A stretch of 64,000 nucleotides of DNA from Paramecium tetraurelia. Taxonomy: Eukaryota > Ciliophora > Oligohymenophorea > Peniculida > Parameciidae. This document shows, piece by piece, positions 1-64,000 of the stretch. Below the pieces are notes generated by a model. That model was not told where the DNA came from. It saw only the letters and a list, made by a program, of their open reading frames with translations, and did no database searches. The stretch covers positions 204,563-268,562 of the forward strand of contig NW_001798987.1 of NCBI RefSeq assembly GCF_000165425.1, given 5' to 3'. A program made the position numbers and the translations under genes. Within the stretch, counting starts at the first letter, position 1; every line of letters starts with the position of its first letter.

Positions 1-710
1 TGCTTATTATTGGGAAATAATTAGGATTGTCAGTAGGGAATTAATAATGATTGCCATAACATTTTATTAAGATAATATTGTTATTAAATGCACACTTTTA
101 TTAATTATATAACTTGCCTATTTTTTTACAAACTAAATAGTTTTACCTTTTAAAACAAAAAATTTAAATTAATTAGAGTAAAAGAGCACGTTGTTATGCA
201 CTTTTACACTATTTGCAGTCCTATCATTATCAATAACAAGTAGTTTTTCTACTATTGCCATATTATCCATTATTATAACAAATATCTATTTATTAATTAC
301 TTTTATTTAAAGTTTGATACATGGATATTTGGAATCTATGGAGGAGTTAATAGATAAAATAAAGGATTTCATTAGAGAGAAATTGAAATCAAAATTGAGG
401 TTTCACCAATTATTGGATAGTTGGCTTGTAAATAAAGGTTAGAGGAGAAAAGTCGTGATTGAGAGATATAAAAAAATAAAAAATTATCTTTTTGGAATTA
501 GTAAATAACGAAGTAGAATTGAGAGATAGAGAGGTAATTTAGATTTATATTTTAGTTTCGCAAATTTCTTCAAATCGATCATTGCTATTCACTGGACATT
601 TTGCATTAACATTATTGAGACCATAATAGATTTTATCAACAAATAGTGAAAATAACACTATCAATCAACCATTAACTAATTTGATTAACAAAACAAAATC
701 AGAAGAATGA
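1..710 (+). CDS. 3' end of giant multi-pass surface protein gene (gene A, partial)
   Basis: The gene enters from the left edge and ends at TGA 708-710. The visible part matches the last 700 bases of gene C (21626-22341) codon for codon over most of its length. It encodes two or three hydrophobic membrane spans, then a basic cytoplasmic tail rich in Lys/Arg that finishes S-E-E. A 22-nt intron (GTAATTTAGATTTATATTTTAG, about 533-554) interrupts the tail at the same place as the 29-nt intron in gene C, and removing it restores the shared C-terminus. Only the membrane domain and tail are seen here; the extracellular part lies outside the window. The function is unknown. It belongs to the same family as genes C and C'. 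Confidence 0.8.
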
Positions 711-981
711 AATTAATTTTAAACATTTGAATGAACATAATATATTAGAATAAATTCAATATTATCATTTTTTACATGATGTCAAATGCAATTTATAAAC
801 GTAATTTCATGTTATTTTTGGCAATCAAAATATTTTGAAAAGCTCTTTAATTGTGTTTCAGAAAGTTTATAAATAGTTATTAAATTTATACTGATTTTCT
901 TAGAGCAAAATGTTACAAATATGTTTTCTTTTGTTTAATTAAAGGTATTAAAGGTATATGTGCTTATTATTAACAATAATC

Positions 982-3409
982 ATGAATTTTAATGATTTTC
1001 AAACTGAAAGGATAATCACATGTAGAGGTGAACTAACGAAACCAGACACCCATAATTTTGCAGACAACGACTCTCCAGAGAATTCTTTGGTAGAAGGCTT
1101 CGATTTGGTTTGGAAGAGACATTCTCTTCAAATTTTTTGTGCTGCCATAAAATTTATTGTCAAATTGAGAAAAGCTGTAGATCAATATCATCTTCGATAA
1201 ATCACTCATAGAATATATCAAATAATTGGAGACAAGGCATCCGATTATTTATTCTACCAATCAAAAGGACTAGTAAATTAAAAATGGAGTTTTAACTAAT
1301 ATATCAAGAGCCTCTTAATTTATAATTTTTTAGTGGATATGAACATAAGAGTAATCAAGCCAGATAGCAAGGTTAAGCTCTTGGTCGATTGTACAATACT
1401 AATTTTAATAGTAATGAATATATTTTACATTCCTATGTAATTATCATTCTCCTTGTAAGAGAATGCCTAGACAGTTGACTTTTTATTTAGCACAATACCA
1501 AGTTGGGTATTTTTAATGGAAATTGTTGTGAATTTCAACACAGCATATTATTACAAAGGAATGATTCATGAAGATCGTTCCAAAATATTTTAGCATTACA
1601 TAAAGGGGGATTTTTTCAAGGATGTTTTGGTTGTAATCCCATTTCTGATATCTCAATATAATATTCCATATTTGAATTTTGTTCTGCTGTTGAGAATGAC
1701 AAGAGTTAACAAAATATTTGAGTAAATTGAGGAAATCACATTGATTAGAGAGAAATTTGCAGCTCCGATTGATGTGATGAAATTAATGTTATTCCTAGTT
1801 TTTGTTGCTCATATGAGTGGTTGCGCTTGGCATTACATAGGAATTCAAGAGTTATTTTACAATAACACTGGATGGTTGATAAAATATGGTTATGGTGAAA
1901 AGGATTGGATCACAAGATATGTGGCATCTCTATACTTTGGAACCATTACATCATTTACAGTTGGTTTTGGAGACATTGTTCCACAAACATTAATTGAGTA
2001 GATCTATTTAATAATTATGGTTTTAATTACATCACTTGTGTTTGGGTATACGATTTCATCAATTTAAAACATTTTTGGGTAATTAAGAGAAAAGACAGAC
2101 TAACATAGAAATAAGATGGCTAAGATTAATTCTTATATGAAGAAAAACAAGATAAGTCCGATGCTTTAAATGAAAATCAGGAAATATTTTGAATATTTTT
2201 TCACTTTAGATGAAAGTCCAGAATTATTGATGGATAATCTTAATGATGATTTAAAATTGGAATTAAGAACAAGCATTTTTATTCCAATTATGATAAAATG
2301 CAAATTATTTTAAAAGTTTGATGAAAGTCTGTTAAATCAACTTTGTACAATTGTTTAGACCTAGAAATTCATTCCAGGATAAATAATATTTCAAGAAAAT
2401 GATTAAATGAATAAAGCATACTTCATCATTTAGGGAGAAGTAGATATATAAATTAATAAAGTCTCAATTAAATAACAATCAGAAGGATCTTTGGGTATTC
2501 GAGAGTTCTTTCTTTAAAAACGTATTCATTATGTCACTAGAGCAACTTAATTTACAGAAATTGCCTATATTCGATACGATGTATTAAATTTTTCATTCTT
2601 CTTAGGATTTTTATCGCATCATACGAGAAAAATAATCCAATCAGGAATAGTATTGCTAAATGAAAGATGATCTACTCTATTCAACAGTCTAAACCTCATG
2701 TGAAATCTGTTCTCATTCTCATAACTTTAATAGATGTCCAGTCGTTTTTTATAGTCCATCAACCTATAAAATTGCATGTGACCAAAGCGATTCTATTGTC
2801 TAACCTCGTTATTAAAATAAAAGAAAATAGAAGAAAAAAAGGAAAACTTTTGAAGATTTGCAGCTCAATATAACTTCAGCAATAGATTACATGTGTGATA
2901 ATGAAACATTGAGTGAAGGAATGAATGAATCTATTTTGAAAAGGTATGGATATGTCGATTTTTAAACTAAATAGTAAACTCTAGAAGATGATAAACTAAA
3001 ATCCCTCAAAGTCATTCAAAAATTATAATTAAATAGTAATAATAATGGAGATACTCCAAGAATGAAACGGTTTGTATATAAAAGCCTTATTAAAAAGGAA
3101 GATAAATCTCAACAGAAATATTAAGAATCATAATTAGAAAATCTTCATCAAGAATTTATTCAATTCAAAAAGGAGGATTTAAATCAGTTTGATCAACACG
3201 TAGAATTTTCTCACTTTCATAAAGATAAAAATATTAGTAAAGTTCTCAATAATTTCTAAAAATAACAGCATAGCAAACCTCGAGAACAATTTTATAGTAA
3301 AACTAGATTGGGAAAGACTAAAATGACTCATGCAATCAATATAATTCAAAATACTCAACCTAATTTGATCAATAATTCAAACTTTAAAACCATTTTTAAT
3401 AATAAATGA
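982..3409 (+). CDS. Voltage-gated / cyclic-nucleotide-binding-type K+ channel, with one frameshift
   Basis: Six-transmembrane channel of the EAG/CNG-like class, which is heavily expanded in Paramecium. Seen in order: S1 (VKLLVDCTILILIVMNIFY), S2-S3, a short S4 with few charges (LLLRMTRVNK), S5, a pore helix with selectivity filter TVGFGD near residue 330, S6, a C-linker, and a cyclic-nucleotide-binding-like fold (FIIQGEVDIQINK). A Lys/Gln-rich cytoplasmic tail follows. The frame runs open from 958. Start 982 is preferred because the decayed copy at 22576 keeps that ATG. At about 2663-2670 the frame hits TGA, but a +1 shift continues into a convincing tail (CEICSHSHNFNRCP onward) to TGA 3407-3409. 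That tail is also preserved in the relic at 48 kb. The shift is either a sequencing/assembly error or a recent mutation. No standard intron fixes it. About 808 aa if corrected. Confidence 0.85.
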
Positions 3410-3874
3410 AAATTTAACATATTTAATTAATGTAGAGGGACAGCATTCAACGATATATTTATAACATTTCTCCCCTCTTAAACAATTATATTTTCTCTCT
3501 GAATTACATTCAATATCTAAATTTTAATAATATATTGCCTAGCTGATTATTTTTATGTATCAATTTATTTTCCAATAGAAATAAAGTTAGAACTCAAAGC
3601 AATTTTTTAATCGTTTTGTAAAAAATTTACTTCTTTTTAATTTTTCTTATTATTGATATTCTTTATCCGTACTAAAGCAAATTTTGGATTTTTAAGAAAA
3701 ACATCATTCAGAGATTTTGGAGGTTATTAATTCAATAGCTCTCTTGTGAGTAATAACTTTAAAATTATAACCAATGTTACAATAATTTGATTAATCTACT
3801 GAGATAATCAGCCTGTAGGAACAGTTAGTGAAAGCTGACCTAGAGCCTCATCCAGCACCGCCGATCCAAATGGA
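3410..3874. other. Intergenic, with a possible remnant of a surface-gene tail and an odd GC-rich contig edge
   Basis: The first ~95 bases (to about 3503) are the conserved 3' flank of the K+ channel; they recur beside the 3' relic at 47900. Around 3640-3790 a frame on the plus strand reads like a worn copy of the C-terminal membrane region of gene B (a hydrophobic run, then K-A-N-F-G-F-L-R-K-T-S-F-R-D-F-G, compared with S-K-R-I-P-F-K-D-F-G-F in B). The last ~70 bases before the gap are clearly more GC-rich than their surroundings and match nothing else seen here. No complete gene is visible. Confidence 0.4.
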
Positions 3875-3958
3875 NNNNNNNNNNNNNNNNNNNNNNNNNN
3901 NNNNNNNNNNNNNNNNNNNNNNNNNNNNNNNNNNNNNNNNNNNNNNNNNNNNNNNNNN
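3875..3958. other. Assembly gap (84 N)
   Basis: A run of 84 undetermined bases. It lies between the K+ channel gene and gene B, so their adjacency rests on scaffolding. Confidence 0.99.
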
Positions 3959-3989
3959 CAAAATTACAATTTTTTTTTTTAATCCTTTT

Positions 3990-4302
3990 ATGTCATAGAA
4001 GTTTTGGGATAATTATCCAAAAGAAAGCGTTACATAAAAATGAAAGAATAAAGTCCATTTAACTTAGGTATCAGAAAAATATATTTAAACCTCGCATTCA
4101 AGACCATTATATTAATTAAATATATATATTGCATTTCTAAAACTTCGAAAAATAGTACTTTGGAGAAGATGAAGAACCTCAGAGTTTTTAAAGATTGATT
4201 AAAAATTATTAAATAATAAAAAATAATTTTGCCAATGGACAAAGAAATCGAAATCATTAAATGATTATAAAATATATTTAACTATTTAATTCAAAAATAT
4301 GA
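3990..4302 (+). CDS. Possible small protein, unknown
   Basis: The first exon would start MSQKFWDNYPKES. A 25-nt segment from GTTACATAAAAATG (ending AAG) can be removed as an intron, after which an open frame runs to TGA 4300-4302. The second exon has a natural-looking acidic/polar stretch (YFGEDEEPQSFQRLIKNYQ). It would give about 95 aa with no recognised domain. The stop is only 13 bases before the start of gene B, which is tight even here. The AAG intron end and the nearby gap make this tentative. No similarity to other genes in the window was noticed. Confidence 0.3.
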
Positions 4303-4315
4303 TTTATTTAAATAT

Positions 4316-7300
4316 ATGTTTTGGATATTTTATATTATAGGATTAGTCTAATCAACGTGTTCATACAGCAATTTTGATTAATTCTAATTAAGTAGTGACA
4401 GCTTTTATCAAGAATAGAATTATGTAAGAGGAAATCCCTATGCATTTGGTGTATGGACACAATATGCTCCTCTTAGAAAAAATTTCTTTGCACACAAATT
4501 AAAACCATATCTTGATTCAACACGTAGTCTTGATGGGTTTCATATTCTTAATTTTCAAAGCGGAGGAAGCATACAAACATTGTTCTATTAATAGCCACTT
4601 TATGTTACAGGAAACCCAACATTAGTCATTTTATAAAATACATAGTCTGGGGTCTTGTCCTCTAAGATTCAGGAGGGACTCTATTATTATGAGGGATATT
4701 GGGTTTTTACCTATTTTAGTTTTAACTATGATAACAAATACAATTTTGCATCATATAATACAGGGGATGATCGTTTTTAAAATTTTTTGGTCACAAATAG
4801 AAAATTGAAAACATAAACAACCAATGCTAAATTAGAACATGGAGGTTAAGGCTTATATGTCATAGGTACTAGTAGTTACAATCTAAATTTATTTTTGGGA
4901 AGGATTTCTATAATTACTACATTTGAAAGCTCAATTACTTTTTTCATCAATACAGATAAGGTTAAATTTAAATAATTTATTTAATAATGCTAAGTTCCTT
5001 CAGCATGTTAAAATTCTGTGGAATTATATTTCTTTAATGAAACCTATAATAAGCTTAACTATTCTGTTGGCAGTTATCAAGTTGATCTTCCAGGATAAAT
5101 CTATGGGTTAGGATTTTGGATGAAGAGAGATTCTTAAAAAATCAACTCACAAAGAGAAAACTTAATATCTTTTGGAGGTAATTTTGCAACTTTAGATCGA
5201 TTTTACTAATTAGCATTGTATTGGTAAATGATAGATCATGATGTGATTTTAATGCACAGTCTAGATCTTTATTATTTAATACCTATAGAAAAGCCAACAA
5301 TCAATCGAAGTTATACTGCAGAATTATATTTTAGTTAACCTAAAAAAAACTTCGAATAATGGAGCTATTTTTAATATTTTTTTAAGAAGGTTGGACAAAC
5401 TGAAATTGTATAACTTTTTCTGTTTTAATCCTGCTGTGACATTAGGGACCTATATTATATTATGGATTATCCTTAGTTTCAATAATATTCTAATTATCAG
5501 GCCACAATAACGTTATTCACAGAATAGAAAGATGTAAAAATACTGCCTTTTGAAGGTTTGATTTCAAATTTAAGATTTAATTACTGTTACTCTATAGATT
5601 ATGATTTCGAAATGTATTCAGACATAAGTATATATAATAATATAATGATAGATTGCAATTTACAATGTCAAACTTGCACAGGGCCTACCAAATATGATTG
5701 TACTTCCTGTTATGATGAATAAAATAGATATTTGTAAACTGATCTTCATTACTGTTATTGCAAAACAAATTATGAGGAAGCAGGTGGTTTAATATGTCAA
5801 TGTAATTTATTTAAATAATTTAGAAACCTCTTTAAGTTCTATTTCCTAATAAATAGAGTTGTATAAAGAGTTCAATATAATTGAAGTATAGAACGATTAT
5901 AAGTGTAGTTATGGCTACTTTGAAGTATGGAAGGATTTGAAATTCTTGGGATGCATTAAATGGTATTTATACAGTTAATTTGAAGTCCCTATTTTGGTCA
6001 AGGTCATAATTCAGTAAATTGCATAAACTGTATACTCAATTCTCACAATTGGTATTTAAACCCAATTTGTGATATTGATTACAGAACTGATGACTCTGTA
6101 TTCTATTATGATGAATAATTAGATTATTAATCCTAAGAAATATTTATAATCGATTTTGATTTGATGATTTATAGAATTGTGTCCTGGATGTGATTATATT
6201 ACTGAAACTGAATATTCACAATCCATTATTGTGAACGTGAATGGATTAACTACCTATTATCAATGCAAATAGTATTTATACCCTAAAGATAATTCTTGCA
6301 AATAATGTGAAATGAATTGTATTAATTGCAAAGATGCAGAAAATTGTATAGAGTGTAATTAAGGGTTTTATATAAAAAATGATCATTGTTATCAATGTCC
6401 TTAAGGGTGCTTGTCGTGTATTTTGGATGCAGAATTAGAGTAATTAAAATGTTTACATTGTTAACAAGGCTACTCTTTAGTTAATGATAATTGTTAAAAA
6501 TGTGGTGATCTTTGTTAAATTTGTTAAAAGAAATTGAACAAAAATACTGGTAAAGAATATATGAAGTGTTTAAAATGTAATTATAATGCTTATATATCTC
6601 TTGATGGAGAAAGCTGTTACTTTAATAATTTAGATCATTGTATATATCCTTTTCAATTTTCTACTTTGTCTATTGATATCAATACTATATATTTTGATTT
6701 TCAGCCTTAAGAATCTTAATATATTAAAACTGGTTGTACATACTGCTCATCTGTATCCATATTGGATATCGATAATGGTTTGTATACTTGTACTCCTTTA
6801 GATATTGATTCAATTAAGGGTGGATGTTAATAATTATTTATGATAAATGGTCTTAGTATTTGCTTTCTTGGCATCGATAACTTGATGCTAATTGGAACTG
6901 GATATTGCAGTTAAATGATTCCACACTGTCTATTTTGTAACCTGAATAATTGGGAATCTAATTATATTTGTTATTTATGTGAAGACGGTTATTATAATGA
7001 TTATTTTGCAAGTTTTTGCAAGCCGTGCAATCCAGAATGTGCTACTTGCATTTAGGTGGATTCTTCTAAAATATAAAAGCATTAAGTTATATTATTTTTC
7101 TTATCTATATCAATTGAAAGACCATAATACCGTTTGGCTACTCAAAACCCTAATAAAAATGAAGCTGAGATTATATGTACTACCTGTTCTGATGGGTATA
7201 TTAAACATTTTGATAAATGTATCTAAAAATGTCCTGATAATTGTAAGGAATGCAAAATTATTGATGATTAATAAGTATGTCTTTCTTGCATTTAATTTAA

Positions 7301-10300
7301 TGATTCACATTACCATGTTTATAATGGAAGATGCATTTAATGTCCTTAAAACTGTAATATATGTCATCCAAGAACTGGTAATGAAAAATTAATGACCAAT
7401 CCATATTTTAACAATAAAGATTTAGAATACTTTTCTCATAAATGCATAGCACCATTATCTAGTGACTTATTTTACGATTAGGATATTCAATAATTTATTA
7501 AATGTGATAATGGTAATGAATGCTAAAAAGAAATTGTAATTCAAATTTAAATTTATTGTAACTAAATAGATTTAGAAAACTATCTCAACTAATTAAATGA
7601 AGAATAAATGCTAATTCAGAGAAAATTTCATATTCTTTTGGAAAATTTTGATTTGTCATTATTTGAATATTATGACTATTTTCTCTATCTTAATCAGAAT
7701 TTCGTTAAGATAGTTACTTATTAACTTACAATTGCAGACAACTAACTATGTTTATTAAATGCGGAACTTAAAATCTAATCACATTTATAAAGTTATATTT
7801 TTAATTTGATTGAATTAAACGTTATTATAAATGGATCTGGAAGTACTATCTAATTGAATAATCACTTATCATTTTCAAACTTTACACACATAAAAATTAA
7901 AAACCTTGATCTTAAAATATAGAATGGGCAGATATCAATGGACAATATCATTAGGTATACTGTAGAGTTTGAAACAATAAAAATCTATCAAGATTAAACT
8001 GGTATATCATCATAAGATTATTTAATTTAAATTAGGGAATCCTCTGAGATTTATATTTCAAATATATTAATATAAGATATTAATATTCTATTATAAAATG
8101 GCTTATTTGAAATAACGAATCAAAAATTTGATGTTAAATTAGTAGCAATAGATCTAATCATAAATCATATTAAAATTATGAATACATCAATTATCAATTA
8201 TAACACATCTCAAAAAGTAGAAACTAAAATATCAAATTTGCATATTTTGAATTCCTAATTTATAAATATTGTTGTTTTGGAGTTTTTATATTAAACTGAA
8301 ATTTTAAGGATAGATAATTTTATTTTTGAAAATTCAATTCTATTAAACACCACAAATTTCTTTAATTTTGAGTAAATTTACAAAGTTGAATTAAATGGAT
8401 TCTCAATTTTAGATTCAACATTGTAAAATTCAAATTTTATATCAAGCTCTAAAATTTTGTTATTGATAGAATTCAATTTATAAAAACTCTCATTTTTAGG
8501 ATAATCCACAATACTAATTAATCAAGACTAGTTATCTCTTGAATTAATTTAAATTAAAAATGGTAAGATCATTGATAATATTTATTCAAACAAAAATGCT
8601 TTAATCCTATTATTAAATTCAGATTCTGTATATCTTAATAATATAGAATTTATCAACAATGCTATTAATATTGATAATTAAAAAGATTCTCTTGTTAAGA
8701 ACATTGAATTGTCCATAATCAATATTGAATCTAATACTGTTATATTTGATACTTTGATCATTCAAAGAGGAATAGGCTATACTGAATTCACTATTAAAAA
8801 TGCAAATACATTTAAATTTATGAACTCTGTAATAAAATTACACTAAAAATATTATTTTAAGAGTCTATTTAATAATTAAGAATGTAATATTCAACCATTC
8901 AATTAGTTCATGTACAATACCCTTATGAATTTATAAAATAGCTAATTTATTTATGTTTCAAATACAAATATCACTGATATTATATTATATGATTCAGTTT
9001 TATTTGAAATTCAAATGCTTTCATAAATTAGCTCATAATTTGTATTTATCGAATGCAATTTTTCCTCTAACATTTTACATCAAGTAAATAAATATGAAAA
9101 AGTATCTTTAATATCAATTAATACTAATTATTATCTGAGTTTGAATATAACAAGAGTTATATTCTAGTAGAATTTATTAAACTTATTAAAAGAAAGCAAT
9201 CCTTAAAAACAAAGCCTGATTTTATTAGTGGAAGCACATTAAGCCAAAAGTAAAATAAGTAATTGCTTAATTCAAAACAATATGATTTTGAATGGTCAAG
9301 GATCACTTATGTATATTGACTCTGACTAAATTATTTTAGAAAACACAAAGTTTTTTCAGAATTCAGCATTTGTCTATGATACTATAAAGCAATTCCTCAG
9401 ATGGGGTTTACCAGAAGATATCTTTTTTAAAAGACTTATAGAAATTATATATTAGTTCTAGCAGAGGAGGAAATGGAAATTTTTAAGGCCGATAAATTGT
9501 ATTGAACATGATTTTATTATAAGATTCTATCTCAATCTAAGGTGCTGCATTTGTAATGAAAATGATTGAAGATGGAAACATACAGATTTAAAATTCACAC
9601 TTTGAAAATTTACAAGCTGAATTAATAGAATCTTCATAAGGAGGAGCTTTTCATATCTAATCTTAATCATTATATTTAAGAATTGATGTTATTAATACAA
9701 TATTTCTGGATATTTCCTCCAGAAAGGGTGGTAGTATATTTTATATTATACCTTCAACAAAATTATTTTAGATCTCCTTACTTAACTCCACATTTGAAAA
9801 CATTTTTTCAATTTAAGGAGGCTTAATATACATAGAAAAATCTATCCATGAATTACAAGTTATTTAGATGAATTAATGTAATTTATCTTAAAGATTGGAT
9901 TCATTTTATGCATTCATCAATTCTTTGCAGGATCTATCAAATGATGAATTCACAACTTTGACATAAGAATATTCACTGATCCATTGCTATGATTGTTAAT
10001 TTAAAACAATAGATTTATATGTAACAAATTATCTTCCTATACCCTTATTCTAATTATATGGAAGTGCAAACCTCAAGAATATTTCAATACAAAATATTAT
10101 TTATTCGAATCAATTAATGCTATTTTCTCCAGTAAGATAGTCTGACGAAATAATTCTTCAAAATGTAGAGTTTTACAACTGTACTTAAATATAAATTAGT
10201 GAAGACGATATTCCCTAAGAAGTCTATGCAAAAAGTTTAAATAATAGTGTAATAACATCTTGTAAAGAAAATTTAATAGACGCTCCTTTAATTATTATAA

Positions 10301-13218
10301 GTTTTAATGAAAGTTACTATAATATTAATCAAATAACATTTTTGTAAACGTTATTATCTTAGATATAATAATTAACAGTGACTATGATATCATTTTAATT
10401 TACAGAATAATATCAATATCAAAAAATACAACTTTCTGATATAATTCTCTAAAATAACAAGTGCAGCAAGTGCTCAAATGGTCTATTGAGTTTTGATATT
10501 AAAAACAAACCATCCCTAATTATTTAAAAAATGGCTATATCTAATTCATATTGTGGGAAAAATGGTTGCATTTCATTCATTTCATAAGATAACCGTATTC
10601 TTTAAAGTTATGATTTTAATAGCTCTTTAGCTAATTCTGCAATTAGAATACAATATTTGTAATGCATCAACAATTAAGCTTAATACGGAGGTTGTTTGTT
10701 TATCTAAAATTAAGTCATTTCAATTATAGAAAGTTTGATATCTGGTAATAATGCAATATATGGAGGGGCCATTTTTACAAAAGGGATTAATTTAACATTA
10801 ATTTCAGAGAATTTAGTTATTACAAATAATTCAGCTTAATTTGGAAGTGGAATCTATAGTGAAGGCAACTTGAATAAAAAAATTAATGGAATGAAGCTTA
10901 TTGATAATTCTGGATTGAATCAAATTAATGAACAACCTTAATAACTCTATTTGCAAATCTTTTAAGGCTAAATAATATAACCTAAAATTGTGAAAAATTT
11001 AAAAAATGGCCAAATTTCTTAAATTATTGGCCAAGATGGATAAAATTCAATTATTCATATCCCTACTGGAATGCCATTATCAGAATACAAAAAATTTGAA
11101 ATAGAAAAGAATAGTTACAATTAAAAAACTATGCAAATGAGATTATATGCAGTTAATTCATAATTAGAAATAGTTAGAAATCTTACAAATACCTATTGTG
11201 AATTACAAATAAATAATGTAAACAGTAGATAAGAACAAAATTTATCTTTAAATAAAAATAAAATTATCTTTAATTAATCAACATTTTCATATAATTTAGA
11301 TGATTTAATCTTTTACATACCTTCAGATTCAAATCAAACCTTTGAACTTACTATTAAATGTAATAGTATTTATATTCCAATAATAAACAATATAAACCAT
11401 ATAATAGAGGGGTAGAATTATATTTTTAAATTAGATTTCATTAAAATTATGTTTTGAGTTTAATACTTAAGCCAAATGAATGTTAAATGGGAGAATACAG
11501 ATAATCAAAAGAGGATTATTGTCACTAATGCATTGTAGATTAGAAATAATACTCTGTAATTGTAGGAGCTACTAGTTGCCAAACTGCTGATGATCAAAAG
11601 ATTTAGGAAATAACCCAAGCTTAAATATTCCTAAAAAAGGTATTCTAATCATCTTATTATATATAGGGTTACTGGAGAATGAAAGTGACTACTTCAACTA
11701 TAGACTTGTGTTTAAATAATCAGCAAAATTGTATTGGAGGATGGGGAGTTGGAAATGATCTATGCTAATAGGGTTATATAGGAGCTCTTTGTGAATAGTG
11801 TGATTATTATAATGACAGAGGAGGAGGAAATTACTAAAGAGAGGGTTATTATGAGTGCTAAATTTGCTAAAATGATACCAAATAATAGCTATTTAATTTA
11901 TTGATCACAATTTTAATGTAAAAATGTTATTAATTTAAGATTTGCATGCCTACTTCTAATAATTAATTATTTGTCTAATAAAAGACTTTAATTTATTCGT
12001 TTACATATTAACCAGTTTAACGAATCTTTCAGATAAATTATTTTTAAGTAAAAGGAAGGACTAGTGGGTTAGAGCATAAAAATTGTATTGTTCTATTTTT
12101 AAATTATCAGTTTAACATAAGAATTATCCTATGTATATTCTAATTAAGTCTAATAATTAATTCATTTTCTCGGAGATCCTTTTACATTATTAATAATATT
12201 TAAAGAATGTTAATTATTAAACTAAGCAGTTAGTGTAATTTACTTATAAATCTTATAAAATTTTATATTTTTGCTGATATTGATGACTATTTATGTTTGT
12301 TTTTGTTTTGCTAAGACCTTTATCTCAAAATAAAGAATCACAAAGATGGAATTATTTAATTTAATATATCTAATATATATCTTCTTTTTTGGAAGTTTTA
12401 TACGATCCATGATTCAACTTATAGCTTTTAGAGATATTTAAGATGTGTATTGGATTTACAAAAATATTTCATATGATTACACAAATACAAATCATCTTAA
12501 ATTAGTATTTTTTTTATTTTTACCTATTGTGATATGCCTGGGAATTGTTTTACCTTATTTATTGCTACGAAAGTCAAATTCAGTCTTATTTTTATCAAAG
12601 CGAATCCCTTTTAAAGACTTTGGATTTTAGTTTTCATCATACTCAAACAAACATCAACATTGGGAATTTTATAAATTTTTACTGATAAATGGATTGATAT
12701 GCTTAATCATCATGATTGATGCAAATGCTACTATAAAAGGAGCGTTATCTTATTTTCTACTAATCATTTATACTAAACTTAGTTCAAACAATAATATCTA
12801 TTATCATAAGTAAATGAATAGATTCGAATGTTAATTAAATATTATTTGTTTCATAATCTTAATCTCATGCACACTATTTTCAATATAGGAAAACTAGGAT
12901 TCCACATTTAAAAATATAATTTTGATCTTCATCAATTCTATATTTATTTTGAGTGGAGTATTTATGATCTTACATTTATGGAAATTGAATTCTTCATATA
13001 TAAGCAGGATGTTTTGTAAAGGATTCGAAAGATTAGGGCAATTTAATCAGATATTTACTAATTATAACATTTTTTAAGCACACTCAAACGGATCCATAAA
13101 ATTAAGAAATAAGCGTTTTGAAATGTTAATAGCATTTTTAAAACAAAAAAGCAAAAAATAACTATTAATTAAAAAAGAATATTAAAGCACTCAAGAATAG
13201 AGTGAAAAAATTTAATGA
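4316..13218 (+). CDS. Giant Cys-rich / beta-helix-repeat multi-pass surface protein (gene B)
   Basis: About 2,950 aa after small introns. The start is chosen at MFWIFYIIGLVQSTC, a good signal peptide. Then come an N-terminal globular region (lectin/LamG-like by pattern, Y-A-F-G-V-W-T-Q-Y), a long block of Cys-x-x-Cys growth-factor-receptor-like repeats (about 5640-7400), a very long region of short Ile/Asn/Leu repeats typical of a right-handed beta-helix (about 7800-10600), GG-(A/S)-I motifs (GGAIFTKG near 10765), a second Cys-rich EGF-like block (about 11470-11900) and a C-terminal domain with several membrane spans. Probable introns: 22 nt near 5800, 23 nt near 5963, and 28 nt near 9402 (27 nt in B'). 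Near 6085-6185 two good frames cannot be joined by a plausible intron, so a frameshift or assembly error is likely there. The role is inferred to be a cell-surface receptor or adhesin. Its inverted copy is B'. Confidence 0.8.
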
Positions 13219-16200
13219 GATTGAATTAAAAATTTAAATATCAAAATGATTAGGATATATTATAATAATTTTTATTTTATATCATGATTGATTTCTACAT
13301 TTGGACAGCCAGCATCATCTTGATAGGATTAATTAGACCTACTACCCAGTGTGATTCAAAAACATTGCAAGGATGCCTTCTAGGTGAAACAACCGAGACA
13401 ACTAAAATATCACTCTTAGATTATTCAGCCTATGGATATGGCTTTTGGTTCTAATATTTAGCCATGAGCTTTATTCTTAGTGATGATTTAGCAAAATTTC
13501 CTAATCTTGAAGGGTTTCTATTAATAAGGGAGATAAATCCTGATACTTCTAAGTATAGGGTGTTTTTGTATTAGGATTGGAAAAACAACAATGCTAATTA
13601 GGAAAAATATTTATTTTTATAATATGAATCAAATAGCTAAATGATCCAATTAGCAAAATTCATATTTGACTCATTTGATTTTTAAGGCAAATGGATTCAT
13701 ATATTTGTTTCATATTAATTTCCTTATTAAAGATAAATAATTATGTATGATATTCTGAATGATAATTGTCAAATCATAAACTATTAATCAAGTACTAATT
13801 TAGAATTGAAGGAGACAATAATTACTCAAGGAGGAGAATTTAAATTATAATTAAATTAAAATGATGAATCAAAACAATTTGCTTAATATCCTGGCAGAAT
13901 TTCAAAAGCAGAGTATAATTTCGATAAAAATAATGTAGTTTTTAACACAGTTAAAGAATTTAAAAATTTTATTGAATAAAAATTTATACCTTAACCATTT
14001 TGTTAGACTTCAACTTATGATACGTCTTTAATATCAAATTATAAATACAAATTTGGATTGATTTAACTTGAATCTTGGGTTAGAATTGATTATGTTTTTG
14101 TACTATTATTTTTTATCATAGAATGTGAACTTTTCTGCCAGCCTTTTTGGAGTTGAAGTATTATCTGATATTGATCTGGAAGGCTATTAAAAGTTAGTTG
14201 ATTTATAGTATTGCCTTATTTAAGCATGGAAATCTGATTTAGCAAACGGAGTGTATTTCTAATCCCTCAATTAGATAGATCCAGAATTTCACTATTATGA
14301 GGATCAATTTCTAGGTGTTAGCGATGTTGTTTTCCATACTTTAAAATAAGACTTAAAATAATGGCATTATGTTTCTATACTTTATGGTTTTGATAATTCA
14401 TATGTGCCAGTTTCAAATTTGAAAATGTGGTTCCTTGATGGGGAGGTCTATGATGTTCAATATCATAATAAATCTTTTCTTTTCTAAGAAAGTCGCATAA
14501 AAATGAGAAGCGCATTTCTTATCAATTTAGCAGTTAATGGGATTTAGATATTAGCAGAGAGTAGTAAGATAACTGTTTGCTTACCAGAGTCATTTGATCT
14601 TATGAAAAGTAAGTTTTTTTTGATTAATAAAGAATGTCACTTTAGTTGTTTAGATTGTAATGGTCCATATCTTAATTAATGCATAAATTGTGATTAGAGC
14701 TCTAATAGATATCTAGAAAATAGTTATTGCAAATGTACTCTTGGCTATATTGAAAATAATCTTGGAAATTGCATATGTAATATAAATATCTTAAATTAGA
14801 ATTCTTGGATTTCTATCCCACTTCAATATAAGATTATAATGCAAAGAATTAAACTCTATCTTAATTTGGTTATTTTCCAATTAAAGAAGTCGATAATCAA
14901 ATAATTTATATACGTTGTCCGTAATTTAATGAAATTTAATTGGAAAAGATAAGTTGCATAGAATGTTTGACTTAACCCGAATCCTTTGCTAAACTATTGA
15001 AATGTGAATCCGATTATGTATTTAATAGTTATGGTCAATATGAATTAATTTAGAGAGAAGATAAAGATATTGAAATATATTTTCTTGATACGTCAACATC
15101 TTCTCTTACATTGTGTATTGGATGCAAATCTTTTTGTAATTAAAATATTGATTCAAATTGTCATTTTAATTCTTTGTTACAGGTATATATTTAATGCCAA
15201 TCTCAATTCTATTATGAAAATGGAGAATGTGTAGTGTGTAATTCAAATTGTAAGACATGTGAAGATTTTTCTATTTGCACATCTTGTTATGATAAAATGA
15301 CTTTGAATCCTAATAATAATGAATGTCTTGAATGTCCAAAAGATTGTTTAGAATGTGAATATAATTCTGGTGTTCAATGCATTAAATGCCTAGGATAATA
15401 TTCAGTATTTTAAGGATAATGTTACCCTTGTAGTAAATATTGCTTAGAATGTATATATGTTTAAAATCCTAAAGATGGATAGTATTATAATAGATGCAAT
15501 AATTGCATAGATAATTCAAAATATTATTTATCAATCAATGCAGTTGATTGTATTCAAAATCTAGATCTTAATTGTATATATGCGATCTAATTTCATAAAT
15601 CCTGGTTTATGAGAGATAGAGTAAACACTATATTTTACATGTATGAAAGCGGAGATTTTAATTCTAATTAACTTATTAATTATTGTGCTTTGTGTGCTGA
15701 AGGATATGCCTCATTACTCTCAGGATAATGTGTTAGAATAGATTCAATTCCTGATAATATTCAAAATAAACAATATTGCATCCAAATGTACTAAATGGAG
15801 GTGTATCAATCTTTGCAATTAAACCAATTATAGTACTTATGTATGGTTTACACAAAAGAATTTAAATAAATTGTTTCAGTTTCAAATGGTTGTGAAAATC
15901 TCTTGTTTTAATGTGCTTACTGTTTCAATAATATATGTTTGTAATGCTATCCTGGATATTATAGTGAATTAGTTTCTGGATAGTGCGTAGCATGTCCATC
16001 AGAGCCAAATTGTTATCGATGTGAATAGCGATCAAAGTAATGGAAGAATGGATGGAAAATTTGGTATGCTATGGTTCATTATTTATTGAAACGTAGAAGC
16101 TTTTAAGGTGATGTGTTCGGAAATGAACCATATGATAAATTAGAGGTTGTTTGTAAGACTTGCACAGTAGATTTTGAATTTTACTAAGATAAATGTATCA

Positions 16201-19200
16201 AGAAATGTGCAGATAATTGTGAGCTCTGCATAAAAAGTAATGGATAAAATAAATGTGTTAAATGTAAGATGTATGAAGGTCGACGTCTGTCTTTATATGA
16301 TGGCGAATGCATTGATTGTCCAAGGTATTGTCAGATTTGTAAACCTAAAACTAATTCTTAATTATTAAGTGCTAATCCATATTTCTCGAATTCTGATATC
16401 AAATCTTCAACACATACTTGTTTAATGTTATAAACGGGATTAAGCTTTTAAGATTATTATTATGATACGAAATTTTAATAATTCTTCAAGCTAAGCGAAA
16501 CTGGAACAGATCCTAATTCAATTACATTAAAATTCAACCTTTATTGTAGCTCAGAGCTCTTTAATTAACATTTAGATTTGGCCTAGGACAAATAGCATTT
16601 TCTACAGTAAAATGTTAAAATTGATGAATTAATAACAAATAATTAATCTTAAAGCAACTTTGGAAGAATAGAAAATCTAAATTTGTATACATATCTCAGC
16701 ATATAACAGATTTAAGAAGTTGAGTTATAATTTAGCTTCATTTAGGATTGTTCTATAAAGCTTCACTCTTATATTTTCACTACTTTAATTTAAAACATCT
16801 ATTTTGTCACTTCAGCTAAAATTAAATTAATTGGCAATGGTTACACATTATTCCTTAACTCAAATCTAGAAGTATTAAATTTCGAATCTATTTCAATATA
16901 AAATCTAATAATTTAGCTGTAATCAACTGTGAATATCCATTTATAATCCTTAAGTGCTTTGAAAGTACAATTTAATTCAGTAGTTATACAATAATATTAA
17001 GAAGATTTAAATCCAATAGCATTTAATATTGTATCCACAAATCTCTAAGAATTATGGATTCAAGACTTATCTCTACAGAATCTAAATTTATAATCTGTAG
17101 CTAGTTTTTTTTACTTCGAATATACAGTTTAGTAACAATATATTGACATTAATATTGATCAATTTACTATTAAAAATTCAATGATACACAATTCAAATAT
17201 TATCTTACTTGATAATTACTTTTAAAAAACAACAAATTGCTAATTTAATAACATTCTAATCGTAAATTCCGATCTTAATTTAAGCTAATTTATGAAAATT
17301 CAAAATAATTAATAATTAGTTATGTAAGGATCTATATCATAAATATCAATCGTTTCATCCTTTTTATAAGATATTCAACCTTTATTCTAGACTTTTTGCT
17401 TTAAAAGTTTAAATATAAGCGGAATCTCTTTAACAAATTCAACATTCTAAAATTTTATTTTATTTTAAACAACTAATGAATAAATTAATAAGGATTATTT
17501 AATTAAGTTTTGTAATTTAAAGAATAGCTCAATTATTAATTTTGTTTAAGACTATTAATTTCAATCGATTATATTTCAGAATATTGAAGTTAATTAAGTA
17601 TATCATGACGATAAAACAATTCTTATAAATTTAGTATCAAATGACTTTACTAGCACAATTAAGATGTCAAATATTATTTTAGATACAATCACTATTCTTG
17701 ATAATATATAATTGGTTTAAAATTTACAGTCAATTATGTCAATAATTATTATCTAATCCAACTTTATTGAAATATCTGATATTAAAATCATTAGATCAAC
17801 TGGCATTACAGAATTTTTATTAACTTCAGCTATGAACTTAGTACTTTCAAATTTTACTATTACATTAAACCCAAAGTACTTCTATAAAAGCATAATCACA
17901 GATGAATAATGTTTATAACTTAATACATATTCTAAATATACAACCACTTTAATTGTTTAGAAGGCATAAAATATTAGAATATAGAACTTTTATATATCTA
18001 ATCTTATTCTTTTGGATTTCCCTATGATTTATATAATCTCGATTGCGACCTAAATTATTAAAAGATCAGAATCTGTTGTTATTGATTCCATGAATTTAGA
18101 TAATTGCATCATCTAAAAGAGTTAGACTATTAATTAGATATCTGGAATTCTTATATAATCAGAATAATAATAAGATATCCAAATTCTAAATTCTAAATTT
18201 AATAATAACATTTACTATTCATACTATAAAGAATCTGAGTCTGACTCAGCTTTAATATTCTATATAATTGCATAAAATTCGAAAATATTGTTGATCAATT
18301 GCTAGTTTAAACAAAATTATGTCTCTTAAAGTGAAAATAGTTTGTTATATATAAATGCAGAATAAATTAATGTAATTGATTCATCTTTTTTTTCAACTAA
18401 TTACATCTTTGATAGCTTTTTGAAGCACATAAATTGGAAATATCAACCTTATACTTTAACATTAGAATAAATCAAAAATTAATTTTAAGTATAATCCGCA
18501 AGTGGAAATGGTTAACTAATATCTTCCTCAGTTTAATTTAGAAACATAAATATTGAAGGTAGTTTTTCAACTTCTGCAGGATGTTTTAAAATTACATTAG
18601 AAAATGAAGGGTAGTTGCTTGTCAAAAATTCTGTATTTAAAAATATCTACACTAAAATATCTGAAGAATAATCATTTGGTGGTTGTCTTTATGTTATTGA
18701 TAGAAGCATTAATATCTAAATTGATATATTAGATTCTATTTATGATACAATTATTGGAACTGCTGAAGGTGGTGTTATTTATCTGAAGCCAATAGCATTA
18801 TAAGTTAACTTCAACTTCACTAATGTGACATTTTAAGATGTCTTTTCAAATGATGGTAATATTGCCAAACTTAATTTCCTAAGCTATAATCAATTACTCT
18901 ATATGTAGAATTGCAGAATTTTATAAACTATTGAAGGTTATTCAAAATTTAGATCTTTGTTTAGTTCATTTCAGAAATATGAAACTACCATGATTTCGAT
19001 ATAGTAAGGATATCTTATTTTAAGAGATATATTCGTTTAATTATATTTAAATATATTCTTATAGTTGAATTACCAAAGCAGAATCAGTTTGACATCAATC
19101 GAGATAGACTATTCTTATTATTATCAGAATTCTATAATGTAAATTAGCTTTTCAGCAGGTATTATAATAATATTATATTTAATAGATTAACAATGCAAAA

Positions 19201-22200
19201 TTGAAATTACAGGTCTCAAAATCAAAAACTTTAAATGGTACAAAGATGATCCAAAATTGGTAGCAATCTAAATTAGGTAAGTAATAGATGAACAATAAAA
19301 ATTGTCATAAGACTGTAGAAATGAATAAATATTAGGATTGAAAAATTAGACATATGAATTAATAAATTTATCAGATTTTATAGCTGAACCCTAAAATTAG
19401 ATTTAAAATCTAGTTTAAATAACAAATGTAAAAAATAAAGATTCAATATCAATTAAATCGAGCTAGTTTTCAAATAATTAGTGTTTATTATGCTTATCAG
19501 GGCTTATTTTTGTTAAATTAATTGAGTTTTAATCAGACAATATTATTATATCAAATATATGGTTGATGGATAATTAATGTGGTGAAAATGGATGTTTATG
19601 CATTGTGTAAGAGTTTCTAAGTTAAGATCAAAAGAAAATGTCTACGTTAACATTAGACACTATGTTTTGTTATAGAAATTAAGCAAAGAAAGGAGGATGC
19701 ATAGTCAGCCAATAGGTTGGTCTTAAAATAAAAAATAGTATTTTCAGTGAAAATCTAGCAGTTGAATAAGGAGGAAGTATTTATTATGATGGAGAAGTTA
19801 CAAATCTATTATTATAGAATAACCTTATCGTGTCAAACACAGCATAAGAAGGAGGTGCAATATATCTAGGCAACCAAAGTTTGCCAGAATTAAATAAAAC
19901 TTTAAACTACTTCAATAATAATACTGCATATGGATATGGTAACATTAGTTCATCTCACTCAACTTAACTTACAGTAATGTACAAAAATTTATAATTTTCA
20001 ACTTTAAATTCTTTGAACAATGGGAGGATAAATGCTTACTTAACTAATTAATCAAATTCCTCATAAATATTAGTCTTAAAATTGCCGAGTGGCTAATAAA
20101 TTTAAACATATTAGTATTTTAATATATAGAAATAGAAATACGAGCATTAACATTTAAAATTTAGAATTTTAGCTTTAAATGCCTATCATGAATAACAATT
20201 TCATCTTAATAATAGTGAATGTTTAATTGAAAGTGGGCACCAGTAAGGTTCCTAAGAAACCGTTTTTACAAATAATTATACAAATTATAATCGAAAAGTT
20301 TTTGATTAAGAAACATAAGATTATAATTTAGATGATTTAATTATTTATTACGGAACTGAGAATGATTAATCTAAACTAATCTTATAAATAAGTTGTAATA
20401 GTGTATAAATCCCAAAGTATGAAGATACTTTTCCTCATTAGATTATGGATTACAATTCTAAATATTAATTAATTTTATACATTCAAACATATCCATGTTA
20501 AATAGGAGAATATAAGAATCTAACCGATAATGCTTGTTATTTATGTGACATTAACAAGAAATAATATTCAGTAACTATCAATGCAACAACTTGTTAATTT
20601 ATGGATGAAGATACAATAGCATCAATAACACCTGCTTAACTTTAATTAAAATCTGGATATTGGAGACCATATATAAATAGTGAAATTATTGAATATTGCT
20701 AAAATAAAATTGAGAACTGTTTAGGTGGATGGAAATAAGGAGATGAGACTTGTGAAATTGGCTAATTGGGAGCTTGTTGTGAAGCTTGTGATTAATACAA
20801 TATTAGAGGAAATGGTTAATATAGTCTTAAAAAATTATATTAATGTTAAAAGTGTGACGATTTGGATAAACAAATTATTTATATCATATTGATAACCTTA
20901 TGGTATTTTATATTTATTTATTTAGGAATTTACTTTCAATCTATTTATCAACAAATGGAGTTGAGAAATTGATATTAGAATTATAGAAAAACAAAGTAGG
21001 AACAAGATAATTAATAATTAACAATAATAAACAAACTGGCCCAATAATGAAAATGTTTACAAACTATTTACAAATTTTGGCTATCATAATAAATTTTAAT
21101 GTTGAAATTCCATAAGCATTTAAGGATTATTATAATATTACTGGGAACTCTTAAACAATGTTATTAGTAACCACAGATTGCTTTTTAGCTTAGAATTTTT
21201 AAGAGGGACTCATATATGTGAAAATAATATATAGTATTATTTGTCCACTGTTTTATGGATGGATCTACTTATCTATATACTTCTTATTGAAATCCTTAAA
21301 GAAGATTGTTTATAATGAAGTAATACCAAAAACTTGTGTCTTATATTTGTTTTGCTATTTCTAAATATAGGTGATATAATTATTGATATCTTCATTATCA
21401 TTTAGAACATTATCAGACATAAAATGGATACAGGGGGATTTGGCTTATTAATTTGATACATCGCTTCATTAATAATGGATTCCTTATCTTATCGTACTAG
21501 CAATCATTATTGGAGCTACAGTACCAGGAATATTTATGATATACTTAGCGAAATATAGAAATTCGCTTTAAAAATATGATGTCAGAAGATTATTGGGATA
21601 TTTATATTTAGAATACTAACATAATGCTTATTATTGGGAAATAATTAGGATTGTAAGTAGGGAATTAATAATGATTGCTATTACATTTTACCAAGATAAT
21701 ATGATTATTAAATGCACGCTTTTATTTATTGTATTACTCGCCTATTATTTTATAAACTTAATGGTTTTACCTTTTCAGACAAAATCTTTAAATTAATTAG
21801 AATAAATGAGCACTTTGTTATGTACTTTTACATTATTTGAAGTTCTTTCATTATCATTAACAAGTAGTTTTTCTACTATTGCCATATTATTCATAATTAT
21901 AACAAATATTTATTTGTCTATTACCTTTATTTAGAGTTTAATACATGGGTATTTATAGTCTATGGAGGAATTAATAGACAAGATCAAGGATATCATTAGA
22001 GAGAACCTGAAATCAAAATTCAAAGATAACCGATTATTGGATAGTTGGCTTGTAAATAAAGGCTAGAGGAGAAAGTTAATTATTGAGAGATTTAAAAAAA
22101 TAAAGAAACATCTTTCTGTAGTGAGATCAAAACTTAGTAGTATAGAAAGGTAGAAATGTAATTTATTAGATTTTTATCTGTTTTAGTTTCACAAAATCCA

Positions 22201-22575
22201 TTATCTAGTGGTTTGCCAGACCCAAGAGATTTCACTTTAACATTGGTGAGATAATAATAGATTTTATTTACAAGTAGCGACTACAACACTATCAACGACC
22301 CTTTGACTAATTTGATAAATAAAAAGAAATCAGAAGAATGAAATTAATTTTTAAAAATTAAAAATATATAGTATAATTAATAAAATATTACTCATTTTTC
22401 CAAAAAATCAAATACAATTTATAAAGATTATTTCAAATTATTTTGGCAATCAAAATATGTCGAAAAGCAGTTTATTTGAGTTTCAAAATGTTTATAAGTA
22501 GGTATTAAATTAATGCATTCTTCGACAAAATATTATTAACATATTCGGTTTATATGTCTATTATTAAAGTTAAAA
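7160..22575 (+). repeat. Left arm of large inverted duplication
   Basis: From the Cys-rich part of gene B through gene C and its 3' flank, this segment is matched in reverse complement by 48626-64000. The match is collinear (the two spans differ by only about 40 bp) and runs off the right edge, so the true arm is longer. Stretches compared by eye range from about 88% (C-terminal membrane region of C) to about 95% or more (Cys-rich region of B). The arms are diverged, so this is not a simple assembly duplication. Confidence 0.9.
13284..22341 (+). CDS. Giant Cys-rich / beta-helix-repeat multi-pass surface protein (gene C)
   Basis: About 3,000 aa, starting 65 bases after the stop of gene B. The N-terminus MIDFYIWTASIILIGLI is a signal peptide. 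An N-terminal globular domain follows (YGYGFWFQY; about 13400-14600), then Cys-rich repeats (CKTCEDFSICTSCYDK type; 14640-16350), a long beta-helix-like region (16500-19500), GG-x-I motifs (QGGSIYYDG, EGGAIYLGN; 19770-19870), a Cys-rich juxtamembrane block (CLGGWKQGDETCEIGQLGA; 20480-20830) and about seven to eight membrane helices to a basic tail. Introns recognised: 23 nt near 14776, 24 nt near 14608 (25 nt in C'), 23 nt near 20901, and 29 nt near 22159. Each keeps the reading frame. No stop was met with those removed. It is likely a plasma-membrane or ciliary surface protein; its ligand is unknown. Inverted copy C' is at 48828-57888. Confidence 0.82.
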
Positions 22576-23105
22576 ATGAATTTCAATCTAAATGTTGAGT
22601 CTCTTGCATATGTGAACTAATCGACCAGACAATCGTAATGTTATAGACAACAACTTGTCAAAAGAATTCTTTGGAGGTAGGTTACGATTGGTTTTGAGGG
22701 AAACATTCAATTCAAAATTTTTTTATGCTGCCATAAAATTTATTGTCAAATTGAGAATAGCGGAAGATCAATAGCTACTTTGATATATCAAGCATAGTTA
22801 TTAAAAAATTGAGGACAAGGCCTCCAATTATTTATTTTAGCAATCAAAAAGACGAGTAAATTAAAACGGACTTTCAACTAGTATATCAAGAGTCTCTTAT
22901 TTTACAATTTTTTAGTGGTTAGAGGTATTAGATTAATCAAATAAGCCATATAGTAGGTTTAAGCTATTGTTTGATCATACAATTCTAATTTCAATAGTGA
23001 TGAATACATTTTATATTCATATGCATTACAATTTGCAACTCCTATAGAAATATGTAAATCCTTTTATTTCTTAATACTAGTTTTCTTTTAATTTGAGATT
23101 GTATC
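22576..23105 (+). pseudogene. Decayed 5' part of the K+ channel gene
   Basis: Lies 235 bases after gene C, the same place the K+ channel occupies after gene A. It aligns with 982-1510: the ATG-AATTT start, the stretch CTGCCATAAAATTTATTGTC, and the first membrane segment (AATAGTGATGAATACATTTTATATT against AATAGTAATGAATATATTTTACATT) are all recognisable. Several in-frame TGA codons and indels break it. The pore, the cyclic-nucleotide-binding region and the tail are absent. It is non-functional as a channel. Confidence 0.8.
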
Positions 23106-23142
23106 AAGTAACGTTGCATACAACTTCTTAAGCTGTTGAGGA

Positions 23143-23482
23143 TGGCTATGAATTTTTATGTAACGACAATTGGTAACTATGTTCTCAGCACCGAATTTTT
23201 GTGGTGATTTGATAATACAAGTTCCCAGATGTTATAATTCAGGTCCAATGATGATTATAGGATGCTTATGGTGCTTCCTAATAAAACCAACCTCCTAATG
23301 CTAAATTTTTAATTTCTTTAAACTAGAAAATTTATATTCAACCAACTTAATAGGCTATTAATTGTCTTTCTTAAGTATCAAAGTTGTAATCTCACTTTAG
23401 AGAAATTTCCTAGAGCAATATAAATTATTAATCAGCAACATCTTCTAATGATATCAAATTGAGATATCATCAAAATTAGTGA
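23143..23482 (+). CDS. Possible small gene, unknown
   Basis: A plus-strand reading starts MAMNFYVTTIG. It needs two small introns, one near 23207 (GTGGTGATTTG..AAG) and an 18-nt one (GTCCAATGATGATTATAG). It then runs through a Gln/Asn/Pro-rich stretch (DAYGASQQNQPPNAKF) to TGA 23480-23482. It would give about 100 aa without recognised domains. It follows directly on the channel relic, and the splicing model is a guess. It could be non-coding. Confidence 0.28.
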
Positions 23483-23591
23483 ATATTTTCTGATTTGGTA
23501 AATAGGTGTCTAATAAATAGAGTAAAAAATATATCAATAATAAACAAAAATGTTAATAAAAATTTAATTCAGTAAAGAAATCATAATATAT

Positions 23592-23969
23592 TCATTTTAA
23601 ATGTCCAATTTTATCAGCAATAACATCTTCTTTTTAATAGAAGTCTACTTTGCCTTCAATAATATCATTCATGTTGAATATTGCTTAAGTTTAGAATGTA
23701 ATTTATACCTTCAACTATCTTCCAATTAAAATGCCAATCATTAAAAGTTTCAATCTAATACTAGTTGTAGTACCATGAAAACTATTGTTTCTCCAACTGC
23801 CCTCGAATATGATCTAAAATTTGGACTTGTCAGTAAATAATGTTCCTTAACCTTCTATACTGTGTACTTCTTAATGTGTTATTACCTCTCCTTCATAATA
23901 TAAATTATTCTAAAATGTAATTTAGGCTCTTAGTTTATTGGATTTATTGAACTTATGTCCTGATGACAT
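23592..23969 (-). CDS. Small MORN-like protein, probably frameshifted
   Basis: Minus-strand frame from ATG 23969 (MSSGHKFNKSN) to TGA 23592-23594. The middle carries a MORN-like pattern (LYYEGEV; then E-G-Q-G-T-L-F; then F-E-G-S-W-R-N-N-S-F-H-G). C-rich plus-strand composition agrees with minus-strand coding. After HGT near 23745-23760 the sense continues in a frame shifted by one (I-E-T-F-N-D-W-H-F-N-W-K). A 25-nt intron (GTATAAATTACATTC..AAG) then gives the last exon (FNMNDIIEGKVDFYQKED). MORN repeats usually bind membranes or lipids. The single frameshift means either a pseudogene or a sequence error. Confidence 0.45.
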
Positions 23970-24066
23970 ATTACAAGATTATTCAACATATTTTAATTTT
24001 TGAATTGTTAAAGTAGGAGTGCCGTGTTATAGATAAGCAAATAGCTTTACTAAGAACACTCGCTGT

Positions 24067-24534
24067 ATGTATCTTGAGTTATTTCAGATCGATGGTATTT
24101 ATGTTTACTTTATATTGTTTATAGAGCTGTTATGTTACTCAATTTTTATGATGTACTGTCTTGGGATTGCAATTAAACAAAAAGATCAGGATTTTATGAC
24201 TTTATTCAAATACTATTAGTTTTATGACGCAACTTATTAATCTCAACTATATTATTATTAAAATTTGAGTTTTAATCTTTTGATGGAGAATTTGACCGAA
24301 TCTGTTTTATGTTTGAAGATGAGATGGTTTTAGTAAATTTCACTATTTTTATGTTATCCTAAGGGCCCAAAAATATGTAATTTGGGAGTTGAATAGTAAT
24401 GTAAGAGGTTTTTTGAGGAGATCTCAATGGTGCATTTCTTGTTGTATGTGCATTAGTCGTCAATCTTACTAATTACATTTAATAATATATTTTATAATAG
24501 ACTGATTATTCTATTCATCTTCTCTTCTAAGTGA
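24067..24534 (+). CDS. Small hydrophobic protein, unknown
   Basis: An uninterrupted plus-strand frame of 155 codons from MYLELFQIDG to TGA 24532-24534. G exceeds C on the plus strand, unlike the neighbours on either side, which supports plus-strand coding. It has one clear hydrophobic helix near the N-terminus (GIYVYFILFIELLCYSIF), a polar middle (QKDQDFMTLFKYYQFYDATY) and a hydrophobic C-terminus. There may be upstream exons: the frame is open back to 24004. It converges on the gamma-SNAP gene with only 33 bases between stops. No family was recognised. Confidence 0.45.
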
Positions 24535-24567
24535 ATGAAATTATATATTTTGATTTAATAATCATAA

Positions 24568-25623
24568 TCAAAGGATTTTTTTTGCCAATTCCTGTTCATA
24601 GTCTACTTCTTCTTGTCCTTACTCAAGTTCTTGCTGTTAAATATTTTATTTTTGATGAATGTTGATCACTCTAACCTTAACCTTTCTTAGGGCTCGTACA
24701 ATCTAGTTGATTAAGTTCTATATTTACATTTGGAGGATATATAGATGTCACGCAGGATTTCGTAATTGCCTCATTAAATTAATTCTAATCCCCTTTTTCA
24801 TAGGAATTCAACACCTAATCGACTACTCGAAACTCTGAGGATTTATGGAAATTGTACACTCTATATATTATTAATACTCCAATCATACTAAATTATTAAT
24901 TGCTCTAATTCCTGATTGGCTCTAATGATCTCATCTTGCAAGATGTACATTATAATAACAATCAAAGCATATTGACTGAGTGGGTATTTCATATGTTCTT
25001 CTCTAAACTTCGTAATCTCCTTCATATATAAATCAGCCACTTTGTGGTATTGTTGAGTCTCAATCAAAATCTCCACATAAGAGCTGATGATGTCAGTTCT
25101 GGTGGATGGAGCCTATTGATCTTCCGCTTCAGCCAAGGCTTCCAAAATTACCTTCTCTGCCATTTCATATTGTTGTCTTTTGATTAAATACCTGAAGAAA
25201 AGCTATCAATTTTACTTGGCCACTCTATTCAGCACTTAGATTGATTTCATTCCTGAATCTGAAACCTTGAAATAAATTCCAGCTTTCTATGTCCATTCTA
25301 TAAGTTCTTTGTAATCATTGCTTGAATTATCAATAAGAGAATTAAGAAGGGCTTCATAGTTTCTACCCACTGCCCAAGTATCATTTAATTTCTCATTGCA
25401 TTCAATGGCTAACTTCAGTGCTTCCTTTTCCTTCTAAGAATTCTTGCATTCCTTATACAATTTAGCTGCCTCTTCAAATTACATAGCACCCAAATTATAA
25501 TCCTTTTTCCACTAAAACACACCAGTTGTTAAACTAAAATAATCTATGTTATGAGACATACGCTTCTTTGCCTTTCTTAAACTTCTTATCAGCCTCCTTC
25601 TCTTAATTATTGTCTTATTTCAT
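24568..25623 (-). CDS. Gamma-SNAP-like soluble NSF attachment protein
   Basis: SNAP proteins bridge SNARE complexes and the ATPase NSF so that the complexes are taken apart after membrane fusion. The N-terminus has the family pattern: a basic start (ADKKFKKGKEA), then F-x-W-K-K-D-Y-N-L-G-A-M-Q-F-E-E-A-A-K-L-Y, as in gamma-SNAP. TPR-like helical hairpins follow (MAEKVILEALAEAEDQ; YHKVADLYMKEITKFREE), then a terminal segment (RVVDQVLNSYEKGDQNQF) and a short acidic tail. Introns of 28 nt (about 25532-25559), 24 nt (about 25192-25215) and 28 nt (about 24850-24877) keep the frame. One join near the C-terminus (about 24640-24680) is not resolved. The start is the first ATG after an in-frame TGA. 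Confidence 0.8.
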
Positions 25624-25810
25624 TAATTGTAAAAATAATTATCAATTCTGCATAAAACAAATTTATTGATCAATCATTCCTCATTCTTTTTCTCATAACT
25701 ACTGATAGAAAGGTTAAATTTCTCTGAAAACATGATACAATTTTGACAACAAATAAAATACTCTGCTTAGTTTTCGGGTTTAATTTGATATTATATCATC
25801 ATATCAACTG

Positions 25811-26115
25811 ATGGAGAATTTAGAGAGAGAAGGTTTCAATACATTGAATACATCTAAAAAAGAATAATAGTGTTAAATAGGAGTTGAAAGAAAATTATTA
25901 TTAATAAGGGATTACTTAAAAAATATAATATAGTTTTCTATTTATAGGAAGGAAGATATTCATTCAGTTGAATAGACAATACTTATTGTAATTATTTAAA
26001 TTAAATGGGTTAGATAGAGATAGTAATGTGCAGAATATTAATATTATAATAAAGAAGATATATATATGTATTAACAATTTTGGGAAATAATAAATTCTCA
26101 TTGTAAATAAAATGA
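25811..26115 (+). CDS. Small protein, unknown, abutting the cytochrome c gene
   Basis: Open frame from MENLEREGFNTLNTSKKEQ with a charged, natural-looking composition. If a 26-nt GTAATTATTTAAATTAAATGGGTTAG intron (about 25992-26017) is removed, it ends at TGA 26113-26115 and overlaps the next ATG by four bases. Unspliced, it ends at 26132-26134. About 90-107 aa. It may be a separate gene or a mis-modelled upstream part of 26112-26624. No domain was recognised. Confidence 0.35.
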
Positions 26116-26624
26116 GATCAAGAAAGTTGTATGATGGAGATGTTGGATATGAATTACGAGGCTAGTCTAGTTAAAAATTCAGAAGAAAGGGTCAAGTGAA
26201 AAAGCAGAATGAAATTGAAATAGAGATTCCTAATGGGGATTTAACTAAAGGTCGAATATTCTTTAATCACAATTGTGCCGGTTGTCATGATTTGTATATA
26301 CTCTTTCATTAATAAAGAGACTAAGATTTGTATTTAGGACCATCGTTGAGAACAGTTTATTTAAGAAGAAATGGATCTAAGAAGTTTTCAAATTATGGTA
26401 AAGACTTGACAGCCTATAAATTCTATTGGACTAGAAAAAAGCTTTGGGAATTCCTAGAGAATCCTGAAAAAATGTTTCCTGACACAAACATGTAGTTAGA
26501 TGGAGTATTATTTGAATATAATTTATAGGTTAAAGATCCCTTTATGCTGGCTAGTGTTATAGATTATCTATAATATTTAAGAGTGTTTACATGCGATATA
26601 AGAGGATTAAAATAAATAATCTGA
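26112..26624 (+). CDS. Cytochrome c family protein
   Basis: A Lys/Arg-rich N-terminal extension is followed by N-G-D-L-T-K-G-R-I-F-F and the heme-attachment motif C-A-G-C-H (CxxCH), then G-P-S-L-R-x-V, W-E-F-L-E-N-P and a candidate distal methionine in FPDTNM. That is the order expected of class I cytochrome c, an electron carrier in the mitochondrial intermembrane space. A 24-nt intron (GTATATACTCTTTCATTAATAAAG, about 26297-26320) lies just after CAGCHD. About 162 aa, longer than ordinary cytochrome c (about 105). It may be a divergent cytochrome c or a cytochrome c1-like paralogue. The stop is 8 bases before the next gene's ATG. Confidence 0.7.
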
Positions 26625-26631
26625 ATATTGT

Positions 26632-27149
26632 ATGAATAATAATAATAATCATATAATTAAAATAAATGTATAAGTAAGAGGGTTGTTTTTTAGTGGGGTA
26701 GAATTATCTAAGAAAGTGAATATGTATTCATTCCTAAATTATTGAACGAATTGAACATGTATTTGCAACTAATAGATAATAATAATTCAAGATAATAACT
26801 AGTTTAAGAATAAAACAACGCCAGACAGAGACGATAAGATATATCTAAATTGAAATAGGAGAGTTTGATGATTGAATATGATACAAAGCTATAATTGATA
26901 CTCATTATTTTGGAAATGGGGTTTTTTAAAATTTTCGATGAACTTTCTACAACAAAGGTGTTTAGAACCAAACCTTTATTTATGGGCTTTATTAAAGAGA
27001 CTGAGATTATCGTTATTTATGAAACCGAGTAGACACATCATTTTTTTTAATGGATTAACACAATCTTTATAATTCCTTTTTGTCCTTTAATTGCTAATCT
27101 CTAATGTCTATGTGATAGTTCTCTCTTTAATCAATATGCAATTAAATGA
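26632..27149 (+). CDS. Small membrane protein, unknown
   Basis: Starts MNNNNNHIIKI. A 26-nt intron (GTATAAGTAAGAG..TTTTTTAG, about 26668-26693) restores W-G-R-I-I-Q-E-S-E-Y-V-F. A basic Gln/Arg-rich region (QEQNNARQRRQDISKLKQES) is followed by a hydrophobic stretch (LQLILIILEMGFFKIFD) and a second one near the C-terminus (WINTIFIIPFCPLIANL). About 163 aa. Start and stop are in frame only if the intron is removed, which supports the model. No family was recognised. Confidence 0.5.
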
Positions 27150-27278
27150 AAGACTTAAAAATACTCTCTTCCTCGTTTCTTTCCTTCACTCTGGCTAATT
27201 TGGATTTGGAGAGGATGTGCAATTATTTTTTTTGAATTTATTTGCTCATTTTTATTAGTATTTTAATATTATAAATAA

Positions 27279-27893
27279 ATGAGAACTTTTGTTGACTTTA
27301 TGGAAAAATATAAAGTTGTTTGTTCTAATGTCATACTCGAAAACACTCTAACAAGTGGAACATTATATTTGGGAGACTTTTACGCAGCTTTGGATAAGAA
27401 ATGGTAATAGAAACATCAACTCGTTGCAGTATTGACTGTTGCTAAAGACTTGAATATTGAACCAGCATAAGGAATAGCACATAAGGTTATTGATGCCATC
27501 GATGATCCATCTTATGATTTATCATAGCATTTTGATGAATGTTACGAATTTATGTCGATATGGTTAAAGAGAGGACCAATTTTAGTTCATTGTGCTGCTG
27601 GAGTCTCTCGTTCTGCAGCTATAGTAATATATTTTATAATGAGATTCTTTAAATGGAGTTATATCAAATCATTTTAGCATGTTAAAGCTAAACGAAGTGT
27701 GATCTGTCCAAACGAAGGATTTATAAGATAACTCAAAAAACATGAAAAGTTGTTAGGTTTAGTAGTGTTTAGAGAAAGCACTTTAGAAGAAGAATAAAAA
27801 CGCTAGACTTAAACAAAACCATCAAGAGGAGTAATTAGAGGAAGATCGGTTGTCATAAGAACTCAAAAATAGCCATTGACTAGATTTAAATGA
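27279..27893 (+). CDS. Dual-specificity protein phosphatase
   Basis: Intronless, 204 aa. The signature HCAAGVSRS (H-C-x5-R-S) near residue 105 is the catalytic P-loop of cysteine-dependent dual-specificity phosphatases. The upstream I-D-A-I-D-D-P-S-Y-D-L supplies the expected general-acid loop aspartate, and LYLGDFYAAL is the usual N-terminal strand-turn. The downstream RSVICPNEGFIRQL matches the conserved R-x-x-I-x-P-N-x-G-F-x-x-Q-L. A basic C-terminal tail (about 35 aa) carries several TQ/RG residues. It dephosphorylates phospho-Tyr/Ser/Thr substrates; the partner is unknown. Confidence 0.9.
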
Positions 27894-28323
27894 TATATAT
27901 ATCATTTTACTATTTAAATTAAATACATTAATAAAAATACTAAAGACTTGATGATATAAACAAGTATGATAAAACAATTAATTCAAATACTTAATTTAAG
28001 AGATATGAATCTGAAAAGGATATCTTAAACAAAATAGCTAAAATCAAAAGTATTTCAGAAATAGATAAGGGTATTCAACTATTTTTCTTTAAATTTCAAA
28101 GCACAATTAAATATTATCAAATATATATTTTCTATATATTTTCATATTTGTAATGAAATAATATTGTCTCCTTTATCGTAAATATTCTATTAGAGTGCTA
28201 TGAAATGACATTGTTTTTTCAATAAAAGTAATTTTAGCCAAAAAGGACATCTCTTAATTGGAGAAAATTGAAAACTAGTTTTTATAATTAGCTTATTTAT
28301 TTTTAATATAATTTAAATTAAAA
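27894..28323. other. Intergenic, with an open frame of doubtful coding status
   Basis: Two plus-strand frames are open here. One (27890-28155) overlaps the previous stop codon and reads like a charged protein in its middle (KRYESEKDILNKIAKIK). The other starts at 27952. They compete and neither matches anything known. The last 150 bases are a T-rich, A-rich leader with no clear content. Confidence 0.3.
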
Positions 28324-30039
28324 ATGATTAACGAGAATAGGAGATAAGAAATTATGTCTAGATTGAAATAAGAAAGAGAGTAAAGGAAGAAATTGATAGA
28401 GGGTGGAAATGTTGAAACTGTCTACATCGATAAATCTTTAATAGAAACACCAAGCATTGGTGATGAGGAATATTCAGAGACATAATCATAAATTACAGAT
28501 TAAAGCAAAAATAGTTAATTTAGCAGATAAACACCAGATATACTAAAAGTCTAATAGGAGAAATTGTAAATGATGAAACAGAATCTATTCAAAAACAAAG
28601 AGACAAAGAAACCCACATATTTTGATAAATTAGCACAACCAAAAACTATTGTCTAAGAAGAAAGGGAGAATTAGAAATTAGAATAAGAGAAAAAAATGGT
28701 AAACAAATAAATCATTTTAGTTGGCTGAGTTATCATTTAGACCAGAATTGAGTGATTAAACTAATTTGCTTGCCTAAATTAAATATTCTAAATTTGAAGG
28801 AATTCCCATACATGAAAGACTGTAAATGTTAGAATAGGAAAGATAGGCGCATATTGATGAATTAAAATTGATGATTAATTAATAGGAGGAGGAGCAGCCT
28901 TTAAATAAAGCTCCTCGACCTTATTGTGATCAACCTCCTCTGTATGAAAGATACTAATAAGTTATGCAAGATAAAAAGGCTTTACTTGATTATTTAAAAG
29001 CAAAACAACTTAGAGAGGAGGGAGACTTATTCAAACCTCGAATAAATATATAATCTTAAATTTTAGTTGAAAAAAATAGAGTAGATGGTTTGAATGTAGT
29101 TGATAGATTAATACAGGACGGCATACGAAAATAAAACATCGTTTATTCGGATGATTTGCCTTATGATTTCCAACCATAAACTAATTAAAAAATTAATGAT
29201 CAAATAGTCAAAGGAGATTTTAATTAAAGACAAGAAGAATTTAACAGGAAGCTACTTGAAAAGAATTTGGAGTTAGAAAGCAAGGCATATTAAGATTATT
29301 CATTCAGACCAAAATTAAATAAGTAAAGTGAATTGATAGCAAATCGCAAGATCTCTTAGGATTCATTATTTGATCGACTCTATAGTGAATACTAGACTAG
29401 ACAATCATATATTGAAGAAAAAAAGTAAGAAGAAATAAACAAATCAAATTTCAACCCAGAATTAAATCCTAAGTCAATGGAAATGGCTGTGGAGAGAACT
29501 CTTTAAGATTTGATAAAAAATGAATATGGAGAGTATAGAAAATAGTTATTAAAAGAAGTTAATTAATTAAATTATTTTATAGAAGTATGATGACTCTGAT
29601 AAGGAATGTTCATTCTACCCAAGTGTTTCGACATCCATGAGATATTCATAAATGCATTCCTAATATAGTTTTGATGATTGTCACGAAAAGATTAAGTAAT
29701 ATCAAACTAACAGAGAATAAAGAAGATCTCAATTAAGAAAGTATTAATTTAACTAAACTAAGGTAGTAAGAAGATGAGTAATTGAAGTAGTGTACATTTA
29801 AACCATAGATAAATAAGAAAGTAATAGATAATACCAAACAAATTGAAGTTTATGGTTTAGAATCCTTTATGCATAAAGTGGATATGACTAATAAGATGAA
29901 AGACCAATAATAATTAGTTGAACAAAAGCTTTTCAAAAAACATGAATAATACGATTATAACAGACATCAAGAAAGAACGAATTGTCAACCATTTAAACTA
30001 TCTAGTAATTAAACTAGTAAAAATTCATATAAAAAATGA
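28324..30039 (+). CDS. Coiled-coil protein with repeated F-x-P-x-(I/L)-N motifs
   Basis: About 555 aa, strongly charged. Regularly spaced short motifs are seen: FRPELSD, FKPRINIQ, FRPKLNKQ, FNPELNPKS, FYPSVS and FKPQINKK, separated by Glu/Lys/Gln-rich helical stretches (EREQRKKLIEG, EEEQPLNK, RQEEFNRKLLEKN). Introns: 22 nt near 28697 (GTAAACAAATAAATCATTTTAG), 25 nt near 29560, and 22 nt near 29740. Each is needed to keep the frame to TGA 30037-30039. Such F-x-P arrays occur in many ciliary and cytoskeletal proteins of ciliates, so a cortical or axonemal role is an inference from composition only. Not otherwise identified. Confidence 0.75.
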
Positions 30040-30104
30040 ATAACTACATATTTATAAATTTATTATAAATTCAAATATTCAAAAAGACAGAAATTCCATG
30101 TTCT

Positions 30105-30334
30105 TCATATAAATTATATTTAATTTGCCACCTACTAAGTTATTTTGTTTACAATTTGCCCATTGAGGTAGCTACGATATCTTTAAATAAATACACAAAT
30201 CCTGTTCAATTCTGACTATACATATCTTCTAATGTCATATCAATGTTCAGATTATTCCCTTTTTAAAAGCATACATGAATAATTCATTATTTCTCCAACT
30301 AACCAAATTAATTTTGTTATGTTTGATTAATCAT
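30105..30334 (-). CDS. Small protein, unknown, with an in-frame TGA
   Basis: Minus-strand frame starting MINQTQQNQFGQLEKQ, then TGA (about 30284), then a good-looking continuation in the same frame (CFQKGNNLNIDMTLEDM). A 20-nt intron (GTATAGTCAGAATTGAACAG) leads into a final exon (FIQRYRSYLNGQIVNKI) ending at 30105. No intron removes the TGA. It is either a pseudogene, or the gene starts downstream at an unrecognised exon. No family was recognised. Confidence 0.3.
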
Positions 30335-30735
30335 TTTATTTCATAGTATGCATTTATTGATTCGTTTACACATTTACGTGTTTACAGCCCAAAACTCATA
30401 ACAATCTTAAAGTAACTTAAATAAAAAATTCAGATCATCAGTTTATTTAATTTAAGCTTTAATTATATTCAATGGTTGAATTATTTTATTACATTAGATT
30501 ATAGTAGACAGATGGATTAATAAAAACGATATAAATCTATAATACTCATAGATGATTTAATTTTATCTTTTACCTTCCTTTAAAATTTAGATACTTGTTG
30601 AAATGATATGTTCAATTTCTAAATAAAAAATATAGTAAATTTTATTGATACATATTGAAATATAAATATATATATTAATTTTTTGCTGTCTCAACTAGTA
30701 TTATAGTTTTAGATAACTAATTTTTATTAATAATA
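30335..30735. other. Intergenic spacer, AT-rich
   Basis: A mixed AT-rich spacer between a minus-strand gene start and the MORN/IQ gene. It presumably contains both promoters. Nothing distinctive was seen apart from short T and A runs. Confidence 0.4.
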
Positions 30736-31843
30736 ATGGGATAAACATGTAATGGCTGCTAATGGTAGCACCATACCCCAGAATCCATTTAGGAAATCAA
30801 CATCAAAAAGAAACCAAAGAAAAAAGTCGAAAAGTAAGATAAGTCAGAGAAAACTGAGAAATCAGATCATTAACAAGAGCAAAAACAGGTTGAGAAGACA
30901 GACCAGAGTATTAAAAAACAAAGAAAAATCTCGTAAGGAGATGCTGCAATTAAAATTCAAAGAAACTGGAAAAAGCATAAAAAGCAGAAAGAAAAAAAGA
31001 AAGAAAAAGCTGGTGCCAATATGAAATAGTAGTATTTTAAAGAGGAAATAGCAAATGCACAACCCCCACCGGATCCGAATCGGGTAAAGAATCCACCATA
31101 TAAGTATACAATAATAAAACATAGGTTTTAATCAGGAGCTATCTATGATGGAGAATGGAAAGATAAAAAAAGAGATGGATTTGGAATTTAACAATGGCCT
31201 GATGGTGCCAAATATGAAGGGTAATGGGTTGATAACAAAGCATGTGGACACGGTAAGTTTTATCACGCTGATGGTGATATTTTCGAAGGAGAATGGAAGG
31301 ATGATAAAGCTAATGGTTGGGGAGTGTATAAACATTCAAATGGAGCTACGTACGAAGGTGAATGGAAGGATGATTTGTAACATGGAAGAGGAACGGAGAC
31401 CTGTAAAATTGCAGTTATCTATGTTAGGGTAGGATAAATCAAAATATTGTGGAGATTATATAGATGGGAAGAAGCATGGCAAAGGAAGGTATGATTGGGC
31501 TGATGGCTCTTATTATGATGGGGAATGGAAGGACAATAAAATAAATGGATTTGGAACTTATAAATGGGCAGATGGAAGGGGATATACGGGTGAATGGTTG
31601 GACAACAATATGAATGGAAAAGGAGTCTATTAATGGCAAGATGGTAGGAAGTATGAAGGATCCTACCTTAATGATAAAAAACATGGGTTTGGTATATATT
31701 ACTGGGCTGATGGTAGAAGATATGAAGGAGGATGGAAGAATGGTAAATAGCATGGGAATGCTAAATATTACCTTAATGATGGAACAATCAAGGATGGACT
31801 TTGGGAAGATGGAAAAAGAATCAAATGGTTAGATGATGCTTGA
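30736..31843 (+). CDS. MORN-repeat protein with IQ motif and MGQTC N-terminus
   Basis: About 360 aa. It starts MGQTCNGC; Gly2 with nearby Cys5 and Cys8 fits N-myristoylation plus palmitoylation, so membrane anchoring is inferred. A very Lys-rich segment leads to an IQ-like calmodulin-binding motif ([15 protein letters not shown], about residues 80-95). Then come about eight MORN repeats ([115 protein letters not shown]). One 25-nt intron (GTAAAATTGCAGTTATCTATGTTAG, about 31409-31433) joins repeats that otherwise lie in different frames. Such proteins bind membranes and often scaffold the cell cortex. A Ca2+/calmodulin link is inferred from the IQ motif. Confidence 0.85.
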
Positions 31844-32489
31844 ATTTATATTTCATTCTCCTTTTTACTTCATAATATTAAAATAAACCATCTTGAATGA
31901 AGCTAGTTTTTAACAACATTATAATTTTACAATAAAATCATTTTTGAATTGAAACTCAATATAAATTAAATTAATTTTTATAGTGATCAATTATAGGAGT
32001 AGAAAGTGAACAGAATTGCCTTCAACTATATTGTTGAGGTGTAGAAGCCGAAATCAATTTATGATTAAGCGAGCATATCTTATATTAAATATACAAAATT
32101 GTTTAATTATATCTTAATCGAAATTGTAAATCTCTATGAGCAAGCAATTAAGAATTAAAGCTAATTCAGGTTCTAAAATCAAAATTTAGTTTTTCATTAA
32201 GTGTGACTTGAGTTATTTTGACCCCTAATTAAAAATAAGTTCCATTTCTTTAATTAGAACGCGTACCATTTAATCAAGGGTTTCGAAAGGTTTTATGTTA
32301 TAGTAAATATTGTTGTAAACTATTAACTTTAAAGATTGAGATCTTCCAGGAATAAAGAACATAAACAAATTTGTCAATGAGTAATCTTTAATGAAAGCCT
32401 GATTCATTTAAAGGAGGATAATTTGGATACTAAAGCAATTAATAAAAGTATAATAATTAATTTTCGTATTTTTGGATTATAATATTAAA
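31844..32489. other. Intergenic region with a probable coding remnant
   Basis: From about 31980 to 32233 a plus-strand frame has strongly protein-like composition (VNRIAFNYIVEVQKPKSIYD, then IEIVNLYEQAIKNQSQFRF), ending at TGA. No ATG precedes it, and the continuation from about 32205 (KCDLSYFDPQLKISS) is in another frame. It is probably a remnant or a badly disrupted small gene. The remaining ~250 bases before 32490 hold competing short frames only. Confidence 0.35.
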
Positions 32490-33628
32490 ATGCAAAAAAA
32501 GAGTAGGTAAATTTGGAAGAGTAAAATAACAATTCAAAAAGATTTTAGATAATTGTAAATAGTAATATGTAGAATAATTGCATATATTATCGTTGGGGAG
32601 TGCATAATAATAATCTTTGAGAGCATCTACTTGGCTATAATAACATTTTATGAAGTATGATCTCTCAGTATTTAGTACATTGGATTACTGAGTGTATTGT
32701 TTTTATTGATTGTTTTGCTATTACGATATTTGAGGCATTTTCGAAGTACTAAAATAGAAATATAAGGACTTTTGATTATAGAATATGATTGTAGTAGTTG
32801 CAAGCAATTCATAATTTGTTAATTTTGCCACCATTGTTAGACGAGTGCTAATCATTATAAACTATTGTAAATGTGTTTGGATTAAGAATAAATCAAGTAC
32901 GAGCAAAAATATTATAATAAGATTGGTAAAGCGAGGCATATTAATATTTCTAATTAAGATTCTATCTTCTGTGGCATTTGAATCCTATACTGCAATTAAA
33001 GTTGAAAATTCCATGGAATTCTATACTGTTTATTAAGCTGCTATAATGGCAGTATTGTTTGTAAATTCGATACTTTTTTTTTTATTGATTTATTTTGGAT
33101 GGCGAGTCTATGGAGAAATAAGAGAAAAATCAACATTTATCTAGACATCTCCGGATGGATTTAGAATGATGGAGTAACTGTCTGCAATCTAGTAATAAGA
33201 GAAATCATTAAAGAAAGACGAAATCAAGAACCCAACGCCTGACTAACCAGAATTGGAAGATAAGGGCTCTATTAATATATCAATAAATGAGAACATGAGT
33301 CCAGCTATGTTAAAATTAGTATTTGAATAATTTTATCAAGAAATCAAGTTTAAGTCCCAGTCCAGGGAAATATAGATCTGGGAAAATACTTGACTTCTTA
33401 GAAAAAAAGATTAGTCATGCAAAACACAGTTAAAAGGAACTAAGTAATGGGTTCAGTCGTGAATTCAATAAAAAATTCAATACTGATTAATGTACAATAG
33501 ATTTAATAATAAAAGTATAAATTAGTCTTGACTTCGGAGATCAAGAAGATGTTTCTTCAGCAAGAAATCCAATTGATGTAGAAATACAGAAACATAACTT
33601 TTCCAAAGATGTTAAATTCATTTCTTGA
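32490..33628 (+). CDS. Multi-pass membrane protein, unknown
   Basis: About 355 aa, from MQKKSRQIWKSK to TGA 33626-33628. Three introns make one continuous frame: 21 nt (GTATGATCTCTCAGTATTTAG, about 32655-32675), 25 nt (GTACGAGCAAAAATATTATAATAAG, about 32896-32920) and 22 nt (GTATTTGAATAATTTTATCAAG, about 33329-33350). Hydrophobic helices: IVICRIIAYIIVGECIIIIF, YIGLLSVLFLLIVLLLRY, GILIFLIKILSSVAF, AAIMAVLFVNSILFFLLIYF. A Cys/His cluster (CSSCKQFIICQFCHHC) sits between the second and third, possibly a metal site. The C-terminal third is hydrophilic (YGEIREKSTFIQTSPDG onward). The family was not recognised. The splice model is self-consistent but unproven. Confidence 0.55.
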
Positions 33629-34028
33629 AAAACTTTGTCTTTCATTCTAACTATTATATTAATCTTTATATTTTATCAATTATCAAGCATCGATCTCCAT
33701 CAGTTTGATAATAATATGTGATCAATGATTTCTAAGTCTGTAGTCTTAACTTACATATATACTAGCTATTATAATGAAAATATACAAATACAAAACAGGA
33801 TCTCTGATTCTAACTGGATTTCAGTCAGTAATAATAATTGTAAATGTTAGACAATGTAAATCTTAAGAATGATATAGATAAGATATAAATATGAAAGTTG
33901 TTAATTACATAAATAAACAAAAATTCTTAATGGGTTATAAATGCACAAGTATTTTGATGATTAGATTGAATGCATTTATAATTATACTAATAATTATAAA
34001 ATGATAAATTATTATATATAGTTAAATT
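33629..34028. other. Intergenic spacer
   Basis: An AT-rich spacer with short competing frames. Nothing supported was seen. Confidence 0.4.
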
Positions 34029-34806
34029 ATGACAGAATTGATTGATAAATTTAGAGTGCCTTTTTTAACATCTCTTGCCAATTATAAATTGAGACAATCA
34101 AATGATATCTGGATAAATTTTAGAAAGTTGCTACAACTATTTGAAGGATGCGAACCTTGGATTGTCAATGTCAATGTATTTGTCTATTATCTAATGCTTT
34201 TAGAAATGGAATCAATATAAAGTATGGTCTCTATTAGAAAAACCATAAAAGTTAATTAGATTAGTTCAAAATTTTAGAGTCAACATTTAAAAGATGCATC
34301 CTAAAAATATAGAAATTGCAATAGACAATTTATGCTCAGGGGATAATCAATATTCATAATATTTGGCTGCTCTTGTTTAATACATTATTGAAAAATACGA
34401 GATCCTAATTAATGAAGAATAAATCGCTAATTATCTTGATGATTCAGATCTTATTGAATCCAGAATGAAAACACAAGAAAGTGGACTTGACTTCTAGGAA
34501 TAACCATCAATGGATCTCTCTTGTAGTAATAGCAAGCCTAATTCTGCAATGAGAAAAAGCAGTTGCACTCAAAGATCAAATACAACTGAATCTCGGAATA
34601 ATTGGAATTAAACCAAAAATACCATTGAAAATCTCTAGAAACACAAATTGCATTTATAATAATAAATTGAGTAATAAAAAGAAATTCTAAGGGAACTTCA
34701 ATATTAGCATAATAAGACGACATAATAGATTTAAAAGCTAAGTTCAAATTCTAAAATAGATAAAATCCTAAATAACTTCAACAAATCAAGAAGATTTGTC
34801 TCTTGA
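34029..34806 (+). CDS. Coiled-coil protein, unknown
   Basis: Starts MTELIDKFRVPFLTSLANYK. A 28-nt intron (GTATTTGTCTATTATCTAATGCTTTTAG, about 34178-34205) joins it to K-W-N-Q-Y-K-V-W-S-L-L-E-K-P and on to PKNIEIAIDNLCSGDNQYS, then a Ser/Asn-rich linker and a Gln-rich coiled coil (HLQQQIEQQKEILRELQYQ). It ends at TGA 34804-34806. In the next frame, from about 34770, another protein-like stretch appears (SLDTPRRYDPELLFESKKS), so the C-terminus may extend through an unresolved intron or frameshift. The middle faintly recalls the helical region before the stalk of dynein heavy chains, but this is too weak to assign. Confidence 0.5.
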
Positions 34807-34990
34807 TACACCTAGAAGGTATGATCCAGAATTATTATTTGAGTCAAAAAAATCATAAATTATAACAATTTCTCTTTAAAATGTATGTTATTATAAATAA
34901 ATTATTCTTAATATTTTGAATTACTAATCAAATTATAAAACACATCTACTCTTTAATTAAAATTCAACTTAATTGATTTAACCAAAAAAA

Positions 34991-35382
34991 ATGTCACTTC
35001 AAAATCATATATTTTAAGTAAACTCTTTCTTAAACAAGAGGAAGCACCACCGAAGAAGCCTTTGAGTGCTTATTTCCTGTTTTTAGGAGATGAGAGACAT
35101 GAAATTATGAAAAATAATCCTGGATCAAAAATATCAGAGATTACATAAATTGCAGCGTAATAAACTTCTTATCAATTTGATAGACGAATGTGGGCAGAAC
35201 TTGATGAATAGAGAAAGATAGAATATTAAAAAAGAACAGGGGTACTACAAAAAGAGTATGAAGTAAAAAAAAAGGAATATGAAGTAAAATATGGTGAAAT
35301 TAAGAGAAAATCAAAGAAAAAGTAAAGGTAAATTGATCATCAAGAGCATGAGAAAAGCGTATAGAAAAAGATTAAAAAATGA
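34991..35382 (+). CDS. HMG-box protein
   Basis: A single HMG box: P-P-K-K-P-L-S-A-Y-F-L-F, ERHEIMKNNPGSKISEIT, then R-M-W-A-E-L-D-E-Q-R-K-I-E-Y-Q. These are the conserved P-K-x-P-x-S-A-Y/F start and W-x-x-L/M helix 2-3 residues of non-sequence-specific chromatin HMGB proteins, which bend DNA. A 27-nt intron (GTAATAAACTTC..GATAG, about 35157-35183) falls inside the box. The first intron (23 nt from GTAAACTCTTTC) is inferred from the frame change after MSLQNHIF and ends in GAG, so the extreme N-terminus is uncertain. A Lys-rich tail follows. About 113 aa. The stop lies 15 bases from the stop of the convergent gene. Confidence 0.8.
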
Positions 35383-35397
35383 TAAATACATATTAAA

Positions 35398-36951
35398 TCA
35401 CAAATCAAATTCACCAAAAATAGTACCTTGAATTATTTGATCGATATGGTACTCCCATGTTTAATAGAATGGATACCTGTAGATATTTTCAGATTCAATT
35501 AATTTGTCTAAAAGATTGTTGTAGTCATCGTTGATAGTATAATTTTCCTCATGTGTTTCTTCTTCTTTTATTTCAACCACCTTCTCTTCTTATTGATTTT
35601 CATCTTCACCTTCATCAGATTAACTGTCATCCTATTCAGAGATAGCTGTTGCACCCTTTTATGATCTTCCTCCCTATTTATTTTCGAGGATTGTGTTTCT
35701 TTTTTTGTTGAGTGATCCTGAATTACTGATTTATCTTTTAAGTGGAGTCTTTTCAAATTCTGGAGTTACTTCAGGTTTTTCCATTTCTGGTAACTGTTCA
35801 CTTTTAGTGCTTCGTACAGATTTCAAAGGGATCTCTTCCAAAAGAGTCTTAGATCTTGAACTCAATTGTTACTATAATGAAGATATAGGATTGAGTTCTA
35901 ATTAGGAGAGATCCCTTACAGATGGTTATAAAATGATAGATTTTTAAGATTTTTATGGATTTCTTTTATTTTTGATACGTTTCCTTTTAGGACTACTAGG
36001 AGAATTATTATTGGTTTCCTCCTTCTCAAGATCACTAGGAGGTTGATCTTCATTAAGTTATATAGATGTAAGAGGAGTAAAAACACTTTCTTTAGGAGAT
36101 TATTCCTAAGCGATTTTGGGTGTTTCATGAGGTTATAGAGGAGGAACTTCTATAACCTAGGATTATTGAGGGGTTTCTTCAATCTTTTCTGTGGTTTCTG
36201 GAATCTGATCTTCTTATTAAATTTGATCAAAAAGAATGGCAGATTCTTTTCTGGCCATGACTGGTTTCTTAGGTTTGAGAAGAGTTTTAATTGCTTCCAT
36301 ATGGTTGTACAAATACAGGACTTAATTATCGAGCTTCTTATTTTACACATAGTAATCATTAAAGTCTTAATAGAGACAATCGTATTCATCTTTGAGACAC
36401 ACCATTGTAACTTAGAAAGTTTCTTATTGATTAGTTTCTTAATAAAACTGTTGACTAGATAACAGTAATTTCACTTTAATCATTAATTAAGTGATTTTGT
36501 CTTTCAATTATTGATCATCTCTATCATTAGTTACACGATCTAATCGTATACTGGCAGCAGGTTCTTTAAAAGAATAAATTCTTGGGTCTCGAGATAGACT
36601 TCCATCTTCTTTTGGAAGTTAGTACATTAATTATTTTAACTTGCTTCTATATTTACTTACAGTATTAATAACTGATGAACTCTAGTTGGCAGGTTGAGTT
36701 TAAGTAATCAAATCACTTCCATAACGGAATTCAGCTGTTTTTAGTTTCTCTTAGCTATTGTAAATTGCAATTGTCATTCCTCGCACTCTTTTTTTTATTG
36801 GAGATGGACCATAATATCTTTGAGGACTACTCTAATATTTGATCATCGAGGAACTTGATTGATTATAATCACCATAACTGAGACTGAATTGAGAATCTTT
36901 AGGTTGTAATTTAAGAGCAGGCAATCTGAATGATGAAGCCTAAATTCTCAT
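35398..36951 (-). CDS. Disordered, charged protein, unknown
   Basis: One uninterrupted minus-strand frame of 517 codons from MRIQASSFRLPALKLQPKD to TGA. The N-terminal third is Ser/Tyr/Gln-rich with a basic patch (SPIKKRVRGM). The middle has helical, partly coiled-coil sequence (QETFQVTMVCLKDEYDCLYQ). The C-terminal half is Glu/Pro/Ser/Thr-rich with several S-P sites and a basic R/K cluster (SPSSPKRKRIKNKRN, possible nuclear signal), then a very acidic stretch (DEGEDENQ, VVEIKEEETHEE). Such length without TGA argues strongly for coding. The function is unknown; a nuclear or cytoskeletal phosphoprotein would fit. It starts only 42 bp from the divergent TPT1 start. Confidence 0.75.
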
Positions 36952-36993
36952 ACTTAAATTAATAATATTTTAATATTTATAAGAAAGAATTTC
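36952..36993. promoter_or_regulatory. 42-bp divergent intergenic (shared promoter)
   Basis: The minus-strand gene at 35398-36951 and TPT1 (36994-37635) start 42 bp apart, facing away from each other. Whatever promoter elements both need must lie in this AT-only stretch or inside the genes. No motif is claimed. Confidence 0.6.
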
Positions 36994-37635
36994 ATGTAGT
37001 AAAAGAAAAAAGACTCACCCTTGGTTCAGTTATCAAAAACAATGAGTTATTTTTTGAGACACGGTGCCTTGAAGGAAGGTATTCCAATTAGATAGGATGG
37101 CTTTGTGCTGGTTTAAGATTTACTCAAATAGCCTTCAATCGTAAAATTGAAAGCCGATCTATAAAGCATCAGAAATGTTGTGGATAATAATGACAAAAAA
37201 CGATTTGAACTAAAAGAAATAGATGGATAATTGTATATTAGATGTGTCTAAGGACATACTATTGAAATTAATGAGGAAGAACTATTATAAAAAATAGTTG
37301 ACCCACAATAATTTCCTGTTATTGTACATGGCACATACTTTTAAGCATGGGATTTGATTAAAAATACTGGATTAAATAAAATGGCAAGATAGCATATACA
37401 TTTTGCAGTTGGATTACCAGGAGATGACGCAGTAATCAGTGGAATGAGAAACACTTGTGAAGTCATTATAGAGGTGGATATGGAAAAAGCAATGAAGGCA
37501 GGCATTTAATTCTATGTATCAAAAAACGGAGTAGTACTATCAAGTGGAGTTGATGGTGTTATTGCACCATAATTTTTTAAAAGAGTAACCAATAGAAAAG
37601 GATAAGATATCAATTTTTAATAATAATAAATGTGA
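36994..37635 (+). CDS. TPT1: tRNA 2'-phosphotransferase (TPT1/KptA family)
   Basis: Transfers the 2'-phosphate left at a tRNA ligation junction onto NAD+, releasing ADP-ribose 1''-2''-cyclic phosphate; it is the last step of tRNA splicing. 213 aa, intronless. Start 36994 is preferred over the ATG at 37042 because the extra residues complete the family start L-S-K-T-M-S-Y-F-L-R-H-G. Conserved blocks in order: RHGALKEGI, DGFVLVQDLL, RFELKEIDGQLYIRCVQGHT, VIVHGTYFQAWDLI, GLNKMARQHIHFA, and SGMRNTCEVIIEVDMEKAM with FYVSKNGVVLSSG. The expected catalytic Arg/His residues (RHG, HGT, RQHIHFA) are all present. A Gln-rich end finishes the protein. Confidence 0.93.
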
Positions 37636-38222
37636 TCATACAATTAATATATATATTAATCCTGATAGATATTATATAAGATTCTGATAAAGGATAAAAA
37701 TGAGTATTTGTCTCAAAAAAAGGAGAAATTTATTATAGATTTTGTATTATTGTCTAATTTTATGGATAAAATACTTAGAAAAGATTGTTGTAAGCATGAA
37801 TCACAATAATTTGTTTTATCATAGTCAAATTAAAGATTATGATCTTTATATGATAAGGATTAATTGGAGAGTTAAAAGACATACATCTCCTATTTGTAAT
37901 ATACATGGCAATATATCTTATAAAATTGCATAATAATATAACAGTCTAGAGATAAAATCTCTTCCGTTAATATTATTGATTTCAAAATACTCAATTCTAA
38001 TTTTATCCAAAGTAATAAAAATATAAAATAGATTTCAATTTAAGACCTAGATAAACTATTGATTATAATAAGAATAGAGAAATCATGTATTACTACCATA
38101 AATATCAAATTCTTGTTATAGAAAAGAATTATCATTTTTTAAGATAACTTAGGAATTGCTAGTTTTGACACAAAAATCTCTTTTTAAAATTGCACAAATA
38201 TATATATATATAATTTTAATAT
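37636..38222. other. Long AT-rich intergenic
   Basis: A region of 587 bases without a supported gene. A stretch around 37940-38090 reads like protein on the plus strand (DKISSVNIIDFKILNSNF), resembling the style of the beta-helix repeats of genes B and C, but it has no start or clear partner. It may be a small relic. Confidence 0.35.
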
Positions 38223-40176
38223 ATGAATTAACCAATTTAACTAAATTGTCAAAATCCAAAAAAAGGATACTTAATATAAAGAGGAAAAAGCAAAGCTAGT
38301 GAGAATCCAAAGGAGAGACAATCCTTTGCCGAGTATGTGAACTCTTTGTCAGAATCATAACAATAATTACATACTCATAATAAGTCTCCAAGAAAAGAAT
38401 CAGTGCCTAAGCGACATCCAACTCTTCCAAAATTAGAATTACCTTCTCCAGACGTCTTGAATAAAAGGTTCGTTGTAAATATTGGTAAATGTCCTGTCAC
38501 TAATTTCCAATCCCCTATTTACAGGCCTAGCTTGGTAAATGCTGCTCTAATATTATCGAATTAAAATTAATTCCACAACATTCAATCTCCTAGACACAAT
38601 TCCTTCGAGACCAGAAAGTCGCTCATTCCTTAATAGAGATTATTGCCTATCCATCGAACTTCGGTTAACAATATAAGTGGAAGAAGTGTACTGGATGATG
38701 ACATGAGTTTGTTCTATTATAAAATCGGAGGAGCTGAAACTATAAATCAACTCAATGAGGAGTTTCACCGATATTCAATTCAACACGAGATGATCTCAAG
38801 TAAGTAATCAAAACATATGTAGAGATTGATGATTAAGAAAGATATAAGTAAAGGTTTAAGACCTTCTTGGAATATATTATGGGAAAACCTATATTTTATA
38901 ATCTAGAACAATTAAAAGAAAAACATAAAGATTTAAGACTTAAAAATAGAGATTTCAATTAATTTAAAAACTATTTAATTGTACCAATAATTATTTAATT
39001 TAGACATGTTTCTTGAAAGTCAATAAGGCACAATTAGATTATGTATTTGAATTCAGTTCAATGATCGAGCAATATCGCTATTGTATTATCAATAGTAATA
39101 CTCCATTTGCTATTATTTACAACCAGAGAACTGAAAAATTAAATACAAAAGATGTTCCTGATCCTATATTATAATTAGCTTAGAGCAGCTACCAAAAGAT
39201 TTTCTAAGATAACTCCCTAGCACCATATTTTATAGGAATTGAAATCAAATAGTAAGCAAGAAAATTAGGCAAGATCTTATCCCAATTAATGGCTTGGGAA
39301 CAAACCAATGATCAGATTTTAGTCGAGATGAGATAGTCCCATAAGGGTATGCATTTGACAAATGTCCATTTCACTCTATTTAAATAACATCTTGTGGAGT
39401 CGATGCGTTAACTTAACATACAAGAAAAACAGATAGAGTTGGTGACAACTAGAATGGATGGTTATCGAAGTTACATCATAAATCAAGACTCTTTGTTGGA
39501 TTATTATGGAGAGCAATCTTCCTTATTGTAAGTTTAGTAAAAGAAGTATGTCTAATTGTTGAAGAGGGATCCTCGAATGCAAAACTACCCAGCAACTGCG
39601 ATGGAAAGACATTCTTAATTTATTTTGAGATACCTTACTCATTAGCATATACCTACCCTAACTAAAAATGACTTATGGACTATTCATTCCAAATATAATA
39701 TTGCCACTGAATGGATTGATTCCTTTCGTGATAACTTTTTCCTTCTTATCAAAAGTCTAAATCTTAATGCTCTAATTATTTAAGATTATGAGGATATCTG
39801 GTATAAACTAAGAAACAATCTTACTTAATATCATTCGATTGAAAGTAAGATTGGTAAGATGAAAGTTAATCTTGTAATAGCTAAAGTTTAAATAAAATTG
39901 TAAGATAATGAAAATTACACAGAATATTTTAAGAATGCCAATTACTAAATGAATTTGCATCTCCATCGGATAATTGCTTTTATATTAACAGATTAACACA
40001 TCTACAACTCAAATGATTTAAAGGTCATTCACTAATCAGTTAAAATTAGAGAAAGTACATTTAATTTGTTTATTTAATTCCTTAAAAATGCTATGTAAGA
40101 AGAAGGCATAAGTTCCAGTCTAATTGCTTAGGCCGAAGAGATTTGTAATTATTATAAAAAGAGTGTGTGCACTTGA
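38223..40176 (+). CDS. Four-domain truncated-globin (2/2 hemoglobin) protein
   Basis: 635 aa after removing two 23-nt introns. Residues 1-160 are disordered and rich in S-P/K-R. Domain 1 (about 163-290) opens with the truncated-globin signature Y-K-I-G-G-A-E-T-I-N-Q-L-N-E-E-F and has a candidate proximal His in LKEKHKDLRLKNRDFNQF. Domain 2 (about 295-405): IFQDNSLAPYFIGIEIKQQ, then MRQSHKGMHLTNVHFTLF. Domain 3 (about 420-518): YVQLLKRDPRMQNY, then LWTIHSKYNIATEWIDSF. Domain 4 (about 523-635): ESKIGKMKVNLVIAK, DNENYTEYFK, then LKVIHQSVKIRESTFNLF. Each domain repeats the order start helix, D-x-x-(hydrophobic)-x-x-(Y/F)-F, x-x-H-x-x-(hydrophobic), and a final F-x-x-F helix. Ciliates are known for single-domain truncated hemoglobins; four in one chain is the unusual part. 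Heme binding is inferred, not shown. Confidence 0.75.
38800..38822 (+). other. 23-nt intron in globin gene
   Basis: GTAAGTAATCAAAACATATG followed by TAG. Removal joins HEMIS to K-I-D-D-Q-E-R-Y in globin domain 1. A textbook Paramecium intron in size and borders. Confidence 0.85.
38981..39003 (+). other. 23-nt intron in globin gene
   Basis: GTACCAATAATTATTTAATT followed by TAG. Removal avoids an early TGA and continues domain 1 as T-C-F-L-K-V-N. Confidence 0.85.
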
Positions 40177-40831
40177 TTGCTATTATCTTATATCTATATA
40201 ATAATTTTGGTTTTATATTTAATTCTGAATTAAAATTATCTAAAATATCAAATATGTTACTAAATCAACCGTTGTAATATTAATATAGTTTTCGTTAGAA
40301 ATATCGAAAAATGATCTTAATTGATAATTGTTAGACGGCTTAATCGCTATTAATTCAGTTTACTAATTCTACTTGAGATAAAAGATTTCTATTTAATATC
40401 ATAAGGTTTAGACTCTTTTATTTATTGATTATTAAACATTTAGTAGTCGTTTCTAAAATAGTTTTTCCATTAAAATGATTGCTAATTTTTTTAGTACAAA
40501 TGTGTCCTTTAAAGAAATTTACTATTAATTACTTCATTATCTTCCTTTTTTAATATACTTATTTAGGATGAAATCATGTTTCAATTAGGTTGTACACATT
40601 CCTTAATAAAAATAAGTCAAATGGGTTTAGTAAATACTAAAAATATCAGTTGCTCTTAAAATTCAACATCTCTGCTATATTGATTTATTATCCAAAAACA
40701 CTTCTAATATCAATCATGATGATGGTTTATTAGCTAAATCTTATTTAACGTCATGATAATTATTAATTAAGCATCAAAAAATTGATATCTTATATCTATA
40801 ATCATCTCATGATTGCTAAGAACTGACAATC
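40177..40831. other. Intergenic with competing short open frames
   Basis: Contains plus-strand open frames at about 40252-40376 (MLLNQPLQYQYSFRQKYRKM) and 40473-40757 (MIANFFSTNVSFKEIYYQLL). Both have plausible composition but no recognised domain and no agreed splicing between them. They could be exons of one small gene or chance. The remainder is featureless AT-rich spacer. Confidence 0.3.
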
Positions 40832-41179
40832 ATGACCAAGCAACTAAAATAAATTGACTATGTTATTTAAAGTCATTTGACCAGTAGGCTTTTTAATTTA
40901 TTAAATTTGAATATGAGTCAGATAATTGCAGATACATAAAAATTGAGTGAAAAGAAGAAAGAAGAAATTCAAAACATTGTAAATATAAATTCAAAGAGAG
41001 CAGTGTATTGCATTCCATAGCTATTTGTAATTTTAAAGAATATAGCAACCTTGTTCAACTAGAGAGATAGATTCTACATTATATACCGTAAAATATATCA
41101 TAAAAATAATGTATTGATAGACATAGACAATAAGCGGTTAATAGTAATAAGGAGATGTATAACAATTATTTAACTTTGA
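40832..41179 (+). CDS. Small protein, unknown
   Basis: An uninterrupted 115-codon frame from MTKQLKQIDYVIQSHLTSR to TGA 41177-41179. It has a charged helical middle (QKLSEKKKEEIQNIV) and a hydrophobic C-terminal half ending in R-R-C-I-T-I-I-Q-L. It ends 26 bases before the TTLL gene start. No family was recognised. Coding is supported only by composition and the absence of TGA. Confidence 0.4.
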
Positions 41180-41205
41180 TATAAATATATATTACCAAAA
41201 ATTAA

Positions 41206-42913
41206 ATGTCAGATAGCGAAAATGAATAATAAAAAAAGGTTGTCCTCCCTTAAATAATAATGAATGTCTATGACACTCAATATTAAGTGGTTCGTTATGT
41301 GGGATAAGAAATACTCAAATGGAAGTTGATTTCAGAACCAGAATCATGGGATTGGGATGTTTATTGGACTGATTCTGGAGTCCACGCAGAAATGCTGAGC
41401 AAAATGAAATGTACAATTTAAATTAATAATCTTCAAGAGCATTAAAAAGTTAATCATTTTCCAGGGATGTACATATTGGCCAGAAAAAATAATCTGGGGA
41501 AATAATTAACTAAAATGCGTCGACGATTTCCTAAGGAATTCAAATTCTTTCCTTTTACATGGATGCTCCCTTCTGATTCTTAAGACTTAAGGGAATATAT
41601 GAAGGGAAAGGGAAGAGATGAGATTTTAATAGTTAAGCCTGAAGCATCTTGTTAAGGGAGAGGTAAGAATTAATTGGTAAAGTTCAGGTATTTTCTTAAC
41701 TAAATCTCTTGACTTCATCAGTCCAACAGAGAAATACGTAGTGTAAAAGTATTTGGGTGAACCCTTTTTAATTGACGGTTTGAAATTTGATTTTAGAATA
41801 TATGTTCTCGTCGCTGGATGCGATCCTTTGAGAATATTTATATACACTGAAGGATTGGCAAGATTTGCAACTGAAAAGTACTTGCCTCCCCATCCTTCAA
41901 ATTTTGACGATCTTTGTATGCACTTGACTAATTATGCTATTAACAAAAATAACGAAAACTTTGTATTTAATGAAGATGTCTAGAGAATGGATATTGGACA
42001 CAAGAGAAGTATGTCAAGTGTTTTTGAAAAATTAAAATAGGAAGGCAGAGATATTGATCAACTGTGGATGGATATCAAATAAATCATAATAAAAACTCTT
42101 TGTTCTGCTCAACCTTTTCTTAAACATCAATATACCACTAGTCAACCTAATAATCTTATGAATAATATGTGTTTTGAAATCTTGGGATTTGATATTATTT
42201 TGGACAATTCCTTCACGTAACTATTTAACCTCTATTTTAGACCTATTTTATTAGAAATCAATCATAGTCCTTCATTTACTACAGACTCTCCTTTAGATCA
42301 ATACATCAAGGCTAATTTGATTGAAGACTCACTAGTGTTGATGAATGTAAACAGGGAAGAGAAATACAGACTGATGTATGTTTTAATTCTTATTAAGATA
42401 GGAGAAGCACCAAGAAATGCAAAAACGTATTTTAACAGGGAGAAATATCAAAATGACATAAGAGGATAGAAAGGCCATTGTTGAATAATATCAATTGATT
42501 CGAGATGCCTATGAGGATGAACATCTAGGGGGATTTGAGAAGATTTATCCATGCGATGAGGAGTATGAGACAGATTATTATACTTAATTTCTGAATTATG
42601 CTAGTGACATCTTTGAAGAATCAACGGGTAATTGTGAAACATCTATGTAGGTACAAAAAAGATCTAATTGCCTCCAAGTAGAAAAATAACTGGAAGTCCA
42701 TAAAAATCAATAAAACATGATGCTGCTAAAATCTATGCTCAACCTTTGAGAGTAGTTGTTTAATCATAACAGCTCTAATCAAGGAAAACTAAATAACATA
42801 CTTTATTATACAAGTCTATGATCTAACAATAGATTCAATAGGAATAACGAAAAATCTAGATCATGATGAAATAGAGGGAATAACTTCAATAAAAATAAAA
42901 ATATATTTAATGA
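41206..42913 (+). CDS. Tubulin tyrosine ligase-like (TTLL) glutamylase
   Basis: An ATP-grasp enzyme that adds glutamates to tubulin tails, important for ciliary microtubules. Conserved blocks seen: WDVYWTDSGVHAEML, NHFPGMYILARKNNLGKQ, FKFFPFTWMLPSD, IVKPEASCQGRGIFLT (nucleotide loop), YVVQKYLGEPFLIDGLKFD, FRIYVLVAGCDPLRI, MHLTNYAINKNNENF, FEILGFDIILDN and RPILLEINHSPSF (metal-binding E-x-N). The combination resembles TTLL4/6-type polyglutamylases. Introns: 25 nt near 41663, 24 nt near 42218, 22 nt near 42377, and 23 nt near 42629, all frame-restoring. A long Gln-rich basic tail follows, as in chain-elongating TTLLs that bind microtubules. About 535 aa. Its 3' end overlaps the convergent HSBP1-like gene by about 50 bp. 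Confidence 0.9.
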
Positions 42914-43099
42914 ATATTTTAATTCGCCTTTATTTTTCATTTTCTTCATCTGAAAACCCTAAATCATTCATCAATTCTGTAACACTCTTCTCTATGTCAT
43001 CAATTCTCTTTCCTTTTTTGGTTGATCTTAATAATAAATACCCATATCATCAATTCTTGAAACTATTGTTCCTTACATTTCTTCAAAGCGTTCTGACAT
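42861..43099 (-). CDS. HSBP1-like heat-shock-factor-binding protein
   Basis: A small coiled-coil protein family that binds the trimerisation domain of HSF and related coiled coils. Minus strand: MSERFEEMQGTIVSRIDDM, a 29-nt intron (GTATTTATTATTAAG..AAAAAG, about 43014-43042), then GKRIDDIEKSVTELMNDLG and SDEENEK. This matches the family's R-I-D-D-M-x-x-R-I-D-D-L/I-E-K core. In-frame sequence upstream to about 43153 (EDPTNKELNNFVQTLLKQ) also matches the family N-terminus, but no ATG is found upstream for well over 100 bases. The true start may therefore be a missing exon or a lost start codon. The last codons to TGA 42861-42863 lie inside the TTLL gene's tail on the other strand. Confidence 0.7.
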
Positions 43100-43199
43100 T
43101 TATTTCAACAATGTTTAAACGAAATTATTTAGTTCCTTGTTGGTTGGATCTTCACTTGAAATAGTTTTAAATAATATAATTATATATTAATAATATTGA

Positions 43200-43523
43200 A
43201 TGAGGAAATTACGAGTAAAGATGATAGCAAAATGTATAATTCGGAGTGGCTAGGCTTCAGATCTTAAAAAATTCCAATAATTTAGGTGCTATTCAATACT
43301 TATGAAAGAAGAGGAAAGAAAATTCAACATTTAATTTCACCTTTTTGACAATAAGGAGATTTCGAATTTAAGTAAACAGATCCAAATTATTGATATAGTC
43401 CATAGGTGGTAAACTGAATAAAATTACGATATTAATTCATTGAGGTAAGAGGATATGATAGGATAATACTTCAATTTCAGGAAGTTTTAACTTTTCCCTC
43501 ATTTTAGAATTTACGATATTTGA
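43200..43523 (+). CDS. Small basic protein, unknown
   Basis: An uninterrupted 107-codon frame: MRKLRVKMIAKCIIRSGQA, then MKEEERKFNIQFHLFDNKE and QEDMIGQYFNFRKFQL, ending at TGA 43521-43523. Composition is balanced and charged. Start and stop are clean. No family was recognised. It begins near the expected 5' end of the divergent HSBP1-like gene. Confidence 0.4.
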
Positions 43524-43838
43524 AAAAATAAAATAATTTAGAACAAGATAAAAATTTAAATCTTGTTTAAAAAAGAAATGGCAATTTAAGTAATAATCAA
43601 AGTTTTGACTCCAACTTTTTAAAAATCTGTGCTTTTCATTTTCAAATGGCATCCAAATCCATCAAGTGTCTCAATTTGACTTAACAATATAATTATAATT
43701 AATGTTTTGGATCTATTATGCTCTAGGCTAATTAGAAGATCCATCACGAAGTCACACATTGATTAATATCAATAAATTCTTTAAAATTGTATGGTAAGTA
43801 TTTGATAACAATAATATAAATAATTTTCAAGTAAAAAT
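43524..43838. other. Spacer with a possible first exon of the kinase gene
   Basis: From 43703 a frame starts MFWIYYALGQLEDPSRSHTL and runs to about 43790 before GTAAGTATTTG. It could be a 5' exon of the following kinase, but no intron of usual size joins it in frame. The rest is AT-rich. Confidence 0.3.
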
Positions 43839-45580
43839 ATGCTGACTGAATTTACATCCTTCTTTGATAATTTCGACGTTCTCTATAAAATCAAACATAT
43901 ATGGTCAAAGTTTTAGCAGCCTGTATATGAAGTAAATACAAATGTAAATAATCTAGAATGATTCAATTAGTTTTGAATCTGCCTGTCATAAAATATGCAG
44001 AAAAAAGAAAAAGCTCAAACCAATTTCAATCTAATTGGGCTAAGAATAGATGTATCTTTTCAAAGATAAAAGTCCTCATGGAATGCTCCAATTAACAGTA
44101 GTGATTATGAGCATCTATAAAACCGATTATGGAAAGGCTATCAGATTGAAAAGAAATGGATAATATATCGATTTAATTACGTCGGATCCTAACGTTCTCA
44201 AGCAATTATTGTAGTAAAAGTGTCTTCAAACTACATTTCATGATGACTTTACTGTTTCCAAAATGATAGGCAAAGGGAGTTTTGCTAAAGTATATTTAGC
44301 AGCCAAAAAATCTACAGGAGTCTAATTTGCAATAAAGGCATTCAACAAGGAGTTCATGCAAGAATAATTTAGAGGAAAAGAGAGTTTAGAGAATGAGATC
44401 AGAGTCATGCGAAGGCTTAACCAAGAAAATCTAGTACATTTACATGAGGCCTATGAAACTCAAAATTCAATCTATTTTGTTCTGGATCTATTAGAAGGAG
44501 GTGAATTATTTGCAAGAGCTAAGATAAGTCCTTACTCAACAGAATGCCTATAAAAATTGATGTACAATTTTCTTAAGGCGCTCTTACACATTCACAGTAG
44601 GAAGTGTATTCATAGAGATTTAAAACCGGAAAACTTATTGTTAAGAACTTAAGAATACCCAACCGATATTGTTATTGCAGATTTAGGATTAGCAACTTTT
44701 CTAAATGAATAGATTATATTTAAAAGGTGTGGGACTCCTGGATTTGTTGCACCAGAGATTTTAATATATAAGTAAGATGATCCTTTTTATGATGATAAAT
44801 GCGATATATTTAGTGCTGGTGTGATTTTTTACATCCTACTTACAGGCAAGCAACCTTTTTAAGGTTCTGATTACAAAACAATCTTAAGATCCAATAAAAA
44901 CTGTGAAATTAACTTCAATATAAAGCAAATTTAGTAGGTACTATAAATATCCATAAATGTAGTCTTCACAACAATTATAGGAACTGTTGAGAAAGATGCT
45001 ACAATAAAATCCAAAAGATCGGCCTAATGCCGAAGCCTGTTTGTAACATCCCTATTTCAAAGAAATCTTCGATAAAAATGACTTAATAGAAATTCATGAA
45101 AATTTAAATGAATAAAATTAACGTCTATTATTAAAAAAAGGTAGTTTTGAAAGTTAAGTGGGATCCATGGAATTAATAACTAGATCTCCTGTTTTAAATG
45201 GTAGAATTGATTCAGTAGGATCATTATCATATGGTTCAGTATTAGGGTCATCAACTCGTTTGGAAAAACCACAACTACATCAACAATAATATTAATCTAA
45301 ATTTAGTCAATTCTGTTAAAATATGAAGAATGTTCAACAAGATCAGAATGGCAGTCCTCTAGCATCTCCTTTAAATAAAAGAAAAGATTCATAGGACCTT
45401 CATAAATTTGCATTGAAAAACTCTTACTAGTAAAAACAACTTAGCAAAGATGATGAAGATGTCAATGAAGAATAAACCCATTTAGAAAGTTCCATACAGA
45501 AATTAAACTCTTAGTCATCTAAAATTGGCTTATTGAAAAAGAGTGCTTCCTTTTAGGGGCCAAAAACAATATAGGAATGA
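43839..45580 (+). CDS. CaMK-type Ser/Thr protein kinase with N-terminal PH-like region
   Basis: N-terminal MLTEFTSFFDNFDVLYKIK. A 25-nt intron (GTAAATACAAATG..TCTAG, about 43930-43954) follows, then a PH-like segment (EQMYLFKDKSPHGMLQLT) typical of a large Paramecium kinase group. Kinase motifs: IGKGSFAKVYLA (P-loop), FAIKAF (catalytic Lys), HRDLKPENLLL (catalytic loop), DLGLAT in place of DFG, GTPGFVAPEIL, DIFSAGVIFYILLTGKQPF, and DRPNAEACLQHPYF. A 25-nt intron (GTACTATAAATATCCATAAATGTAG, about 44938-44962) interrupts subdomain X. A Ser/Gln-rich tail ends at TGA 45578-45580. The exact N-terminus is uncertain. No calmodulin-binding helix was clearly seen. Confidence 0.85.
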
Positions 45581-45966
45581 TATATATCAATTAATAAATT
45601 GCCAGTTCCCTGTAGAATCTAACAAATCTATTCGATCCCGTTTCCGAATCCTATATATCCAAGATCAGCAAAAGATCTGTCAATTTCTTTCGATCCACTA
45701 CCCTTGGTTTAACATAATATTGACGTTTGGCGCTATAAGATAAAGTGGATATAGATTAATTTGGGGATTCAAAAAATAGAGATTTTTATTAGAATTTAAT
45801 CAAATTAAGTATAGAATTACTCTTGGTGATTCACTTCTATCGGCTTATTCATCTTCACTTTCAACTTCTTAAATGGTTACTATTTATTTACCTTTGTAAA
45901 TTCAACTAATCCTCTTTCTCTTTGTATTCTTTGTATTGTTCTTCATTCATTTTTGCTCCTTCGCTC
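45581..45966. other. Convergent spacer with protein-like reading frames on both strands
   Basis: After the kinase stop, the same frame stays open for about 80 codons with protein-like sequence (INKLPVPCRIQQIYSIPFP, SAKDLSISFDPLPLV). On the minus strand, tail-like sequences appear (NEEQYKEYKEKEDQLNLQ; EVESEDEQADRSESPR) that may belong to the SRPK-type gene through unresolved splicing. Confidence 0.4.
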
Positions 45967-47573
<1,607 letters not shown>

Positions 47574-47899
47574 TTTTGAATTTAAATATATTAATTGTAA
47601 ATAGTTGCTGTTTCTTTTGCAATCAAATTCTAAATGCACGAAATTAAGTAGACCCTCAGGAAATGATTTAATATTGTTGTGAGCAAGATAAAACTAATTT
47701 AAATTAATTAGTAGACCTAATCATTTTGATTAATATATATACAAGCAATTCACCATTAGTTTAAATAGAGAATATATCAATTAATAACATCAAAAAGCTA
47801 TAATTTTTATAATTTGATGATAAGAAAAAATTCTATTTAATTTGTTAGATTTAATTTTAAAATATATAAAAGAAAATAAAAAACACTTGAAATTTGTCA
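47574..47899. other. Intergenic spacer
   Basis: A 326-base AT-rich spacer between the start of the SRPK-type gene and the K+ channel 3' relic. No supported feature. Confidence 0.5.
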
Positions 47900-48625
47900 A
47901 TTCAGAGAGAGAATATAATTGTTTAAGAGGGGAGAAATGTTATAAATATATCGTTGAATGCTGTCCCTCTACATTAATTAAATATGTTAAATTTTCATTT
48001 ATTATTAAAAATGGTTTTAAAGTTTGAATTATTGATCAAATTAGGTTGAGTATTTTGAATTATATTGATTGCATGAGTCATTTTAGTCTTTCCCAATCTA
48101 GTTTTACTATAAAATTGTTCTCGAGGTTTGCTATGCTGTTATTTTTAGAAATTATTGAGAACTTTACTAATATTTTTATCTTTATGAAAGTGAGAAAATT
48201 CTACGTGTTGGTCAAACTGATTTAAATCCTCCTTTTTTTGAATTGAATAAATTCTTGATGAAGATTTTCTAATTATGATTCTTAATATTTCTGTTGAGAT
48301 TTATCTTCCTTTTTAATAAGGCTTTTATACACAAACCGTTTCATTCTTGGAGTATCTCCATTACTATTACTATTTAATTATAATTTTTGAATGACTTTGA
48401 GGGATTTTAGTTTATCATCTTCTAGAGTTTACTATTTAGTTTAAAAATCGACATATCCATACCTTTTCAAAATAGATTCATTCATTCCTTCACTCAATGT
48501 TTCATTATCACACATGTAATCTATTGCTGAAGTTATATTGAGCTGCAAATCTTCAAAAGTTTTCCTTTTTTCTTCTATTTTCTTTTATTTTAATAACGAG
48601 GTTAGACAATAGAATCGCTTTGGTC
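47900..48625 (-). pseudogene. 3' part of the K+ channel gene, truncated copy
   Basis: The reverse complement is about 99% identical to 2780-3503, the C-terminal tail of the channel plus about 95 bases of 3' flank. Only isolated differences were seen, e.g. one in an AAT/AGT run and one in GTATAT/GTGTAT. It starts abruptly at the equivalent of 2780 and lacks everything upstream (all membrane segments and the cyclic-nucleotide-binding region). It also has six A's where the channel gene has seven (2833-2839), which breaks the frame. No start codon context. It is a dead fragment. Confidence 0.88.
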
Positions 48626-48827
48626 TAAGAAAATCACTATAAATTTAATAACTATTTTTAAATTCTGAGATGCAAATAAACGGCTTTTCAAAATATTTTG
48701 ATAGACAAAAATAAATTGAAATAATTGTTTATAAATTGAATTTGAAATTATGTAAAAATGAATAATATTTAATTTATTATATTGTGATTTTATTATATTA
48801 TGTACTTTCTAATGTTTAAAATTAATT

Positions 48828-51800
48828 TCATTCTTCTGATTTCATTTTGCTAATTAAATTAGTGAAAGGGTCATTGATATCATTGGATTCACTTCTTGTA
48901 AATAAAATCTATTATTGTCTCACCAAAGTTAACTTGAATTCTCTTGGGTCTGACAAACCACTAGATGATGGATTTTGTGAAACTAAAATAGATAAAAATC
49001 TAATAAATTACATTTCTATCTTTCTATACTACTAAGTTTTGATCTCACTACAGAGAGATGCTTCTTTATTTTTTTAAATCTCTCAAGCATTATCTTTCTC
49101 CTTTAACCTTTGTTTACAAGCCAACTATCCAAAGATGGATATTATTTTAATTTTGATTTTAGTTTTTCTCTCATAAAATCCTTGATCTTGTCTATTAACT
49201 CCTCCATAGATTATAAATATCCATTTATTAAACTTTAAATAAAGGTAATCAATAAATAGATATTTGTTATAATTATAGATAATATAACAATAGTAGAAAA
49301 ACTACTTGTTAATGATAATGAAAGAACTGCAAATAAGGTAAAAATGCATAAAAAAGTACTATTTTATTCTAATTAATTTAAAGTTTTTGTCTTGAAAGGT
49401 AAAACTATTTAGTTTGCAAATAAATAGGCAAATTTTATAATAAATAAAAGCGTGCATTTAATAACCATATTATCTTGGTAAAATGTAATTGCAATCATTA
49501 TCAACTCTCTACTGACAATCCTAATTATTTCCCAATAATAGGCTTTATGCTAATATTCTAAATATAAGTATCCCCATTATCTTCTCACATCGTATTTTTA
49601 AAGTGAATTTTTATATTTTGTTAAGTATATTATAAATATTCCTGGTACTGTAGCTCCAATGATGATTATTAGTAAGATAAGATAAGGAATCCATTATTGA
49701 TGAAGTGATGTATTAAATTAATAAGCCAAGTCGCCTTGGATCCATTTTATGCCTGATAATGTCCTAAATGATAATGAAGATATTAATAATTAAATCACCT
49801 ATATTTAGTAATAGCAAAACAAATATAAGACACAAGTTTTTGGTATTACTTCATTATAAACAATCTTCTTTAAGGATTTCAATAAGAAGTATATAGATAA
49901 GTAGATCCATCCATAAAAAAGTGGACAAATAATACTATATATTATTTTCACATATATGAGTCCCTCTTAAAAATTCTAAGCTAAAAAGCAATCTGTGGTT
50001 ACTAATAACATTGTTTAAGAGTTCCCAGTAATATTATAATAATCCTTAAATACTTATGGAATTTCAACATTAAAATTTATTATGATGGCCAAGATTTGTA
50101 AATAATTTGTAAGCATTTTCATAAGTGGACCAGTTTGTTTATTATTGTTAATTATTAATTGTCTTGATCCTACTTTATTTTTCTATAATTCTAATATCAA
50201 TTTCTCAACTCCATTTGTTGATAAATAGATTGAAAGTAAATTCCTAAATAAATAAAAATAAAATACCATAAGGCTATCAATATTATATAAATAATTTGTT
50301 TATCCAAATCGTCACACTTTTAACATTAATATAATTTCTTAAGACTATATTAACCATTTCCTCTAATATTGTATTAATCACAAGCTTCACAACAAGCTCC
50401 TAATTAGCCAATTTCACAAGTTTCATCCCCTTATCTCCATCCACCTAAACAGTTCTCAATTTTATTTTAGCAATATTCAAGAATTTCACTATTTATATAG
50501 GGTCTCCAATATCCAGATTTTAATTAAAGTTAAGCAGGTGTTATTGAAACTATTGTATCTTCATCCATAAATTAACAGGTTGTTGCATTGATAGTTACTG
50601 AATATTATTTCTTGTTTATGTCACATAGATAGCAAGCATTATCAGTTAGATTCTTATATTCTCCTAATTGACATGGATATGTTTGAATTTATAAAATTAA
50701 TTAATATTTAGAATTGTAATCCATTATCTAATAAGGAAAAGTATCTTCATAATTTGGGGATTTAGACACTATTACAACTTATTTATAAGATTAGTCTAAA
50801 TTCATTATTCTCAGTTCCGTAATAAATAATTAAATCATCTAAATTATAATCTTATGTTTCTTAATCAAAAGCTTTTCTATTATAATTTGTATAATTATTT
50901 GTAAAATTGACTTCTTAGGAGCCATACTAGTATCCACTTTCAATTAAACATTCACTATTATTAATGTGAAATTGTTATTCGTGATATGCATTTAAAGCTA
51001 AAACTCTGAATTTTAAATGTTAATGCTAGTATTCTTATTTATTTATATCAAAATACTAATATGTTTAAATTTATTAGCCACTCGGCAATTTTAAGACTAA
51101 TAATTCTGATCGATTTGATTAATTAGTTAAGTAAGCATTAATCTACCCATTGTTCAAAATGTGTAAGGTTGAAAATAACACACTTTTGTATAATATTGTA
51201 AGTTAAGTTGAGTGAGATGAACTAATGTTACCATATCCATATGCAGTGTTATTATTGAAATAGTTAAATGTTCTATTTAATTCAGGTAAACTTTGATTCC
51301 CTAGATATATTGCACCTCCTTCTTATGCTGTATTTGACACTATAAGATTATTTTGAAATAAAAGATTTGTAATTTCTCCATCATAATATATACTTCCTCC
51401 TTATCGAATTGCTAGATTTTCACTTAAAATACTATTTGTTATTTTAAGACCAACTTATTTGCTAACTATGCATCCTCCTTTCTCTGCCTAATTTCTATAG
51501 CAAAACATATTGTCTAGTGATAACTTAGACATTATCTTTTTTTCTTAACTTTATAACTCTTACACGAAGCATAAGCATCCATTTTGACCACATAAATTAT
51601 CCATTAACCATATATTTGATAAAATAATTTTGTCTGATTGCAACTCAATTAATTTAATAAAAATAAGTCCTTATTAACAAAATTTACACTAATTGTTTGA
51701 AAATTAGCTAGATTTAATTGATATTGAATCCTTATTTTTGACATTTGTAATTTAAACTAAATTATCAATCTATTTTTAGGGTTCAACTATAAAATCTAAT

Positions 51801-54800
51801 AAATTTATTAATTCATAAGTAGAATTCTTAAATTTTAATATTTATTCATTTCGACAATCTTATGACAATTTTAACTAATCATCAATTATATACTTAATTT
51901 AGGTTGATTCCAATTTTGGATCATCTTTGTACCATTTAAAGTTTTTGATTTTAAGACCAGTAATTTCGATATTGCTTTGCTGATCTATATAATATAATAT
52001 TTTTATAATACCTTCAGAAAAGCTAATTTACATTATGGAATTCTAGTAATAAAATGAATAGTCTATTTCGATTGATGTCAAACTAACTTTGCTTTGATAA
52101 TTCAACTATAAGAATATATTTAAATATAACTGAACGAATAAATGTCTTAAAACAAGATATCCTTATTACATTGAAATCAAAGTAGTTTCATAATTTTAAA
52201 ATAAACTAAACAAAGACCTAAATTTGGAATAACCCTCTATTGTTTATAAAATTCTGCAATTCTACATATAGAGTTATTAATTGTAGTTTAGGAAGTTAAG
52301 TTTGGCAATATTACCATCGTTTGAAAAGACATCCTAAAATGTCACATTAGTGAAATTGAAGTTAATTTATTAGGCAATTGGTTTCAGATATATAACACCA
52401 CCTTCAGCAGTTCCAATAATTGTATCATAAATAGAATCTAATATATCAATTTAGATATTAATGCTTCCATCAATAACATACAGGCAACCACCAAATGATT
52501 ATTCTTCAGATATTTTAGTGTAGATATTTTTAAATACAGAATTTCTGACGAGTAAATATCCTTCATTTTCTAATGTAATTTTAAAACATCCTGCAGATGT
52601 TGAAAAACTACCTTCAATATTTGTGTTTCTAAATTACACTGAGGAAGATATTAGTTAACCATTTCCACTTGTGGATAGCACTTAAAATTAATTTTTGATT
52701 TATTCTAATGTTAAAGTATAAGGTTGATATTTCCAATTTATGTGCTTCAAAAAGCTATCACCAATCTAATTATTTGAAGCAAAAGATGAATCAATTAGAT
52801 TAACTTATTCAGCATTTATATATAATAAACTATTTTCACTTTAAGAGACATAATTTTGGTTAAACTAGCAATTGATCAACTATATTTTCGAATTTTATGC
52901 AATTATATAGAATATTAAAGCTGAGTCAGACTCAGATTCTTTATAGTATGAATAGTAAATGTTATTATTAAATTTAGAATTTAGAATTTAGATATCTTAT
53001 TATTATTCTGATTATATAAGAATTCCAGATATCTAATTAATAGTCTATCTCTTTTAGATGATGCAATTATCTAAATTCATGGAATCTATAACAATAGATT
53101 CAGATCTTCTAATAATTTAGGTTGCAATAGAGATTATGTAGATCATAGGGAAATCCAAAAGAATAAGATTAGATACATAAAAGTTTTATATTTTAATATT
53201 TTATGCCTTTTAAATGATCAAAGTAGATGTATATTTCGAATATGGATTAAGTTATGAACATTATTCATCTGCAATAATGCTTTTAAAGAAGTACTTTGAG
53301 TTTAATGAAATAGTAAAATTTGAAAGTACTAAGTTAATGGCTGAAGATAGTAAAAATTCTGTAATACCAATTGATCTGATGATTTTAATATCAGATATTT
53401 CAATTATGTTGGATTATATTAGAATAATAGAGGAAATTGACTATAAATTGGAAACCAATTAAATATTATCATAAAGAGTGATTGTATCTAAAATAATATT
53501 TGACATCTTAACAGTACTAGTCAAATCATTTGATACTAAATTTATAAGAATTGTTTTATCGTCGTGTTAAATCTAATTAACTTCAATATTCTCAAAAATG
53601 ATAGATTGAAACTAGTAATCTTAAACAAAATTAATAATTGAGCTATTCTTTAAACTACAAAACTTAATTTAATAGTCCTTATTAATTTATTCATTTGTTG
53701 TTTAAAATAGAATGAAATTTTAGAATGTTGAATTTGTTAAAGAGATTCTGCTTATAATTAAACTTTTATAACAAAAAGTCTAGAATAAAGGCTGAATATT
53801 AGATAACAAGGAGAAAACGATCGATATTTATGATATAGATCCTTACATAACTAGATATTAGTTATTTTTAATTTTCATAAATGAGCTAGAATAAAGATTG
53901 GAATTTATGATTAGAATGTTATTAATATAACAATTTGTAGTTTTTTAAAAGTAATTATCAAGTAAAATGATATTTGAATTATGCATCTTTGAATTTTGAA
54001 TAGTAAATTGATCAATATTAATGTTAATATATTATTATTAAACAGAATATTCGAAGTAAAACAAACCAGCCACAGTTTGAAGATTTATATTCTGTAGAGA
54101 CAAGTTTTAAATTTCTAATTGCTAGAGATTTGTGGATATAATAGTAAATGCTATTGGATTTAAATCTTCTTAATATTATTGTATAACTACTGAATTAAAT
54201 AGTACTTTCAAAGCACTTAAAGATTATAAATGAATATTGACAGTTGATTACAACTAAATTATTAGATTTTATATTGAAATAGATTCGAAATTCAATACTT
54301 CTAGATTTGAGTTAAGGAATAATGTGTTACCATTGCCAAGTAGTTTAATTTTAGCTGAAGTGACAAAATAGATGTTTTAAATTAAAGTAGTGAAAATGTA
54401 AGAGTGGAATTCTATAGAACAATCTTAAATAAATCTAAATTCTAATTCAACTTCTTAAATCTGTTAGACACTTAGAAATGTGTACAAATTAAGATTTTCT
54501 ATTCTTCCAAAGTTGCTTTAAGATTTATTATTGGTTATTAATTCATCAATTTTAACATTTTACTGTCGAAAATGCTATTTGTCAAATGCCAATTCTAGAT
54601 GCTAATTAAAGAGCTCTAAGTTACAATAAAGGTTGAATTTTAATGTAATTGAATTAGGGTCTGTTCCAGTTACACTTTACTTGAAGAATTATTAAAATTT
54701 AGTGTCATAATAATAGTCTTATAAGCTTAACTAAGATTATAACATTAAACAAGTATGTGTAGTAGATTAGACATTATTATTTGAGAAATATGGATTAGCA

Positions 54801-57800
54801 CTTAATAATTAAGAATTAGTTTTAGGTTTACAAATCTGACAATACCTTGGACAATCAATGCATTCGCCATCATATAAAGACAGACGTCGACCTTCATACA
54901 TCTTACATTTAACACAGTTATTTTATCCGTTTCTTTTTATACAGAGTTCACAATTTTCTGGACATTTCTTGATACATTTATCTTAGTAAAATTCAAAATC
55001 TACTGTGCAAGTCTTACAAACAACTTCTAATTTATCATATGGTTCATTTCCGAATATATCATTATAGAATGTTCCTCGTTTCATCATGTAATGGACTATA
55101 GCATACCTAATTTTCCAACCATTCTTCCATTACTTTGATCGCTATTCACATTTATAACAATTCAGCTCTGATAGACATGCAATGCACTAACCAGAAGCTA
55201 ATTCAGCATAATATCCAGGATAGCATTACAAACATATATTATAGAAACAGTAAGCACAATTAAGAAAAATACTTTCACAACCGTTTGAAATTGAAGCAAT
55301 CAATTTTAATTCTTTTTTGTAAACCATACATTAGTACTATAATTGGTTTAATTGCAAAGATTCATACACCTCCATTTAGTACATTTGGGTACAATATTGT
55401 TTATTTTGAATATTGTCAGGGAATTGAATCTATTCTAATACATTATCCTGAAAGTAACGAAGCATAACCTTCTGCACACAAAGCACAATAATTAATATGA
55501 TATTTAGAATTAAAATCTCCTTTTTCATACATATGAAATAAAGTATTTACTTTATTTCTCCTATACCAGGATTTATGAAATTAGATCGCATATATGCAAT
55601 TAGGATCTAGATTTTGAATACAATCAACTGCATTAATTGATAAATAATATTTTTAATTATCTATGCAATTAATGCATCTATTATAATAAAATCCATCTTT
55701 CGGATTTTTAACATATATGCATTCTAAGCAATATTTACTACACGGGTAACATTATCCTTCAAATACTGAGTATTATTCTAGGCATTTAATGCATTGAACA
55801 CCAGATAAATATTCACATTCTAAACAATCTTTTGGACATTCGAGACATTCATTATTAAGAGGATTCAAAGTCAAAAGATCATAGCAAGAAGTGCAAACAG
55901 AAAAATCTTCACAAGTCTTACAATTAGAATGACACACAACACATTCTCCATTTTTATAATAGAATTGCGATTGGCATTAAATATATACCTGTAACAAAGT
56001 TTGAAAATGACAATTTGAATCAATATTTTAATTACAAAAAGATTTGCATCCAACACACAATGTAAGAGAAGATGTTGACGTATCAAGAAAATATATTTCA
56101 ACATCTTTATCTTCTCTCTAAATTAATTCATATTGACCATAACTATTAAAAATAGAATCGGATTCACATTTCAATAGTTTAGAAAATGTTTCTGGTTAAG
56201 TCAAACATTCTATGCAACTTATCTTTTCCAATTAAATTTCATTAAATTAAGGACATAGTATATAAATTACTTCATTATCGACTTCTTTAATTGGAAAATA
56301 ACCAAATTAAGATACAGTTTAATTTTTTGCATTGTAATCTTATATAGATGTGGGATAGAAATCCAAGAATTCTAATTTAAGATATATGTATTACATATGC
56401 ATTTACCAATATTACTTTCAATATAGCCTAGACTGCATTTACAATAACTATTTTCTAGATATCTATTAGAGTTCTAATTACAATTTATGCATTAATTAAG
56501 ATATGGACCATTGCAATCTTAACAACTAAAGTGGCACTCTTTTATAATCAAAAATAACCATACTCTTCAGGAGAACAAAAGGCTCAGGTAAGCAAACAGT
56601 AATCTTACTGCTCTCACTTGTTACAAATATTCCATTAATCGAGCCATCTATCATAATTCCACTTCTTATTTATAATTAACTTCCATCGAAAGGATATGTT
56701 CTATTATGATATTGAGCTTCATAGACATCCCCATCATTGAACCACATTTTCAAATTTTAAACTGGCACTTATGTTTAATCAAAACCATACAGAATGGAAA
56801 CATAATGCCATTATCTTAAATCTTATTTTAAATTATGGAAAGCAATTTCGCTTTTATCTAGAAATTGACCCTGATAGAGTTATAATTCTGGAGTTATCTG
56901 ATTGAGGGTTTAGAAATACACTCCATTTGCTAAGTCACTTGTCCATGCTTAAAGTAAACAATACTATAAATCAACTAGCTTGTAGTAGATCTTAGTATCT
57001 AACTCAAAAAATATTTCAATTCCAAAAACACTAGTTGATATGTTTATATTCTATTATAAAAGATAATATTACAAGAATATAATCAATCTTCACCCAAGAT
57101 TCAAGTTAAATCAATCCAAATTGGTATTTATAATTTGATATTAAAAACGTATCATAAGTTGAAGTCTAACAAAATGGTTTAGGTGTAAATTTTTCTTCAA
57201 TAAAATTTTTAAATTCTTAAACTGTGTTAAAAACTACATTATTTTTATCGAAATTATACTCTGCTTTCGAAATTCTGCCAGGATATTGAGCAAATTGTTT
57301 TGATTCATCATTTTAATTTAATTATAATTTAAATTCTCCTCCTTGAGTAATTATTGTCTCCTTCAATTCTAAATTAGTACTTGATTAATAGTTTATGATT
57401 TGACAATTATCATTCAGAATATCATACATAATTATTTATCTTTAATAAGGAAATTAATATGAAACAAATATATGAATCCATTTGCCTTAAAAATCGAATG
57501 AGTCAAATATGAATTTTGCTAATTGGATCATTTAGCTATTTGATTCATATTATAAAAATAAATATTATTCCTAATTTGCATTTTTGTTTTTCAAATCTTA
57601 ATACAAAAATACCCTATACTTAGAAGTATCAGGATTTATCTCCCTTATTAATAGAAACCCTTCAGGATTAGGTAATTTTACTAAATCATCTATAAGAAAA
57701 ATGTTCCAGGGTAAATATTAGAACCAGAAGCCATATCCATACGCTGAATAATCTAAGAGTGATATTCTAGTTGTCTCGGTTGTGTCACCTAGAAGGCATC

Positions 57801-57888
57801 CTTGCAATGTAGTTGAATCACACTCGATAGAAGGTCTAATTAATCCTATCAATATGATCCTGGCTATCCATATATAAAGATCAATCAT
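48828..57888 (-). CDS. Giant Cys-rich / beta-helix-repeat multi-pass surface protein (gene C', inverted copy of C)
   Basis: Starts MIDLYIWIARIILIGLI at 57888 and ends at TGA 48828-48830, 9,061 bases against 9,058 for gene C, with the same domain order: signal peptide, N-terminal globular domain, Cys-rich repeats, beta-helix-like region, GG-x-I motifs, Cys-rich juxtamembrane block, and multi-pass membrane domain with basic tail. Differences from C are mostly single bases. Near 56556 the copies differ by one base (25 against 24) inside a GT..AG segment, best explained as an intron, and the frame agrees on both sides. Stretches checked by eye kept the frame, but the whole length was not verified codon by codon. 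Confidence 0.75.
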
Positions 57889-57946
57889 TTTATTAAAATA
57901 AAAATTATTAAAATATGTCCTAATAATTTGGATTTTTCAATCAAAA

Positions 57947-60900
57947 TCATAACGTCTCATTCTTTTCTTGTGAGCTTTAAAATTCTTTTTTAATTGATAG
58001 TTATGTTTTGCCTGACTGTTTTAAAAAAGCTCTTAGTAATTAAAATCGGTTTTTTCTTAGTTTTATGGAACAGTTTGATTGAGATTAAAATATGTTATAC
58101 TTGATAAATATCTTATTCAATTATCCTAAACTTTCAAATATTTTAAAGAATATTCTTCTTATATGTTAGGAATTCAACTTCCATAAATGGAGGATTATAA
58201 ATACTCCAACTAAAATAAATATAGAATTTATTATAATCAAAATTATATTTTTAAACATGGAACCTTAGCTTTCCTATACTGAAAATAGTGTGCAAGATAG
58301 TAAGATTATGATACTGATAATATTTAACTAACTTTCAAATCTATTCATTTATTTATGATAATAGATTTTATTGTCTTAACAGAGTTTAGTATAAATTATT
58401 AATAGAGAAAAGGAGAATGCTCCTTTTATTGTAGCATTTGCATCAATCATTGTAATTATACATATTAATCCATCAACCAATAAGAATTTATAAAATTCCC
58501 AATGTTGATGATCATTTTAGTAAGATGTAAACCAAAATCCAAAGTTTTTAAAAGGAATAGGCTTTGATAAAAATAAGTTTGACTTTGACTTTTGTAGTAA
58601 TAAATAAGGTAAAATAATCGCCAGACAGATCACAAAAGGTAAAAATAAAAAAAATACTAATTTAAGATGATTTGTATTTGTGTAATCATAGGAAATATTT
58701 TTGTAAATACAATACACATCTTAAATATCTCTAAAAGCTATAAGTTGAATCATCGATCGTATAAAACTTCCAACAACAAAGATATATATTAAATAGATGA
58801 AATTAAATAATTCCATCTATGTAATTCTTTGTTTCGACATTAAAGTCTTCAAAAAACAAAAACAAACATAAATAGCCATCATTATTATCATGCATATACA
58901 ATTTTATAAGATTTATAAGTAAAGCACACTAACTTCTAAGTCTAATAGTTAACATATATTATATATTTCTAAAAATGTAAAAGGATCTCCTAGAAAATGA
59001 ATTAAATATTAGACTTAATCAGAAAATACAGAAGATAGTTCTTAAGTAAAACTGATAATTTGAAAATAGAACAGTATAATCTTTATACTCTACCCCATAA
59101 GTGCTTCCTCTTACTTAAAAATACCTTATCTGAAAGGTACTTTAAACTGATTAATATTCGAACGAATAAATTAAAGTCTTTTATTAGACAAATAATTAAT
59201 TATTAGAAGTAGGCATGCAAATCTTAAATTAATAACATTTTTACATTAAAATTGTGATCAAGAAATTAAATAGCTATAGTTTGGTATCATTTTAGCAAAT
59301 TTAACATTCGAAAAATCCCTCTCTTTAGTAATTTCCTCCTCCTCTCTCATTATAATAATCACATTATTCACAAAGAGCCCCTATATAACCCTATTAGCAT
59401 AGATCATTTCCAACTCCCCATCCTCCTATACAATTTTGCTGATTATTTAAGCACAAGTCAATGGTTGAAGTAGTCACCTTCATTCTCCAATAACCCTAAA
59501 TATAATAAGATGATTAGAATACCTATTTTAAGAATATTTAAGCTTAAGTTATTTCCTAAATCTTTTGATCATCAGCAGTTTGGCAACTAGTAGCTCCTAC
59601 AATTACAGAGTATTATTTCTAATCTACAATGCATTAGTGACAATAATCCTCTTTTGATTAACTGTATTCTCCCATTTAACATTCATTAGGCTTAATCAAT
59701 AAACTCAAAACATAGTTTTAGTGATATCTAATTTAAAATATAATTATACCCTTCTATTATATGGTTTTTATTGTTTATTACTGGAATATAAATACTATTA
59801 CATTTAATCAAAAGTTCAAAGGGTTGATTTGAATCTGAAGGTATGTAAAAGATTAAATCATCTAAATTATATGAAAATGTTGATTCATTAAAGTAAATTT
59901 TATTTTTATTTAAAGATAAATTTTGTTCTTATCTAGTGTTTACATTATTTATTTGTAATTCACAATAGGTATTTGTAAGATTTCTAACCATTTCTAATTA
60001 TGAATTAACTGCATATAATCTCATCTACATAGTTTTTTAATTGTAACTATTTTTTTCTATTTCAAATTTTTTGTATTCTGATAATGGCATTCCAGTAGGG
60101 ATATGAATAATTGATATTTATCCTGATTTACTAATGATTTAAGACTTTTAACTATTTTTAGAATTTTATACAATAGTTGGTTTTATTATTTCGTCTTGAA
60201 AAATTTACAAATAAAGCTATTAAGGTTGTTCATCAATTTGATTCAATCCATAATTGTCAATCAACTCGATTCCTTTTATATTTCTATTCAAGTTGTTTTC
60301 ACTATAGATGCCACTTCCAAATTAAGCTGAATTATTTGTAATAACTAAATTCTCTGAAATTAATGTTAAATTAATCCCTTTTGTAAAAATGGCCCCTCCA
60401 TATATTGCATTGTTACCAGATATCAAACTTTCTATAATTGAAATGACTTAATTTTAGATGAACAAGCAACCTCCGTATTAAGCTTAATTGTTGATGCATT
60501 ACAAATATTGTATTCTAATTGCAGAATTAGCTAAAGAGCTATTAAAATCTTAACTTTAAAGAATACGGTTATCTTATGAAATGAAAGAAATGCAACCATT
60601 TTTCCCACAATACGAATTAGATATAGCCATTTTTTAAATAATTAGGGATGGTTTGTTTCTAATATCAAAACTCAATAGACCATTTGAGCACTTGCTGCAC
60701 TTGTTATTTTAGAGAATTATATCAGAAAGTTGTATTTTTTGATATTGATATTATTCTGTAAATTAAAATGATATCATAGTCACTGTTGATTATTATATCT
60801 AAGATAATAACGTTTATAAAAATGTTATTTGATTAATATTATAGTAACTTTCATTAAAACTTATAATAATTAAAGGAGCGTCTATTAAATTTTCTTTACA

Positions 60901-63900
60901 AGATGTTATTACACTATTATTTAAAATTTTTGCATAGACTTTTTAGGGAATATCGTCTTCACTTATTTAAATTTAAGTGCAGTTGTAAAACTCTACATTT
61001 TGAAGAATTATTTCGTCAGACTATCTTACTGGAGAAAATAGCATTAATTGATTCGAATAAATAATATTTTGTATTGAAATATTCTTGAGGTTTGCACTTC
61101 CATATAATTAGAATAAGGGTATAGGTAGATAATTTGTTACATATAAATCTCTTGTTTTAAATTAACAATCATAGCAATGGATCAGTGAATATTCTTATGT
61201 CAAAGTTGTGAATTCATTATTTGATAGATCCTGCAAAGAATTGATGAATGCATAAAATGAATCCAATCTTTAAGATAAATTACATTAATTCATCTAAATA
61301 ACTTGTAATTCATGGATAGATTTTTCTATGTATATTAGCCCTCCTTAAATTGAAAAAATGTTCTCAAATGTGGAGTTAAGTAAGGAGATCTAAAATAATT
61401 TTGTTGAAGGTATAATATAAAATATACTGCCACCCTTTCTGGAGGAAATATCTAGAAATATTGTATTAATAACATCAATTCTTAAATATAATGATTAAGA
61501 TTAGATATGAAAAGCTCCTCCTTATGATGATTCTATTAATTCAGCTTGTAAATTTTCAAAGTGTGAATTTTAAATCTGTAAGTTTCCATCTTCAATCATT
61601 TTCATTACAAATGCAGCACCTTAGATTGAGATGGAATCTTATAATAAAATCTTGTTCAATACAATTTATCGGCCTTAAAAATTTCCATTTCCTCCTCTGC
61701 TAGAACTAATATACAATTTCTATAAGTCTTCTAAAAAGATATCTTCTGGTAAACCCCATCTGAGGAATTGCTTTATAGTATCATAGACAAATGCTGAATT
61801 CTGAAAAAACTTTGTGTTTTCTAAAATAATTTAGTCAGAGTCAATATACATAAGTGATCCTTGACCATTCAAAATCATATTGTTTTGAATTAAGCAATTA
61901 CTAATTGCACTTTTGGCTTGATGTGCTTCCACTAATAAAATCAGGCTTTGTTTTTAAGGATTGCTTTTTTTTAATAAATTTAATAAATTCTACAAGAATA
62001 TAACTCCTGTTATATTCAAACTCAGATCATAATTAGTATTAATTGATATTAAAGATACTTTTTCATATTTATTTACTTGATGTAAAATGTTAGAGGAAAA
62101 ATTGCAATTGATAAATACAAATTATGAGCTAATTTATGAAAGCATTTGAATTTCAAATAAAACTGAATCATATAATATAATATCAGTGATATTTGTATTT
62201 GAAACATAAGTAAATTAGCTATTTTATAAATTCATAAGGGTATTGTACATGAACTAATTGAATAGTTGTATATTACATTCTTAATTATTAAATAGACTTT
62301 TAAAATAATACTTTTCATGCAATATTATTACAGAGTTTAAAAATTTAAAGGTATTCGCATTCTTAATAGTAAATTCAGAGTAGCCTATTCCTCTCTGAAT
62401 CATCAAAGTATCAAAAATAACAGTATTAGATTCAATGTTGATTATGGACAATTCAATGTTCTTATCAAGAGAATCTTTTTACTTATCAATATTAATAGCA
62501 TTGTTGATAAATTCTATATTATTAAGATATACAGAATCTGAATTCAATAATAGGATTAAAGCATTTTTATTTGAATAAACATTCTCTATGAACTTACCAT
62601 TTTTAATTTATATTAATTCAAGAAATTCTTAGTTTTAATTGATTAGAAATGTGGATTATCCTAAAAATGAGAGTTTATATAAATTGAATTCTATCAAAAA
62701 CAGAATTTTAGAACTTGATATAAAATTTGAATTTTGTAAAGTTGAATCTAAAATTGAGAATCCATTTAATTCAGCTCTGTAAATTTACTCGAAATTAAAG
62801 AAATTTGTGGTATTTAATAGAATTGAATTTTCAAAAATAAAATTATCTATCCTTAAAATTTCAGTTGAATATAAAAACTCCAAAACAACAGTATTTATAA
62901 ATTAGGAATTCAAAATATGCAAATTTGATATTTTAGTTTCTACTTTTTGAGATGTGTTATATTTGATAATTGAAGTATTCATAATTTTAATATGATTTAT
63001 GATTAGATCTAGTGCTACTAATTTAGCATCAAATTTTTGATTCGTAATTTCAAATAAGCCATTTTAAAATAGAATATTAATATCTTATATTAATATATTT
63101 GAAATATAAATGTCAGAGGATTCCTTAATTTAAATTAAATAATCTTATGATGATACACCAGTTTAATCTTGATAGATTTTTATGGTTTCAAACTCTACAG
63201 TATACCTAATGATATTGTCCATTGATATCTGCCCATTCTATATTTTAAGATCAAGGTTTTTAATTTTTATGTGTGTAAAGTTTGAAAATGATAAGTGATT
63301 ATTCAATTAGATAGTACTTCCAGATCCATTTATAATAACGTTTAATTCAATCAAATTAAAAATATAACTTTATAAATTTGATTAGATTTTAAGTTCCGCA
63401 TTTAATAAACATAGTTAGTTGTCTGCAATTGTAAGTTAATAAGTAACTATCTTAACGAAATTCTGATTAAGATAGAGAAAATAGTCATAATATTCAAATA
63501 ATGACAAATCAAAATTTTCCAAAAGAATATGAAATTTTCTCTAAATTAGCATTTATTCTTCATTTAATTAGTTGAGATAGTTTTCTAAATCTATTTAGTT
63601 ACAATAAATTTAAATTTGAATTACAATTTCTTTTTAGCATTCATTACCGTTATCACATTTAATAAATTATTGAATATCCTAATCGTAAAATAAGTCACTA
63701 GATAATGGTGCTATGCATTTATGAGAAAAGTATTCTAAATCTTTATTGTTAAAATATGGATTGATCATTAATTTTTCATTATCAGTTCTTGGATGACATA
63801 TATTACAGTTTTAAGGACATTAAATGCATCTTCCATTATAAACATGGTAATGTGAATCATTAAATTAAATGCAAGAAATACATATCTACTAATCATCAAT

Positions 63901-64000
63901 AATTTTGCATTCCTTACAATTACTAGGACATTTTTAGATACATTTATCAAAATGTTTAATATAGCCATCTGAACATTAAGTACATATCATCTCAATTTCA
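57947..64000 (-). CDS. Giant surface protein gene B' (inverted copy of B), 5' part outside window
   Basis: Ends at TGA 57947-57949, 59 bases before the start of C', as B ends 65 bases before C. The visible 6 kb covers the end of the first Cys-rich repeats (63950 leftward), the beta-helix-like region, GG-A-I motifs, the second Cys-rich block (about 59300-59700) and the membrane domain, all collinear with gene B. The C-terminal exon was followed to the stop without interruption and ends in a different tail (SSQEKNETL rather than STQEQSEKI). The intron near 61730 is one base shorter than in B. The signal peptide and N-terminal region are beyond the edge. Confidence 0.75.

Follow-up and report, generated by a model that had tools for sequence, protein, structure and literature searches.

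The window analysed here is a stretch of 64,000 nucleotides of Paramecium tetraurelia DNA (contig C34, positions 204563-268562; genome searched, 69 Mb on 231 contigs). On its forward strand lies a gene for a protein in which a low-complexity tail is followed by four candidate truncated-globin domains, D1 to D4, laid out as follows.

38223..40176, + strand: whole gene, join(38223..38799,38823..38980,39004..40176), translation table 6, TGA stop, 635 aa
38223..38699, + strand: N-terminal tail, residues 1-159, low complexity, with one Cys-Pro dipeptide (C90-P91)
38800..38822, + strand: intron 1, 23 nt, GT..AG; if it is retained, codon 257 becomes a stop
38981..39003, + strand: intron 2, 23 nt, GT..AG; if it is retained, codon 257 becomes a stop
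38700..39096, + strand: predicted globin domain D1, residues 160-276, spanning both introns; Pfam Bac_globin 29.6 bits (cut-off 21)
39124..39483, + strand: predicted globin domain D2, residues 286-405; Pfam 20.2 bits, just under the cut-off of 21
39484..39825, + strand: predicted globin domain D3, residues 406-519; no Pfam match, linked to the others by hhalign
39826..40173, + strand: predicted globin domain D4, residues 520-635; a weak Pfam match of 14.1 bits

The neighbouring genes encode a Tpt1/KptA RNA 2'-phosphotransferase (36994-37635, + strand; Pfam 3.7e-64) and a protein with a tubulin-tyrosine ligase domain (41206-42913, + strand; Pfam 1.5e-56 for the piece 41618-42484). Elsewhere in the window, 6312-22341 (+ strand) and 48828-63990 (- strand) encode two giant predicted proteins, each about 5000 aa long and Cys-rich at its start.

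The exons of the four-globin gene were recovered identically by a separate codon-and-intron gene finder. D1 is joined to D2-D4 via the two introns, both of which are required for an open frame, and D2-D4 lie within a single exon that is open over 390 codons, so that these three domains are not separate genes. Given this open exon, and that the layout recurs in paralogues, separate genes fused by error were ruled out. With at least two truncated-globin units in one reading frame, the product belongs among the multidomain truncated haemoglobins. An earlier sequence-only reading of this DNA had the coordinates, the length of 635 aa and four histidine motifs (HKDL at 227, HKGM at 358, HSKY at 473 and HQSV at 588) exactly right, and its proposed splits at about 290, 410 and 520 agree with the domain bounds given above. 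Its finer motifs fared unevenly: an FxxF follows the histidine in D1 (FNQF), D2 (FTLF) and D4 (FNLF) but not strictly in D3 (WIDSF), and of the domain starts I-G-G and I-G-K, the IGG of D1 stands whereas the IGK of D4 varies in relatives (VGK, VGQ, IGA). In group-I truncated haemoglobins the AB and EF corners each carry a Gly-Gly motif; in the window protein the AB motif occurs, as IGG, in D1 only, and the EF-corner Gly-Gly is absent from all four domains.

The central claim of that reading, a tandem array of four globin domains that all have a proximal histidine, is backed by profile comparison, by conservation among paralogues and by a domain tree. As a whole, the window protein matches Pfam Bac_globin at 45.4 bits against a cut-off of 21, and singly only D1 passes. 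When nine members were taken for each domain, Bac_globin was matched at E ≤ 1 by 3/9 for D1, 9/9 for D2, 0/9 for D3 and 2/9 for D4. Recognition of D2-D4 as globins by HMM, on which the earlier claim was to stand or fall, therefore held for D2 but largely failed for D4 and wholly for D3 with Pfam. Domain profiles (A1-A4, each built from 9 of 18 members; in A4 the C16a row was swapped for a cut C217 row) were compared with structures in the PDB. The best match was cyanoglobin for D1 (4.6e-6), the Chlamydomonas eugametos globin 1uvx for D2 (7.5e-11) and the Tetrahymena group 1 truncated haemoglobin for D4 (0.0054), where 8/8 rows were group-1 globins. For D3 the top 3/8 rows were cyanoglobin with non-significant E-values of 0.12-0.13, and the other five were unrelated proteins.

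Comparison of the profiles with one another by hhalign gave E-values of 8.3e-15 for D1-D2, 6e-9 for D1-D4, 1.4e-5 for D1-D3, 5.3e-5 for D3-D4, 6.3e-4 for D2-D4 and 0.044 for D2-D3. In each of the six domain pairs none of 60 column-shuffled profiles scored as high as the real one (the maximum after shuffling was 20.8, for D1-D3, whose real score is 37.6), and reversed profiles scored 11.3-18.5 against real scores of 20.7-84.2, the closest pair being D2-D3 (20.7 versus 18.1). D3 appears to be tied to the globins mainly via D1 and D4 and to be the weakest member of the four. With that ranking in mind, we are confident that all four domains have the globin fold. No reductase, flavin or output domain was found in the window protein with Pfam or NCBIfam, the NCBIfam search yielding one match (E 0.054) that we judged to be chance.

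Structure prediction adds to this picture for D3. Run without an alignment, AlphaFold gave for D2-D4 an unusable model (pLDDT 37.9), with no globin among the 50 Foldseek rows listed. Run for D3 with an 11-row alignment of D3, D2, D4 and eight bacterial globins, it gave a model of six helices (pLDDT 72.7, pTM 0.58) whose best Foldseek rows were 2/2 globins (Chlamydomonas THB4, E 0.04, TM 0.71). These were mixed with 3/3 globins and phycocyanins, and 0/446 matches reached E ≤ 0.001. Since the alignment was seeded with globins, the model speaks for compatibility of D3 with the globin fold rather than proving it.

The gene does not stand alone. Protein searches found at least 20 related genes in the genome, 21 were modelled with the window gene included, and the window gene appears to be one of at least 19 paralogues with the same four-domain layout. 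Of 17 compared with the window protein over residues 160-635, C55 is 93% identical to it, C1 73%, C174 and C21 53%, and the remaining 13 lie at 20-24%. In a domain tree of 51 rows, the rows of each domain position cluster together, with supports of 84/76 for D1, 99/99 for D2, 100/99 for D3 and 87/81 for D4. The tree carries a long-branch warning; it leaves out the near-copies C55, C25, C50a, C74b, C217 and C74a, the D4 of C5a and C128 and the D3 of C128, and it includes six single-domain rows from 19 places. Because the domains group by position, the four unlike domains predate the radiation of the genes, and all paralogues appear to descend from an ancestor that already bore four different domains. 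The same clustering rules out a recent tandem duplication inside the window gene, with the caveat that the supports for D1 and D4 are only those just given and that branches are long. All four homologous domains seem to be under purifying selection: between the window gene and C55, dN/dS is 0.047 overall, 0.012 for D2, 0.048 for D1 and 0.086 for D4, and for D3, with a dN of 0.044, synonymous sites are saturated and no ratio can be given.

Some family members have features of their own. L029, L031, L032 and L033 each hold two four-domain genes in tandem. At L034 (C128) a frameshift in D3 leaves matches to the family in both of the frames that it separates, either a sequencing error or a decaying copy. 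A tblastn search for neighbour genes near five paralogues gave no match within flanks of only about 1 kb.

Each domain of the window protein has a proximal (F8) histidine.

38924..38926, + strand: D1 F8 histidine, His227, in 21/21 models (register unsure in C187 and C159)
39340..39342, + strand: D2 F8 histidine, His358, in 19/21 models
39685..39687, + strand: D3 F8 histidine, His473, in 20/21 models
40030..40032, + strand: D4 F8 histidine, His588, in 20/21 models, the miss being C5a, a cut-off model whose raw frame reads His

The other misses fall in two divergent copies, C187 (D2 and D3) and C159 (D2), and all four F8 histidines are retained in 19/21 genes, the D4 of C5a being counted by its raw frame. 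Invariance was scored in 16 of the 18 alignment rows, the doubtful models C5a and C128 having been dropped (C40, C187 and C159 lie outside the alignment). Across these 16 clean rows, 30 of 476 columns do not vary; they include His227, His358, His473 and His588 as well as His448. The hypergeometric chance of finding all four F8 positions among the invariant columns is 1.3e-5, or 0.003 within the 16 histidine columns; as the paralogue rows are related, these figures are guides and not exact probabilities. F8 invariance and these figures rule out histidine motifs that arose by chance. The earlier suggestion that some domains had lost haem does not hold for the closer relatives, where all four histidines are kept, and loss is seen only in C187 and C159. 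On balance we lean towards all four domains binding haem. The same columns bear on the idea that the protein is a globin-derived structural helical repeat, in which D3 and D4 would have lost haem and kept their histidines for packing. The Pfam counts for D3 and D4, and the unusable outcome of one AlphaFold run out of two, are in its favour; however, the placing of all four F8 histidines in so small a set of invariant columns and the match of the D3 model, globin-seeded as it was, to 2/2 globins make it very improbable.

Beyond its F8 histidine, D2 has four further pocket residues.

39190..39192, + strand: D2 Tyr308, B10, in 20/21 models
39229..39231, + strand: D2 Phe321, CD1, in 19/21 models
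39253..39255, + strand: D2 Gln329, E7, in 19/21 models
39262..39264, + strand: D2 Lys332, E10, in 19/21 models

Together with His358, these residues are invariant in 16/16 clean rows and align, in the profile match, with the same residues of the P. caudatum haemoglobin 1dlw; it is through this alignment that we take the five positions to be B10, CD1, E7, E10 and F8. Position B10 of D1 is occupied by His in the window protein and by Tyr in 9/18 rows, and in D1 and D4 no conserved pocket residue beyond the F8 histidine could be assigned. A complete, conserved group-I ligand pocket can be recognised only in D2, which very probably binds haem.

A single complete pocket is also what would be expected of a gas sensor or scaffold, in which O2 or NO would be sensed by D2 alone, and D1, D3 and D4, whether or not they carry haem, would make up a rigid rod able to shift the N-terminal tail or a partner protein. 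Between clade A and the rest of the family, identity is 30% for D2 but about 19-20% for D1, D3 and D4, and short motifs in the tail are conserved within clade A, both of which fit such a device. Yet the F8 histidine is as strict in D1, D3 and D4 as in D2 across the 16 clean rows, whereas a haem-free scaffold needs none, and the window protein is without an output domain. We consider a sensor or scaffold of this kind rather improbable.

D3 differs from the other domains in a second histidine.

39610..39612, + strand: D3 His448, candidate distal ligand, in 18/21 models; one of the three misses, C128, is a broken model whose raw frame reads His

His448 lies on helix E and is invariant in 16/16 clean rows. 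Two profile alignments, one of them through D1, place it at E10 and MAFFT places it at E7, both of which are distal. In a profile alignment it falls on residue 46 of Synechocystis cyanoglobin, which we take to be the sixth ligand of that protein; in the same alignment the register is imperfect, with the F8 histidines of D3 and cyanoglobin four positions apart. The available text of PMC7082302 describes Synechocystis cyanoglobin as hexacoordinate and gives E10 as the sixth-ligand position, occupied by Lys, in Chlamydomonas THB1, 2 and 4. D3 has the mark of a bis-His six-coordinate site, a second histidine on the distal side that is kept in relatives, and we put the case that it holds a bis-His haem at evenly balanced.

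The second histidine also bears on whether the protein is simply a store of O2 or haem, with four independent haem sites for buffering and repeats that provide dose without division of labour. Four retained F8 sites and many gene copies would suit a store, but the second histidine of D3 would hamper O2 binding, and because the four pockets differ and each domain forms its own clade, the domains are not interchangeable copies; we regard a store as distinctly unlikely. In C187 and C159 the CD1, E7, E10 and F8 residues of D2 and the second histidine of D3 are all lost while the F8 histidines of D1 and D4 are retained. Such co-loss, the single sign of coupling that we observed, would be expected if D2 and D3 work together, although it may represent one event in two degenerate copies.

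The N-terminal tail has the highest dN/dS of the measurable regions against C55 (0.106). A Cys-Pro dipeptide, often as CPF or (K/R)CP(V/I), is found in 15/18 modelled proteins; its location differs between clades, and it is absent from three tandem 'b' genes. We take the Cys-Pro of the tail to resemble haem regulatory motifs, where a Cys-Pro within a flexible segment binds haem.

From these sequence comparisons we infer, at about even chances, a multi-haem protein in which D2 would handle O2 or NO and D3 would be a bis-His redox haem. In our model, the protein would be a soluble four-domain truncated haemoglobin with one haem held per domain. D2 would be the O2 or NO site, with TyrB10 and GlnE7 hydrogen-bonding the ligand. 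D3 would be a six-coordinate bis-His haem, a poor ligand binder and an electron carrier, and its electrons would keep the iron of D2 reduced. The chain would then turn NO plus O2 into nitrate, or would sense gas in a redox-tuned way. The less constrained haem sites of D1 and D4 would act as spacers or further relays, and the tail would fix location or partners. The redox division of labour from D3 to D2 is a tentative proposal that we would not yet call probable. The fullest version, a single polypeptide whose four unequal haems would make up a miniature redox chain, with D2 reduced by D3, two flanking haem domains and a Cys-Pro tail that reads haem supply, is speculative and, in our judgement, unlikely. 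The absence of Pfam matches in D3, the D2-D3 hhalign E-value of 0.044 and the D3 PDB E-value of 0.12 appear to count against the redox reading, as does the lack, in the window protein, of any reductase, flavin or output domain and of the EF-corner Gly-Gly. NO dioxygenation in vitro is, in the available text of PMC2323109, general to haemoglobins and so little guide to role; the same text gives missing reductant as the limit on globin NO chemistry in vivo. If the redox-chain reading were true, about 20 genes in one ciliate would make up an NO or O2 enzyme family that is self-contained and reductase-coupled.

The four-domain architecture itself is not new, as Chlamydomonas reinhardtii THB5 has already been reported to carry, like the window protein, four 2/2 haemoglobin domains in succession along one chain (PMC7082302, available text). 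THB5 is algal, however, and the likeness is drawn from that description rather than from the THB5 sequence, so it extends neither to pockets nor to descent. The title of Hade et al., 2017 (Multidomain truncated haemoglobins, IUBMB Life) names tandem repeats of globin units, and that paper may already include ciliate genes. Our literature search found no paper on four-domain ciliate globins, and as the text of Hade et al., 2017 lay outside it, we make no claim that they are absent from print. In the parts of the literature available to us, we found no description of differentiated pockets conserved across such a family, the second histidine of D3 included. Among single-domain relatives, the group-I globins of P. 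caudatum (1dlw), Tetrahymena (3aq5) and C. eugametos (1uvx) share the pocket residues of D2 and are its best PDB profile matches, but unlike the window protein they consist of one domain of about 120 aa without an N-terminal tail. Synechocystis cyanoglobin (1s69, 1mwb) is the best PDB match to the D1 and D3 profiles, and its residue 46 is a His corresponding to His448; in contrast, it has a single domain, and its match to D3 is not significant (0.12). The chimeric globins of Guillardia theta likewise place several globin domains in one protist protein, with six in two chains, but they have the 3/3 fold and a putative cytochrome b5 N-terminus (PMC4101818, available text). If our reading is true, the window gene encodes a natural chain of four globins in which haem was retained while jobs diverged, and D2 versus D3 would offer a built-in test of how globins obtain the electrons that they need.

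As the domain library reports one or two of the four domains here, the multi-globin proteins of ciliates are probably under-counted. A six-frame search of the genome with Pfam PF01152 found 21 places. The contig of the window has none of them, since introns interrupt D1 and D2 scores too low to pass the cut-off. The four-domain family accounts for two of these places (C50 and C174), and the other 19 lie outside it. Most models at these 19 look single-domain, some having been fused to neighbours by the gene finder. The earlier statement that a ciliate truncated haemoglobin normally has a single domain is thus only half right for this genome, where genes with four domains are about equally numerous. 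L037-L043 and L046 hold single-domain truncated globins of a second class (DQQVSELIDQFYYKVLFDKLL...), whose F8 region and FDKFK-like G helix resemble those of the four-domain family.
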